From NCBI GenBank assembly GCA_026988315.1, contig JALSLJ010000064.1, forward strand, positions 1 through 50,504: a DNA stretch of 50,504 nt, in the 5' to 3' direction. Shown here in pieces: positions 1-50,504 of the stretch (within the stretch, counting starts at the first letter, position 1; each line of letters starts with the position of its first letter). The notes under the pieces are model-generated. The model ran no database searches and was not told the DNA's origin. It saw nothing but the letters and a program-made list of their open reading frames with translations. This DNA is from Sulfurimonas sp. (GTDB taxonomy: Bacteria; Campylobacterota; Campylobacteria; Campylobacterales; Sulfurimonadaceae). A program made the translations under genes and the position numbers.

Positions 1-3
1 CTT

Positions 4-963
4 ATGATAATCCTCTTTAAAAAACTTTTTTACATACTATTTATGCTATTTCTTATCTCAGTTATCTCATTTTTAGCTATCCACTCAGCACCAAACAGTT
101 TTTTCGCAGCAGGTGAACTCAATCCAAATATGACTGAAGAAGCTATACAAGCTCTTAAAGCTGTATATGGATTAGATAAATCACTTTTTATGCAGTATGT
201 TGATTGGGTTAAAAATATTATGACTCTTAACTTTGGAATAAGCTTTGTAAGTGGTCAGGATGTGAGTACAGAGATACTAAAGAGACTCCCAGTCACACTT
301 ACTATGAATATTACAGCGCTAATAGCAGTATTTGTGATTTCACTTTATTTAGGGATAAAAGCAGCTTTAAATTATGAGAAAAAAGAGGATTATATTATCC
401 GTCAAATCTCTTTAGTTTCTTTTTCTATGCCCTCGTTTTATCTAGCTTTATTACTTATAATATTTTTTAGCGTAAACTTGGGATTATTTCCAATATCAGG
501 ACTTCACTCTGTTGAGGAAAAAACTGGATTTGCATACTATAGCGACATGGCGTGGCACTTGGCATTGCCTGTTGGTGTTATGATATTTGTAGGACTGGGA
601 AGTATGATAATTTACATCCGTTCATTAACTTTAGAGATATTAAAGAGCGATTACTATTATTTTGCACTCTCACGAGGTATAAGCGAGAAAAATCTTCTTA
701 GATTTTATATTTTACCAAATTTATTACCACCGATAGTTACTCTTTTAGGTCTCTCTTTACCAGGACTTATAGGGGGAAGTGTAATTTTAGAGTCTATATT
801 TGGAATTGAGGGGATGGGACAACTCTTTTTTATGTCTGCACTTTCTCGTGACTATCCAGTTATTATGGGTACTTTAATGATAACAGCTTTTTTAACACTT
901 TTGGGAAATATGATAGGGGATTTGATTCTTTTAAAACTCAATCCTTATATGAGACGAGGTTGA
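4..963 (+). CDS. ABC transporter permease, DppB/OppB family
   Basis: This is an inner-membrane permease subunit of a peptide/nickel-type ABC importer (binding-protein-dependent transport family 1). The 319 residues fit the family length. The N-terminus is one long hydrophobic segment with the typical DppB start, and about five further membrane segments follow. The cytoplasmic EAA-type loop, which contacts the ATPase, lies near residues 215-240 (ALSRGISEKNLLRFYILPN). The start codon lies three bases into the window, so an upstream start cannot be excluded, but the start used fits the family. Partner genes (a DppC-type permease, ATPases, a binding protein) must lie to the left, outside the window. 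The substrate cannot be told from the sequence. Confidence 0.85.
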   Translation: MIILFKKLFYILFMLFLISVISFLAIHSAPNSFFAAGELNPNMTEEAIQALKAVYGLDKSLFMQYVDWVKNIMTLNFGISFVSGQDVSTEILKRLPVTLTMNITALIAVFVISLYLGIKAALNYEKKEDYIIRQISLVSFSMPSFYLALLLIIFFSVNLGLFPISGLHSVEEKTGFAYYSDMAWHLALPVGVMIFVGLGSMIIYIRSLTLEILKSDYYYFALSRGISEKNLLRFYILPNLLPPIVTLLGLSLPGLIGGSVILESIFGIEGMGQLFFMSALSRDYPVIMGTLMITAFLTLLGNMIGDLILLKLNPYMRRG

Positions 964-988
964 GTTTAAAAGTAAGTTTTAATAGCTT

Positions 989-1063
989 CGTCATCCTCAG
1001 CTTGACTGGGGATCTAGTTGGTTTTACTTATAAATTAGACTCCCAGTCAAGCTGAGAGTGACG
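989..1063. repeat. Long imperfect inverted repeat between convergent genes
   Basis: Two arms of about 25-28 bases (989-1016 and 1036-1063) are near reverse complements around a loop of about 20 bases. The 14-base core CAGCTTGACTGGGG-like segment pairs almost perfectly, with two small mismatched pairs further out. It sits between the convergent dppB-like gene and nusA and is GC-richer than its surroundings. No T-run follows on either strand, so it is not a standard intrinsic terminator, although it could still stop or stabilise both transcripts. Its length and outward GTCATCC/GTCACTC ends resemble dispersed palindromic repeat units (MITE- or REP-like). Confidence 0.7.
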
Positions 1064-1076
1064 GTTTCAGGTATTA

Positions 1077-2213
1077 TTAGTTAAACAACGCCTCTAGTGC
1101 ATCTACACCATCTTTAAGCTCTTCTATCTCACCTGTAGTTTCATCTGTTGTGCTGTCACTCTCAACAAGTTCAATGTTTAAACCAGTAAGCATAGAAGCA
1201 AGACGGATATTGATACCGCTTTTACCAATAGCTTTTGATTTTTGATCAGCTGGAAGAGTGATGATTGCTTTTTCATTTTCACCCTCTTCATTTTTCACTA
1301 TCTCTACATGAGAGATAATAGCTGGACTCATTGTACGAGAGATGAAAAGTTCAGGGATACTGGTGTACTCGATACAGTCAATATTTTCACCAATAAGTTC
1401 TTGACTCACAGCATTAATACGAACACCTTTAACACCAACCGTTGCTCCAACAGCATCTACTTGAGGGTGCGTAGAGATAAGTGCAATTTTTGCTCTCTCC
1501 CCTGGGATTCTTGCAGAGCGCTCTATTATTACAGCTCCATCTGCAATTTCAGGAACCTCTAAAGCTAGTAACTCTTCTAAAAATTTTGGACTTGTACGAG
1601 ATAGCTCAATCTGAATACCATTTTCTTTGTCCATATTTACACGACGAACTACAGCTTTAATGTGATCGCCAACATCAAATATTTCACCTTTGATACGACT
1701 TTTCATTGGCAATACGGCACGAATTTCATCAACTTCTATATATGTTGCATTTTGGGCATCAACTCTTGTTACACGACCTGAAACAAGTGTTCCTATTTTT
1801 GATTTGTATTTATTAAATATCTCATCCTCAACAAGTCTTTGGATGTGGTACTCTATCTCACGATGTAGTGAAGATGCCGCCGTTCTCCCATAATCCTCTA
1901 AATTATGATCTATTTGGAGTTGGTCACCAAGCTCTACTTGATCGTCATACTCTCTTGCATCTGTAATAGAGATATATGCAGGTGCAATCTCTTCATCTTG
2001 TAGTTTTTCATCGTCATCTTCTACAACGGTAATTGTTTGAATTATTTTAATACTTTTTGCTTCTTCATCTACCTCTGCAACAAAGGCAAATTTTTGATCA
2101 ATTACTCTTTTTGCAGTTTGTATAAAAGCTGTTTGCAGTGCTTTTGTTACAGTGTCTGCTTGAAGACCTTTTTCATGTGCAATTGCTTCAACAATATCTA
2201 AAATTTTTTCCAT
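1077..2213 (-). CDS. nusA: Transcription termination/antitermination factor NusA
   Basis: NusA binds RNA polymerase and nascent RNA and modulates pausing, termination and antitermination. The protein has the N-terminal polymerase-binding domain (about 1-125), an S1 domain (about 135-200, starting GTLVSGRVTRVD) and two KH domains (about 205-285 and 295-365). GVRI and IGKSGINIRLA are the KH signature loops. At 378 residues it lacks the C-terminal acidic repeats of the 495-residue E. coli protein, which is usual for this phylum. The last 20 residues are acidic. The gene is alone here: no rimP or infB adjoins it, unlike in many bacteria. The GGATATAAT stretch just upstream of the ATG supplies a weak Shine-Dalgarno. 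Confidence 0.95.
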   Translation of the reverse strand: MEKILDIVEAIAHEKGLQADTVTKALQTAFIQTAKRVIDQKFAFVAEVDEEAKSIKIIQTITVVEDDDEKLQDEEIAPAYISITDAREYDDQVELGDQLQIDHNLEDYGRTAASSLHREIEYHIQRLVEDEIFNKYKSKIGTLVSGRVTRVDAQNATYIEVDEIRAVLPMKSRIKGEIFDVGDHIKAVVRRVNMDKENGIQIELSRTSPKFLEELLALEVPEIADGAVIIERSARIPGERAKIALISTHPQVDAVGATVGVKGVRINAVSQELIGENIDCIEYTSIPELFISRTMSPAIISHVEIVKNEEGENEKAIITLPADQKSKAIGKSGINIRLASMLTGLNIELVESDSTTDETTGEIEELKDGVDALEALFN

Positions 2214-2359
2214 TATTATATCCTTAGAGAAATCGTTTCATAAAAAATAAAATTATTGTAATTTAGGGGGAGATTTCTTATGAGTAATGAAATTATACCA
2301 AAAATCTATAAAGTCATCTTTAAATGTAGCCCTTAATAGAATTTTTAGTAGATTTTGTA

Positions 2360-2365
2360 TATAAT
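2360..2365 (+). promoter_or_regulatory. -10 element (TATAAT) for the HP0268-miaB operon
   Basis: A perfect TATAAT within TTGTATATAATG lies 38 bases before the HP0268-like start codon in the 190-base gap that separates it from divergent nusA. No clear -35 is visible, as is common in this phylum. AAGGA at 2392-2396 is the ribosome binding site. Confidence 0.55.
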
Positions 2366-2403
2366 GCAAGACTTTTATAGAATAAATTTCTAAGGATATA
2401 TAG

Positions 2404-2649
2404 ATGAATTTAAAATTTGCTAGAACAGATATTGCAGTTAAACCAAAAAAAGCTGAGTTAGCTAAGATAGAGGCAAGCGTTGAGAAAGAGGGTAGTGTAA
2501 TTTTTTATTTCGATAGAGAAAATTCTCACAAAGATCTTTTGGAGCTTCAAGATTATTTTGAAGCAAAAGGGAAAAGTTTTTATATGAGTGAAGTAAAATT
2601 TGGTCTTTCAGACAATGAGTATATGTACCAAGTACACATCATAAGCTAG
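2404..2649 (+). CDS. HP0268-family small protein (putative nicking nuclease)
   Basis: This 81-residue protein resembles the H. pylori HP0268 family, a Campylobacterota-specific group with an Smr-like fold for which nicking endonuclease activity has been reported. Visible matches are the central IFYFDRENSHKDLLEL stretch, the EAKGKSFYMSEVKFG segment and the C-terminal YQVHIIS, all at family-typical positions. It is the first gene of a run through miaB; its stop lies 9 bases before the miaB start. The nuclease activity is known only for the H. pylori protein; here it is inferred from similarity recalled from memory. Confidence 0.7.
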   Translation: MNLKFARTDIAVKPKKAELAKIEASVEKEGSVIFYFDRENSHKDLLELQDYFEAKGKSFYMSEVKFGLSDNEYMYQVHIIS

Positions 2650-2658
2650 AGAGTCAAA

Positions 2659-3960
2659 ATGGGCAAGAAGCTGTTTATTGAAACTTTAGGTTGTGCTATG
2701 AATTCTCGTGATAGTGAGCATATGATTGCTGAACTTACCGAGAAAGAAAGCTACGAAGTTACAGATGAGTTTGAAAACGCAGACCTAATTTTAATAAATA
2801 CATGCTCGGTGAGAGAAAAACCTGTACATAAATTATTTTCAGAACTTGGTGTTTTTAACAAAAAGAAAAAGCCAGGTGCTAAGATAGGCGTGTGTGGTTG
2901 TACAGCTTCACACCTAGGTGAGGAGATTATAAAAAAAGCACCCTATGTAAATTTTGTTTTAGGTGCAAGAAATGTATCAAAAATCAGTGAGGTTTTACAT
3001 AAAGATAAAGCTGTAGAGATAGATATAAATTATGATGAATCAGAATTTGCATTTAAAGATTTTCGCTCATCAGGGTATAAAGCTTATATAAATATCTCTA
3101 TTGGATGTGACAAATCTTGTACATTTTGTATAGTTCCTAAAACTCGAGGTGATGAAGTTTCTATTCCCGATACTTTAATTATCAACGAGGCACAAAAAGC
3201 CGTTGATAGTGGAGCAAAAGAGATTTTTCTTTTAGGGCAAAATGTCAACAATTACGGACGCCGTTTTTCAGGCACGCATGAAAAAGTTAATTTTACAGAG
3301 CTTTTAAGACGACTGAGCAAGATTGATGGCTTAGAGCGTATCCGTTTTACCTCACCACACCCTTTTCATATGGATGATGAGTTTATAGAGGAGTTTGCAA
3401 ACAATCCAAAAATCTGCAAATCTATGCATATGCCACTTCAAAGTGGAAGTACAAAAATTTTAAAAGATATGAAGCGGGGTTACTCAAAAGAGTGGTTTTT
3501 AAATCGTGCGAAAAAATTAAGAGATATGTGTCCAGATGTTAGTATTAGTACAGACATAATTGTTGCTTTTCCAGGTGAGAGTGATGCGGATTTTGAAGAT
3601 ACTCTTGATGTTCTAAAAGAGGTAAGGTTTGAGCAGCTTTTCTCTTTTAAATACTCCCCTAGACCAGAGACAGAAGCCGAGTTATTTACAAATACGGTAG
3701 ATCCAGAGTTGGCATCCCATAGACTTACAACTCTTCAGTCTCTTCATACTGAGATACTAGATGAAAACAATGCTAAACTTCTTGGAAACACTTATGAAGT
3801 TTATTTTGAAGAACTGTTTCAAGATGGATTTGTAGCTGGTAGAAGTGACAACAATATCATGGTTAAAACTAAAGGTTCAGAAGAGCTTTTAGGTAAATTT
3901 AGAGATGTGAAAATTACATCCATAGGGAGAACAGTTTTAACCGGAGAAGTTATTGCGTAA
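2659..3960 (+). CDS. miaB: tRNA-2-methylthio-N6-dimethylallyladenosine synthase MiaB
   Basis: MiaB is a radical-SAM enzyme that adds a methylthio group to i6A37 of tRNAs reading UNN codons. The N-terminal UPF0004 domain shows its three cluster cysteines (C12 in TLGCAMN, C49 in NTCSVREK, C81 in GCTAS). The radical-SAM triad is C150-C154-C157 (CDKSCTFC) with IVPKTRGDE following, the MiaB rather than RimO signature. A C-terminal TRAM domain occupies about 370-433. The length of 433 is normal. Its end overlaps the next gene by 8 bases, indicating translational coupling. It is a paralogue of rimO elsewhere in this window. Confidence 0.96.
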
Positions 3961-4576
3961 AAAATTCTTTCGTGCCTTGGCACTCATCATTGTCCCTTTT
4001 ATAGGTTCTGTGATTATAAGAATTTTATACCTTACAAATAAAAAAAACTTTCATGGACCTGAGTCTTTAGGGGATGAAAACTTCATAATGGCTTGCTGGC
4101 ATGGTGAGTTGTTGATGATACCTTACGCATACACAAGATACAAAAAAAATCCACATGTAAAACTAGTGATTTCAGAACATTTTGATGGCAATTTAATAGC
4201 AAGAACATTAAGCTTTTTTAAATTTGGAACGATTCGCGGTTCTAGTACCAGAGGTGGTGCAAAAGCTTTGATTCGCTCTATTAAAGAGTTAAAAAGCGGT
4301 TGTGACTTAGGAATTACCCCAGATGGACCAAAAGGACCTCGTCATGAAGTTGCAGATGGTATAATAGTTATGGCACAAAAAGCTAAGGTAAAAATAGTAT
4401 TAGTTGAGATAAAGCCAAGCAAATTTTGGCAACTTGATAGTTGGGATAAGTTTGTTATACCAAAACCATTTGGAGTGATAGATTATTATATTAGCGATTT
4501 GGTAGATATTAGTGGTATGGATATAGAAGAGGCAAGAAACTTGATAAAAGAGGGGTTAGTAAAATATGAGTTCTAA
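3953..4576 (+). CDS. DUF374 lysophospholipid acyltransferase-like protein
   Basis: This is a membrane-associated acyltransferase of the DUF374 branch of the LPLAT superfamily, probably acting on lipid A precursor or a phospholipid. An N-terminal hydrophobic segment (about 5-25) is followed by [11 protein letters not shown] (catalytic His), [12 protein letters not shown] and [10 protein letters not shown], the family's ordered motifs. The start is TTG at 3953, which overlaps miaB by 8 bases; no better ATG lies in frame before the hydrophobic segment. The length of 207 is usual. The acyl acceptor is unknown. It is co-transcribed with miaB and the Xer gene, which gives no functional clue. Confidence 0.8.
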
Positions 4577-5021
4577 AATACTTTTTCCATTGATAGCTCT
4601 CTCTTTATTGGTGATTATGGGTGTGTACTTTTTACTCAACCCCTCGTATGAAAAATCTCTCAAAGCAAAGTATTATTATGAAATTGGTGAGTATAAAAAA
4701 GCATTGGTTCTTTCTAAAGAAGCTTTTAGCATGGATGTGTATAACCGCATGGCTTCAACTATAACAGCACAATCAATTACAGCTTTAAAGTATGTTGCTT
4801 ATATAGATGACGCTAAAAAATATATGAAAACTATTAATGAAATAGCTGAAAAAGAAAACATTACTGATGCTGATAAGGCAAAAATAAAACTTATGTGTGA
4901 AGTTATGATTAGTGCATATATTAAACTAGCGCCAAGTGTTATTACTGATGATACACTTGTAGAGGAATCAGCAAAGTATTATGATGGGTTTGAGAAGCTT
5001 CTTGAAAAAGTCAATAGATAG
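4566..5021 (+). CDS. Membrane-anchored helical protein, function unknown
   Basis: I do not recognise this gene by name. The 151 residues begin with a single hydrophobic anchor (about 5-24) and continue as a helical, TPR-like periplasmic region (YYYEIGEYKKALVLSKEAF looks like one TPR unit). The Ala/Lys/Glu-rich helices extend to the C-terminus. It overlaps the preceding acyltransferase by 11 bases and the following recombinase by up to 41 bases, so it is part of the same operon. Small TPR-like proteins beside xer genes are seen in other Campylobacterota as far as I recall, but no function follows from that. Confidence 0.7.
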   Translation: MSSKILFPLIALSLLVIMGVYFLLNPSYEKSLKAKYYYEIGEYKKALVLSKEAFSMDVYNRMASTITAQSITALKYVAYIDDAKKYMKTINEIAEKENITDADKAKIKLMCEVMISAYIKLAPSVITDDTLVEESAKYYDGFEKLLEKVNR

Positions 5022-5847
5022 CAAAAGGGTAGCATTTTTAGAATCCTTAGAAGAGTTAAGAGGTTATTCTGATTTAACCATCAAAAGTTATGATGAATCT
5101 CTCAAAGAAGCGATGAATTATATAGAGATAACGCAAGATAATAAAGCCACTATTTTTAATTTAATGCCATATCGTATCAAAATAGCACATCTAAATCCGA
5201 AAACAATAAGTAAAAAATTAAGCGCAATTCGCTCTTTTGTAGCGTACTTAAATGATAATGGAGATTGTAGTGTTTTAAAAGCTGATGAGAGTGTAAAAGT
5301 GGCAAAAACATTACCTAAACCTATATCCCATGCACATATATTAGAAGCTCTTCAACAATCTGAGTTTGAAGAGCGTTTAGTGGTAACAATGTTATACACA
5401 CTTGGACTTAGAATATCTGAACTTGTGTCATTAAAACTTCTTGATATATCATCTGAGTGGATTAGAGTTTTAGGAAAAGGAGATAAGCAAAGGGATGTTC
5501 CTCTCATAAGCTCTACAAGCGATTTAATCAAAGAGTATTTAACTCTAAAATCACCAAAGATTTTTCTTTTTGAAAAAAATGGCGAAAAATTAAGCGAAAA
5601 TAGTTTAAGATATATCGTTACTAAGGTGTTTAAAAGAGTCTCTTTGAAAGTCACACCACATCAGCTTCGTCACTCTTATGCGACAGCACTACTTAACAAC
5701 AGTGCTCCAATTGCCGATGTAAGTGAGTTATTAGGTCATTCATCAATGGCGACAACACAAATATATACAAAACTAGGTAGTGCCTTGAAGCAACAAAACT
5801 ATAACAAAGCACACCCACTTGCAAGGGAGATAGATAGTGTTAAATAA
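4981..5847 (+). CDS. Tyrosine recombinase, XerC/XerD family
   Basis: This site-specific recombinase has a complete catalytic set: R144 (LGLRISEL), K166 (GKGDKQR), H227 and R230 (HQLRHSYA), H253 (LGHSSMATT) and the nucleophile Y262. The N-terminal SAM-like core-binding domain spans about 15-110. At 288 residues it matches XerC/D rather than the longer XerH of Helicobacter and Campylobacter. The ATG at 4981 overlaps the previous gene by 41 bases; in-frame TTG codons at 4990 or 5002 would shorten the overlap, so the start is uncertain. Chromosome dimer resolution is the likely role. No dif-like site was identified in the window. Confidence 0.88.
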   Translation: MMGLRSFLKKSIDSKRVAFLESLEELRGYSDLTIKSYDESLKEAMNYIEITQDNKATIFNLMPYRIKIAHLNPKTISKKLSAIRSFVAYLNDNGDCSVLKADESVKVAKTLPKPISHAHILEALQQSEFEERLVVTMLYTLGLRISELVSLKLLDISSEWIRVLGKGDKQRDVPLISSTSDLIKEYLTLKSPKIFLFEKNGEKLSENSLRYIVTKVFKRVSLKVTPHQLRHSYATALLNNSAPIADVSELLGHSSMATTQIYTKLGSALKQQNYNKAHPLAREIDSVK

Positions 5848-6874
5848 GCTTTTTGAGGCTTTATATCTTAAAGTATTTGTTAGTATTGTTACGAATGGCA
5901 CAAAGAGTATAGTATATGTGGAGTTGTGCAATAAAAAAGATGTTATCTCAAGTGTACAAGAGAGTTTTGTAAGCACTTTAGAGCATAAAAAAATGCTTAG
6001 CTTTATTGAGTCATATACAAAAGAATCACCTTTTCATTATATCTCTTATCTAGATCACTCACCGTTGCAGGGTGCAATTTCTACCTCTGCTGATAAGTCC
6101 AAACATTTTGATTCAAAGCTATTTAAATATATGAACTATAATGATAATTGGCTCTATTATACTTCTAAAGCAGATTTGAATTTATTGAAAAAGAGATATG
6201 CAGATATAGGAGTAGATTATATATTTTCCCCTTTTGTTCTTTTGGCTGAATTTTTTAAAGATAAATTAGATAACGCAATGACAATGTTTGTTTTAATAGA
6301 AGAGGGCTATATATCTTTAAGTATTTTTAACAAGAACGAGCTTCTTTTTGCTGAACATATTGCAATTGAGCATAAAAGAAATAGTGATGAAAATGAAAAT
6401 GAAGATGTAGTAGGCGATATTGATGACTTTGAACTTGATGATATGAGTATTGATTTAGAGGATGTTAATGTTGTTGAAGAGCTAGATGATATATTAGATG
6501 AACTTGATGACATAGAAAACTTAGATGATTTGTCAGAAATAGAAGATTTGGATAACATGGATGACATAGAAGAGTTTTCCGAGGAAGAGGAAGTTGCTGA
6601 TACTTCACAAGAGATAGCTTCTGATACATCCACACCTATAAAAATAAACGATGACTATAAAATATTTGGAAGGATACAAAATAGTGTCAATAGCTTTTAT
6701 AAAGATAGCAAATCAAATCCTAATTTTGTTGAAACAATTTATATTGCTGATGGAGTAGGCAATTCTCATGATTTGAAGCAGTACCTAGAAGAAGAGATGT
6801 TTTTGAGCGTGTATGTAAGGCGTATTGATTTATGTTTAGAGATTTGCGAGTTAGCAAAGATGGAGAACTCATGA
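5837..6874 (+). CDS. PilM/GspL-like protein with acidic insert (putative)
   Basis: The gene starts at GTG with GGGAG 8 bases upstream and overlaps xer by 11 bases. The 345-residue protein is soluble. Residues 1-175 resemble a degenerate actin-like fold. About residues 180-260 are a low-complexity Asp/Glu run with repeated LDDI/IEDL units. The C-terminal 75 residues contain VETIYIADGVGNSHDLKQYL followed by EEMFLSVYVRRIDL, the layout of the PilM/GspL C-terminus (strand, glycine loop, helix, strand). The ATP-binding motifs of true PilM are not evident. Two small PilN- and PilO-like genes follow directly. The PilM role is an inference from layout and order. Confidence 0.5.
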   Translation: MLNKLFEALYLKVFVSIVTNGTKSIVYVELCNKKDVISSVQESFVSTLEHKKMLSFIESYTKESPFHYISYLDHSPLQGAISTSADKSKHFDSKLFKYMNYNDNWLYYTSKADLNLLKKRYADIGVDYIFSPFVLLAEFFKDKLDNAMTMFVLIEEGYISLSIFNKNELLFAEHIAIEHKRNSDENENEDVVGDIDDFELDDMSIDLEDVNVVEELDDILDELDDIENLDDLSEIEDLDNMDDIEEFSEEEEVADTSQEIASDTSTPIKINDDYKIFGRIQNSVNSFYKDSKSNPNFVETIYIADGVGNSHDLKQYLEEEMFLSVYVRRIDLCLEICELAKMENS

Positions 6875-7404
6875 GATATAGCTATATAAACCACAGAAAA
6901 AAAAGTATCATCTCTCAAGAATTATGGCTACTTTTAACTTTTTTTGGACTTACTCTTTTTATGCTATTTGCAACATATGCTTTTTTACTCTACAAAGACT
7001 ATAGATTTGATATAGAAAAAAATTATGCAATAAATGAAAAAATGGATTTAAATCATAATATTGAACTTATGAAAAAGAGTATTGCGTTTATAGAAAAAGA
7101 GAGTATGTTGTCTGAAAAAATATACACGCAAAATAGTGTTTTAAAGGACAGTATTGCTAATTTATTTGATTTAGTTCCTGGGCGTATTACACTCTCGGAA
7201 GCTTCTTTGCTTGAAAACGGCTTGATACTTTATGGAATTACACCAAATAAAGATGTATATAATTTTATGCTTCAAGCACCACTAAGGTCTATCTTTCAAA
7301 AAACTTACAGTAGTTTTTATCCAGCAGAAAATGGATGGATACGATTTGTTTCTACAAATTATATAGAAGAAGAATTAGATAAGGAGTCTAAGAATGAAAA
7401 TTAG
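6871..7404 (+). CDS. PilN-like bitopic membrane protein (putative)
   Basis: I chose the ATG at 6871 because it overlaps the previous stop as ATGA and has GGAG 6 bases upstream; an in-frame ATG at 6832 would overlap by 43 bases and add residues of no character. The 177-residue protein has a short basic cytoplasmic tail (RYSYINHRKKS), one transmembrane helix (about 20-40), a coiled coil (about 45-90) and a small C-terminal alpha/beta domain (SEASLLENGLILYGITPNKD...). This is the PilN/GspL-periplasmic plan: tail, one helix, coiled coil, ferredoxin-like domain. It overlaps the next gene by 11 bases. Confidence 0.5.
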   Translation: MRYSYINHRKKSIISQELWLLLTFFGLTLFMLFATYAFLLYKDYRFDIEKNYAINEKMDLNHNIELMKKSIAFIEKESMLSEKIYTQNSVLKDSIANLFDLVPGRITLSEASLLENGLILYGITPNKDVYNFMLQAPLRSIFQKTYSSFYPAENGWIRFVSTNYIEEELDKESKNEN

Positions 7405-7963
7405 CATTTCAAGACAAAATATCTATCTTTTAGTTCTATCTATCTTTTTGTTGATATTTGTGCTGTTTTTTTCATTTATGGTACTCATACCAAAAGGGCA
7501 GGAGTATCGAGAAAAAGCTGCTGAATTAAAGAAGGTAAATCGTGAACTTCGATGGTATCAAAATTTCAATGATGAAACCTCAGAAATCTTACATGAATTA
7601 CGCAGAGATAATAGGCATATAATTACAGCATTTGATACTAAGTTTAATGCAGCAAGATTTGAAAAACAACACAAAAAGTATTTTGATTCTCTGTCATTGT
7701 CCAAAAAGGTTAAAACGGCTGATTTAAATGGTGACTTTGTTGAGTATGAAGTAAATGCAACTTCAAAAATAAACTCTCCAAAAAGTTTTTATAACTTTTT
7801 AGATGCTATAAATAAAAGTGACTGGATAGTAGGAGTTAATTTTCCAATTAACTTTAAAAGAGATGGTGAGCTTATACACTCTAGTTTTACTATGCAAATT
7901 TACTATGCTACAAAAGATTCAAATTTTACAAAGAAAGAAGATAAGAAAGAATCAGTTGATTAA
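7394..7963 (+). CDS. PilO-like bitopic membrane protein (putative)
   Basis: This 189-residue protein has one N-terminal transmembrane helix (about 11-33), a coiled-coil linker (EKAAELKKVNRELRWYQ) and a compact C-terminal domain (about 95-175, with a strand-helix-strand pattern around PKSFYNFLDAINKSDWIVGV). That is the architecture of PilO/GspM. AAGGAG lies 8 bases before the ATG, the strongest ribosome site in this operon. Its end overlaps convergent tilS by 12 bases. Together with the two upstream genes it forms a candidate inner-membrane alignment subcomplex of a type IV pilus, type II secretion or DNA-uptake machine; the ATPase and secretin are not in the window. Confidence 0.5.
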   Translation: MKISISRQNIYLLVLSIFLLIFVLFFSFMVLIPKGQEYREKAAELKKVNRELRWYQNFNDETSEILHELRRDNRHIITAFDTKFNAARFEKQHKKYFDSLSLSKKVKTADLNGDFVEYEVNATSKINSPKSFYNFLDAINKSDWIVGVNFPINFKRDGELIHSSFTMQIYYATKDSNFTKKEDKKESVD

Positions 7964-8947
7964 CTCTTTGATCTTTACAAATGCTTTTGTGTTTTTAAAG
8001 AGGTAAGTTCTTAGTTTGGGTTCTATTTTTAAGACTCTACACTCCTCTTTAAACTCTTTACTCATTACATCTTTTTCTTTTGAATAGGGGATAATAAAAA
8101 CAAAACCTTTATCTTGATGTACAAGAAATTTTCTTCCTAATATGGATGTAGATTCATTTTTTAGGAGTTCCCTCTCATGTGCACTTGGCATAAAGCCTAT
8201 TGACTTTAGGTATTTGTCTATTATATATATATCAGTTCTTTTATTGTTAGAGCTTTTAAAGTATGCAAAATCATCTATGTTTTTTATTGTAATTTCTGGA
8301 ATTAAGGCTTCCTTGTCAGCATCAAGATATTCAAAACTTTTTTTAATTCCGTTGAGGTATTTTTCTATTAAAGGCATAGAATATTTATGTCTAAATTCAT
8401 TTCTTTTTATATCTTCATCTAAGTTAGTTTCATCTTCAAAATAGTGAATTTTTTCAGCATGTAAATATATGAGCAACTCTTGTTTATCCAAGTGAAGCAA
8501 AGGGCGGATAAGAGTATATGAATCTCTTTTTTGCTCCCTTGTCATCCCAGCAATCTCAGCACATCCAGCACCCTTACAAAATTGCATAAGCATCCATTCA
8601 AATCTATCACCTAGATGGTGAGCTGTGATAAGGTTTTCATACTTATGTTGTGCTATAAGTTTTTCAAAAAAATCATATCTTATAGTTCGAGCTTTTGCCT
8701 CAAAATTATTTTGTATCTGTTTTGCGGTGTGGATGTAACACTCTAAGTCGTAAGTGGATGCCAAGCTTTTTGCATAGAGCACTTCCTCTTTACTTTGCTC
8801 TCTAACTTCGTAATCAACAATGGCTATATCAAATCTAATATTATGCTCTAAAAGAAGAAAGAAGAGGGCTGTAGAATCTACTCCACCAGAGAAGGCTAAG
8901 AGATTCTTTTTATCTTTTAGTGAGTGTAGAGATGAGTTCTCAAGCAT
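7952..8947 (-). CDS. tilS: tRNA(Ile)-lysidine synthase TilS
   Basis: TilS converts the wobble cytidine of tRNA-Ile(CAU) to lysidine with ATP, so the tRNA reads AUA and is charged with isoleucine. The PP-loop SGGVDS is at residues 20-25, followed by the N-type ATPase domain including LITAHHLGDRFEWML and GMTREQKRDSYTLIRPLL. The 331 residues match the short form usual in this phylum, which lacks the full C-terminal domains of E. coli TilS (432). The start overlaps the rimO stop by 8 bases, so it is translated from the rimO message. Confidence 0.93.
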   Translation of the reverse strand: MLENSSLHSLKDKKNLLAFSGGVDSTALFFLLLEHNIRFDIAIVDYEVREQSKEEVLYAKSLASTYDLECYIHTAKQIQNNFEAKARTIRYDFFEKLIAQHKYENLITAHHLGDRFEWMLMQFCKGAGCAEIAGMTREQKRDSYTLIRPLLHLDKQELLIYLHAEKIHYFEDETNLDEDIKRNEFRHKYSMPLIEKYLNGIKKSFEYLDADKEALIPEITIKNIDDFAYFKSSNNKRTDIYIIDKYLKSIGFMPSAHERELLKNESTSILGRKFLVHQDKGFVFIIPYSKEKDVMSKEFKEECRVLKIEPKLRTYLFKNTKAFVKIKELIN

Positions 8948-10253
8948 TATCTACTGTTGCAGTTAAAATGTCGCCGACTAACTCAGTGATTGTTGCTTTA
9001 TAAATTATACCAAACTCTAAATCTTCATCTTTGCTTCTATCATTTACATATATTTCACCATCTATCTCAGGTGCCCAGATACTCTCTTTTGCACTTAGTA
9101 GATACTCATGCTCATCACTCTCACCATCTATGATAATATCAACTGTTGCACCTATCTTTTCTTGTAAAGATTTTTTTGCACACTCTGAGGCAATATCTCC
9201 AAGAATTTGTGCTCTGTGGGCAATTGTATCATCAGGGATTTTTTCACTCATATCATAAGCTGGTGTAGTCTCTTCATCCGAGTATGAAAATACATTAATT
9301 CTATCAAATCCAAAAGATGTAGCAAATTCACACATCTCATCAAACATCTCTTGTGTTTCCCTTGGATGTCCAACGATAAAACTTGTTCTTACAAATGAGT
9401 TTGGCAGCTTTCTCATAAACTCTAAAAGTTCAAGAGTTTTATCTTTGCCAAAGCCTCTTTTCATGATGTGAAGCATCTCATCATTAATATGTTGAATCGG
9501 CATATCAAAATAGTTATGAAATATTTCACTCTTAGCTATATTTTTTAGTAGAGAGATAGTCGTTGTTGATGGGTATAGATATAAGATCCGTGCACTCTTT
9601 ACACCATCAATAAGTTCTATTCTCTGGATAAGAAGACTCAGTCCATCCTTTATGTTCTGATCCCTTAGATATGAAGAGCTGTCTTGTGAAACAAAAGAAA
9701 AATCATAATAACCCTTTGTGACTAAACCTTCAACCTCTTTAGCAATAGAGTCAAGATTACGGGAATTTAGTTTACCTTTAAAAGATGGAATAGCACAAAA
9801 ACTGCACGCCTGATTACACCCCTCAGAGAGTTTAATGTAAGCGTGATAAGTTGAACCAGTTACAACCCTCTCACTTCCATCTATTAAAAAAACTTCATCA
9901 GAAAAACGGCTCTTTTTCTCTGCTAAAAGTTCATCTATATGGTCATAATCACCAACACCAGTAAATATATCAACCTCTGGCATATCCGCTGCTAACTCCT
10001 CTTTGTATCTCTCACTTAAACATCCAGCCATAACTAAAAGGGAGTCATTCTTGCGAGTTTCATGAAGATTAAGTACGGTATTTACTGATTCCTCTTTAGC
10101 CGCATCTATAAAGCCACATGTATTTACTATGATGACATCTGCTTCAGATTCTGTATCTGTAAGTTCAAAGTTTTTTAGTTTGCCCATCATCACTTCTGTA
10201 TCGACAAGGTTTTTAGTACATCCAAGAGAGACTATGTGAAGTTTATTGCCCAT
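8940..10253 (-). CDS. rimO: Ribosomal protein S12 methylthiotransferase RimO
   Basis: RimO is a radical-SAM enzyme that methylthiolates the conserved aspartate of ribosomal protein S12. The UPF0004 cysteines are C12 (SLGCTKN), C46 (NTCGFID) and C78 (AGCLSER). The radical-SAM triad is C146-C150-C153 (EGCNQACSFCAIPSFKGKLNSR), and the FKGKLNSR sequence after it separates RimO from MiaB. A TRAM domain closes the 437-residue protein (about 370-437). It is the first gene of a two-gene operon with tilS. The neighbouring plus-strand flavoprotein gene is divergent, with 85 bases between the starts. Confidence 0.95.
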   Translation of the reverse strand: MGNKLHIVSLGCTKNLVDTEVMMGKLKNFELTDTESEADVIIVNTCGFIDAAKEESVNTVLNLHETRKNDSLLVMAGCLSERYKEELAADMPEVDIFTGVGDYDHIDELLAEKKSRFSDEVFLIDGSERVVTGSTYHAYIKLSEGCNQACSFCAIPSFKGKLNSRNLDSIAKEVEGLVTKGYYDFSFVSQDSSSYLRDQNIKDGLSLLIQRIELIDGVKSARILYLYPSTTTISLLKNIAKSEIFHNYFDMPIQHINDEMLHIMKRGFGKDKTLELLEFMRKLPNSFVRTSFIVGHPRETQEMFDEMCEFATSFGFDRINVFSYSDEETTPAYDMSEKIPDDTIAHRAQILGDIASECAKKSLQEKIGATVDIIIDGESDEHEYLLSAKESIWAPEIDGEIYVNDRSKDEDLEFGIIYKATITELVGDILTATVDNA

Positions 10254-10338
10254 TAATATATTGCTCCGTTATTCCAAAGTAGATTTGGAATCTAATTATT
10301 ATGCGAATTATAGCTAATAAGTTTAGTATAATTTCTTT

Positions 10339-11484
10339 ATGAAAATATATGATGTAATAATTTTGGGTGCAGGGGCAAGTGGTCTGATGTGTGCATCCCA
10401 CTTAGATGATAAACTGGATGTGGCAATTGTTGATGGAAATGACAAGGTTGCAAAAAAATTGAAAATTTCAGGTGGTGGCAAATGCAACATCACGAGTGTA
10501 AATGTAAATGAATATAACTATGATGGAGATGAGGAGTTGATCTCTTACGCTTTAAGTGTTTTTTCTAAAGATGATTTACTAAATTTCTTGGATGTTAATG
10601 GTGTAGAGCCAGAATTAAGAAAAAATCGTTACTATTTTTGTAAAAACTCTTCGGATGAGATTATAGATATTTTAAAGTTAAAATCTAAAAAAGCAGATAT
10701 TTTACTCCATAGAGAGATATTTACTATAAAAAAAGAGAATGAAATTTTTAATGTAATGACTTCAAAAGGGTTGCTACAATCAAAAAAACTTGTTGTTGCA
10801 ACGGGTGGTAAAAGCTTTAAAACTCTTGGTGCAAGTGAAATAGGTCTGGAAATTGCAAAAAATTTTGGCATAAATGTAAAAGAGTTTAGCCCAGCACTTG
10901 TAGGTTTAACCTTGCAAAAAGAGCAATTTTGGATGAAGGAGCTTAGTGGCTTAAGCGCCTATGTTCATATAGCCGTTAACGAAAAAATTTTAAAAGAGGA
11001 ACTTCTTTTTGCCCATAAGGGAATTAGTGGACCTGTAGTTCTTTCAGCCTCTTTGTATTGGAAAAAAGGAAATATAAGTATAGATTTTTTACCAAATGAC
11101 GATATAGTTGAGTTAATACAGGGAAGTAAAAAGCTAATAAGCTCTGTTATCCCGTTGCCAAAAAGGCTTTCTAAAGCAATATTAAAAGCCTTAGAGGTTG
11201 AAGATGGTGAGTGTAAAAAGATTACCCAAACCATAAAAGAGAAACTTTTAAAAATTCATAAGTATGAGTTTTCACCAGCAGGAAATTTTGGTTTTTCTAA
11301 AGCTGAAGTGAGTCGTGGTGGAGTATTGGCCGGGGAGTTAGATATATACACTTTAGAATCAAAAGCGATAAAAGGTTTATACTTTATAGGTGAGGTTGTG
11401 GATGTTACAGGAGAACTTGGGGGCTATAACTTTCAGTGGGCTTTTAGTAGTGCAGTTGTTTGTGCAAATAAGCTAAATTATTAG
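10339..11484 (+). CDS. BaiN/HI0933-family FAD-dependent oxidoreductase
   Basis: This is a flavoprotein of the HI0933/BaiN family (often called NAD(P)/FAD-dependent or aminoacetone oxidase family enzyme). The N-terminal Rossmann dinucleotide motif is ILGAGASGLMCA. The hallmark KISGGGKCNIT follows near residue 45, VVATGGKSFKTLGASE near 155, and the C-terminal FAD-binding block GEVVDVTGELGGYNFQWAFS near 350. The length of 381 is typical. The substrate is not known for most of the family. The gene stands alone, divergent from rimO. Confidence 0.88.
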   Translation: MKIYDVIILGAGASGLMCASHLDDKLDVAIVDGNDKVAKKLKISGGGKCNITSVNVNEYNYDGDEELISYALSVFSKDDLLNFLDVNGVEPELRKNRYYFCKNSSDEIIDILKLKSKKADILLHREIFTIKKENEIFNVMTSKGLLQSKKLVVATGGKSFKTLGASEIGLEIAKNFGINVKEFSPALVGLTLQKEQFWMKELSGLSAYVHIAVNEKILKEELLFAHKGISGPVVLSASLYWKKGNISIDFLPNDDIVELIQGSKKLISSVIPLPKRLSKAILKALEVEDGECKKITQTIKEKLLKIHKYEFSPAGNFGFSKAEVSRGGVLAGELDIYTLESKAIKGLYFIGEVVDVTGELGGYNFQWAFSSAVVCANKLNY

Positions 11485-11503
11485 TATCAAATCAATAACT
11501 AAT

Positions 11504-11519
11504 TATAATAAAGTATAAT
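11504..11519 (+). promoter_or_regulatory. Two overlapping-spacing -10 elements before the lipoprotein operon
   Basis: Two perfect TATAAT hexamers (11504-11509 and 11514-11519) lie ten bases apart in the 131-base gap before the lipoprotein gene. Either could drive the lipoprotein/barrel pair. AAAAGG about 12 bases before the ATG is the ribosome site. Confidence 0.4.
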
Positions 11520-11615
11520 TCTTATAAGTAAATAATTATTCCTTTAAAGCTAACTTCAAAAGCTACAAGGTATAATAAGTAAGAAAAAATCAACTTTTAC
11601 AAAAGGTGTCATCAA

Positions 11616-13454
11616 ATGAGATACAAACATATACTACTTTCTATATTTATAGCCCTGTTTTTTGTAGCATGCACAAGTGATACAAATGGAGATACATCTT
11701 CTCCATCATCATCTGTTGTTGATACTAATACAACGACAGTTATAGATGATACTAACAATACCATTGATGTTAATGGTACATTAACCGTTAATTTTTCGGG
11801 TGCTGTATCAACTAGGGAGTTGACAGTAAATAATGAACTAGTAAGCATAGAGGTACTTGTTTTTGGTTCTGATAATGCACCATACACAGGTGGGACAATA
11901 AATATAGCTTACCCTGAAAAAGCGACAACTGGTGTGGATGTAGGTAGTTTTTCAAGTTTGAGTGCAGAAGTTATTGATGGAAAGGCAATTTTTAATTACA
12001 CAGGTCCAAAAAATTTAAAAGCATTAGTTGATAATAATGATACAAGTACTATTTTTGGTTTTTATCATAGTTCAAGCAACACATCTGTTAATAATTTCAC
12101 ATTGACATATAATCCTCTTGCTGATCAAATCATACTTGAAACATATACTATCAAATCCTCTCTCTTAGATTCCAATATAACTTTAGGTTTAGAATCAAGT
12201 AAATTTATATCATTTTATGTTGAAAATAACGCAGGCACAAAAGTTGATGATTCAAAAATGACTTCAACTATAGTAGAAGTTCTAAATACACCAATAGCTG
12301 ATTTAAAAGATACTTTAGGAAATAGTGGAGATACGCTTACATTTTTAGGTGATAATGATGTTTCACTTAGCATAGAGAGCAATACTATGTCTGGTCTAGT
12401 TCCTATTAAAGTTACATCTGCATTCCAAGATGCTAATGATGTGAATGTGACTATTGTTGAGGTTTTCAATATTGTAGTTTTATCTGGTCCTCCAACGGCA
12501 ATCAGTATTAGTTATGCTGGTACATCTCAAGATAAAGAATATGCAAAGTTTCAAGAAAATTTAGTTGTAACAGTTACAGATAAGTACTTTAACCCTGTAA
12601 ATACCCATCCAGCCATATCGGTTGGTACTATAGTTGGATATGCTAAAGATGCTGTAACAGGAAACAATATATATCATCTTCCAAATTCAGCTACTACGGG
12701 TACTTTAAATCCTACAACAAAAATTTTTAGCGTAAATAACGGTATGGACTTTTCTAGTGTTGACGACTACAATGATGTTTTAGTGACATTTGGAAATGGC
12801 TATACATATGATGCTGCTGGAAAATGGGACTTTACAACGAGCGGGGCTGCTAGTTCAAATGAGTTAGCGATTTTAGATGATTACGATAGCAATGTAACAC
12901 GCTCTAACCTTGGTTTTGCAGTTGGAAATAACTATAGACAAGATACATGTAGGCAAGGTGCAGAATGGCTAGGAAATATAAGGTCAGCCGATGGGACATA
13001 TAAACTAGACTCTCGTGGTATGGCAAAACTAACACTTGATTATGATTATTATTTGACTGGAAAAGATGTTGTAGTGTGGGTAAATATAGTCGGTTTAACC
13101 GCAAAAACAGGTACGGTTGGAAAAATCGGTGAAGCCAAAGAGTTTACCCTTAGAGGAACGGGATTTGAAGATTTCTCAGCATCAGTATCTGCTGGAGTTG
13201 CAAATGTAACATATAGACTTCCTGTTGAGATTAGTGCAACAGGAGAGTGGTATAGAAATGCAAATTTCTCATATAAGCTTACATTGAGTGATAATTTAAC
13301 TTTAAATGCACTCTCAAGTTCAAATACAAATATCGATAATTGCGCACAATCAGATGGAATAGCATATGTTGATGTCACAGTAACAGAAAACGAAGCTAAA
13401 GCTGGTACTATAACAATCTCAGATATATTAGTTTCAGACGAATTTGAAAATTAA
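11616..13454 (+). CDS. Large surface or periplasmic lipoprotein, Ig-like repeats likely
   Basis: A lipoprotein signal ends in LFFVAC with the lipid cysteine at residue 19. A Ser/Thr/Asp-rich linker follows (about 20-50), then about 550 residues of beta-rich sequence with Thr-, Val- and Asn-rich strands. This looks like several tandem Ig-like (Big/invasin-type) domains, for example segments beginning SIEVLVFGSDNAPYTGGTINI and LVVTVTDKYFNPV. Two cysteines late in the protein (QDTCRQGAEW and IDNCAQSDG) could form a disulfide. I cannot name a family. It is followed after 9 bases by an outer-membrane barrel gene, so the two are probably co-expressed and may act together at the surface. Confidence 0.7.
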   Translation: MRYKHILLSIFIALFFVACTSDTNGDTSSPSSSVVDTNTTTVIDDTNNTIDVNGTLTVNFSGAVSTRELTVNNELVSIEVLVFGSDNAPYTGGTINIAYPEKATTGVDVGSFSSLSAEVIDGKAIFNYTGPKNLKALVDNNDTSTIFGFYHSSSNTSVNNFTLTYNPLADQIILETYTIKSSLLDSNITLGLESSKFISFYVENNAGTKVDDSKMTSTIVEVLNTPIADLKDTLGNSGDTLTFLGDNDVSLSIESNTMSGLVPIKVTSAFQDANDVNVTIVEVFNIVVLSGPPTAISISYAGTSQDKEYAKFQENLVVTVTDKYFNPVNTHPAISVGTIVGYAKDAVTGNNIYHLPNSATTGTLNPTTKIFSVNNGMDFSSVDDYNDVLVTFGNGYTYDAAGKWDFTTSGAASSNELAILDDYDSNVTRSNLGFAVGNNYRQDTCRQGAEWLGNIRSADGTYKLDSRGMAKLTLDYDYYLTGKDVVVWVNIVGLTAKTGTVGKIGEAKEFTLRGTGFEDFSASVSAGVANVTYRLPVEISATGEWYRNANFSYKLTLSDNLTLNALSSSNTNIDNCAQSDGIAYVDVTVTENEAKAGTITISDILVSDEFEN

Positions 13455-13463
13455 GGAAAATTT

Positions 13464-14048
13464 ATGATAAAAAAAACATTAATAAAAGTAGTATTAGCGA
13501 GTTTATTGCTTAGCTCATCTTTGATGGCTGGGTTGGAGTATGATTCAAAGCCTAATTCTTTGATAGGTTTTGAGGTTGGTTCTGCAAGCATGGATGTTTC
13601 CAGTGATGAGGATAGTTACGATAAGATATTGGATGCGATGAACTATGGGTTTAAAATAGGTGCACAAACAGATAACTATAGACTTTTTTTAAGTTATCGC
13701 TTTTATGCAGGTGATGATGTGGAAAATTTAACAACTATGGGCGCTGAATTGCAATACATGGTAGATGTAGCTAGCTTTATGAATGTTTTTATTGGTGTTA
13801 ATGCAGGTGTTGTAGATATAGAGTTTAAAGACGCGGCAACACCTAGATTAACTCGTGTTGTTTCTCAACAGTATCTAGGTGGAGATGTTGGATTTAACTT
13901 CCATATTGGTGAAAACTTTGATTTTGAATTAGGTGCTAGAATGATGAGTATTCAAGCAGATCATCTACTCGATAGCAAAACATACACATTTGGTGATATT
14001 GTTACTGGATATGGAAGTCTGATTTATAAATTTAAAATGGATAAATAA
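13464..14048 (+). CDS. Small outer-membrane beta-barrel protein
   Basis: A cleavable signal peptide (about 1-22, ending SLMA) precedes about 170 residues with alternating amphipathic strands (LIGFEVGSASMDV, YRLFLSYRFYAG, TMGAELQYMVDV, VFIGVNAGVVDIEF, GGDVGFNFHIGENFDFELGARM). The size suggests an 8-stranded OmpA/OmpW-like barrel. The final FKMDK lacks the usual terminal aromatic, although IYKFKM ends in a strand-like pattern. It follows the Ig-like lipoprotein by 9 bases with a GGAAA ribosome site. The function is unknown. Confidence 0.7.
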   Translation: MIKKTLIKVVLASLLLSSSLMAGLEYDSKPNSLIGFEVGSASMDVSSDEDSYDKILDAMNYGFKIGAQTDNYRLFLSYRFYAGDDVENLTTMGAELQYMVDVASFMNVFIGVNAGVVDIEFKDAATPRLTRVVSQQYLGGDVGFNFHIGENFDFELGARMMSIQADHLLDSKTYTFGDIVTGYGSLIYKFKMDK

Positions 14049-14060
14049 GATAAATATTTA

Positions 14061-14135
14061 TGGTGCTCGATACTGGATTTGAACCAGTGACCACCTCCAT
14101 GTCATGGAGGCACTCTACCGCTGAGTTAATCGAGC
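14061..14135 (-). tRNA. tRNA-Val(GAC)
   Basis: The cloverleaf folds fully on the minus strand. The acceptor is GCTCGAT/ATCGAGC with discriminator A and an encoded CCA. The D stem is ACTC/GAGT, and the anticodon stem CCTCC/GGAGG has loop ATGACAT, giving anticodon GAC (valine GUC/GUU). The T stem is ACTGG/CCAGT with loop TTCAAAT. It is 75 nt long, with a five-base variable loop. A TAGAAT -10 lies just upstream. Confidence 0.95.
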
Positions 14136-14149
14136 ATATTTAATGCGTA

Positions 14150-14155
14150 ATTCTA
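14150..14155 (-). promoter_or_regulatory. -10 element for tRNA-Val
   Basis: TAGAAT on the minus strand lies 14 bases before the mature tRNA 5' end, in the right place for a short leader. No -35 is evident. Confidence 0.4.
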
Positions 14156-14258
14156 TCAAAATAATCTTAAAATAGTTTTTTTAATCCCAATACCAAACAG
14201 TTATTTTAATATTTTCAAAACTCCCACATATTTACTTTAAATTTAGGTTTACTAAGTG

Positions 14259-14294
14259 TATAATTCTAGTATTAGAATATTCCAGAATGGAATA
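14259..14294 (+). promoter_or_regulatory. pckA promoter with two adjacent palindromes
   Basis: A TATAAT -10 (14259-14264) is overlapped by the palindrome ATTCTAGTATTAGAAT (14263-14278, arms of 6). A second palindrome, TATTCCAGAATGGAATA (14278-14294, arms of 7, 3-base centre), follows immediately. The transcription start should fall inside or between them, a position suited to a repressor operator. The pckA ATG is at 14319 with AAGG upstream. The binding protein is unknown. Confidence 0.5.
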
Positions 14295-14318
14295 AAAGAA
14301 AATACCAGAAGGTAAGTT

Positions 14319-15905
14319 ATGAATTTAACAGAATTGGAAGAGTTAGGACTAAAAAATGTTGGTGAAGTTTTTCATAATCTAAGTTATGAGGAATTAATTA
14401 AACATGAGCTTGATAATGGTGAGTGTGTGCTTACAAAAAAAGGTGCAACTGCTGTTGACACTGGTATTTTTACTGGTCGTAGCCCAAAAGATAAGTATAT
14501 AGTAGATGCTGATCCATCTAATAAGTTCGTTGCATGGGGTGATGTTAATAAAAAAGTAAGTGCCGAGATTTTCGCAGAACTTTTAGATGTTGCCAAAGAG
14601 CAACTATCAAATAAAAATCTTTATGTTACAGATGTATTTTGTGGTTCTAGTGCAGCTTCAAAAAGATCAGTTCGTTTTGTATCTGAGATAGCGTGGCAAT
14701 CCCATTTTGTAAAAAATATGTTTATTCGTCCAACAGAAGCAGAATTGGAAGTTTTTAAACCAGGATTTACTGTACTTAATGCTTGCAAGGCAGTGAATAA
14801 AAAATGGAAAGAACATGGACTAAACTCTGAAGTATTTGTTATGTTTGATATTGAAAACAATATAGCAATTATTGGTGGTACTTGGTACGGTGGTGAGATG
14901 AAAAAAGGGATTTTTTCTATGATGAACTATTGGTTGCCACTTGAAGGTAAGCTTCCAATGCATTGTTCGGCAAATGTTGGAAAAGATGGCGATACTGCTC
15001 TTTTCTTTGGACTTAGTGGAACTGGTAAAACAACACTTTCTACTGATCCAAATCGTGCTTTGATTGGTGATGATGAACATGGCTGGGACAATCATGGTGT
15101 ATTTAACTTTGAAGGTGGATGTTACGCTAAGGTTATTAATCTTGATGGCAAAAGTGAGCCTGAAATTTACAATGCTATCAAAACAGGAGCTCTTTTAGAA
15201 AATGTTGTGATGTATGGTGAGGGTGAAGTTGATTATGAAGATGGGAGTAAAACAGAAAATACTCGTGTTTCTTACCCAATTGAACATATTGAAAATCATG
15301 AGCCTAGTTTAAGTGCTGGTCACCCTGAAAATATCATCTTTTTGACAGCGGATGCTTTTGGAGTTCTCCCTCCTGTTTCTAAACTGACAAAAGAGCAAGC
15401 AATGTATTACTTCTTGAGTGGCTATACTGCAAAAGTTGCTGGAACTGAGCGTGGTATTACAGAACCTGTAGCAACTTTCTCTGCTTGTTTTGGTGAAGCT
15501 TTTTTGCCTCTTCATCCAACTGTATATGCAAAACTTCTCGGTGAAAAAATTGATAAACATGGTGTTCATGTTTATCTTGTTAATACTGGTTGGACTGGTG
15601 GTGCTTATGGTGTTGGACATAGAATGAGTATCAAAGATACTCGTGCTTGCATCAATGCTATTTTAGATGGTAGTATTAAAGATAGTGAATTTAACACAAC
15701 TATCACATTTAGACTTCATGTTCCAAAAACATTAGGTGATATCAATCCTGAGATTTTAAATCCTCGTAACGCATGGACTGATAAAGCTGAGTTTGACAAA
15801 ACGAGAGATACTTTAGCTGAGATGTTTATAGAGAACTTTAAAAAGTATCAAACTGAGGATAGTGAGTTTGATTATTCAACTGCAGGTCCCAAAGTAGAAA
15901 AGTAA
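14319..15905 (+). CDS. pckA: ATP-dependent phosphoenolpyruvate carboxykinase
   Basis: PckA converts oxaloacetate plus ATP to phosphoenolpyruvate, CO2 and ADP, linking the (reverse) TCA cycle to gluconeogenesis in the cytoplasm. The PEPCK-specific motif [12 protein letters not shown] is at 186-197. The kinase P-loop [10 protein letters not shown] is at 231-240, with the metal-binding DDEHGW soon after. The substrate-binding TGRSPKDK is near residue 52. The 528 residues match the ATP-type enzyme. The gene is monocistronic: tRNA-Val is divergent upstream and the DedA gene is convergent with a 1-base gap. Regulation through the palindromes in its promoter is likely. Confidence 0.96.
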
Positions 15906-15906
15906 T

Positions 15907-16470
15907 TTAACTTTTCTTCTTTGTAGCATATGTTAAGTAAAACCATAAAATTCCACCAAAAACTACTACTATTATAGGTGCTATCCAAGGTTTTTCACTA
16001 ACTGTTTCGGCAACTTTTATTAAAACACCACCTGAATAATAACTTCCAAGACCAACCACTAAAGCCCAAGCACCAGCACTTAAAATATTTAAAATGACAA
16101 ACTTTTTAAAATCATATTTTGTTAAGCCGATAGCAATTGGGATAAGAGTTTTTATACCATACACAAATTTTTGAAATAAAATAATCCATGACCCGTATTT
16201 TTTCATCATTATATGTGAAAGAGCAAGTTTTCTTCTATGTTTCCTGAGCCCTTCCATCATAGTGCTTTTTTGGTATCTTGCCATATAGAAAAGTAAAACA
16301 TCACCGAGTGCATTTGCAATAAAAGCGATAAAGATAACCAACGATAAATCCATTTTACCCATAAAAGAGAGCACACCAGCACCAACAAGTGCCACAAAAC
16401 CTCCACCTAATGAGTAGAGAAAAAGTCCAATATAGCCATAAGTTGCTAAATTACTAAAAGTTTCTTCCAT
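15907..16470 (-). CDS. DedA-family (VTT domain) membrane protein
   Basis: This inner-membrane protein of the DedA/SNARE-associated family may act as a lipid transporter or flippase and helps maintain membrane homeostasis. The 187 residues carry about five hydrophobic segments. Family-typical features are the re-entrant-like GGGFVALVGAGVLSFMG stretch (about 23-38), ANALGDVLLFYMARY (about 53-67) and the FVYGIKTLIPIAIGLTKYDF motif (about 101-120). It is 7 bases downstream of the uvrB stop and probably shares its transcript. It abuts pckA tail to tail. Confidence 0.8.
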   Translation of the reverse strand: MEETFSNLATYGYIGLFLYSLGGGFVALVGAGVLSFMGKMDLSLVIFIAFIANALGDVLLFYMARYQKSTMMEGLRKHRRKLALSHIMMKKYGSWIILFQKFVYGIKTLIPIAIGLTKYDFKKFVILNILSAGAWALVVGLGSYYSGGVLIKVAETVSEKPWIAPIIVVVFGGILWFYLTYATKKKS

Positions 16471-16477
16471 TGTTATC

Positions 16478-18460
16478 CTAAAGTTGTTTTATTTTCATTA
16501 TTTCATCTCGAAGACGAGCTGCTTCTTCAAAGTTTAACTCTTTGGCAGCTTGTTTCATTTTCAGCATCAACTCTTTTGTTATCGCTTTTTTCTCTGATGC
16601 TGGCATTTTATCCATTTTTTTGTGCTTTTGGTAAACACCACTATAATCTTCTAATTTTAAGTTAGTATCTAGCTTACGAATTGTTGTTGTTGGGACAATT
16701 CCATGCTCTTTATTATGAGCTTCTTGAATCTTTCTTCTTGAAGTTGTTGTATCTATCGCTTTTTGCATAGATTTTGTGATTTTATTTGCATAGAGGATAA
16801 CTCTGCCATTTGCATTTCTTGCCCCTCTACCAATAGTTTGTATGAGAGCCGTTTCACTTCTTAAAAATCCCTCTTTATCAGCATCCAAAATAGCGACAAG
16901 TGAAACTTCTGGTAAATCTAATCCTTCGCGAAGCAGGTTGATACCGATAAGTACATCAAACTCACCAACTCTAAGTGCTCTGATAATTTGGTTTCTCTCT
17001 ATAGTGTCTATGTCTGAGTGCATATATTGAACTTTTATACCTAAATCAGCTAAATATTTCGTAAGTGCTTCTGCCATCTTTTTTGTAAGCACTGTTATAA
17101 GAATTCTTTCATTTTTAGCAGCAATTTTTTTAATTTCATCGTGTATATCTTCAACTTGATTATCTGATGTTTTTATCTCGAGGATAGGGTCTAACAATCC
17201 TGTAGGTCTAATGATTTGATGTGCAATTACACTTGACATCTCAAGTTCATACTCTGCTGGTGTTGCCGACACAAAAAGATAGTGTGGCGCTTTGTTTATA
17301 TATTCGTCAGCTTTTAGCGGTCTGTTATCTAAAGCACTCGGTAGCCTAAAGCCATAATCGACTAAAACCTCTTTCCTTGCTCTGTCCCCTGCATACATCC
17401 CACGATATTGAGGAAGTGATACATGGCTTTCATCTACAATCACTAAGTAATCCTTGTGATTCATAGCAAGGTAGTCAAGCAGAGTAAATGGAGCTTCTCC
17501 TGGTTTTTTATTTGTAAGTAAACGCGAATAGTTTTCTATACCTTTACACATCCCTGTAGTTTGAAGCATCTCTAAATCAAATTCAACTCTTTGTTTGAGC
17601 CTTTGGTACTCTAAAAGTTTCCCCTCTTTTGTGAAGTATTTTAGCCTATCATCAAGTTCATCCTCTATGCGTTTTATCGCAATTGCCATCTTTTCTTGAG
17701 ACACACTAAATTGTGATGTAGCATATATAGTAAACTTTGTATGATTTTCAAGTTTTTTGTTGTCGATGATATCAAAAGTGTATATAGCTTCTATCTCATC
17801 TCCAAAAAACTCTATGCGGATTGCTTCTTGCTCAAAATAGGGTGGATATATATCTAAGCTTTCTCCATTTACGCGGATATGACCACTATCAAAATAGGTG
17901 TCATTTCTAGCATAGCCCATCTCAACTAAACGAAGTAAAAGTTTTTTTTGTGGTATCTCATCTCCAACCTCTAAAGCTTGAACCATATTAAGGTATTCTT
18001 CAGGGTCACCAAGGCCATAGTTAGCAGATACGGACGCTATAACTATAACATCATCATAAGAGAGCAGGTTGGCAGTTGAAGAGAGTCTCATCCTTTCTAG
18101 CTCATCATTAATAGCAGAATCTTTTTCTATAAACAAATCTTGACGGGGTATGTAAGCCTCTGGCTGATAATAATCATAGTAAGAGACAAAATACTCAACA
18201 TGGTTGTTAGGGAAAAACTGACGAAACTCTGAATAGAGTTGTGCGGCAAGAGTTTTGTTATGTGTCATGATAATAGTAGGCATCTTCACATTTTCTATAA
18301 CCTTCGCCATAGTATATGTTTTACCGCTTCCTGTAACACCTTCAAGTGTTTGGTAACGATTCCCTTTAAGTATCGACTCGCTTAATTCTGCTATTGCTTG
18401 AGGTTGATCACCCGCAGGTTTATAAGGTGTATGTGCTTTAAAATGTATCTCTTTTTTCAT
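16478..18460 (-). CDS. uvrB: Excinuclease ABC subunit B
   Basis: UvrB is the damage-verifying helicase-like subunit of UvrABC nucleotide excision repair. Starting at the ATG at 18460 ([10 protein letters not shown]), the protein has 660 residues, the family norm. The same frame stays open for 37 more codons, but those encode a hydrophobic/lysine stretch of no UvrB character that would overlap the divergent gene. Walker A GVTGSGKT is at about 41-48, the damage-probing hairpin is in [12 protein letters not shown], helicase motifs follow ([20 protein letters not shown]), and a C-terminal UVR domain (about 620-660) contacts UvrA/UvrC. Confidence 0.96.
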
Positions 18461-18548
18461 TGGTAAAATTATAGCTAAATTGCTGTTTTTGTATTTTTTT
18501 CTTTTTACATCGCTTTTTGAATTTAATAAATAACTATATAATACTATT

Positions 18549-18764
18549 ATGAAAATATGGATTTCCGACACACAAAATATTACTCATCGTCTAGTACGAC
18601 TTAACTGTGAAGAGCACAGTGACTATAAATATCTTGGCGATTTAAGCGAAAGTGAGTTGAAAATATTTCTTTTAGAAATTCAAGATACTATGGATGTAGA
18701 TAAAAATATGAAACTATTAAAATATTATGGCTATTTACATCTTTTTGTAATAGAAAAAAAGTAA
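18549..18764 (+). CDS. Small conserved-looking protein, function unknown
   Basis: I do not recognise this 71-residue protein. It is soluble, acidic in the middle ([21 protein letters not shown]) and ends [12 protein letters not shown]. It starts 88 bases from divergent uvrB and has a proper stop. The only ribosome-site hint is weak. Codon use looks like its neighbours, and no larger gene overlaps it once uvrB is started at 18460. It is probably a real small gene. Confidence 0.5.
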
Positions 18765-18788
18765 ATCTTATGGATATAAAAAATTATT

Positions 18789-18839
18789 AAAAGAAAATAA
18801 TTATCTTTTAAGTTTATTTTCTCTATAATTCTTCATCTA
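18789..18839 (+). promoter_or_regulatory. Cytochrome c peroxidase promoter with Fur/PerR-like palindrome
   Basis: A TATAAT -10 (18834-18839) precedes the peroxidase gene by 37 bases. Upstream, AAAAGA (18789-18794) and TCTTTT (18804-18809) form an inverted repeat around the palindromic ATAATTAT centre. This AT-rich ATAAT/ATTAT arrangement resembles Fur-superfamily operators. The assignment is by eye only. Confidence 0.35.
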
Positions 18840-18875
18840 AAAAATTACGAATGTAATGAAACTAAGGAATAAGAT

Positions 18876-19889
18876 ATGAAATTATTGACATTAAGTGTAT
18901 TAAGTACTTCACTTCTATTAGCGTCTCCGCTGGTAAAACAGGCAAATGAAGCAGGATTAAAAGCTATACCATCTGATGAAGATCAGTTGATGAAATTAAT
19001 CGATAATCCAAATAATCCGATTACAGATAAAAAAGTTGAATTAGGTAAAAAGTTATTTTTTGATCCAAGACTCTCAAAAAGTAATATAATTAGTTGTAAC
19101 ACATGTCACAACTTAGCGACTGGCGGCATTGATGGTGTGAGTGCTGCTGTGGGTCATAATTGGGCTGCAAATCCACACCATTTAAATTCACCAACTGTTT
19201 ATAATGCTGTATTCTTCACATCTCAGTTTTGGGATGGTCGTGATCCAGACTTAGAAAAACAAGCACAGGGTCCTATTCAAGCTCACCCAGAGATGGCAGC
19301 TACAAAAGAGCATGTTGTAAACACTGTTACATCAATGCCAGAGTATGTAAGTGAGTTTAAAGCCGCTTATGGTGATAAAGTAGAGATAACTTTTGAGAAA
19401 GTAACAGACACAATTGCTACTTTTGAGCGTGTGCTTGTGACACCATCTCGTTATGATGAGTATTTAAATGGTGATGAGAATGCGATGAGTGCATCAGAGA
19501 AAGAAGGCTTGAAAACCTTTATAGATATGGGTTGTGTTTCTTGTCATGATGGCGTAGCTCTTGGCGGAAACATGAATACATTTGAGATAACTGGAAAATA
19601 TATTCATGGTGATATAGGTGACTTTAAAGGGAACAAGGAAGGGCTTGTAAAGGTTCCAACTTTGCGTAATATTGCTGAAACTGCACCATACTTTCACAAT
19701 GGAGCTATCTGGAGTTTAAAAGATGCTATTGTAGAGATGGGGCGTATTCAACTTGGTGCTGATATTAGCGATAAAGATGCTGCATCTATAGAGGCTTTCT
19801 TTGGAGCATTAACTGGTACAAAACCAGATATTTCATACCCTCAACTTCCTGCTAGAACTGCTACAACTCCAAAACCAGATATGAACTAG
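18876..19889 (+). CDS. Di-haem cytochrome c peroxidase
   Basis: This periplasmic peroxidase reduces hydrogen peroxide to water with electrons from a soluble cytochrome c. A signal peptide (about 1-17) is followed by two haem c sites: CNTCH at residues 74-78 (low-potential, peroxidatic) and CVSCH at 220-224 (electron-transferring). Family landmarks FFDPRLS (61-67), FWDGRDPDLEKQAQGPI (about 119-134) and the C-terminal TLRNIAETAPYFHNGA are present. The 337 residues are normal. It is monocistronic. In this phylum such enzymes protect microaerobic growth. Confidence 0.93.
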   Translation: MKLLTLSVLSTSLLLASPLVKQANEAGLKAIPSDEDQLMKLIDNPNNPITDKKVELGKKLFFDPRLSKSNIISCNTCHNLATGGIDGVSAAVGHNWAANPHHLNSPTVYNAVFFTSQFWDGRDPDLEKQAQGPIQAHPEMAATKEHVVNTVTSMPEYVSEFKAAYGDKVEITFEKVTDTIATFERVLVTPSRYDEYLNGDENAMSASEKEGLKTFIDMGCVSCHDGVALGGNMNTFEITGKYIHGDIGDFKGNKEGLVKVPTLRNIAETAPYFHNGAIWSLKDAIVEMGRIQLGADISDKDAASIEAFFGALTGTKPDISYPQLPARTATTPKPDMN

Positions 19890-19903
19890 AGCTATACGCT
19901 CTA
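19887..19903 (+). terminator. Short hairpin at the peroxidase stop codon
   Basis: The inverted repeat TAGAGC / GCTCTA, with a 5-base loop, begins at the stop codon itself and is followed by AT-rich sequence without a strong T-run. It is possibly a weak terminator. Confidence 0.3.
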
Positions 19904-20045
19904 ATTCATATTTACTGCCATTTTAAACTAACTAGTGCTTCTCAGGCACTTAATTGAGACTTAATTCTAATTTACTACGCTTATAATAATTTTTAGAATC
20001 TTTTTTGTGGTAAAATTATAGATACAGAAATAAATAGGAATTTTT

Positions 20046-20273
20046 ATGCAAAGCCAAACTACTATAGAGAAGTTACATGACAAAGTCTCTCAAATACTAC
20101 AAAAATATCACTCAATGAAGGGTGAAAATGAGATGCTTCGAAATGAGTTGATAACACTCAAAGCTGAAAAAGAAGTAAGAGATCAAGAGATTGAAAAATT
20201 AACAGAGCAAAATGTTATGAAAGATTTAGAGATAGAAGAGATAGTGAATAAAATAGAAAGCATCATAGGATAA
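20046..20273 (+). CDS. Short coiled-coil protein, ZapB-like (putative)
   Basis: This 75-residue protein is almost entirely a heptad coiled coil (from IEKLHDKVSQILQKYHSMKGE to the end), rich in Glu and Lys. It resembles ZapB or the short coiled-coil proteins that partner FtsZ-associated factors. The next gene, 5 bases downstream, encodes a ZapA-like protein, and that pairing is the main support. Low complexity makes any similarity weak. A TATAAT at 19982-19987 is a possible promoter element. Confidence 0.5.
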   Translation: MQSQTTIEKLHDKVSQILQKYHSMKGENEMLRNELITLKAEKEVRDQEIEKLTEQNVMKDLEIEEIVNKIESIIG

Positions 20274-20278
20274 TTTCT

Positions 20279-20497
20279 ATGGGCAAAAAAATAGGCTTAC
20301 ATATTGGTGGTCGTCGCTTTGATGTAGATGTTGAGGATGGTTTTGCTCAATATTTAGAACATCAAATGTCAAAAGATTTTAATATGGAGGGCAATAATGA
20401 TTTGAAAATATTGCTTCAAGCTTATGTACAAAAAAATCATGAACTATTTTTACAAGAACAAGAGATGCAGGTGATTTTGAAAAAAATAGAAAAATAA
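20279..20497 (+). CDS. ZapA-like cell division protein (putative)
   Basis: The 72 residues begin with a strand-rich head (KKIGLHIGGRRFDVDVEDGF) resembling the ZapA N-terminal domain, followed by a long helix (about 35-72) that would form the dimeric coiled coil. It is shorter than E. coli ZapA (109). ZapA bundles FtsZ filaments. Co-location with a coiled-coil gene directly upstream fits a ZapB/ZapA pair. The assignment is plausible but not certain. Confidence 0.5.
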   Translation: MGKKIGLHIGGRRFDVDVEDGFAQYLEHQMSKDFNMEGNNDLKILLQAYVQKNHELFLQEQEMQVILKKIEK

Positions 20498-20530
20498 ACT
20501 TTATTTTATAATAATATAAGCTAAAAGTGC

Positions 20531-20536
20531 TATAAT
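20531..20536 (+). promoter_or_regulatory. -10 element for tRNA-Arg
   Basis: A perfect TATAAT lies 29 bases before the mature tRNA 5' end in the gap after the ZapA-like gene. Confidence 0.5.
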
Positions 20537-20565
20537 TTCGTCCTCTCAACTATAAGAGATGGTGT

Positions 20566-20642
20566 GCGCTCGTAGCTCAGCTGGATAGAGCACTGGTTTG
20601 CGGTACCAGCGGTCACATGTTCGAATCATGTCGGGCGCACCA
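20566..20642 (+). tRNA. tRNA-Arg(GCG)
   Basis: A complete cloverleaf: acceptor GCGCTCG/CGGGCGC with one T-G pair, discriminator A and encoded CCA. The D stem is GCTC/GAGC. The anticodon stem CTGGT/ACCAG has loop TTGCGGT, giving anticodon GCG for Arg codons CGC/CGU. The T stem is ACATG/CATGT with loop TTCGAAT. It is 77 nt long. Confidence 0.95.
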
Positions 20643-20738
20643 TACTTAAACTCCCTAAATTTTTACACTTTTTAATTATTTTATTATTGCTGGAATAGAT
20701 TTATTTTTGAGGTTTGTGCAGTTGTTTTATACTCTTGT

Positions 20739-21521
20739 TTATTTGGAGAATTTTTTTCTTTTTTCTTTTATTTTAATCATGAGTTGAGTTTTTCTCTCTC
20801 CGAGATATTCCATGTCAAATAACTCTAGTGCTTTAATGAGGTCACCCATCTTTTTGAATCCATAATTAACTTGAGAGAAAGAAGAGTTTTTTCGTATATA
20901 CAAGGACATATCTTTTACATCTGTCCATCCTTGCTCATCAGCTGTTATCTCAACAGCTTGTTTTAGCAAATTGATAAGTTTAAAGTCTTTTCGTATATCG
21001 TAGTTGTTTCCAACATAGTTAGTAACGGTTTGTTTATTGTCATTTTGGGTGCTTTCTTCTCTCGGAATGCTCTCTTGCAAACCACTTAATTTCTCTACAT
21101 AGATGAATTGAGAACAAGCGTTTACAAATGGGGTAGGCGTTTTAGCCTCCCCATAGCCATAAACAGTCAATCCATCGGAGAGTATCCTTGTGACAATAGG
21201 GGTAAAATCACTATCGCTAGTTATTAAAACCACTGCTTCAAGATCTTTAGAGTATAGAGTATCCATAACATCAATAATCATCGCTATATCGGTTGCGTTT
21301 TTCCCTTTAGTATAAGCAAATTGCTGGATTGGTTGAATGTTGTAATCTTGTAAAATATTCTCCCAACCGATTAACTTCTGGTCTTTCCAATTTCCATAGG
21401 CTCTTTTAATGTTTACAGTGCCATATTGTGATAAATCATGAAATATGCTTTCTATATACTTAGAGCTTACATTGTCACAATCTATAAACATTGCAATGTT
21501 GTGTTTATGCTGTTTTTTCAT
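20739..21521 (-). CDS. NYN-domain ribonuclease-like protein with C-terminal LOTUS/OST-HTH domain
   Basis: I chose the ATG at 21521, one base after the leuA stop; a GTG at 21545 would overlap leuA by 23 bases. The 260-residue protein starts with a NYN (PIN-like) domain whose acidic residues are visible in AMFIDCDNVSSK, KNATDIAMIIDVMD and LITSDSDFTPIV, the expected metal-binding positions of a ribonuclease. A C-terminal OST-HTH/LOTUS domain (about 185-250, LINLLKQAVEITADEQGW...) is a known RNA-binding module. Proteins of this build are the bacterial relatives of MARF1/LabA. The RNA target is unknown. It is probably co-transcribed with leuA. Confidence 0.82.
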   Translation of the reverse strand: MKKQHKHNIAMFIDCDNVSSKYIESIFHDLSQYGTVNIKRAYGNWKDQKLIGWENILQDYNIQPIQQFAYTKGKNATDIAMIIDVMDTLYSKDLEAVVLITSDSDFTPIVTRILSDGLTVYGYGEAKTPTPFVNACSQFIYVEKLSGLQESIPREESTQNDNKQTVTNYVGNNYDIRKDFKLINLLKQAVEITADEQGWTDVKDMSLYIRKNSSFSQVNYGFKKMGDLIKALELFDMEYLGERKTQLMIKIKEKRKKFSK

Positions 21522-21522
21522 T

Positions 21523-23178
21523 CTAAAAAGCTCTATTAAGTGCACAAAACAGAGCTTTTATGGAAGCTGTGGCAATATCGCTATCTTTTCCAACGCCGAA
21601 GCATGAAAGTACCTCTTCGCTCTGTATCTCTATATATGCAACAGCTTGAGCTGTACTTTTATCTCCACATGAGTGTTCTGAGTATGAGGTTAAAATAAAC
21701 TCATTTTTATAGTTTTTCATTAAAGCTTTTTTACAAGCGTCTATTGGACCATTGCCCTCACCATTTGCAACAATCTCTTCTCCATTGTACTTGTATGTTA
21801 ATATGCAAGTTGAAAGTTTAGAGTTTGATGAAACAGTGAAATTTATTAAAGAGATATGTTCTTTAACATTAAAATAGCTATCTTTAAAAATCTCTAAAAT
21901 CTCTTTTGGTTCAAGCTCTCTCCCTTTTTCATCACTAAAAGCTTGAACTTTGCGACCAATTTCTGGATGCATAGCTTTTGGTAGAGAAAAACCGTAGTTT
22001 TTCTCTAGTATGTAGGCTACCCCACCTTTTCCAGATTGTGAGTTGATTCTGATAATACTTTCGTATGTTCTTCCAACATCCTGAGGATCTATTGGAAGGT
22101 AGGGCACTTCCCAATAGTTATCATCTCTATTTTTATGAAAAGCAAGGCCTTTGTTGATAGCATCTTGATGTGAACCGGAAAATGCAGTATAAACCAACTC
22201 TCCCACATAAGGATGTCTAGCATGAGTCACCATTTCTGTACACCTCTCAACGACCTCTAAAACTTCATTGATGTCCGAGAAGTCAAGTTTTGAATCAACT
22301 CCCTGAGTTGTCATGTTGAGAGCAAGTGTTATGATGTCAACATTACCTGTACGCTCGCCATTGCTTAAAAGAGTTCCCTCAACTCTATCTGCTCCAGCCA
22401 AAAGTGCCAACTCTGTAGCAGCAATAGAAGTTCCCCTGTCATTGTGAGTATGTGTTGAGATGATTACATCTTTGCGATTGTCTAAGTGCTTAGTCATCCA
22501 CTCTATTTGGTCAGCATAAACATTTGGCGTTGCCATCTCTACAGTAGCTGGAAGATTTATAATAACTTTTCTTGTCTCACTTATGCCCCATCTCTGAGTG
22601 ACTGCATTACATATCGCAGCAGAAAACTCTAGTTCAGTTCCTGTAAAACTCTCAGGAGAGTACTCTAAGAAAATCTCTCCATCGTGATTCTCTTCATACT
22701 TTTTGATTAAGTCAACACCCTCTAAAGCAAGAGCAATAATCTCCTCTTTTGATTTAGCAAAAACTATTTTACGCTGTGCTACAGAGGTAGAATTGTATAA
22801 GTGAACAGTTGCTTTTTTTACACCCTTTAGGGCTTCAAAACTTTTAGCGATTAGGTGTTCTTTTGCTTGGACTAAAACTTGTATGGTTACATCATCCGGT
22901 ATTAAACTATCTTCTACTAAGCGACGCAAAAAGTCAAATTCCACTTTTGAAGCAGATGGGAAACCAACCTCTATTTCTTTAAATCCGAGTTTTAATAAGA
23001 GTGCAAATAGTTCAAGTTTTTTATCCATATCCATAGGATTGATTAGTGCTTGATTTCCATCACGCAAATCTACACTACACCATTTAGGAGCTTTAGTTAT
23101 TGTATTATTTGGCCATTGTCTATTTGGCAAATCTATAGGTGGATAGGGTTTGTATTTGCCCTCTTGTATTTGATTCAT
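21523..23178 (-). CDS. leuA: 2-isopropylmalate synthase, yeast/actinobacterial type
   Basis: LeuA condenses acetyl-CoA with 2-oxoisovalerate in the first committed step of leucine synthesis. The N-terminal PPIDLPNRQWPNN and WCSVDLRDGNQALINPM, plus the 551-residue length, mark the yeast/Mycobacterium-type enzyme rather than the E. coli type. The DLRDGNQ metal/catalytic loop and ISTHTHNDRGTS (metal-binding histidines) are intact. A C-terminal LeuA-dimer regulatory domain (about 430-551), the usual site of leucine feedback inhibition, is present and ends TASIKALFCALNRAF. AAAGGA precedes the ATG. A leader hairpin and an extended -10 lie upstream. Confidence 0.94.
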   Translation of the reverse strand: MNQIQEGKYKPYPPIDLPNRQWPNNTITKAPKWCSVDLRDGNQALINPMDMDKKLELFALLLKLGFKEIEVGFPSASKVEFDFLRRLVEDSLIPDDVTIQVLVQAKEHLIAKSFEALKGVKKATVHLYNSTSVAQRKIVFAKSKEEIIALALEGVDLIKKYEENHDGEIFLEYSPESFTGTELEFSAAICNAVTQRWGISETRKVIINLPATVEMATPNVYADQIEWMTKHLDNRKDVIISTHTHNDRGTSIAATELALLAGADRVEGTLLSNGERTGNVDIITLALNMTTQGVDSKLDFSDINEVLEVVERCTEMVTHARHPYVGELVYTAFSGSHQDAINKGLAFHKNRDDNYWEVPYLPIDPQDVGRTYESIIRINSQSGKGGVAYILEKNYGFSLPKAMHPEIGRKVQAFSDEKGRELEPKEILEIFKDSYFNVKEHISLINFTVSSNSKLSTCILTYKYNGEEIVANGEGNGPIDACKKALMKNYKNEFILTSYSEHSCGDKSTAQAVAYIEIQSEEVLSCFGVGKDSDIATASIKALFCALNRAF

Positions 23179-23202
23179 AATGAATCCTTTAAACTTGAAT
23201 TT

Positions 23203-23247
23203 TTAATAACACACTCTTACATACTTGTTATTAAGTTCGGAATTATA
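23203..23247 (-). promoter_or_regulatory. leuA promoter and 5' leader hairpin
   Basis: On the minus strand, TGCTATAAT gives an extended -10 (hexamer at 23242-23247). Just after the expected start site, TTAATAACA (23226-23234) and TGTTATTAA (23203-23211) form a perfect 9-bp stem with a 14-base loop. The loop contains ATGTAA, a start codon followed at once by a stop. The leuA start is 24 bases beyond the hairpin. Confidence 0.45.
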
Positions 23248-23292
23248 GCAAATTTATGATTATAGAATAAGTGGATAAAAATAAATAGTTGT

Positions 23293-24195
23293 TTATCGTA
23301 AAGTTATTGTAAACAATGCCCCTAAGTCTGAGTTTTTTACCTCTATTTTTCCGTGATGCTTTTGAACAATTTGTTTGCTCATGTAGAGACCTATCCCAGT
23401 CCCTTTTCCCTCTTTTTTAGTTGTAACATTTGGTTTGAATATATCATTGATTGCATTGAGTGGTATCCCACCAGCATTGTCTTCAAAGGTTATATACATT
23501 TTTTCCTTTTTTAGAAAACTCTTTATATATACATTTCTTTGTGAAACTTGCCTTTCGTTAAATGAGTCTATACTATTGCTGAGAAGATTTAAAAAAAGGT
23601 GTTTAAACTCATTTATAAGACCATGAACGGTAATGTCAGTTTCAATGTCTATAAATATATTGATATTATTTTGTATCAATTCATCTTTCATTAAAACCTG
23701 AACGCTGTTTAGACAAGTGCTTATGTAAAAATTATCTGTATCTGCGGATGGTCTAAAAAAAGTTCTAAATTCGTTGAGAGTATTCACCATATGGGTAATC
23801 TGCATCTCGGTTACTTTGTTTAAATCTGCAATATATGCAGTGTCAACCAAGCCGTTTTCAAAGTCATCTTTGAGCATATCATTCATCATACTTAAAGAGT
23901 TTAAGGGTTGTTTCCATTGATGAGCAACAGCATCCATCATCTCACCCATCGCTGCCATTTTTGATTGTTGAGCGAGCATTTTATCTTTTTTTGAGTTTGT
24001 TGCATTTACCGCGAGTGTTCGTTTGTCAATCTGTTTGAGAAAGGCAGTGTGATTTTTAATAATTTTTTCATTTTGTTTTCTTTGACCTTTATATAAGTCA
24101 ATTAGTGTGAGAGTTTGCTCCCTTAGCCTATGGCTTGAGAGTTTGGAGAGTACAATTATCTCATCAATAAGTTTCTGGTTGATATCTTCAGGCAT
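23293..24195 (-). CDS. Soluble sensor histidine kinase
   Basis: This 300-residue kinase has no membrane segment. Residues 1-75 are a helical region. The phospho-acceptor H92 lies in AVAHQWKQPLNSL, the HPK4-like (NtrB/DctB-related) H-box common in this phylum. The HATPase domain shows FLNLLSNSIDSF (N-box), FEDNAGGIP (G1), FKPNVTTKKEGKGTGIGLYM (F and G2). It sits next to glnA in the same orientation, but no response regulator adjoins it. The signal may be cytoplasmic or come through a partner. The gap to glnA contains a hairpin, so it may be transcribed separately. Confidence 0.88.
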   Translation of the reverse strand: MPEDINQKLIDEIIVLSKLSSHRLREQTLTLIDLYKGQRKQNEKIIKNHTAFLKQIDKRTLAVNATNSKKDKMLAQQSKMAAMGEMMDAVAHQWKQPLNSLSMMNDMLKDDFENGLVDTAYIADLNKVTEMQITHMVNTLNEFRTFFRPSADTDNFYISTCLNSVQVLMKDELIQNNINIFIDIETDITVHGLINEFKHLFLNLLSNSIDSFNERQVSQRNVYIKSFLKKEKMYITFEDNAGGIPLNAINDIFKPNVTTKKEGKGTGIGLYMSKQIVQKHHGKIEVKNSDLGALFTITLR

Positions 24196-24252
24196 AGCTC
24201 ACTACTAAAAAATAATATTATTTATTATAGCGAAAAAATATGATTGTGTATA

Positions 24253-24271
24253 TTCCCGCATGATGCGGGAA
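24253..24271 (-). terminator. Hairpin downstream of glnA
   Basis: TTCCCGC / GCGGGAA pair as a 7-bp GC-rich stem with a 5-base loop, 20 bases beyond the glnA stop. A run of six T's appears only about 13 bases later on the minus strand, so it is an imperfect intrinsic terminator. Confidence 0.45.
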
Positions 24272-24290
24272 GTGCATTAAGAAAAAATGC

Positions 24291-25721
24291 TTAACACTGG
24301 TAGGTAGTTTTAAACTCGTAAGCAGTTGGACGACCTTCATCTGGATAAACATCACGCTGAAATCTATAGTGTTGGTAAGCATGGATAAACTCATCTGTAA
24401 ATACAGGTTTTAAGAAATCATTATCCGAAATAAGACCTTCAAGTGATTCACGAAGAGTGTGTGGCATTTGTGGAATGTTTTTCTCACGAATCTCATCAAG
24501 GGAAAGCTCAAATAAATCTTCATCCATTGGACCAACAGGAACAGTTCCTTGTTTGATGCCATCAAGACCAGCAAGCATCATAACAGCAAATGCAAGGTAA
24601 GGACAAGCAGTAGAATCTGGAAAACGCATCTCAATTCTAGTAGCCATCTCACCAGCACCATATGGGATACGACAAGCAGCTGAACGGTTTTGAGAAGAGT
24701 ATGTTAAGATTGAAGGAGCTTCAAAACCTGGCAATAGTCTTTTGTAAGAATTTGTTGTTGGGTTGGTAAATGCAGCAACAGCAGCAGCATGCTTAAATAT
24801 ACCGCCTGCATAGTTGACAGCCATTTGACTTAAGTTTGCATATTCACCTGGAGCATAGAAAAGGTTTTTACCATCTTTCCATAGTGATTGGTGAACATGC
24901 ATACCGTTACCGTTGTCACCATAAAGTGGTTTAGGCATAAATGTAGCAGTTTTACCATTAAGGTGAGCAATCATTTTAATTACATACTTGTATTTTTGAA
25001 CATTATCAGCAGCACCGATGATGTCAGAGAAAACTATACCTAGTTCGTGTTGCCCTTGAGCAACTTCATGGTGACCAAGAACAACTTCAAGGCCAACTTG
25101 CTCTAAAACTTGCATCATCTCAGCACGAATATCTACAGCAGAATCAGTTGGTTGAACAGGGAAGTAACCACCCTTAGTGCCTGGTCTGTGACCTGTGTTA
25201 TACATCTCTGGATATGGATTGTTTGAGTTCCACTCACCCTCTTCAGTGTCAACTTTGTAACCAGCTTCGTTAATGTTGTCAACAAAAGTTACAGAATCAA
25301 ACATGAAAAATTCATTTTCAGGACCGAAGTACGCAGTATCCGCTATACCAATCTCTTCAGCATGCTTAAGTGCTTTTTTAGCGATAGAGCGTGGGCATCT
25401 TTCATACGCTTGTTCCTTGTAGATATCATAAACATCACAAAATAGGATGATAGTAGGATCTGCAGTAAAAGGATCTAGAAATGCAGTGTTTACCTCTGGT
25501 TTAAGTAGCATGTCTGACATATTGATCGGTTGCCATGCTTCGATAGATGAACCATCAAATGGAAGACCATTTTCCAGTGAACTAGCACTTACAGCACTCA
25601 TTCTGTAGCTAATATGGTGCCATGCACCTTTAATATCTGTAAATCTAAAATCTACAAATTGAACATCATTTTCTTCACAAAAAGTAAAAAACTCTTCCGT
25701 GTTATTAACAAATTTTCCCAT
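24291..25721 (-). CDS. glnA: Glutamine synthetase type I
   Basis: GlnA makes glutamine from glutamate, ammonia and ATP and is the main ammonium-assimilating enzyme. The 476 residues have the GSI beta-grasp N-terminus ([25 protein letters not shown]) and catalytic domain. [22 protein letters not shown] (metal and ammonium sites) and [17 protein letters not shown] (ATP site) are all intact. The E. coli adenylylation motif NLYDLP is DLFELS here, so the modified tyrosine is F404. GGAG lies before the ATG. A TATACT -10 is visible upstream. Confidence 0.96.
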
Positions 25722-25753
25722 TCATTTTCTCCTGAGTAATATTTTCTCTAAAG

Positions 25754-25759
25754 AGTATA
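25754..25759 (-). promoter_or_regulatory. -10 element for glnA
   Basis: TATACT on the minus strand, 32 bases before the glnA ATG, sits in a 118-base gap. There is no clear -35 and no obvious nitrogen-regulator or sigma-54 site. Confidence 0.35.
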
Positions 25760-25839
25760 TCTGATTTAACTTCAATAAAATATTTTATTTTGCTTAAATA
25801 TTAATCATTATTTGTTTTTTGTTTCGTAAAGTTATACTT

Positions 25840-26511
25840 TTACTTATAGTGGTGTATCTCTCCACCTTGTTTTGCATACATCATTAGGTTGGCTATATTT
25901 ACACTTCTATCGCATGAACGCTCTAGTTTTCTCAGGCTTCCTAAAACTCTTACATACTCAATCGCAAGTTCTCTTTCATCTATAATAATAGTTAAAATAT
26001 CTTTTTCTAAAACAGAGAACAGATCATCATTTATACTCTCTTCTACTACCACTTTTCTATAATAATCGTCAATTTGACAATCATCAAGTTTTTTAAAGCA
26101 CTCTAAAATGTATTTTTGTGCATTAATTGTGCTTTTGTGAAGCTGGATGATGATAGAGTTTAAAGGTTTTAAATTGACATCACTCCGAGAGTGTTCTAGC
26201 ATACGATGAGCGTATTTTTTTACACCCTCTCCAATACGAACTATTTCATTTGTCATTTTTAAGTATGCAACAAGAGAACGAAGCTCTTTTGCTTCTGGAC
26301 CAAATAGGGCAAAAGTTTTAATGATTTCATTATCTATAATATCACCTTTTGTACCAATATTGTTGAGTCTCTCTTGTACCTCTTTAAACTTTTTTAAATC
26401 ACATAGCTCGAAAGCGACTAATGAGAGTTGATTTGCATCTGTAATGTTTTCCAAAAGTGTAGAGATGCTTTCTCTAATCTCGTTTATTTTTATATCATAT
26501 TTTGTTAACAT
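25840..26511 (-). CDS. phoU: PhoU-family phosphate signalling protein
   Basis: PhoU couples the Pst transporter to the PhoR/PhoB-type two-component system and restrains phosphate uptake. The 223-residue all-helical protein shows two PhoU repeats; VRVLGSLRKLERSCDRSVNIANLMMY (split here at about 190-215) carries the family's E/D-x3-D metal motif (ERSCD), and VRIGEGVKKYAHRM is the equivalent in the first repeat. It is the last gene of pstC-pstA-pstB-phoU, 49 bases after pstB. Family membership is fairly clear, though it is more divergent than the pst genes. Confidence 0.8.
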   Translation of the reverse strand: MLTKYDIKINEIRESISTLLENITDANQLSLVAFELCDLKKFKEVQERLNNIGTKGDIIDNEIIKTFALFGPEAKELRSLVAYLKMTNEIVRIGEGVKKYAHRMLEHSRSDVNLKPLNSIIIQLHKSTINAQKYILECFKKLDDCQIDDYYRKVVVEESINDDLFSVLEKDILTIIIDERELAIEYVRVLGSLRKLERSCDRSVNIANLMMYAKQGGEIHHYK

Positions 26512-26560
26512 GTTTTTCCCTTAAGTTTGTTTTTTATCTAATTGTTTTAGGTGTTTATTA

Positions 26561-27346
26561 TCAACCAAACTTACCAGTAATATACTCTTCTGTTAGTTTC
26601 TCTTTAGGTGTTACAAACATCTCTTCTGTGTAACCAAGTTCTATTAGCTCACCTAAGTACATAAAACCAGTATAGTCACTCACACGGGCAGCTTGTTGCA
26701 TATTATGCGTAACAATAATGATAGAAACTTTCTTTTTTAGCTCAATAACTAGCTCTTCAATCCCTGAAGTAGAGATTGGATCAAGTGCAGATGTAGGCTC
26801 ATCAAAAAGTAAAACTTCAGGCTCAACAGCAATGGCTCGTGCTATACACAAGCGTTGTTGCTGTCCACCTGAGAGACCATTTGCATCATGCTTAAGTCTA
26901 TCTTTAACCTCTTTCCAAATTGCAGCATCACACAAGGCTTTTTCAACACGGTCATTGAGTTCAGTTTTATTTTTAATCCCTTGAAGTTTCATCCCATATG
27001 CCACATTGTCAAATATGCTCATTGGAAAAGCTGTAGGTTTTTGAAAAATCATACCTATTTGAATTCTAAGGTTGATTAAATCTTCTTTTGATGTTAAGAT
27101 ATTTCTGTTTTTAAATAAAATCTCTCCAGCATATTCATTCCCAGGATATAAATCATGCATACGATTAAAAGCTCTTAAGAGTGTTGTTTTACCACATCCA
27201 GAGGGACCGATAAGTGCCGTAATACTATTTTTTGCAATAGGCATATTTAATTTTTTAATGCTTGGCTCATCAGCGGATGCATATGTAAATTCAAAGTTTT
27301 TAACTTCGAGTGCTTTTTCTTCAGTTATATCTACGATAGTAGCCAT
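26561..27346 (-). CDS. pstB: Phosphate ABC transporter ATP-binding protein
   Basis: PstB hydrolyses ATP to power high-affinity phosphate import through PstCA. The ATG at 27346 ([11 protein letters not shown]) overlaps the pstA stop as TAATG and gives 261 residues, the family norm. The frame is open for 34 more codons upstream, but these lie inside pstA and have no ABC character. Walker A is GPSGCGKTT (about 45-53), the signature LSGGQQQR, Walker [14 protein letters not shown], and the switch histidine is in [10 protein letters not shown]. PstB-specific [12 protein letters not shown] is present. Confidence 0.95.
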
Positions 27347-28188
27347 TATTTTCCTTTTCTTTTCATAATAATTAATCGTCCAAGTATATTTAAAGTAAGA
27401 ATAAACATACTTAAAATAAATGCTGCCGCCCAACCAAGCTTTTGCCAATCTTCATAGGGACTTGTAGCATAGTTATACATAGTCACAGTAAGAGATGCCA
27501 TTGGTTCCATCATATCTGTATTTAAAAAGTTGTCATTAAATGATGTAAAAAGCAGAGGAGCAGTTTCACCTGCCACACGAGCCACACCAAGTAAGATTCC
27601 TGTAAGTATCCCAGCCTTAGCTCCACGATATACTACCTGCGTAATCACTTTGTACTTTGGAGCACCAAGCGCAAAAGCTGCTTCACGCAGAGTTGATGGG
27701 ACAAGCTGCAACATATCATCTGTAGTTCTTAAAATAATAGGAAGCATAATAATAGTAAGTGCAACAGAGCCTGCCCAACCAGAAAAGTGACCCATTGGAG
27801 CTACAACGATAGCATAAACAAAAGCACCGATAACAATACTAGGAGCCGACATCATAATATCTGATATATCACGAATAGTTTCAGCAAGTTTAGATTTTTG
27901 TCCATACTCACTAAGGTATGTTCCTGCTAGTACACCGAGTGGAACACCAAATAGTGTGGCAACTCCAACAATCATAAACTGACCGATTAGCGCATGTTTA
28001 AGACCACTATCTTCATAACCTGGAGGTGCACCCTCTTCGCTAAAGATAGTCCAACTAAGAGCATCCACGCCATTTATAACTAAAACACCTAAAATCCAAA
28101 ACAGAAACCCGATTCCGATTATTGCTGATAATGTGGAGAGAACCATAACTATATTGTTTGTAATGATTCGTTTTTGAGTATGTGTCAT
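27346..28188 (-). CDS. pstA: Phosphate ABC transporter permease PstA
   Basis: PstA is one of the two inner-membrane permeases of the phosphate importer. The 280 residues contain six hydrophobic segments, and the EAA-type loop with [20 protein letters not shown] contacts PstB (about 165-185). [17 protein letters not shown] is the PstA signature segment after it. The gene overlaps both neighbours by one base (TAATG on each side), so pstC, pstA and pstB are translationally coupled. Confidence 0.95.
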
Positions 28189-29045
28189 TACGCAACCCTT
28201 GTTCTGCGTAAAAAGTAAAACTTAGCAATAGAGATAATCGTAAAACTTATAACAAGTAGTAGCAGTGACAATTCAAATAAAGAGGAGTAGTAAAGATCTG
28301 TGTCTGCTTCTGTAAACTCATTGGCAAGTGTTACAGGGATAGAAGTAGCAGGTGCAGTTAAGTCTAGTGAGATTTTATGAACATTACCCATAACAAATGT
28401 AACAGCCATCGTCTCACCAATAGCACGACCAAGAGCTAAGATAAATGAACCGATGATCCCCGCTTTTGCGTAAGGGATAACGATATCTTTTATAACATCC
28501 CATTTCGTTCCACCAAGTGCATAGGCTGATTCTTTTAGAATATCTGGAGTTGTATTCATCGCATCACGAGTAACGGCTGCCATAAATGGAAGAATCATGA
28601 TAGATAAAACAATACCAGCAGTTAACATACTGATACCGATACCACCAAAAGTGTCACGAATAATAGGTACAAAGTAAAAAAGTCCCCACATTCCGTAGAT
28701 AACAGATGGAATTGCTGCTAGAAGTTCTATGGAAACTCCAACTGGTGATTTAAGTTTAGCAGGTGCAAGTTCGCTTAAAAAAATTGCTACCCCTATAGCT
28801 AAAGGAACTGCTAAAATCATCGCTAAAAATGTCGAAACTATAGAACCGTAGATTGCTGGAAGCGCTCCAAATTTTTCCAAGTTAGGTGCCCATTTTGTTT
28901 CTGTAACAAAATCAAAGCCAAGAGCCTGCATAGATTCCATTGAGTGTTGAAATAAAACGGTAAAAATCCAAGCAACTAGAAACAATACCGATATAGCTAC
29001 AAGTTTCGTTGAGTGTGCAAAAATTTTATCAATAATTAGACTCAA
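28188..29045 (-). CDS. pstC: Phosphate ABC transporter permease PstC
   Basis: PstC is the second permease of the Pst importer and first gene of the minus-strand pst operon. The 285 residues have six membrane segments. The EAA loop reads LKESAYALGGTKWDVIKDIVIP (about 165-185), followed by the PstC motif ALGRAIGETMAVTFVMGN. GGAG lies before the ATG. Its promoter carries two 11-bp-spaced GTAACC repeats typical of a PhoB-family box. pstS is not adjacent: it lies 2 kb away on the other strand beyond two ppk2 genes. Confidence 0.95.
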   Translation of the reverse strand: MSLIIDKIFAHSTKLVAISVLFLVAWIFTVLFQHSMESMQALGFDFVTETKWAPNLEKFGALPAIYGSIVSTFLAMILAVPLAIGVAIFLSELAPAKLKSPVGVSIELLAAIPSVIYGMWGLFYFVPIIRDTFGGIGISMLTAGIVLSIMILPFMAAVTRDAMNTTPDILKESAYALGGTKWDVIKDIVIPYAKAGIIGSFILALGRAIGETMAVTFVMGNVHKISLDLTAPATSIPVTLANEFTEADTDLYYSSLFELSLLLLVISFTIISIAKFYFLRRTRVA

Positions 29046-29073
29046 ATTATATCTCCTATTAAAAAAGTTCGAT

Positions 29074-29105
29074 ATTGTAAAAAAACTTGGTTACATGAAG
29101 GTTAC
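29074..29105 (-). promoter_or_regulatory. Pho-box-like promoter of pstCAB-phoU
   Basis: On the minus strand, GTAACC occurs twice exactly 11 bases apart (+ strand GGTTAC at 29100-29105 and 29089-29094). A TACAAT -10 (29074-29079) starts 10 bases after the second GTAAC. The same geometry is found before pstS, the porin and the TtpC/TonB operon. PhoB-family regulators bind 11-bp direct repeats; identity of the regulator is inferred. Confidence 0.7.
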
Positions 29106-29157
29106 TAAATGGATTTAATTGAAGATATTATCAAGAAAAGTAGGAGTATACTTATAT

Positions 29158-29213
29158 TAAGTCCTGAGTCAAAAATAGCATTGGAGTTGGTCTTATTTTT
29201 GACTCAGGACTTA
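29158..29213. repeat. Perfect 20-bp inverted repeat upstream of ppk2
   Basis: Two perfect 20-base arms (29158-29177 and 29194-29213, core AGTCCTGAGTC) surround a 16-base loop. They lie between divergent pstC and the first ppk2 gene, ending 24 bases before the latter's start. In the ppk2 transcript this would form a very stable hairpin next to the ribosome site. No T-run follows on either strand. Confidence 0.75.
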
Positions 29214-29237
29214 TAAGCAAAAAAACAAGGAATAGTT

Positions 29238-30134
29238 ATGGCATCAAAAGAGACAAATATATTTGATATTGATGGAAAAAAAATACCACTTAGTGAGCTG
29301 ATTAAAGGGTATAAAAAATCAAAAGCTGCGAAAAAATCTAAGAACAAAGCGGAAGAGAAAAGGGTCAATGAGCAAAGACTAAAGCCATATCAGGCAGAGC
29401 TTATTAAGTTGCAAAAATATCTGGAGATAACTGACCAGAAAATGATAATTCTTTTTGAGGGTCGTGATGCGGCTGGAAAAGGTGGAACAATAAGAAGGGT
29501 TACAAGATATATGGATGAAAAACATTATCGTGTTGTAGCTCTTGGCAAACCAACAGAAGAGCAAAAGACGCAGTGGTTTTACCAAAAATATGTACAGCAC
29601 TTTCCACGCGGTGGAGAGATAGTTCTTTTTGACCGCAGTTGGTATAACCGTGCGATGGTTGAATCAGTTTTTAATTTTTGTTCCGAGAGAGAATATAATG
29701 ATTTTATGAATGGGGTAAAGGGTTTTGAAAACGATCTTGTGCGTCAAGGAATTATTCTTATCAAGCTCTATTATAGTGTAACAAAAGATGAACAAGCAAG
29801 AAGATTTGATAGACGAAAGAATGATCCTTTAAGACAGTGGAAACTAAGTGAAATTGATATGCAAGCTCAAGAGAGATGGGATGACTTTACAACTACGAAA
29901 TACAATATGATAAAGCAAACCCATTCTCATAATGCTCCATGGACAATAGTGCGTTCAAAAGATAAACAAAAAGCAAGACTGGAATCGATGAAAGTTATTT
30001 TAAACTCAGTTGATTATGATGGGCGTGATGAAAATCTCAACTATGCACTAGATCCAGAGATAGTTATATCTGGAGCAAGAGAGATAGAGATAATGGATGC
30101 ACAAATTACAAGCACTGGTAAGTTTATCGGTTAA
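29238..30134 (+). CDS. ppk2: Polyphosphate kinase 2, first of two tandem copies
   Basis: PPK2 transfers phosphate between polyphosphate and nucleotides, usually in the direction of making GTP/ATP. The 298-residue protein has Walker A GRDAAGKGGT at 75-84, Walker B region IVLFDRSWYNRAM (about 128-140), the lid segment FDRRKNDPLRQWKLSEID and the C-terminal HNAPWTIVRSKDK. It is a single-domain PPK2 of class I-like build. The N-terminal 50 residues are lysine-rich. It begins with GGAAT upstream of the ATG, 24 bases past a long hairpin, and is followed 27 bases later by a paralogue. Confidence 0.93.
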   Translation: MASKETNIFDIDGKKIPLSELIKGYKKSKAAKKSKNKAEEKRVNEQRLKPYQAELIKLQKYLEITDQKMIILFEGRDAAGKGGTIRRVTRYMDEKHYRVVALGKPTEEQKTQWFYQKYVQHFPRGGEIVLFDRSWYNRAMVESVFNFCSEREYNDFMNGVKGFENDLVRQGIILIKLYYSVTKDEQARRFDRRKNDPLRQWKLSEIDMQAQERWDDFTTTKYNMIKQTHSHNAPWTIVRSKDKQKARLESMKVILNSVDYDGRDENLNYALDPEIVISGAREIEIMDAQITSTGKFIG

Positions 30135-30161
30135 TTTAAAATATATAATGAGGAAAAATAG

Positions 30162-31094
30162 ATGGGACAAGAAAGAAACATAATAAATGAAGAGTTTAAA
30201 GATGAAGAGGAGATAGATACTCAAAAACAAGAGAAACATAAATCTAAAAACTTTCAACGAAAAAGAAAAGAGATGAAGAAAAAAGGTAATAAAGTTCAAA
30301 TTTGGGTAAAACAAGAGACTTTGGATTATGAAAAAGAGCTCACCTCTTTACAGATAGAACTTTTGAAATTTCAAAACCATGTAAAAGATAAAGGTCTTAA
30401 AATTCTTATGATTTTTGAGGGTCGTGATGCTGCTGGGAAAGGGGGCACTATCAAAAGGATTACAGAACACCTTAACCCAAGGGGAGCTAGAATTGTGGCT
30501 TTAGAAAAGCCAAATGATAAAGAGACAACTCAGTGGTATTTTCAAAGGTATGCGAAACACTTACCGAGTGCAGGGGAGATAGTATTCTTTGACAGAAGTT
30601 GGTACAATCGTGCAATGGTAGAGCCTGTAATGGGATTTTGCACAGAAAGACAGCATCATAAATTTTTAAAAGATGCTCCCGCGTTTGAGAAAATGATAGT
30701 AGATGAAGGGATTCAAATCTTTAAGTTTTACTTCTCTGTATCTAAAGATGAGCAAGCTAAGAGATTTAAAGCAAGAGAAACAGACCCACTAAAGCAGTAT
30801 AAGTTGTCGCCAGTTGATAAAGAGTCACAAAGATTATGGAATGAGTATTCGTTGGCGAAATTCATGATGCTGAGTGCAACTCATACTGAATCGGCTCCTT
30901 GGACAATTGTGAAGAGTGATAATAAGAAAAAAGCGAGAGTGAACTGCATCAAGCATATTTTACATTTTGTTGATTATCCAGATAAGATTAGTAAGAAAAA
31001 GATAAAAATTGATAAAAATATAATTGTTTATGGACGAGACGAAGCTATATCAATGGAGAAGATGTTTAAGTTTTCAATGAAAAAACAATATTAA
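30162..31094 (+). CDS. ppk2: Polyphosphate kinase 2, second of two tandem copies
   Basis: This 310-residue paralogue of the preceding gene has the same ordered motifs: Walker A GRDAAGKGGT at 87-96, IVFFDRSWYNRAMVEPVMGF (about 140-159), ARETDPLKQYKLSPVD and SAPWTIVKSDNK. The VMGF sequence after the Arg-rich lid fits PPK2 class I. Its N-terminal 45 residues are strongly charged and differ from copy one. A GGAAAAATAG ribosome region lies in the 27-base gap, so both are probably on one message. The two copies may differ in nucleotide preference or reaction direction; the sequence alone does not show which. Confidence 0.93.
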   Translation: MGQERNIINEEFKDEEEIDTQKQEKHKSKNFQRKRKEMKKKGNKVQIWVKQETLDYEKELTSLQIELLKFQNHVKDKGLKILMIFEGRDAAGKGGTIKRITEHLNPRGARIVALEKPNDKETTQWYFQRYAKHLPSAGEIVFFDRSWYNRAMVEPVMGFCTERQHHKFLKDAPAFEKMIVDEGIQIFKFYFSVSKDEQAKRFKARETDPLKQYKLSPVDKESQRLWNEYSLAKFMMLSATHTESAPWTIVKSDNKKKARVNCIKHILHFVDYPDKISKKKIKIDKNIIVYGRDEAISMEKMFKFSMKKQY

Positions 31095-31095
31095 A

Positions 31096-31138
31096 GTATT
31101 CATTTTGTAATCTAATTGTAACATTGAAGTTTTATAAT
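31096..31138 (+). promoter_or_regulatory. Pho-box-like promoter of pstS
   Basis: GTATT (31096), GTAAT (31107) and GTAAC (31118) start at exact 11-base steps, and a TATAAT -10 (31133-31138) begins 10 bases after the last. The start codon is 25 bases further on. The spacing is identical to that before pstC and the porin. Confidence 0.7.
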
Positions 31139-31162
31139 CTCGTATCTTAAAAATTAAAAGGT

Positions 31163-32173
31163 ATGAAAATGTTAAAAAAATTAGCTTTAGTGGCACTTGT
31201 TACTGCTGTAAGTGTAAGTTCTTCATTCGCTGCTGACAAAATCAATGGAGCTGGTGCATCTTTCCCAGCTCCTCTTTATTATGATTGGGCGTATTCTTAT
31301 AAAAAAGATACTAAAAATCGTGTGAACTATCAGTCTATAGGTTCTGGTGGTGGGATTAAACAAATCACTAAGCGTGTTGTAAACTTTGGTGCTTCTGATA
31401 AGCCTTTGAACTCTAAAAAATTGGCAAAAGCTAAACTTTTTCAGTTTCCTGCTGCGATCGGTTCTATTGTAATTGCGTTTAATGTTAAAGGTATTGCTGA
31501 TGAAACTTTAAAATTATCAAACGATGTAGTTGCCGATATATTTGCTGGTGTAATTACTAAGTGGAATGACCCAAAAATTGCTGCTACTAATAGTGGCGTA
31601 AAACTTCCAAATGAAAAAATAATTGTTGTTCGTCGCTCAGATGGGAGTGGTACAACTTATAACTTTACTTACTATTTGAGTGGAAGTTCAGAGAATTGGA
31701 AAAACAGTTATGGAGTTGGTAAAGCTGTTGACTGGGCTGTTGGTATTGGTGGAAAAGGTAATGAGGGTGTTGCTAACTTAGTAAAGCAAACCCCTTATTC
31801 TATTGGTTATATGGAACACGCTTATAAAGAGAAAAATCACCTCTCAGCGGCTATCCTTAAAACTGCAAATGGTAAATGGGTAACTGCTACAGAGGAAAAC
31901 TTTAAAGCTGCTGCAAAATACGCAAGCTGGACTAAAGAGGATAACTTCTATGCGATGTTAGCACTACAGCCAGGTGATAATTCATACCCAATCGTTGCTG
32001 CTACTTTCATTTTACTTCCATATGAAAAGCCTGCAATGAATAAAAAAGTTATAGCATTTTTTGACTATGCTTTTAAAAATGGTGACAAATCAGCTAAGAA
32101 GCTAGGATACATTTCACTTCCAGAAGCTACTAAAAAAATGGTTCGTGAATATTGGGCAGCTAATATTAAGTAA
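31163..32173 (+). CDS. pstS: Phosphate-binding periplasmic protein PstS
   Basis: PstS is the periplasmic receptor that hands phosphate to PstCAB. A signal peptide (about 1-24, ending SSFAAD) precedes the type II binding protein fold. Family landmarks are INGAGASFPAPLYYDW (about 27-43), SIGSGGGIKQI, FGASDKPL and VVRRSDGSGTTYNFT, which supply the backbone and side-chain phosphate contacts. The 336 residues are normal. The gene has its own Pho-box-like promoter and a hairpin downstream, so it is probably transcribed alone at a high level, apart from pstCAB. Confidence 0.96.
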   Translation: MKMLKKLALVALVTAVSVSSSFAADKINGAGASFPAPLYYDWAYSYKKDTKNRVNYQSIGSGGGIKQITKRVVNFGASDKPLNSKKLAKAKLFQFPAAIGSIVIAFNVKGIADETLKLSNDVVADIFAGVITKWNDPKIAATNSGVKLPNEKIIVVRRSDGSGTTYNFTYYLSGSSENWKNSYGVGKAVDWAVGIGGKGNEGVANLVKQTPYSIGYMEHAYKEKNHLSAAILKTANGKWVTATEENFKAAAKYASWTKEDNFYAMLALQPGDNSYPIVAATFILLPYEKPAMNKKVIAFFDYAFKNGDKSAKKLGYISLPEATKKMVREYWAANIK

Positions 32174-32198
32174 TCTTTAAAAATTTCTACTCCTAATG

Positions 32199-32224
32199 TA
32201 CTCTTGCATATTATTGCAAGAGTA
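32199..32224 (+). terminator. Hairpin after pstS
   Basis: TACTCTTGCA / TGCAAGAGTA form a perfect 10-bp stem with a 6-base loop, 25 bases after the pstS stop. The following sequence TAAATTTTAC is only moderately T-rich. It is a likely terminator or message stabiliser. Confidence 0.55.
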
Positions 32225-32340
32225 TAAATTTTACTCTTCACAACCACCAAAAAGTGCCAACATCCAAAAATGGGCATATTTTCATAAAATTCTTATTTTA
32301 CAACTCAAATTACATAACGATAAATAAATAAAATAGATTG

Positions 32341-32363
32341 ACTGATATAATAGTTATATCAGT
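32341..32363. repeat. Perfect palindrome upstream of the porin Pho-box
   Basis: ACTGATATAA and TTATATCAGT are perfect 10-base arms around a 3-base centre, 27 bases upstream of the first GTGAC repeat. It could be an operator for a second regulator or a small terminator. The 300-base gap between pstS and the porin otherwise holds only the pstS hairpin and the porin promoter. Confidence 0.5.
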
Positions 32364-32389
32364 TAAAGTATTCTCAGTCTGTATATTTG

Positions 32390-32442
32390 GTGACATTTTC
32401 GTAACTGTATGTAATCATTATGTAACCAAACTACTTTATAAT
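32390..32442 (+). promoter_or_regulatory. Four-repeat Pho-box-like promoter of the porin gene
   Basis: GTGAC (32390), GTAAC (32401), GTAAT (32411) and GTAAC (32422) recur at 11-, 10- and 11-base steps. TATAAT (32437-32442) begins 10 bases after the last. This array is longer than those before pstC and pstS and matches the four-repeat array of the TtpC/TonB operon. Confidence 0.7.
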
Positions 32443-32473
32443 TTTACCAATATAACATACTAGGAAATTAATT

Positions 32474-33592
32474 ATGAAGAAAATTGCATTATCAATTGCA
32501 ACAATCGTAACAATATCAATGGCTGCTGGGGATGTACCAGTAGAGCCTATAGCTAAAGCAGAAGCGCAAAGTGGATTTTTTGATAGACTTCATGCTAAAG
32601 GTGATATGAGACTGAGATATGAAACAATCGAAAAAGGTGAGGGTGCTAGTGAGAGCAATAAGTATAGAACTCGATACCGCTTTAGATACAATTTAAATGT
32701 TGATATTATGGATAATCTCCTTCTTGAAACTGCAATCTCAAGTGGTAGATACAATCCAACATCAGGAAATGTAACTTTTAAAGATGACGATAACTGGGCA
32801 GACTACTTTGTAGATGAACTTAAACTTGATATTGCAGATGTTAAATATTCATTTGATAATGCATGGATTAGAGCCGGTAAAAGTAAGCACCACATCTATA
32901 GACCAATTAAAACACAACTTGTATGGGATAATGATATCCGTTTAGAGGGTGTGAACTATGGTTATAAAGATAGTAGCACTATGATTAGAGTAGGTGCTAA
33001 TAGAGTACATAGAGAATTAGACTATAAAGATGGCGATGATATTAACATTTTCCTTGCACAGTATGTTCATACACAAAAACTAGCTAAGGCTAAGTTAAAT
33101 TTAGGTGGGGCTTATTACTACTATGATGGTGTTAAAGGGAATACTGTTCAGTCAGAAAATGGATTTAAGCAGAATTCAAATGATGGTAGCGTATATACTG
33201 AGGATTATGGAATATTAGAAGTTTTTGGTGAGCTAAAGTATAAAGATGTAATGGGTATGCCATTTAAAACAGCACTAACACTAGCATATAATACACTAGC
33301 AGATGATGATAATCTTGGGTATGACTTTAGCATGGAACTCGGTGCTACTAAAAAAGTAGAGGACTACAAAATTGCTTTTACTTATAGAGATGTTCAAAAA
33401 GATGCAGTCTATGGCGCACATAATGATTCTGATTTTAGTGGTGGTGGGACAGATTCTAAAGGTTACTTTATTAAAGGAAAATATAAATTCGCTAAAAATG
33501 TAGATCTTGGTGCGTGGGTTAACTACAGTAAACTAGGTGATGCTGAAACTGATTACCACCGTGTGCAATTGGATGCAATTCTGAAATTTTAA
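32474..33592 (+). CDS. Outer-membrane porin, probably phosphate-starvation induced
   Basis: A signal peptide (about 1-18) precedes a short helical stretch and a 330-residue beta-barrel that opens RLHAKGDMRLRYET and ends in the classic VQLDAILKF with terminal phenylalanine. Strands alternate throughout (MIRVGANRVHREL, FKTALTLAYNTLAD, YKIAFTYRDVQK). A 16-stranded porin is the likely fold. Its promoter carries four Pho-box-like repeats and it follows pstS, so a phosphate or polyphosphate-selective channel comparable in role to PhoE or OprO/OprP is inferred. The sequence itself does not show selectivity. Confidence 0.8.
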   Translation: MKKIALSIATIVTISMAAGDVPVEPIAKAEAQSGFFDRLHAKGDMRLRYETIEKGEGASESNKYRTRYRFRYNLNVDIMDNLLLETAISSGRYNPTSGNVTFKDDDNWADYFVDELKLDIADVKYSFDNAWIRAGKSKHHIYRPIKTQLVWDNDIRLEGVNYGYKDSSTMIRVGANRVHRELDYKDGDDINIFLAQYVHTQKLAKAKLNLGGAYYYYDGVKGNTVQSENGFKQNSNDGSVYTEDYGILEVFGELKYKDVMGMPFKTALTLAYNTLADDDNLGYDFSMELGATKKVEDYKIAFTYRDVQKDAVYGAHNDSDFSGGGTDSKGYFIKGKYKFAKNVDLGAWVNYSKLGDAETDYHRVQLDAILKF

Positions 33593-33625
33593 TCTATATG
33601 ATTGCGAAGTGGATTCACTTTGCAA

Positions 33626-34069
33626 TTATTTTTCATATTTTTTAGGCTTTGCTTCAAGCCTATTTTCATCGAACTCTTTTTTTACAATTTGCAATGCATT
33701 ATAAAAATTTTTAGCATCTACAGCACCTAAAATTGGTTGGAACATAGGTTCCGTAGTTGGAAATAAAAACCATATAGTTGGTGTACTTGGTGTTCTTAAT
33801 GCTGGTGGGATAAAATCATTTTCGTCCGAATAAGAGATAATCGAGACAAAATTTTCATTTAAATACTGGATCACCTTAGCATCTTTAAAAGTAGTGTTGT
33901 TAAGTTGCACACAGTATTTGCAAGTGTGCCTGGAATAAACTACCAACATCGGTTTATCAGTTTTTTGAGACTCTTTAACACCCTCATGATAATCTTTTGC
34001 CCAGTGTATCTCTGAAGCTAGCAGGGATGTAGCTACAAACAACACCATATATATAATAATCTTACGCAT
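33626..34069 (-). CDS. Periplasmic thioredoxin-like protein
   Basis: A signal peptide (about 1-19) is followed by a thioredoxin fold of the Thioredoxin_7/SoxW-like group. The active-site pair is C50-C53 (HTCKYC), and the cis-proline is in STPTIWFLFP (about 95-104). The 147-residue length is right for a single domain. It probably reduces or isomerises periplasmic disulfides. It overlaps aroK by 8 bases and is the last gene of its operon. Confidence 0.82.
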   Translation of the reverse strand: MRKIIIYMVLFVATSLLASEIHWAKDYHEGVKESQKTDKPMLVVYSRHTCKYCVQLNNTTFKDAKVIQYLNENFVSIISYSDENDFIPPALRTPSTPTIWFLFPTTEPMFQPILGAVDAKNFYNALQIVKKEFDENRLEAKPKKYEK

Positions 34070-34577
34070 ATTTTTTTACCTTTTTTAAAAGTTCTTTAGA
34101 GCACATTTGAGCACTTTTATCTGTCACATCTATGACAATATCTGCAAGAGCTAAATACTCTGGTCTTCGTACATTATACAACTCTTTTGCTTTTTTTAAA
34201 TCGCTTAAGAGGGGGCGTTTTTTTAATTTTCTAGCTGCATTTGGATGACTCTTTATACGCTTAATGATTGCATCAAAAGGGGAGTCTAAAAGGACAACAA
34301 TACCGATTTTTTTCAAGTTTTTCACCTTGTAAAAACCACCGCCAGTTGAAATAAGAGTATTTTGGACACTTTTTTCAAGCCATAAAGAGATATCCTTTTC
34401 TATCTTTCTAAAGTAAGCCTCTCCATCATCTTCAAAAATTTTCTTGACTCTTTTGTTTTCCATACTCTCAATTAAATCATCCGTATCAATCGCCATATAA
34501 TTAGAGTTTTTAATCACCTCTCTTGCAACACTTCCTTTTCCCACACCCATAAATCCGATTAATATAATATTTTTCAT
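34062..34577 (-). CDS. aroK: Shikimate kinase
   Basis: AroK phosphorylates shikimate at O3 in aromatic amino acid synthesis. I start it at the ATG at 34577 (MKNIILIGFMG), giving 171 residues as usual; an upstream start at 34604 would add nine unrelated residues and overlap the preceding gene. Walker A is GFMGVGKGSV (about 8-17), the shikimate-binding aspartates are in DTDDLIE, STGGGFY supplies the substrate glycines and KKRPLL the lid arginine. It overlaps the thioredoxin-like gene by 8 bases. Confidence 0.92.
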   Translation of the reverse strand: MKNIILIGFMGVGKGSVAREVIKNSNYMAIDTDDLIESMENKRVKKIFEDDGEAYFRKIEKDISLWLEKSVQNTLISTGGGFYKVKNLKKIGIVVLLDSPFDAIIKRIKSHPNAARKLKKRPLLSDLKKAKELYNVRRPEYLALADIVIDVTDKSAQMCSKELLKKVKKYA

Positions 34578-34584
34578 AATTTTC

Positions 34585-35880
34585 CTAATTCTCAGTAAAA
34601 GCACTCATGTCAAAGTCTGGTTTTGTTTTTTTTGTTTTTATATAAACGAAGACTGGCTGGATTATATTATATTCAAATAGTATCATATTTAGTATAAAAG
34701 TAATTGCAAAAATTGACAAAAACTGCGGTACAAAATATGAAACTATAAAGCCAAGCAATGAAAACATAAATAGAAAAAATTGTACTTTTGCCAACCTTTT
34801 ATCTATCATCTCATTTATTGTTGGAATGCTCATATAGCCCATAGCATTGAGATGAAACCAAACAAGAAATGGAATTATTTTATATAGCATCCCCTGCATC
34901 AAAGATAAAACAAAACCACAACCAATAAATATAGATACTAAAACAATATACTCATGATGCAGATAGTCATCTGCTACCCATAACAAAACACCCATTCCAA
35001 GAAATATAGTTGCACTCTTCCAGTACCAGATAGTTGTGTCACTAATGGGACGGCGACGGTTACTTATTTTTATCCAAGCTGCTGTAGCAAATGCCAGAAA
35101 AAATGTAGCTACCATGATCTTTGAATATATGGCATACTCCTCATAAGAGAGGTTTAAAAATAACCATAATACCAATCCAATAGGGATAAGCCAGATCACT
35201 TTTTTCTTGCAAAATTTCTTAAATCTAGGTGCTACATAAAACATAGGTAAAACTTGAAAAGAAACACCTATAATTAAAATACCAACAAAGCCATATATTC
35301 CCCAAACACTATGTATATTTGCAATAATCATTTGATATTCTGAGGGATTATTTGTAACATACGAAGATAAAAGATACAGACCCATAAGCACTACAAAAAA
35401 AGCAAATACCAAGCTAATGCTCATTGCTTTTACGGTTGCAGTAAAGTTTGTAACCTTTATAATTGCCAATCCAATAGCAACAATTAGCATCAAAAACCCA
35501 CTTCCTAAAAATACAATAGAGATAGCGTTGAAGATGACATTTTGATTTAAGAGTCCTGCTAACATAAATAAAGTACCAAAAACCAAAAGCAGGTGGGAAT
35601 ATTTTGCAATAAACTTCACCTTTGGTATTTTAACACCTGCTAAGACTGGCAACATTTGAGTCAATGCCCCAAGCATGACAAAACCGAAAAACCCAATAGT
35701 AAATATATGTGTTATCGCTATAGATTCTATTGAAAATCTACTCATCAACGAAGCAGAATCACTAAACAAAATCAAAAAACCAGCAATTATTCCAAAAAGT
35801 GGTGCCGTTAAAAAAAATCTAAGCGGTGCCGAAATTGGTGGGGCTTGGTCAATCGAGAGCCCATTAAAATCCAAACTCAA
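34585..35880 (-). CDS. Polytopic membrane protein, NnrS/haem-copper-oxidase-like (putative)
   Basis: The 431 residues hold about 12 hydrophobic segments. Histidines at segment ends, as in ITHIFTIGFFGFVMLGALTQ followed by MLPVLAG, and later ANIHSVWGIYGFVGILI and FLVWFHLNAMGY, recall the NnrS family and haem-copper oxidase subunit I-like proteins. I cannot place it with certainty. It starts 8 bases after a hemerythrin gene, so it is probably in an operon with it, which fits a role linked to oxygen or nitric oxide. aroK follows 7 bases after its stop. Confidence 0.5.
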   Translation of the reverse strand: MSLDFNGLSIDQAPPISAPLRFFLTAPLFGIIAGFLILFSDSASLMSRFSIESIAITHIFTIGFFGFVMLGALTQMLPVLAGVKIPKVKFIAKYSHLLLVFGTLFMLAGLLNQNVIFNAISIVFLGSGFLMLIVAIGLAIIKVTNFTATVKAMSISLVFAFFVVLMGLYLLSSYVTNNPSEYQMIIANIHSVWGIYGFVGILIIGVSFQVLPMFYVAPRFKKFCKKKVIWLIPIGLVLWLFLNLSYEEYAIYSKIMVATFFLAFATAAWIKISNRRRPISDTTIWYWKSATIFLGMGVLLWVADDYLHHEYIVLVSIFIGCGFVLSLMQGMLYKIIPFLVWFHLNAMGYMSIPTINEMIDKRLAKVQFFLFMFSLLGFIVSYFVPQFLSIFAITFILNMILFEYNIIQPVFVYIKTKKTKPDFDMSAFTEN

Positions 35881-35888
35881 CTCCTCGA

Positions 35889-36329
35889 CTACTCAACAAT
35901 CATAGACTCCATCATTGAAACAATTCTGTCTGAATCTGCACTAAGGTGTTGTTGTGCCATTGAGTAAAGCATCTGCTCCTCTTTCATATTGTGTTGTTGC
36001 ATCAAAATCATTAAAGTCTCCGAGAGTCCAAAAAATTTATCTTTATTGACAGCGTCAATCGCTTCACTCATCTGCTTTAGCAAAGATCTCATTTGTGAGT
36101 GTTCATGCCTCATCATTGCTGTTGGGCCTTGTGTCATCCCAGTTTTTTGCTCAAACTCCAAAAACATAACACGCTCTTCCATTTGAAAGTGTCTCTCTGT
36201 CTCACCTGCAAACGCTTCATATGCCTCTTTTGCATCATCAAGTGACTTTGTAGCCATATCTTCCATTTTTGCAAAAAGTTCATCACACCTTCTGTGGTCG
36301 CTACTTAAATACTCTTTTATTGTGCTCAT
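35889..36329 (-). CDS. Hemerythrin-like (HHE domain) protein
   Basis: A 146-residue four-helix protein with the hemerythrin iron ligands in order: H12 (DHRRCD), H47 and E51 (HFQMEE), H75/H77 (HEHSQM), H113 and E117 (HNMKEEQMLY). It likely binds a non-haem di-iron centre and O2 or NO in the cytoplasm. It is the first gene of the run through the polytopic protein, aroK and the thioredoxin-like gene, 8 bases from the polytopic protein gene. Confidence 0.87.
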   Translation of the reverse strand: MSTIKEYLSSDHRRCDELFAKMEDMATKSLDDAKEAYEAFAGETERHFQMEERVMFLEFEQKTGMTQGPTAMMRHEHSQMRSLLKQMSEAIDAVNKDKFFGLSETLMILMQQHNMKEEQMLYSMAQQHLSADSDRIVSMMESMIVE

Positions 36330-36460
36330 TATTATTGCCTTTTAAAATATGTCGCCATTATATAGAAAAATTATAAATATTTTGTTGTTATATATCAATA
36401 GTGTCGTTGTAGATGAGGATAATCTTTATGTTGGTAATAATTTTATGCTAAAATATTCCC

Positions 36461-37417
36461 ATGGCAAATAACAAACTTCTGAATCAGTTTCGCTCTTTTT
36501 ATTTTAGAAATTATCCTGATGACATGGAACTCCAAATTGAATATTTCGCTGTATTTGGTGGTCTTGGTTGGGAGATAGATACAAGTAAAAATATCGTTGC
36601 ACTTATACAAGAGCATATACTTGAAAACTTTGACCTCTTTTATGAAAAGATGGAAGAGCTAACACTTTCGCAGCAACATAACAAAAGGCTTTTAAGGGCT
36701 TTGGCTATTGGCGATAGGCGTATATTTTCAGCATTTAATAAGGCTGGACTTAATAATGCAAACGGTGGCTCTGCGCTCAACTATCTGCAGGAGAAAGGTC
36801 TTATACAAATAGAGTACTCCAGAGAGGAGCCTGCAAGAAGCTTAAATCCATATGGAAAACTTAAACGAGAGGTTGCAAAACACAGGATCTCCCATAAAGT
36901 TCTTTTTTCTCAACCATTTGTAAGGTTTTGGTATTACTTTATCGCCCCACATGCAAAAGAGATACGGGAGGGAAAATTTGATACTATGCTTAAAGATTTT
37001 CAAGCGAAACAAAACAGTTATACAAGTTTAGTTTTTGAAGAGTTATCGGAAGTTTTACTCAATTATTATCTTAGAGATTCACAAATTCTTAGTTCGGGAA
37101 GTTATTGGGATGCTAAAGTTGAGATAGATATACTTACTATTACCGATGATGAGAAAATTTATGTTGCAGAGTGTAAATGGACAAACCATAAAGTGAATAA
37201 AAAAGAGCTTCATAAGCTTCATGAAAAATGTGAAAGACTAGATATAGAACCAACACAAATTGCTTTTTTTTCCAAGCGTGGATTTTCTAAAGAGTTGATG
37301 CAGCTTCAAGGGAAAGAGTTAGCTCTGTACAGTTCAGAGGAGTTTAGTCAACTTTTGAAAAACTCCAAAGATGAGGAATTTATTGAGGAATTTATAAGCA
37401 CTACTGCACTTTTCTAA
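36461..37417 (+). CDS. Stand-alone DUF234-type protein with PD-(D/E)xK-like C-terminus
   Basis: The 318-residue protein resembles the C-terminal half of archaeal-type ATPases that end in DUF234, but no Walker motifs precede it. Residues 70-150 look like a winged helix (NGGSALNYLQEKGLIQIEY). FVRFWYYFIAPHAKEIREG (about 150-170) is the DUF234 landmark. The C-terminal part contains YWDAKVEIDILTITDD...IYVAECKW, that is D-x(n)-E-x-K as in PD-(D/E)xK nucleases. It is an isolated plus-strand gene within a minus-strand block and its end overlaps a convergent gene by 17 bases. The function is unknown. Confidence 0.65.
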   Translation: MANNKLLNQFRSFYFRNYPDDMELQIEYFAVFGGLGWEIDTSKNIVALIQEHILENFDLFYEKMEELTLSQQHNKRLLRALAIGDRRIFSAFNKAGLNNANGGSALNYLQEKGLIQIEYSREEPARSLNPYGKLKREVAKHRISHKVLFSQPFVRFWYYFIAPHAKEIREGKFDTMLKDFQAKQNSYTSLVFEELSEVLLNYYLRDSQILSSGSYWDAKVEIDILTITDDEKIYVAECKWTNHKVNKKELHKLHEKCERLDIEPTQIAFFSKRGFSKELMQLQGKELALYSSEEFSQLLKNSKDEEFIEEFISTTALF

Positions 37418-37829
37418 CACAACGAACATTTGCCTTGTACTTCATAGTGCTGTAGTGGTCACCACCACCCCAAAAACCAACCAGCCACGCTGCGTCTTTG
37501 TTAAACTCATATATTGTAGAACTCCAGTACATACTATTGCTATCTCTCATTGTTGTTTGTGTAAAGGCGCTTGCTATAGAGGGGTAAAAATTTGTTTTAT
37601 CGACTATGGATCTTAACTGTTCTTGAGTTGGTAATTTCCAGCCACTACCTCTAAGTGAAAGGTTTGCACAATATTTGATAGCTTCTTTGTAATTTAGGTT
37701 TTTAGTAACCTTATCATCCTCCCACTCAAGATTTAAAGTGGTGTCTTTGACCACTTTTGTATGATCATTTCTAAGTATCTCAGCATCTAAAACACTTAAC
37801 ATTATCATAATTAATAAAACCATTTTCAT
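37401..37829 (-). CDS. DUF1566 (Lcl-like) secreted protein
   Basis: A signal peptide (about 1-17) precedes a single DUF1566/Lcl domain. The landmarks are TTLNLEWEDD, CANLSLRGSGWKLPTQEQLRS, MYWSSTIYE, AWLVGFWGGGD and the C-terminal NVRCVRKV. The domain is related to C-type lectin-like/FGE-like folds and occurs in secreted and surface proteins of unclear role. 142 residues are enough for one domain. It overlaps the convergent DUF234-type gene by 17 bases and is the downstream partner of the J-domain gene (9-base gap). Confidence 0.8.
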   Translation of the reverse strand: MKMVLLIMIMLSVLDAEILRNDHTKVVKDTTLNLEWEDDKVTKNLNYKEAIKYCANLSLRGSGWKLPTQEQLRSIVDKTNFYPSIASAFTQTTMRDSNSMYWSSTIYEFNKDAAWLVGFWGGGDHYSTMKYKANVRCVRKVQ

Positions 37830-37838
37830 TCTAAGTCC

Positions 37839-38642
37839 TTAACTCACTACGCGAAGTGCTGTATATGCTTCTTGCAGTAGCTGAAACTTTTGTGTGTAAT
37901 GTTTCACCATATGTGGATTTTCATGAAAAATCTTATCTGGATGATACACTTTGGTAAGTTTTTTATAGCTCTTTTTCAGTGCATCTTGACTCGCTCCAAT
38001 TGGGCACTCTAAAACAGTGTAGAACTGTATATTTTCGTCCTCTTCTTCATCTTTACATAAGTCACCAAAGCTAAAGCTTGCAAAATCTGCATATAGTTTA
38101 CTCATGAAGTGGTTATCGTAAGTGTATTGAATTTGATAATGCAAAATATGGCGTTTATTCAAAGCACGCTCTAGTCTTGCTTTTGCTTTGTAGTCTGAGA
38201 CATCTACAACAAGAGAAGAGTCAGTGCCACGCTCAACATACACCTCTAGTTGAGAGCGAAGATAACTAAGAACCCATGAGTTTGGTGATTCTAGTGAAAT
38301 TAATACAGTGTCTTTATCATAAGCATAGAGGTTTACTATAACTGTTTCTGGTTCTTGAAGTTTATCTAGCTCTATTTTTATGGGCTGATTTCCGTATTTT
38401 AACATGGAGCGTAGAAAAAATTCATGTGAAAATTCATGTGTTGCAGCATGATACTCGCTAAGTTGATGTAGAAACTCTTCTCTAACCTCTGTTAGAGTCT
38501 CATTTCTAAATACGAGTACAGCTTTAGGCAAAAAAAGCATACCTCTGGAGTGATGATTTAAAAAATCTTTCATCCATTTTGTATTTAGCGTATCAAATCC
38601 TGTAGTGATAAGAATAAGATTATTGCGTAAAACAATGTTCAT
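37839..38642 (-). CDS. Protein with C-terminal J domain
   Basis: A J domain occupies about residues 205-267: YTVLECPIGASQDALKKSY, the invariant HPD in KVYHPDKIF, and QLLQEAYTALRVV. The first 200 residues are not a known co-chaperone module to me. They contain NLILITTGFDTLNTKWMKDF and a beta-rich stretch. J proteins stimulate Hsp70 ATPase; a C-terminal J domain with a large N-terminal partner suggests recruitment of DnaK to a specific client. No zinc-finger or substrate-binding domain of DnaJ is present. Confidence 0.8.
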   Translation of the reverse strand: MNIVLRNNLILITTGFDTLNTKWMKDFLNHHSRGMLFLPKAVLVFRNETLTEVREEFLHQLSEYHAATHEFSHEFFLRSMLKYGNQPIKIELDKLQEPETVIVNLYAYDKDTVLISLESPNSWVLSYLRSQLEVYVERGTDSSLVVDVSDYKAKARLERALNKRHILHYQIQYTYDNHFMSKLYADFASFSFGDLCKDEEEDENIQFYTVLECPIGASQDALKKSYKKLTKVYHPDKIFHENPHMVKHYTQKFQLLQEAYTALRVVS

Positions 38643-38707
38643 GGATCCTACCTTTATGTGGATAATTTTATCATCTAAAGCAAAGTTAGTTCCATGTATC
38701 TAAAAAA

Positions 38708-39559
38708 TTAACATGAAGTGCATATTTGAGAATAAGTTTCTTCCCTTCTATCTCTTAAGAGAGCCCAGTATTCCCTTTGTTTAGCGATATTTTCTAAATC
38801 AAAATTAGCATAAATTATCTCTTGTTTATCTCTGGATGCCTCTGCTATCTTTGCACCAGTATAATCAGTGATAAAAGAGGAGCCATAAAAGTTTAAAGAG
38901 CAACTCTCACCCACCTCTTCACCATATCTGTTTGCCACTACGACTGGAACTGTATTTGTTGCAGCATGACCCATCTGCACCCTTTGCCAATGCTCTTTTG
39001 AATCTAAATGAATTTCTGGCTCACTCCCTATAGCGGTTGGATAAAAAATAATTTCAGCACCTTTAAGAGCTAAAATCCTCGCTGTTTCACAAAACCATTG
39101 GTCCCAGCAAATTCCTACACCGATTTTTCCATAAGTGGTGTTATAGACTTTAAAACCGCTGTCCCCTGGTGTAAAGTAAAACTTCTCTTCATATCCAGGA
39201 CCATCAGGGATATGGGTTTTACGGTAATTGTCCATGATTGTTCCATCAGCATCTACAACAATTAGTGAATTAAAATACTCTGTTTCTGCTTTTTCAAAAT
39301 AACTTACTAATATAACCACTTGTAACTCTTTTGCTAAATCAGCAAAGCGTTTTATTAGTAAGTTGTTTTCTCTCTCTTTTGCCCATGAGAAGTATTTATT
39401 ATCCATATCTTTACAAAAGTATAAACCCTCAAAAAGTTCTGGTAAAAGTATGATTTGCGCACCATTTTCGTATGACTCTCTAACTAATTGTTCTGCTTTT
39501 TTAATATTAGCAAGTTTATCTTCACACATACTCATTTGAATTGCAGATACTTTTACCAT
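38708..39559 (-). CDS. aguB: N-carbamoylputrescine amidase
   Basis: This nitrilase-superfamily enzyme hydrolyses N-carbamoylputrescine to putrescine, CO2 and ammonia. The catalytic triad is E41 (LPELFEG), K114 (YRKTHIPDGPGY) and C151 (GVGICWDQWFCE). HIPDGPGYEEKFYFTPGD and ICWDQWFPE-like context are typical of AguB. The 283 residues are normal. The agmatine deiminase aguA is not in the window. It is followed 6 bases upstream in coordinate order by the parvulin gene, with which it may share a transcript. Confidence 0.88.
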   Translation of the reverse strand: MVKVSAIQMSMCEDKLANIKKAEQLVRESYENGAQIILLPELFEGLYFCKDMDNKYFSWAKERENNLLIKRFADLAKELQVVILVSYFEKAETEYFNSLIVVDADGTIMDNYRKTHIPDGPGYEEKFYFTPGDSGFKVYNTTYGKIGVGICWDQWFCETARILALKGAEIIFYPTAIGSEPEIHLDSKEHWQRVQMGHAATNTVPVVVANRYGEEVGESCSLNFYGSSFITDYTGAKIAEASRDKQEIIYANFDLENIAKQREYWALLRDRREETYSQICTSC

Positions 39560-39565
39560 GATAAT

Positions 39566-39844
39566 CTAACCTCTGCTAGTTACTTCTAAAAGGTGGTAGC
39601 CAAATTGAGTTTGAACAGGACCATACAAAACACCTACATCCCCATTAAATACAACTTTATCAAACTCAGGAACCATTTGACCTGGACCAAACTTACCTAA
39701 ATCACCACCATTTGAAGCAGATGGACACTGTGAATGGCTCTGTGCTACTGACTCAAAGCTCGCTCCATTTTCTATTTCTGCTTTTAAAGTATTGCATTCA
39801 TCTTCACTACTAACTAATATATGTCTTGCTGTTGCATATGCCAT
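39566..39844 (-). CDS. Parvulin-type peptidyl-prolyl isomerase
   Basis: A 92-residue single-domain parvulin, comparable to E. coli PpiC (93). The landmarks are ARHILVSSEDEC, FESVAQSHSQCPSASNGGDLG, the catalytic-site FGPGQMVPEFD and VQTQFGYHLLEV. It has no signal peptide, so it should be cytoplasmic. It precedes aguB by 6 bases. Confidence 0.92.
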   Translation of the reverse strand: MAYATARHILVSSEDECNTLKAEIENGASFESVAQSHSQCPSASNGGDLGKFGPGQMVPEFDKVVFNGDVGVLYGPVQTQFGYHLLEVTSRG

Positions 39845-39924
39845 AAAATATCCTTGATTAAAATGTTAAGTCTAATTTTAAAAGTACCCTTTACTATTTT
39901 AAGAGTTGAACTCGAGTAAAAGAT

Positions 39925-40428
39925 TTAGCCATTAGCTAGATTTTTTTCCAACTCTTCTACTGAATTAAGGTATTTAATGTCTGTGATAATTTTATTATCT
40001 ACATACACAACAACAATTTTTTCACTGTTTAGTTCAGTTTTATACGCTGCAGCGATATTTTCATCTTCTATAATTAAAATATTGTGTCTAAAATCTTTGA
40101 GTCCTGGTAGGATAAACATACTCCTGATGATAGATGGTGCACCGCTCACATCTGCGACAAACTGAGCCTTGTTTTCTTTTAAATAGGAAGCGCTTTTCGT
40201 TGCAAAAAAGTCGTTGCAGTTATGCCCACTCTCTTTTGAAAATGCAAAGATAACTTTTTTAGTATCTGCATCAATAGTAGTTGGTACTTCAAGTTGATTG
40301 TTAAGTTCTAAGTCTGCTAAACTTTTATTAACTACTAGTTTCGGTTCTACTGGCACTTGTGCTACTTCTTGCGAACTACATCCTAAAAAAAATAGGGCTG
40401 TAATAAGTCCTGTTACTATCTTTGTCAT
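39925..40428 (-). CDS. Lipoprotein of unknown function
   Basis: The signal peptide ends in a lipobox FLGCSS with the lipid cysteine near residue 17. The mature part (about 150 residues) has alternating strands and helices (TKKVIFAFSKESGHNCNDFF, FRHNILIIEDENIAAAYKT, SEKIVVVYVDNKIITD) that suggest a small alpha/beta fold. I do not recognise a family. It follows the response regulator gene by 123 bases on the same strand and could be read through from it. Confidence 0.65.
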   Translation of the reverse strand: MTKIVTGLITALFFLGCSSQEVAQVPVEPKLVVNKSLADLELNNQLEVPTTIDADTKKVIFAFSKESGHNCNDFFATKSASYLKENKAQFVADVSGAPSIIRSMFILPGLKDFRHNILIIEDENIAAAYKTELNSEKIVVVYVDNKIITDIKYLNSVEELEKNLANG

Positions 40429-40551
40429 TATTGCTCCAATTGAAAATTTATAAGTAGAATAATACAGAAGTGATATGTTAATTATTATGTATAAAAAATT
40501 TAGTCATTTAGATTAATTATTTTTAAAGCAATAGATTTAGTTTGAGACTTT

Positions 40552-41232
40552 TTACGCTAAAAGATACCCAACCCCTCTGATAGTCTTTATATACTCTTTT
40601 TCTTTAGTAGGGTCTATTTTTTCTTTTAATCTTTTGATAGCTACATTGACTGTTTTTTGATGGATGTTTTCAGAGTCTTTCCAGATATGTTTAAGGAGAT
40701 ACTCTCTATCTAAAACGCGCCCTTTATTCATTATCATAATATGTAAAAGAGCAGTTTCAAGTTTTGTTAGACCAATATCTATCTCGTTTATATTTGCCTT
40801 ATGTTGATTCAAGTCTAGCTTTATATCTTTGTATGTAACATCTTTTTCAATCTCTTTATACGATTGTCCATACCTTTTGAGTACAGCTTTGATGCGTAAA
40901 AGTAACTCCTCCAAATCAAAAGGCTTAGTGATGTAATCATCTGCACCTCTTAAAAATCCATCTTTTATGTCATCCTGAGAATCTTTGGCAGATAAGAAGA
41001 TTACAGGTGTATTGATATTTTTACTTCTTAACATCTCTACATATAAACTGCCTTCAATGTCAGGAAGATTTCTATCCATAATTATAAGGTCGATTTTTTC
41101 TTCACTTAGTACTTTTCTTACATGCTTAGTGTTTAAAAATCCAAGCACATCGTAACCTGCAGAAGTAAGATTGTACTCTAATAGTTCAAGTATATCGTTG
41201 TCATCATCTACTATTAATATATGTTCTTTCAT
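40552..41232 (-). CDS. OmpR/PhoB-family response regulator
   Basis: The 226-residue regulator has a receiver domain (about 3-118) with acidic pocket DDD near residue 9-11, phospho-acceptor in LIIMDRNLPD (D53), switch threonine/serine in VIFLSA and lysine in YITKPFD. A winged-helix DNA-binding domain follows (about 130-226), ending TVNVAIKRLKEKIDP and YIKTIRGVGYLLA. It lies 106 bases downstream of the TonB-dependent receptor gene, on the same strand, with no kinase next to it. Given the 11-bp repeats before four promoters in the window, it is a candidate PhoB-like controller, but that link is inferred. Confidence 0.92.
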   Translation of the reverse strand: MKEHILIVDDDNDILELLEYNLTSAGYDVLGFLNTKHVRKVLSEEKIDLIIMDRNLPDIEGSLYVEMLRSKNINTPVIFLSAKDSQDDIKDGFLRGADDYITKPFDLEELLLRIKAVLKRYGQSYKEIEKDVTYKDIKLDLNQHKANINEIDIGLTKLETALLHIMIMNKGRVLDREYLLKHIWKDSENIHQKTVNVAIKRLKEKIDPTKEKEYIKTIRGVGYLLA

Positions 41233-41338
41233 TAAAGGAATCTCCTTATTTATTTATTTAGTTTAAACAAACTTTATTTCGAATAGGTTACATTTGAAAG
41301 TAAGATATTACCATTTGGTAACTTTTTAAATAAGACTA

Positions 41339-44300
41339 CTAATATTTATATGATAGTGACGCACTATATTTTCTTCCTTTTTTGAAGCTATTTGTAATAT
41401 GGTTTTTGTCCCCTTGAAACCAAACAGTCTCCTCATCAAGAATATTTCCTAGTTTTAGTTTTAATCCTAAACCATTGCTATATTTCTCAATCCAAACAAA
41501 GTCAAGTGTAGCAGCAGGATCTTCCATGTAGTCTGGGTATTCACTATCAGGTAGTCCTCCACCATTTTGTTCAATCATTCCAACTTTTCTAATTCTTTCA
41601 CCCATTTTGTTGTAGGTGAGCGTTGCAGAACGATTTTTAATCTCATATGAAATAGTTATGTTAACAACTGTTTGAGAAAGACCTTGTAATTGTCTATGGT
41701 TGTTTGTATAAACTTCAAGTTGTTCATCTCTTAAAGTTACATCAGAGTCAGTATAAGAGAAGTTGCCAGATAAATAGTAATTGTTGAGTTTGTTGTATAT
41801 AAAATCAAGTTTTTTTCTACCATCAACTTCAAAACCATACAGTATTGCAGATTCAGCATTATCAAAAGAGTAAATTGGTAAAGATGATGTAGGCATCATC
41901 ACATCTTCAATAGGTTTATCCAGGTTTTTATAAAAAAGACCAAATTTCACATTTTCTGTGTCTGAAAAGTAGTGAGAATATTTTAAATCATAATTATCTA
42001 TGTTGGTATATTCTAATTCAGGATTTCCTAAAACATCAGCAATGTCATATGGATGAGTATATAGACCATCTGAAGCCTCTCTAAGGTCTGGTAAAATGTA
42101 TGTTTTTGAATATGCAAAATCAAAATTATTATCTTTATCTAGTTTGTATTTCACTGAGATACTAGGGTACACATCATTAATAGAAAGTTCATTTGCTGTT
42201 CTAATAATGTTTCGTCTAAGGTTAAAATCAGGATTTGTACTATCTTCTTTGTATTGATAAGTTGTTTGTTTTACATTAACCGTTCTTGCTCCAAATAAAA
42301 GTTCAATATTTTTATTTGGTTTTAAGAATGTACTAAGATAGAAGTTGGATTCATCAACAATAGCATCAAAATAATCCTTTGGTTGGGATAGAGTTGCTAA
42401 AAGAAGATTTCTATCATCGTATGCGATGTCAGAGTTAATATATGTGTCATAAATTGTATCTATATTATCTGTATAAGTATTTACTGGAGTGGTAGTAGTG
42501 TTTTTATAGCTTAGAAAGTATTTGTGTTGCTTAGATTCTCTGTCTTTTTGACTCAGGTTAAAACCAACATCTATATAATCTTCTTCACTTAAAAAGTCAA
42601 AATGAAATTTATTTTTTAAGTAAAAAGCTTTTTGAATATCAATTGAGCTTAAATTTATTCCTAAGTGATTTGAATTTTGATTACTTAAAAATGGTTGTCC
42701 ATCAATAGAGCTACTATCTTGAATATAATAGTATCTGTAGTTGTTAGGCTGGCTAAGTTCAGCACTCGCACTTTCTAGACCAAATCTAAAATTTGATTCA
42801 TTGCTAAAGAGTTCATAGTCAAAGTTACCACTAATTTGATCTACATTTAAAACCCTTTCTTCCCATTGCAGGTCGTAAAATGTATAAATTTCATCTTGGT
42901 TTGAACCAAATTTTCCGTGAGTTATTTTTGTACCTTCGGTACCATTTAAAGTAAATAACTTAGTGTACTTTACATTAAATAAGTTGTTAAAGTTATAGCC
43001 AATATTAAATATTCCAGATTGTGTATATTCTGAATAAGCGTGTTGTGTAAAACCAAATTGAGTTGGATTACTAAAAAGTGTGTTTGTATATATATCCATC
43101 TCATATTTATATTTCTCTTCATATCTGGAACTATGGCTTTGAGAATATTTATAATTAAAAAAAGTAGTTATTTTATGCTTATTTGCAATTTCAAAATTTC
43201 TTGCTGCCTCTATAGAAAAGCTACCACCCATTGGAAGTTTTTGATTTGTTACACTATAATCTCTATCTCCAATATAGTCTTGTGTAAATTGTATAAGTTC
43301 CTCTTTAGTAAAATACCTAGTAGTAAACGCTTCTTGTCTTTGGCCAACAACTATTTTAGAACTATTAATGATAGCACTATCTATCGCTCTATATCCATCA
43401 TCTATCCCTAGCCAATCAGTGCTACCACCTTTTTGTGTTATGGAGTCTTTAAATGTATTGCTGTTCCCTTTTAATCCAAAAGAGACTTTTACATAATCAT
43501 CTTTAGACTTATCCTTAGTTCTGATATCGATATATCCACCACCAAAGTTACTAGGAATATCTGCTGTTGCACTTTTTTGAACTTTCATAGAGCTGATTAC
43601 ACCAGATGGAAATATATCTAGTGGCACTACTCTTTTTGTTGGATCTGGAGATGGAAGAGGCATAGAGTTCATCTCTATGTTAGAGTATCTATCACCTAAT
43701 CCTCTTACATATATGCTTTTGCCACCTACTAAAGTTACCCCAGTCACTCTCTTAAGTGCACTAGCGGCATCGCTATCACCTTTTTTGGACATCTCTTCTG
43801 AGCCTAAAATATTTGTAATAGCATTTGAATTTTTCTCTTCAGCAATTATACTCGCGATACTCCCCGTTACCTTTGGTGCTAAAACAACAAACTCCTCAAG
43901 TTCCATAGCTGCTGGTGTTAATCTTATTTCAGTTTTTATTGAACTATCTTTTTTTACTACAATATTATCAACAGTTTGGGCACTATATTCTGAGTGAACT
44001 ACAGATATACTTATGTTTACATCTGATGGTATCTTAACGCTAAACCTACCATTTTCATCTGTTCTAGCATCTATAGATGTGCCCTTAACAAATACCCTTG
44101 CATTTGGGATTGGTAGATTTTTATCAGTAGTTAATACAACTCCGTTTAATATACCAGCTTTAGTGAAATCAGCTTTAATTGCTGTATTTGTATCTTTATT
44201 TGCAATGGGATTGTCTATATTTATACTTGGAGCTTGTTTATCAGAAAAGTATGTGATAATAACCTGTGTATCCCTATCTTGAAGAATAACAATTGTTTTT

Positions 44301-44551
44301 TTAACATAACCAAGATTATTTTTATTATTATCTTTAGCAAAGATTTCTATATTATGTGATCCAATAGGAAGAGATACCTCTAGTGAGCCATCGGAGTCTG
44401 TTTGATAACTCTCTTTTTCATCTATAATAATCTCTGTATTTGATAATGGATGTCCATCTAAAAAAGTAAATACAGATATACTACCAGTGCCTTTAGCATA
44501 TGTGTATGTTAATGTGATTGCTAAAATAAAAAAAACTTTTATAAGTCTCAT
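41339..44551 (-). CDS. TonB-dependent outer-membrane receptor
   Basis: The ATG at 44551 (MRLIKVFF) overlaps the TPR gene stop as ATGA and has GGAG 8 bases upstream; an earlier in-frame ATG would overlap more. The 1070-residue protein has a signal peptide (about 1-19), two carboxypeptidase-regulatory-like beta domains (about 22-105 and 134-212), a TonB-box-like EEFVVLAP (about 219-226), a plug (about 235-355) with YVRGLGDRYSNIEMNSMPLP and FGGGYIDIRTK, and a barrel ending YSASLSYKY. The substrate is unknown. It is the last gene of the TtpC/ExbBD/TonB operon, whose promoter looks Pho-regulated. Confidence 0.92.
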   Translation of the reverse strand: MRLIKVFFILAITLTYTYAKGTGSISVFTFLDGHPLSNTEIIIDEKESYQTDSDGSLEVSLPIGSHNIEIFAKDNNKNNLGYVKKTIVILQDRDTQVIITYFSDKQAPSINIDNPIANKDTNTAIKADFTKAGILNGVVLTTDKNLPIPNARVFVKGTSIDARTDENGRFSVKIPSDVNISISVVHSEYSAQTVDNIVVKKDSSIKTEIRLTPAAMELEEFVVLAPKVTGSIASIIAEEKNSNAITNILGSEEMSKKGDSDAASALKRVTGVTLVGGKSIYVRGLGDRYSNIEMNSMPLPSPDPTKRVVPLDIFPSGVISSMKVQKSATADIPSNFGGGYIDIRTKDKSKDDYVKVSFGLKGNSNTFKDSITQKGGSTDWLGIDDGYRAIDSAIINSSKIVVGQRQEAFTTRYFTKEELIQFTQDYIGDRDYSVTNQKLPMGGSFSIEAARNFEIANKHKITTFFNYKYSQSHSSRYEEKYKYEMDIYTNTLFSNPTQFGFTQHAYSEYTQSGIFNIGYNFNNLFNVKYTKLFTLNGTEGTKITHGKFGSNQDEIYTFYDLQWEERVLNVDQISGNFDYELFSNESNFRFGLESASAELSQPNNYRYYYIQDSSSIDGQPFLSNQNSNHLGINLSSIDIQKAFYLKNKFHFDFLSEEDYIDVGFNLSQKDRESKQHKYFLSYKNTTTTPVNTYTDNIDTIYDTYINSDIAYDDRNLLLATLSQPKDYFDAIVDESNFYLSTFLKPNKNIELLFGARTVNVKQTTYQYKEDSTNPDFNLRRNIIRTANELSINDVYPSISVKYKLDKDNNFDFAYSKTYILPDLREASDGLYTHPYDIADVLGNPELEYTNIDNYDLKYSHYFSDTENVKFGLFYKNLDKPIEDVMMPTSSLPIYSFDNAESAILYGFEVDGRKKLDFIYNKLNNYYLSGNFSYTDSDVTLRDEQLEVYTNNHRQLQGLSQTVVNITISYEIKNRSATLTYNKMGERIRKVGMIEQNGGGLPDSEYPDYMEDPAATLDFVWIEKYSNGLGLKLKLGNILDEETVWFQGDKNHITNSFKKGRKYSASLSYKY

Positions 44552-45822
44552 AAGCACTCCAGAGTATTTTTTTTGCATTTTTCAATGTTTTTTCTTATGA
44601 CAGTTGCCTTTGAAAAAAGCTCATTGTCTGTTATTTTTTTGAGATGCATCTCAGCCATAGGAAAATCACCAGCCATGTAGTATGAATAAGCTAATGCATA
44701 TCTCAAGTTGTCATCTTGAAGCATCCCGTATCTATCTAGTGCTTTATGGAGACCTGTTACTTTTTTATATTCACCACTATCTATATAAATGGCTACTTTT
44801 TGCTTTAGTTTTTCCACTTTATCAGGGTTTTGTGCATTTAGATAGAGAGCATGCACTCTATTGTTTGCTCTTCTGTGCATCTCAACGGCATCTTTTAAAT
44901 ATATAAGATCATAATAGGAGCTAACTTCAAATAGATGTGCAGCACTTTGTTTCATATCTTTTTTGAGATACATATGACCAAGAAGTACAGCAATTTTAGG
45001 TTCTTTTGGAAAAAGGAGTTTTGCTTCTTCTAATAGTTTTATAGCCTCGTCAATCTGTTCACCACCAATGAGCATCTGAGCAAGTGCTATATACTCTTTA
45101 GCACCACTTCCAGCTTTTTGCATATAAACTTTAGACGCATCAATAGCAGCTTGATAGAGCTTTAAATCTGCAAAATAATAAAACTTTTGCTTGAGCAATG
45201 TTAAGTCATCAGGAAATTTTTTGATACCTTCACTCAGTATAGATATAGCATTTGTATGATCTTTCAATTTCCAATAACACTCAGCTCTTAGCGTATATAA
45301 AGAAGCTCTAGCCTTGCCTTTTTCTTTCGCATTATCTAAGGATTGTATCGTTTCTTTATAGTTTTTGAGTTTATAGTTTTCTTGAGAAAGATACATATAA
45401 AGTTGAGTGATTTTATCTTCTCTAATCTTTTCACCATCATATTCATCTTTTGGTTCTACTTTTTTTTCACTAGAACCGATAGAGAAGAGGTACTTTTCTT
45501 TTTTTTGAGTTTTTGGAGCTTTAAACTCTTTTGTTTTTGTGGCTGCAATCGCTTTTTCAAAATCTATTATTGCTTCTTCATGCTTATTCTCTTTGGAGTT
45601 TACTACACCACTAATGGTATGAAATTTTGCTCCATCAAAATTTTGTGCTTCTTTATCTACTTCATTTAGTTCTAATCTTGCTTTATCAAGTTTTCCATCA
45701 TATATCATTAATGTTGCTAATGCTAGGTGATCTACTAGATTTTTAGCATCTTTTGCAAATAAAGATATATTAAGTATAGCTACTATTGACAAGATATATA
45801 TAATTTTTTTCATTATCTTCAC
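44548..45822 (-). CDS. TPR-repeat periplasmic protein of the TonB operon
   Basis: A signal peptide (ILSIVAILNISLFAKD) precedes about ten TPR-like helix pairs through the 424 residues, e.g. LYMYLSQENYKLKNYKETI, AECYWKLKDHTNAISILSEG and IAVLLGHMYLKKDMKQSAAHL. The start is a GTG at 45822 with AGG close by, or the ATG at 45813. TonB2-type operons of Vibrio and relatives carry a TPR protein after tonB, so the position is conserved. It probably supports assembly or coupling of the TonB complex. It overlaps the receptor gene by 4 bases. Confidence 0.85.
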   Translation of the reverse strand: MKIMKKIIYILSIVAILNISLFAKDAKNLVDHLALATLMIYDGKLDKARLELNEVDKEAQNFDGAKFHTISGVVNSKENKHEEAIIDFEKAIAATKTKEFKAPKTQKKEKYLFSIGSSEKKVEPKDEYDGEKIREDKITQLYMYLSQENYKLKNYKETIQSLDNAKEKGKARASLYTLRAECYWKLKDHTNAISILSEGIKKFPDDLTLLKQKFYYFADLKLYQAAIDASKVYMQKAGSGAKEYIALAQMLIGGEQIDEAIKLLEEAKLLFPKEPKIAVLLGHMYLKKDMKQSAAHLFEVSSYYDLIYLKDAVEMHRRANNRVHALYLNAQNPDKVEKLKQKVAIYIDSGEYKKVTGLHKALDRYGMLQDDNLRYALAYSYYMAGDFPMAEMHLKKITDNELFSKATVIRKNIEKCKKNTLECL

Positions 45823-45823
45823 T

Positions 45824-46462
45824 CTACCTAAAACGAATTTTTTGTTTAGCCCATAATTTTACAGGCTTTCCTTTGTATTTAGCAGGGCTAAATCTCCAAG
45901 AAAGAACAGCATTTAAAGCTGCATTGTCAAATACTCCAACTGGATGTGATTCGAGAATTTTTGCAAGTTCTACGCTTCCATCTTTAGCTATAAGTAAGTT
46001 TATAGTTACATAACCTTTAATCCCATCTTTTAGAGCAGATTCTGGATATTCAAGTGGTGGTCTGCTCATCACTTTAGGTTTTGAATCAACAGTCCCTTCG
46101 GTCATAACAGCGTCTTCTGCTATGTCGCCGAGTAAATCTTTTGCATCACCTACTATATCACCAGTTGCAAACTCTGGTATATTCATAGATACGCCACCCA
46201 AAAGAGAATTCATATTTGGTAACGGTGCCTTAGGAGCTGCTTTTTTTGGCTTTGGTTTTGGTTTTGGCTTTGGCTTTTGAGCACTCTGTTTTTTAGCTTT
46301 ATTTGCTTGTATGTGTCGAACCTCTTTTTTTACAGCAGGCTCTTTTTCTTTTACACTTTTGTTAAAAGATACGACAAGTATTGCCATAAAAAGACCACCA
46401 AGAAGCATGATAAAGAAAGCTTTTAATGCTCTGCCTTTAGTGCTATATATTTTTTGTGACAT
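45824..46462 (-). CDS. tonB: TonB protein
   Basis: TonB transmits energy from the proton motive force to outer-membrane receptors. The 212 residues have an N-terminal membrane anchor (about 13-30), a Lys/Pro spacer with repeated KPKP (about 60-75), and a C-terminal TonB domain (about 130-212) with EYPESALKDGIKGYVTINLL, DNAALNAVLSWRFSPA and a final KIRFR. The short spacer is typical of TonB2-like proteins. It starts 9 bases after exbD. Confidence 0.92.
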   Translation of the reverse strand: MSQKIYSTKGRALKAFFIMLLGGLFMAILVVSFNKSVKEKEPAVKKEVRHIQANKAKKQSAQKPKPKPKPKPKKAAPKAPLPNMNSLLGGVSMNIPEFATGDIVGDAKDLLGDIAEDAVMTEGTVDSKPKVMSRPPLEYPESALKDGIKGYVTINLLIAKDGSVELAKILESHPVGVFDNAALNAVLSWRFSPAKYKGKPVKLWAKQKIRFR

Positions 46463-46471
46463 CTCTTTTTG

Positions 46472-46876
46472 CTATCCCATCTCTTTTGTTGTTGATACTG
46501 CTACATCTTTAGCACCACTCATTCTGCACTCATCTATAACATCTATAAGATTACTCACTGGTATATTTGAATCAGAAATAACTAACACAGATTTATCAAC
46601 AGATGTTCTTAATAGGTCCCTAAGTTTACTCTGAATAGCCCATATTTTAATAGGCTGGTTATCTATATAAACCTCTCCGCTATTATCTATGTAAACTCTT
46701 ATCACCTTAGTAGATGCTGTTGAAGCAGAAGCAGCAGATGGGCGATCTAGATCGAGTTTCATATCTTTAACAAATGTAGTAGTTACCATAAAAAATATAA
46801 GTAATATGAAAACCATATCAATAAGTGGCGATACATCTATACTATCTACATCTTGACTTTTTTTCTTAAACCTCAT
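46472..46876 (-). CDS. exbD: ExbD biopolymer transport protein
   Basis: ExbD forms the proton-responsive dimer within the ExbB pentamer. The 134 residues include a single N-terminal membrane helix (about 18-38) with the essential aspartate in VSPLIDMVFILLIFF (D21), followed by a periplasmic domain ending ISDSNIPVSNLIDVIDECR and AVSTTKEMG. It overlaps exbB by 11 bases. Confidence 0.93.
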   Translation of the reverse strand: MRFKKKSQDVDSIDVSPLIDMVFILLIFFMVTTTFVKDMKLDLDRPSAASASTASTKVIRVYIDNSGEVYIDNQPIKIWAIQSKLRDLLRTSVDKSVLVISDSNIPVSNLIDVIDECRMSGAKDVAVSTTKEMG

Positions 46877-47489
46877 GTGAATCCTTCGTGCTTATAATGT
46901 CTGCAATTTGTTCAAATTCTAATGCAAATTGTTCTTCTTTTTTATCTAGTATTCTTCCAAAAATAAGTCCTGGAACCGCTACAACTAGACCAAGTTCTGT
47001 TGTAAATAATGCTTTTGAAATACCGCCAGCTATTGAATCGCCTTGAGCAAACATTGAGCTTGATTGTAGTGCATCAAAAGTCTCTATCATACCTATCACT
47101 GTTCCTAGAAGCCCAACTAAAGGAGCCAACATAACTATGGTTTTTACTAAGGTTGAATATTTTGTAATGATAAACACATATGGGAAAAGAGCGTCATATA
47201 TATAATTTCTAGGTCTTTTACCTATAGCTTGTGCTTCTCTTGCCGCTTGCAATGAGTCTCGAACAGCAAAGTCTAGTAAACCTACAAATATTTTATCATC
47301 CCCTCTTTTTTCATGCTTTTCAACTAATCTTCGTACACTTCCACGAGTACCACGCTTGAGGGTAATATATCTATACCCTAAGCCATACCATAGTAAAAGG
47401 TTCAAACAAAATAGTACCCACATAACTGCCCCACCAGCATTCATAAAAAATATGAATTGATTATAGTAGGCTAAAAGTGAATCAATCAT
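46866..47489 (-). CDS. exbB: ExbB/TolQ-family proton channel subunit
   Basis: This second, shorter MotA/TolQ/ExbB-domain protein (207 residues) has three membrane segments, with the conserved MLAPLVGLLGTVIGMIETFDAL (about 120-140) and GGISKALFTTELGLVVAVPGLI (about 150-172). It is the canonical ExbB that pairs with ExbD. It follows the longer TtpC-like gene with a one-base overlap. Possession of two ExbB-like proteins, one long and one short, is the hallmark of TonB2 systems. Confidence 0.92.
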   Translation of the reverse strand: MIDSLLAYYNQFIFFMNAGGAVMWVLFCLNLLLWYGLGYRYITLKRGTRGSVRRLVEKHEKRGDDKIFVGLLDFAVRDSLQAAREAQAIGKRPRNYIYDALFPYVFIITKYSTLVKTIVMLAPLVGLLGTVIGMIETFDALQSSSMFAQGDSIAGGISKALFTTELGLVVAVPGLIFGRILDKKEEQFALEFEQIADIISTKDSHEV

Positions 47490-48805
47490 TACGATTTGTT
47501 TTTCTCAAATAGGTTAACAATGTGAAGAGCGCTTTGCTCCATGCTGTCTTTTATATTTTGAGCCCATCCGCTTAGTAGGTTACCTAATAGTAAAAGAGGT
47601 ATAGCTACAACCAGACCAAGCATAGTTGTAACAAGAGCTTCTGAAATACCGCCAGATAATAGCTTAGGATCACCAGTACCATGAGTTGTAATGATATCAA
47701 ATGTTGCAATCATACCTGTTACTGTTCCTAGCAGCCCTAGTAGAGGTGCAACAGCAGCAAGAACAAGTACAAAGTTTCCAAACCTATCAATATTACTACT
47801 TTCATTTAAAATATTTTCCATAACGATATCTTCTATATGCGCTCTATCTTTTTTAATATTTCTTAAGGTAGCTTTTATCACCCTAGCAGTAGAGCCTTTA
47901 TAGTCCTTTATAGCATCTATTGCTTCATCTGCTCTGCCAGCTTCAACTTTAGCTACAACAATATTTGTTATTTCATTAACATTTGAACCAGATTTTGCAA
48001 GTAAAACAACTCTTATAAGAAGTAGTAAAATACCCAAAACTCCAAGAGCTAGAATGATGTAACCAATAGTTCCACCACCCTCTATAGTCTCTTCAATGGT
48101 TTTTTCTTTTGTGTATTCAACTTCTTTATCTAAGTTTTCATAAATGAAAATTTTCAAATCTCTTTTTAAAGTGTTATCTTTAAATGCTTTTGCTTGTTCA
48201 CTTGTTGGTACATTCCAAAGTTTAAGTTCTCCGTTTCCAGCTGGAGCCAAGGCACCAGCAGCATTTGTGGAGACACCATAAGAGGCTATGTTACCAACTT
48301 TGATAATTTCACCTTTTACTGTACTTCCATCAACAAGATAAAACTTTCCATTTTCAGTTTGCACAGATGAAAGTTTTGAATACAAGGTTGAGGTATCATT
48401 AAATGCTTTTCTCATAACTTCAGAGCCATTTGCCTTAGGCGAATCATTAACTTGTATATTATATTCATCAAGAAGTGATTTTGCTTGCATAATTACACTT
48501 GATATAATCTCTTTGTTACTTGTTTCATCTCCAAGTGTTTCATTTGCTTTTTCCACTTTGTATTCTAGTGTTTTATACTCTTCACTTAGGCTTACATATT
48601 TGTTTTGAAGTTTTTTAACCTTCTCTTTAGCCTTGACGATCTCTTTTTCATGAAGCTGTTTTTCTTTTTGTAGTCTTTGCTCTAACTCTGTTTTTTGTGC
48701 TTTTAAAAATGCAAATTCTTTTTGATATGCATCTGAGAGTTCATCAGCAGAGACTGAGGTAAATGCAAGCAGTATCGCTATTAATATTGTGCTAAAAATT
48801 TTCAT
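47489..48805 (-). CDS. ttpC: TtpC-like long ExbB-domain protein
   Basis: The 438 residues begin with a signal peptide (about 1-20), then a periplasmic coiled coil (about 25-110, EQRLQKEKQLHEKEIVKAKEKV...), a small beta region (about 150-235), a membrane helix (IGYIILALGVLGILLLLI, about 248-265) and a C-terminal MotA/TolQ/ExbB domain with LLGLLGTVTGMIATFDII and GGISEALVTTMLGLVVAIP. This is the build of TtpC, the extra component required by Vibrio TonB2. It overlaps both neighbours by one base. The name rests on architecture and operon order. Confidence 0.85.
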   Translation of the reverse strand: MKIFSTILIAILLAFTSVSADELSDAYQKEFAFLKAQKTELEQRLQKEKQLHEKEIVKAKEKVKKLQNKYVSLSEEYKTLEYKVEKANETLGDETSNKEIISSVIMQAKSLLDEYNIQVNDSPKANGSEVMRKAFNDTSTLYSKLSSVQTENGKFYLVDGSTVKGEIIKVGNIASYGVSTNAAGALAPAGNGELKLWNVPTSEQAKAFKDNTLKRDLKIFIYENLDKEVEYTKEKTIEETIEGGGTIGYIILALGVLGILLLLIRVVLLAKSGSNVNEITNIVVAKVEAGRADEAIDAIKDYKGSTARVIKATLRNIKKDRAHIEDIVMENILNESSNIDRFGNFVLVLAAVAPLLGLLGTVTGMIATFDIITTHGTGDPKLLSGGISEALVTTMLGLVVAIPLLLLGNLLSGWAQNIKDSMEQSALHIVNLFEKNKS

Positions 48806-49578
48806 TATTTACTCTCCATTAAAACTAAAGCATTTGGTATTTCAAAATATCCTGTTCTTATTTGCTTTTGTAGAGCATCAAACAAAGAGATAATCTTTTC
48901 AATATCTTTAGGGTCTGTTATATGTTTATACTTATAGCCATTATCTGTTTTTTCAACATATCCAACTTCATCCTTTGGAGTTGAGAAAAACATCATAACA
49001 GAGCCGATCTTTGCAACTTTTGCAAGGATTTTTTCACCCTTAAAGTCTATCTCTTGCTTAAATAGCCCTATCTCTTTTGTTACCCTAATGGTGTCATCAT
49101 AACTAGCCCACACTAGAGAAAGAGCTTTTTCTTGAGTTATTAAACCTTCATTGAGTTGTGATTTGATCTTTTCTAGGTCAGACACCCTTTTCTCGATCAT
49201 AAAAGGAATACCATCATTTATGGTTTTTTCTAAAAGAGCTATAGCATTTACAACAAGAGGTTTTAAGTCTTTGTTTGTAGATGTAGTCTCTTTGATCTTT
49301 TGTTTTATTTTTTCCAATTCTGCTTTTACTAGCTTAACAGATGTAGATTTTCTGTTTATCTGTGCTTCAGTGTCCGTTGATTGCATCTCGAGAGATTTCA
49401 TTTGAGATGTATATCTGCTTTTGTTTTCTTGTATTTCAGAATATAGGTTTTCAACATCTCCACGAAGATTTATGATTGACTTTACTATAGTTTCACTACT
49501 TTGCGCCATTAGCGCAGTAGAAAATAGTGTGCTTGAGAGTGCTAACAAAACTAGCTTTTGTTTTTTCTTTGTAAACAT
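48805..49578 (-). CDS. DUF3450-family periplasmic protein
   Basis: A signal peptide (about 1-25, ending ALMAQ) precedes a long coiled coil (about 30-110) and a C-terminal alpha/beta part with PLVVNAIALLEKTINDGIPF and SLVWASYDDTIRVTKEIG, the DUF3450 pattern. The 257 residues are usual. DUF3450 proteins begin TonB2/TtpC operons in many marine bacteria. Here it is the first gene, with a Pho-box-like promoter 30-80 bases upstream, and its stop overlaps the TtpC start by one base. Its molecular role is unknown; contact between TtpC and the cell envelope is a reasonable guess. Confidence 0.85.
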   Translation of the reverse strand: MFTKKKQKLVLLALSSTLFSTALMAQSSETIVKSIINLRGDVENLYSEIQENKSRYTSQMKSLEMQSTDTEAQINRKSTSVKLVKAELEKIKQKIKETTSTNKDLKPLVVNAIALLEKTINDGIPFMIEKRVSDLEKIKSQLNEGLITQEKALSLVWASYDDTIRVTKEIGLFKQEIDFKGEKILAKVAKIGSVMMFFSTPKDEVGYVEKTDNGYKYKHITDPKDIEKIISLFDALQKQIRTGYFEIPNALVLMESK

Positions 49579-49609
49579 TTGTACCCCATACGGTAAATTT
49601 ATGCGAAAT

Positions 49610-49661
49610 ATTATAGAAGTCTAATTACTAAAGTATTACTGAAGAATTACAGTTTGGTGAC
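49610..49661 (-). promoter_or_regulatory. Four-repeat Pho-box-like promoter of the TtpC/TonB operon
   Basis: Reading the minus strand, GTCAC (49657-49661), GTAAT (49646-49650), GTAAT (49635-49639) and GTAAT (49624-49628) recur at exact 11-base steps. TATAAT (49610-49615) begins 8 bases after the last. The DUF3450 start is 31 bases downstream. The layout matches the porin promoter. Confidence 0.7.
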
Positions 49662-49744
49662 AGAAAAATTATGTGATTGTTGCATTGAGAAGGATGTTTG
49701 TAAACAGTAGGTTGTCTTACCTACTGTTTAGTTATAAAATTTAA

Positions 49745-50504
49745 TTAGTTTGCACTATTGCCCGTACCAGCGTTAAACTTAGTTTCAAGAGTAACAGCAG
49801 AAGTACCTGTAAATCTCGCATCTGTAGATGAACCATTGATAGTTACATTTTCAAATGATGTGTTTGTAATATCTGCAGTATCAGAACTACCATCAGCACT
49901 ATTAGAATAGATCGCACCATAAGTATCTGTTACATTATCAGTAAGAGTACCGTTTAAGAAGTGACCACCGATACCATCTTTTTTGAAGTAGATACCACCC
50001 TCTTTACCAGAACCATTTTGAACGATGTTAAAGCCATCAAATGTAGCACTTGTAGTACCTGACATCTCAATAGCAGAGTTACCAAGAGTTGCAGTGATGT
50101 TTAAATCTTTAACTGTTCCAGAGTAACCATCATCGATATCGAAGTAATCATCAGTACAGTTTGTAAGAGATATATGTGAAAGGTTCACAGTACCACCCCA
50201 TAGCTCAATACAATCATCATCAGAATAATCAACTGTGATGTTTTCAATAGTAGTCCCAGAACCAACACCAACAAGAGAAAGACCATTAATCTCTTTATCA
50301 GTATCCATCGTGATACCAGAGTTTAAGATTTTAACATATTTTAAAGTACCTGAATTATCAGCTGAATCAGTTGTTCCAGCTACGAAAGTAGGATCAACTT
50401 CATAAGGATCAACCTGATCATTACCAGCATTACCGATGATAGTTAAACCACCCCATTGACCAACAGCAGGAGCTGCACCATCAATCGCAACTAGAGTAGA
50501 TGTG
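49745..50504 (-). CDS. Secreted parallel beta-helix protein (5' end outside the window)
   Basis: The frame is open from its stop at 49745 to the window edge, so the gene is cut off: about 252 C-terminal residues are visible, and an internal ATG at 50308 is not the true start. The visible part reads GQWGGLTIIGNAGND and GTLKYVKILNSG, followed by right-handed beta-helix rungs (TIENITVDYSDDDCIELWGG, VNLSHISLTNCTDDYFDIDD, NSAIEMSGTTSATFDGFNI). The family is found as large secreted or surface proteins, often beside TonB-dependent receptors. It precedes the TonB2-type operon by 166 bases on the same strand and may belong to the same regulon. Confidence 0.75.
   Translation of the reverse strand, partial: TSTLVAIDGAAPAVGQWGGLTIIGNAGNDQVDPYEVDPTFVAGTTDSADNSGTLKYVKILNSGITMDTDKEINGLSLVGVGSGTTIENITVDYSDDDCIELWGGTVNLSHISLTNCTDDYFDIDDGYSGTVKDLNITATLGNSAIEMSGTTSATFDGFNIVQNGSGKEGGIYFKKDGIGGHFLNGTLTDNVTDTYGAIYSNSADGSSDTADITNTSFENVTINGSSTDARFTGTSAVTLETKFNAGTGNSAN

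Follow-up and report, generated by a model that had tools for sequence, protein, structure and literature searches.

A probable phosphate-starvation scavenging system in Sulfurimonas combining a TtpC-type TonB motor, its own receptor and a surface beta-helix lipoprotein

In our judgment, the TonB operon described here probably encodes a scavenging system of the outer membrane that is induced by phosphate starvation and driven by a six-part TonB motor of its own. It was found in a stretch of Sulfurimonas DNA of 50,504 nucleotides (the window), which is the entire contig C64 of a genome with 112 contigs and 2.19 Mb. The nearest named relatives of the source genome are MAGs labelled Sulfurimonas, Sulfurovum and other Campylobacterales.

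The operon consists of seven tightly packed genes on the minus strand (49578-41339), separated in order by -1, -1, -11, 9, 1, and -31 bp. The first-pass annotation had listed a DUF3450 protein, a TtpC-like ExbB, ExbB, ExbD, TonB, a TPR protein and a receptor in one operon, and all seven were recovered with these families:

48805-49578, minus strand: TtpB-like protein (DUF3450), 257 aa (PF11932, 2.5e-25)
47489-48805, minus strand: TtpC, ExbB-like with a long N-terminal extension, 438 aa (PF01618, 6.1e-28, residues 306-423)
46866-47489, minus strand: ExbB, 207 aa (PF01618, 2.5e-22)
46472-46876, minus strand: ExbD, 134 aa (PF02472, 3.9e-29)
45824-46462, minus strand: TonB with a Pro-Lys-rich spacer, 212 aa (PF03544, 9.3e-21)
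44548-45822, minus strand: TtpD-like TPR protein, 424 aa (TPR families; position as TtpD in Vibrio vulnificus, PMC6957404)
41339-44578, minus strand: TonB-dependent receptor with an N-terminal carboxypeptidase-like domain and a plug, 1079 (or 1070) aa (PF13715, PF07715)

The TtpB-TtpC-ExbB-ExbD-TonB-TtpD set is thus present as six components in this order within a single operon, and TtpC is a second, larger ExbB-like protein with its MotA_ExbB domain near the C-terminus. The receptor had been given 1070 residues; this holds for translation from an ATG nine codons downstream, preceded by GGAG, whereas the first ATG gives 1079. Among the relatives, about 2.6 kb of extra sequence separates exbD from tonB in one locus (L053, 2872-5477), and a second, canonical-type TtpB/TtpC pair with far higher Pfam scores occurs in loci L002-L008 (genomes G005, G012, G017, G048, G093, G103, and G149).

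Upstream of the operon lie the following features:

49610-49684, minus strand: Pho-box array of 11-bp units, with TATAAT at 49615-49610 (scored with a pstS-promoter matrix from which the window was left out)
49701-49730, minus strand: perfect 12-bp inverted repeat without a T-run, between the beta-helix gene and the TonB operon
49745-50503, minus strand: right-handed beta-helix surface protein of the ElpS/FII type, C-terminal part, the gene being cut by the contig end

A PHO box is defined by eleven-nucleotide direct repeats (PMC4415409), and 11-bp direct repeats like those of pst promoters sit just before the -10 element of the operon. The four-repeat Pho-box-like array that the first-pass annotation had seen there proved to be real. 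Using an 11-bp unit matrix (TGTAACCtT.t) trained solely on 31 pstS promoters of relatives, with the window excluded, we found the best 4-unit frame at 49684-49641 (minus strand) with 14.1 bits, a score reached in 0 of 60 whole-window dinucleotide shuffles (maxima: mean 0.3, sd 4.75). The frame 49662-49619 reads TGTCACCAAAC TGTAATTCTTC AGTAATACTTT AGTAATTAGAC. Read directly, the last repeat unit ends 3 nt before TATAAT in the operon promoter and 5 nt before it in the pstS promoter. The top four-unit scores in the window lie before pstS, the TonB operon, pstC and the porin gene; 3-unit sites of at least 12 bits are confined in the window to these promoters, and a scan of 148,564 positions at other loci in the genome found none.

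The array is kept in 48 of 51 orthologous promoters (unit matrix, p<=0.01; mean z 6.1), mostly ending about 40 bp ahead of the start codon. With an earlier 28-mer matrix, likewise trained on the pstS promoters of relatives alone, 49 of 54 orthologous DUF3450 promoters beat their shuffles at p<=0.025. A Fur-like site was not found in the operon promoter, the best match being 11 of 19 positions and no better than in shuffles (p 0.89). As a control set, 63 neighbouring promoters turned out to be contaminated by phosphate genes, the high scorers adjoining pstS or being porins (for example Porin_O_P in L041), and the set was therefore kept as a weak contrast only (Mann-Whitney p 2e-5). The promoters of the canonical-type TtpB genes, intended as a negative control, were discarded, weak Pho-like arrays being present in three of seven (L002-L008). 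The motif shared with pstS and pstC, its conservation, the linkage with pst genes described below and the lack of a Fur-like site in the promoter strongly support, at the level of sequence, the control by phosphate that had been proposed for the operon.

The same contig carries further phosphate-related features:

25840-32173: phoU, pstB, pstA and pstC (minus strand), two ppk2 (plus strand) and pstS (plus strand), with Pho sites at 29106 and 31095-31127
32410-33592, plus strand: Porin_5 gene (32474-33592), preceded at 32410 by the best-scoring 2-unit Pho site of the window
40552-41232, minus strand: PhoB-like response regulator (PF00072, PF00486), an orphan whose paralogue on contig C77 is linked to a kinase
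41271-41292, minus strand: Pho-like site before the response-regulator gene (14.1 bits, 2 units, fourth-best 2-unit site of the window)

The site in front of the Porin_5 gene suggests that its product is a phosphate-induced porin. Two tandem PPK2-type polyphosphate kinase genes (29238-31094) stand between the divergent pstC and pstS promoters. PhoA was not found in the genome. The linkage of the operon with Pho boxes and pst genes, a point raised in the first-pass annotation, was conserved when relatives were surveyed: besides the arrays, pstS lies within 17 kb of the phosphate-type DUF3450 gene in 11 of the 13 genomes that have both on one contig (G000, G010, G027, G036, G044, G079, G091, G105, G140, G144, and G149), the two genes being far apart in G025 and G137. 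Since several of the 11 genomes are closely related, the number of independent events is smaller than 11. Among 37 loci, pst genes are present in nine; in L037 the receptor is followed by the regulator and then by pstS/pstC, and L033 repeats this order except that a gene for a hybrid sensor kinase stands after the regulator and before pstS.

A PhoB-like regulator gene had also been placed at the end of the operon. The gene is present, but it lies outside the coordinates given for the operon, 106 bp past the receptor, and its own Pho-like site suggests that it is probably a separate, self-regulated unit. Its best NCBIfam hits are PhoB models, below cut-off, and it is 54% identical to the C77 regulator, which is directly followed by a sensor kinase gene. 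The regulator that follows the receptor has diverged in some loci of the Sulfurovum type (L035, 17482-18150, 40% identity), with an acidic pocket of GED versus DDD in the window.

The beta-helix gene, which was absent from the first-pass finding, lies directly upstream of the TonB operon. It belongs to the system, and the surface lipoprotein that it encodes is the best clue to the function of that system. The protein is encoded upstream in 26 of 27 homologous loci with enough upstream sequence (the exception is L065), and several of these genes in relatives have Pho-like sites of their own. The 12-bp inverted repeat between gene and operon may mark a transcription end. The gene is single-copy in the genome, and while the window copy lacks the N-terminus, full-length relatives contain a lipobox. 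The relatives measure 370-1175 aa and keep the C-terminal beta-helix domain, with N-termini and lengths that vary; in L033 (8301-9056 and upstream) the variable N-terminal part resembles, by eye only, a DUF4214 domain. A structure model of one relative, L045 (pLDDT 86), is a right-handed beta-helix, and L045 has a weak match to the Beta_helix family. Foldseek returned generic pectin-lyase folds with low TM-scores, and a sequence search of the PDB found no relatives of the protein. A match to a SusD-family lipoprotein was not found, the partner being the beta-helix protein. In the receptor, TIGR01782 covers the barrel below its cut-off, and the predicted barrel resembles TonB-dependent transporters; RagA and XusA were the sole matches of the N-terminal domain in a sequence search of the PDB.

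The whole genome has only two exbD genes, the second of them on C89 next to a two-component system and a small exbB. Besides the operon copy, one tonB, on C88, scored over cut-off; plug-domain matches number eight. Given this general TonB motor, the motor of the operon is plausibly dedicated to the receptor encoded with it, and the earlier proposal of a single-purpose machine agrees with the receptor lying inside the operon and with a different tonB elsewhere.

The motor resembles the TonB2 and TonB3 systems of Vibrio vulnificus, which consist of the six proteins TtpB, TtpC, ExbB, ExbD, TonB and TtpD (PMC6957404), in identical order. TonB3 also has its receptor gene inside the operon and does not serve iron, while TonB2 is controlled by iron and Fur, unlike the window operon with its Pho-type repeats. 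The window further differs from both in the beta-helix partner and in having its receptor gene last in the operon. The lipoprotein-receptor pair finds its counterparts in other organisms. In Caulobacter crescentus, the surface lipoprotein ElpS (CC0170) and the TonB receptor CC0171 adjoin type II secretion genes (PMC2996285), and the PhoB regulon contains TonB receptors (PMC11208175). What ElpS/CC0171 and the window have in common is a TonB receptor coupled with a surface lipoprotein in a context of phosphate starvation; the Caulobacter pair stands beside a type II secretion system, the window pair beside a TtpB-TtpD TonB motor.

In Flavobacterium, the FI/FII/FIII lipoproteins and their TBDTs form part of the PHO regulon (PUSIII/IV) and are induced by phosphate, but not by iron or nitrogen, limitation; the low-phosphate set is reported to stay tightly repressed when nitrogen or iron is limiting (PMC8115612). 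In F. johnsoniae, lipoprotein FII adjoins phoB and a TBDT, and lipoprotein and TBDT are both induced by phosphate depletion (PMC8115612). Like the window, the FII locus combines a pectin-lyase-fold lipoprotein, a TBDT with a carboxypeptidase-like domain and a nearby phoB; the Flavobacterium cluster, from a different phylum, has no TonB motor of its own, whereas the window does. The presumed kinship of the window protein to CC0170 and Fjoh_0546 is drawn from these papers and from relatives that show the same gene arrangement. The SusCD/PusCD systems of Bacteroidota likewise join a receptor bearing a carboxypeptidase-like N-terminal domain with a surface lipoprotein, which there is of the SusD family, unlike in the window.

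The pair itself extends beyond the phylum, to Alteromonadales, Alphaproteobacteria and Bacteroidota. In a plasmid collection the beta-helix protein matched 21 records and the receptor 19, all of which were also among the beta-helix records. Plasmid pBGP9 of Alteromonas macleodii carries the row phoB-phoR-pstS-oxygenase-beta-helix-receptor-TtpB-TtpC-ExbB-ExbD-TonB-TPR, in which 11-bp repeats precede both the beta-helix gene and TtpB. Like the window, it has the beta-helix protein, the receptor and the six-part TonB motor near phosphate genes; unlike in the window, lipoprotein and receptor come first, a 1356-aa protein contains three beta-helix matches, and the receptor is about 27% identical. 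Several beta-helix matches per protein are seen in Alteromonadales. Pseudoalteromonas has the same gene set without neighbouring phosphate genes. In Sphingomonas and Indioceanicola, whose proteins match the beta-helix protein at 4e-10 and 3e-15, type II secretion genes come after the pair (the ElpS-receptor-T2SS arrangement), and no Pho-type array was found at these pairs. The lack of phosphate genes beside the Pseudoalteromonas copies and the lack of an array at the Sphingomonas and Indioceanicola pairs count against phosphate scavenging.

Under low phosphate, a PhoB-type regulator would bind the 11-bp repeats, and the operon would be switched on together with pstS, pstC and the porin gene. 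The surface-anchored ElpS/FII-type lipoprotein would then capture a phosphorus-bearing compound or present it to the receptor, which the TtpB-TtpC-ExbB-ExbD-TonB-TtpD machine may open using the proton-motive force. Phosphate freed in the periplasm could enter through PstSCAB, encoded on the same contig. If import is the direction, the likeliest substrate is phosphorus in organic or polymeric form; uptake of some phosphorus source is plausible and fits the phosphate-induced relatives in Caulobacter and Flavobacterium. Several observations count against this reading. The operon contains no phosphatase or nuclease gene, and the PhoX-family phosphatase gene of the genome (L133, G000:C8:46608-47678) has no Pho array within the stretch read. 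In Caulobacter, deletion of elpS left phosphatase activity unchanged, and cc0171 is reportedly expressed in both rich and poor medium (PMC2996285).

Alternatively, the machine might work outward, receptor and TonB motor placing the beta-helix lipoprotein on the cell surface or releasing it, which we consider unlikely. Outward working has been proposed for Oar and PopC in Myxococcus. That lipoprotein and receptor are strictly paired across phyla would fit such a role, as would the constant C-terminal domain behind variable N-termini and the finding that Caulobacter ElpS reaches the surface without a type II system (PMC2996285). Against it, ElpS was still produced by Caulobacter lacking cc0171 (data not shown in PMC2996285), and lipoprotein and TonB receptor pairs of the SusCD and XusAB type are import systems. 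Similarly improbable is a phosphate-regulated system for a nutrient other than phosphorus, for instance a glycan useful during surface or membrane-lipid remodelling under phosphate stress. The beta-helix fold is common to pectin-active enzymes, and the receptor matched TIGR01782, a family that includes sugar transporters, below cut-off; however, the fold likeness is generic, no sugar-active gene was found in the operon, and the conserved linkage is with pst genes.

There is also a slim chance that the TtpB/TtpC/TtpD extension is a motor for large or surface-bound cargo rather than an iron device, coupled here via the beta-helix lipoprotein to phosphorus polymers or to lipoprotein export. Uptake of iron, haem or metal chelates, of the TonB2/TtpC type as in Vibrio and near phosphate genes by chance, is very unlikely: the best-studied TtpB/C/D system, Vibrio TonB2, transports siderophores and has a Fur site (PMC6957404), and the best Foldseek matches of the receptor barrel are receptors for haem and siderophores, the kinds that dominate the PDB anyway, but the promoter conserves a Pho array instead of a Fur box, iron depletion does not induce the pair's relatives in Flavobacterium (PMC8115612), and Vibrio TonB3, the version with a receptor in the operon, carries no iron (PMC6957404).

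The pair was already known as phosphate-starvation proteins and the motor from work on iron; in the literature searched, no description joining a DUF3450/TtpC system with phosphate was found, and the union of pair and motor under Pho control appears undescribed in these papers. TtpC-type TonB systems have been treated as iron machines, and the receptor-bearing version, Vibrio TonB3, is without known cargo; the large-cargo reading of the motor, if true, could explain this orphan system as well. A TtpC system under phosphate control, kept throughout the Sulfurimonas and Sulfurovum relatives and with a parallel next to phoB-phoR-pstS in Alteromonas, makes it a testable proposition that some TonB motors serve phosphorus alone. 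It also unites the phosphate-starvation lipoproteins of Caulobacter and Flavobacterium, so far scattered, in one lipoprotein-receptor pair that spans phyla. The shared Pho switch and the surface lipoprotein point to energy-driven scavenging of phosphorus rather than iron, and suggest a route of phosphorus acquisition in chemosynthetic vent and sediment bacteria.
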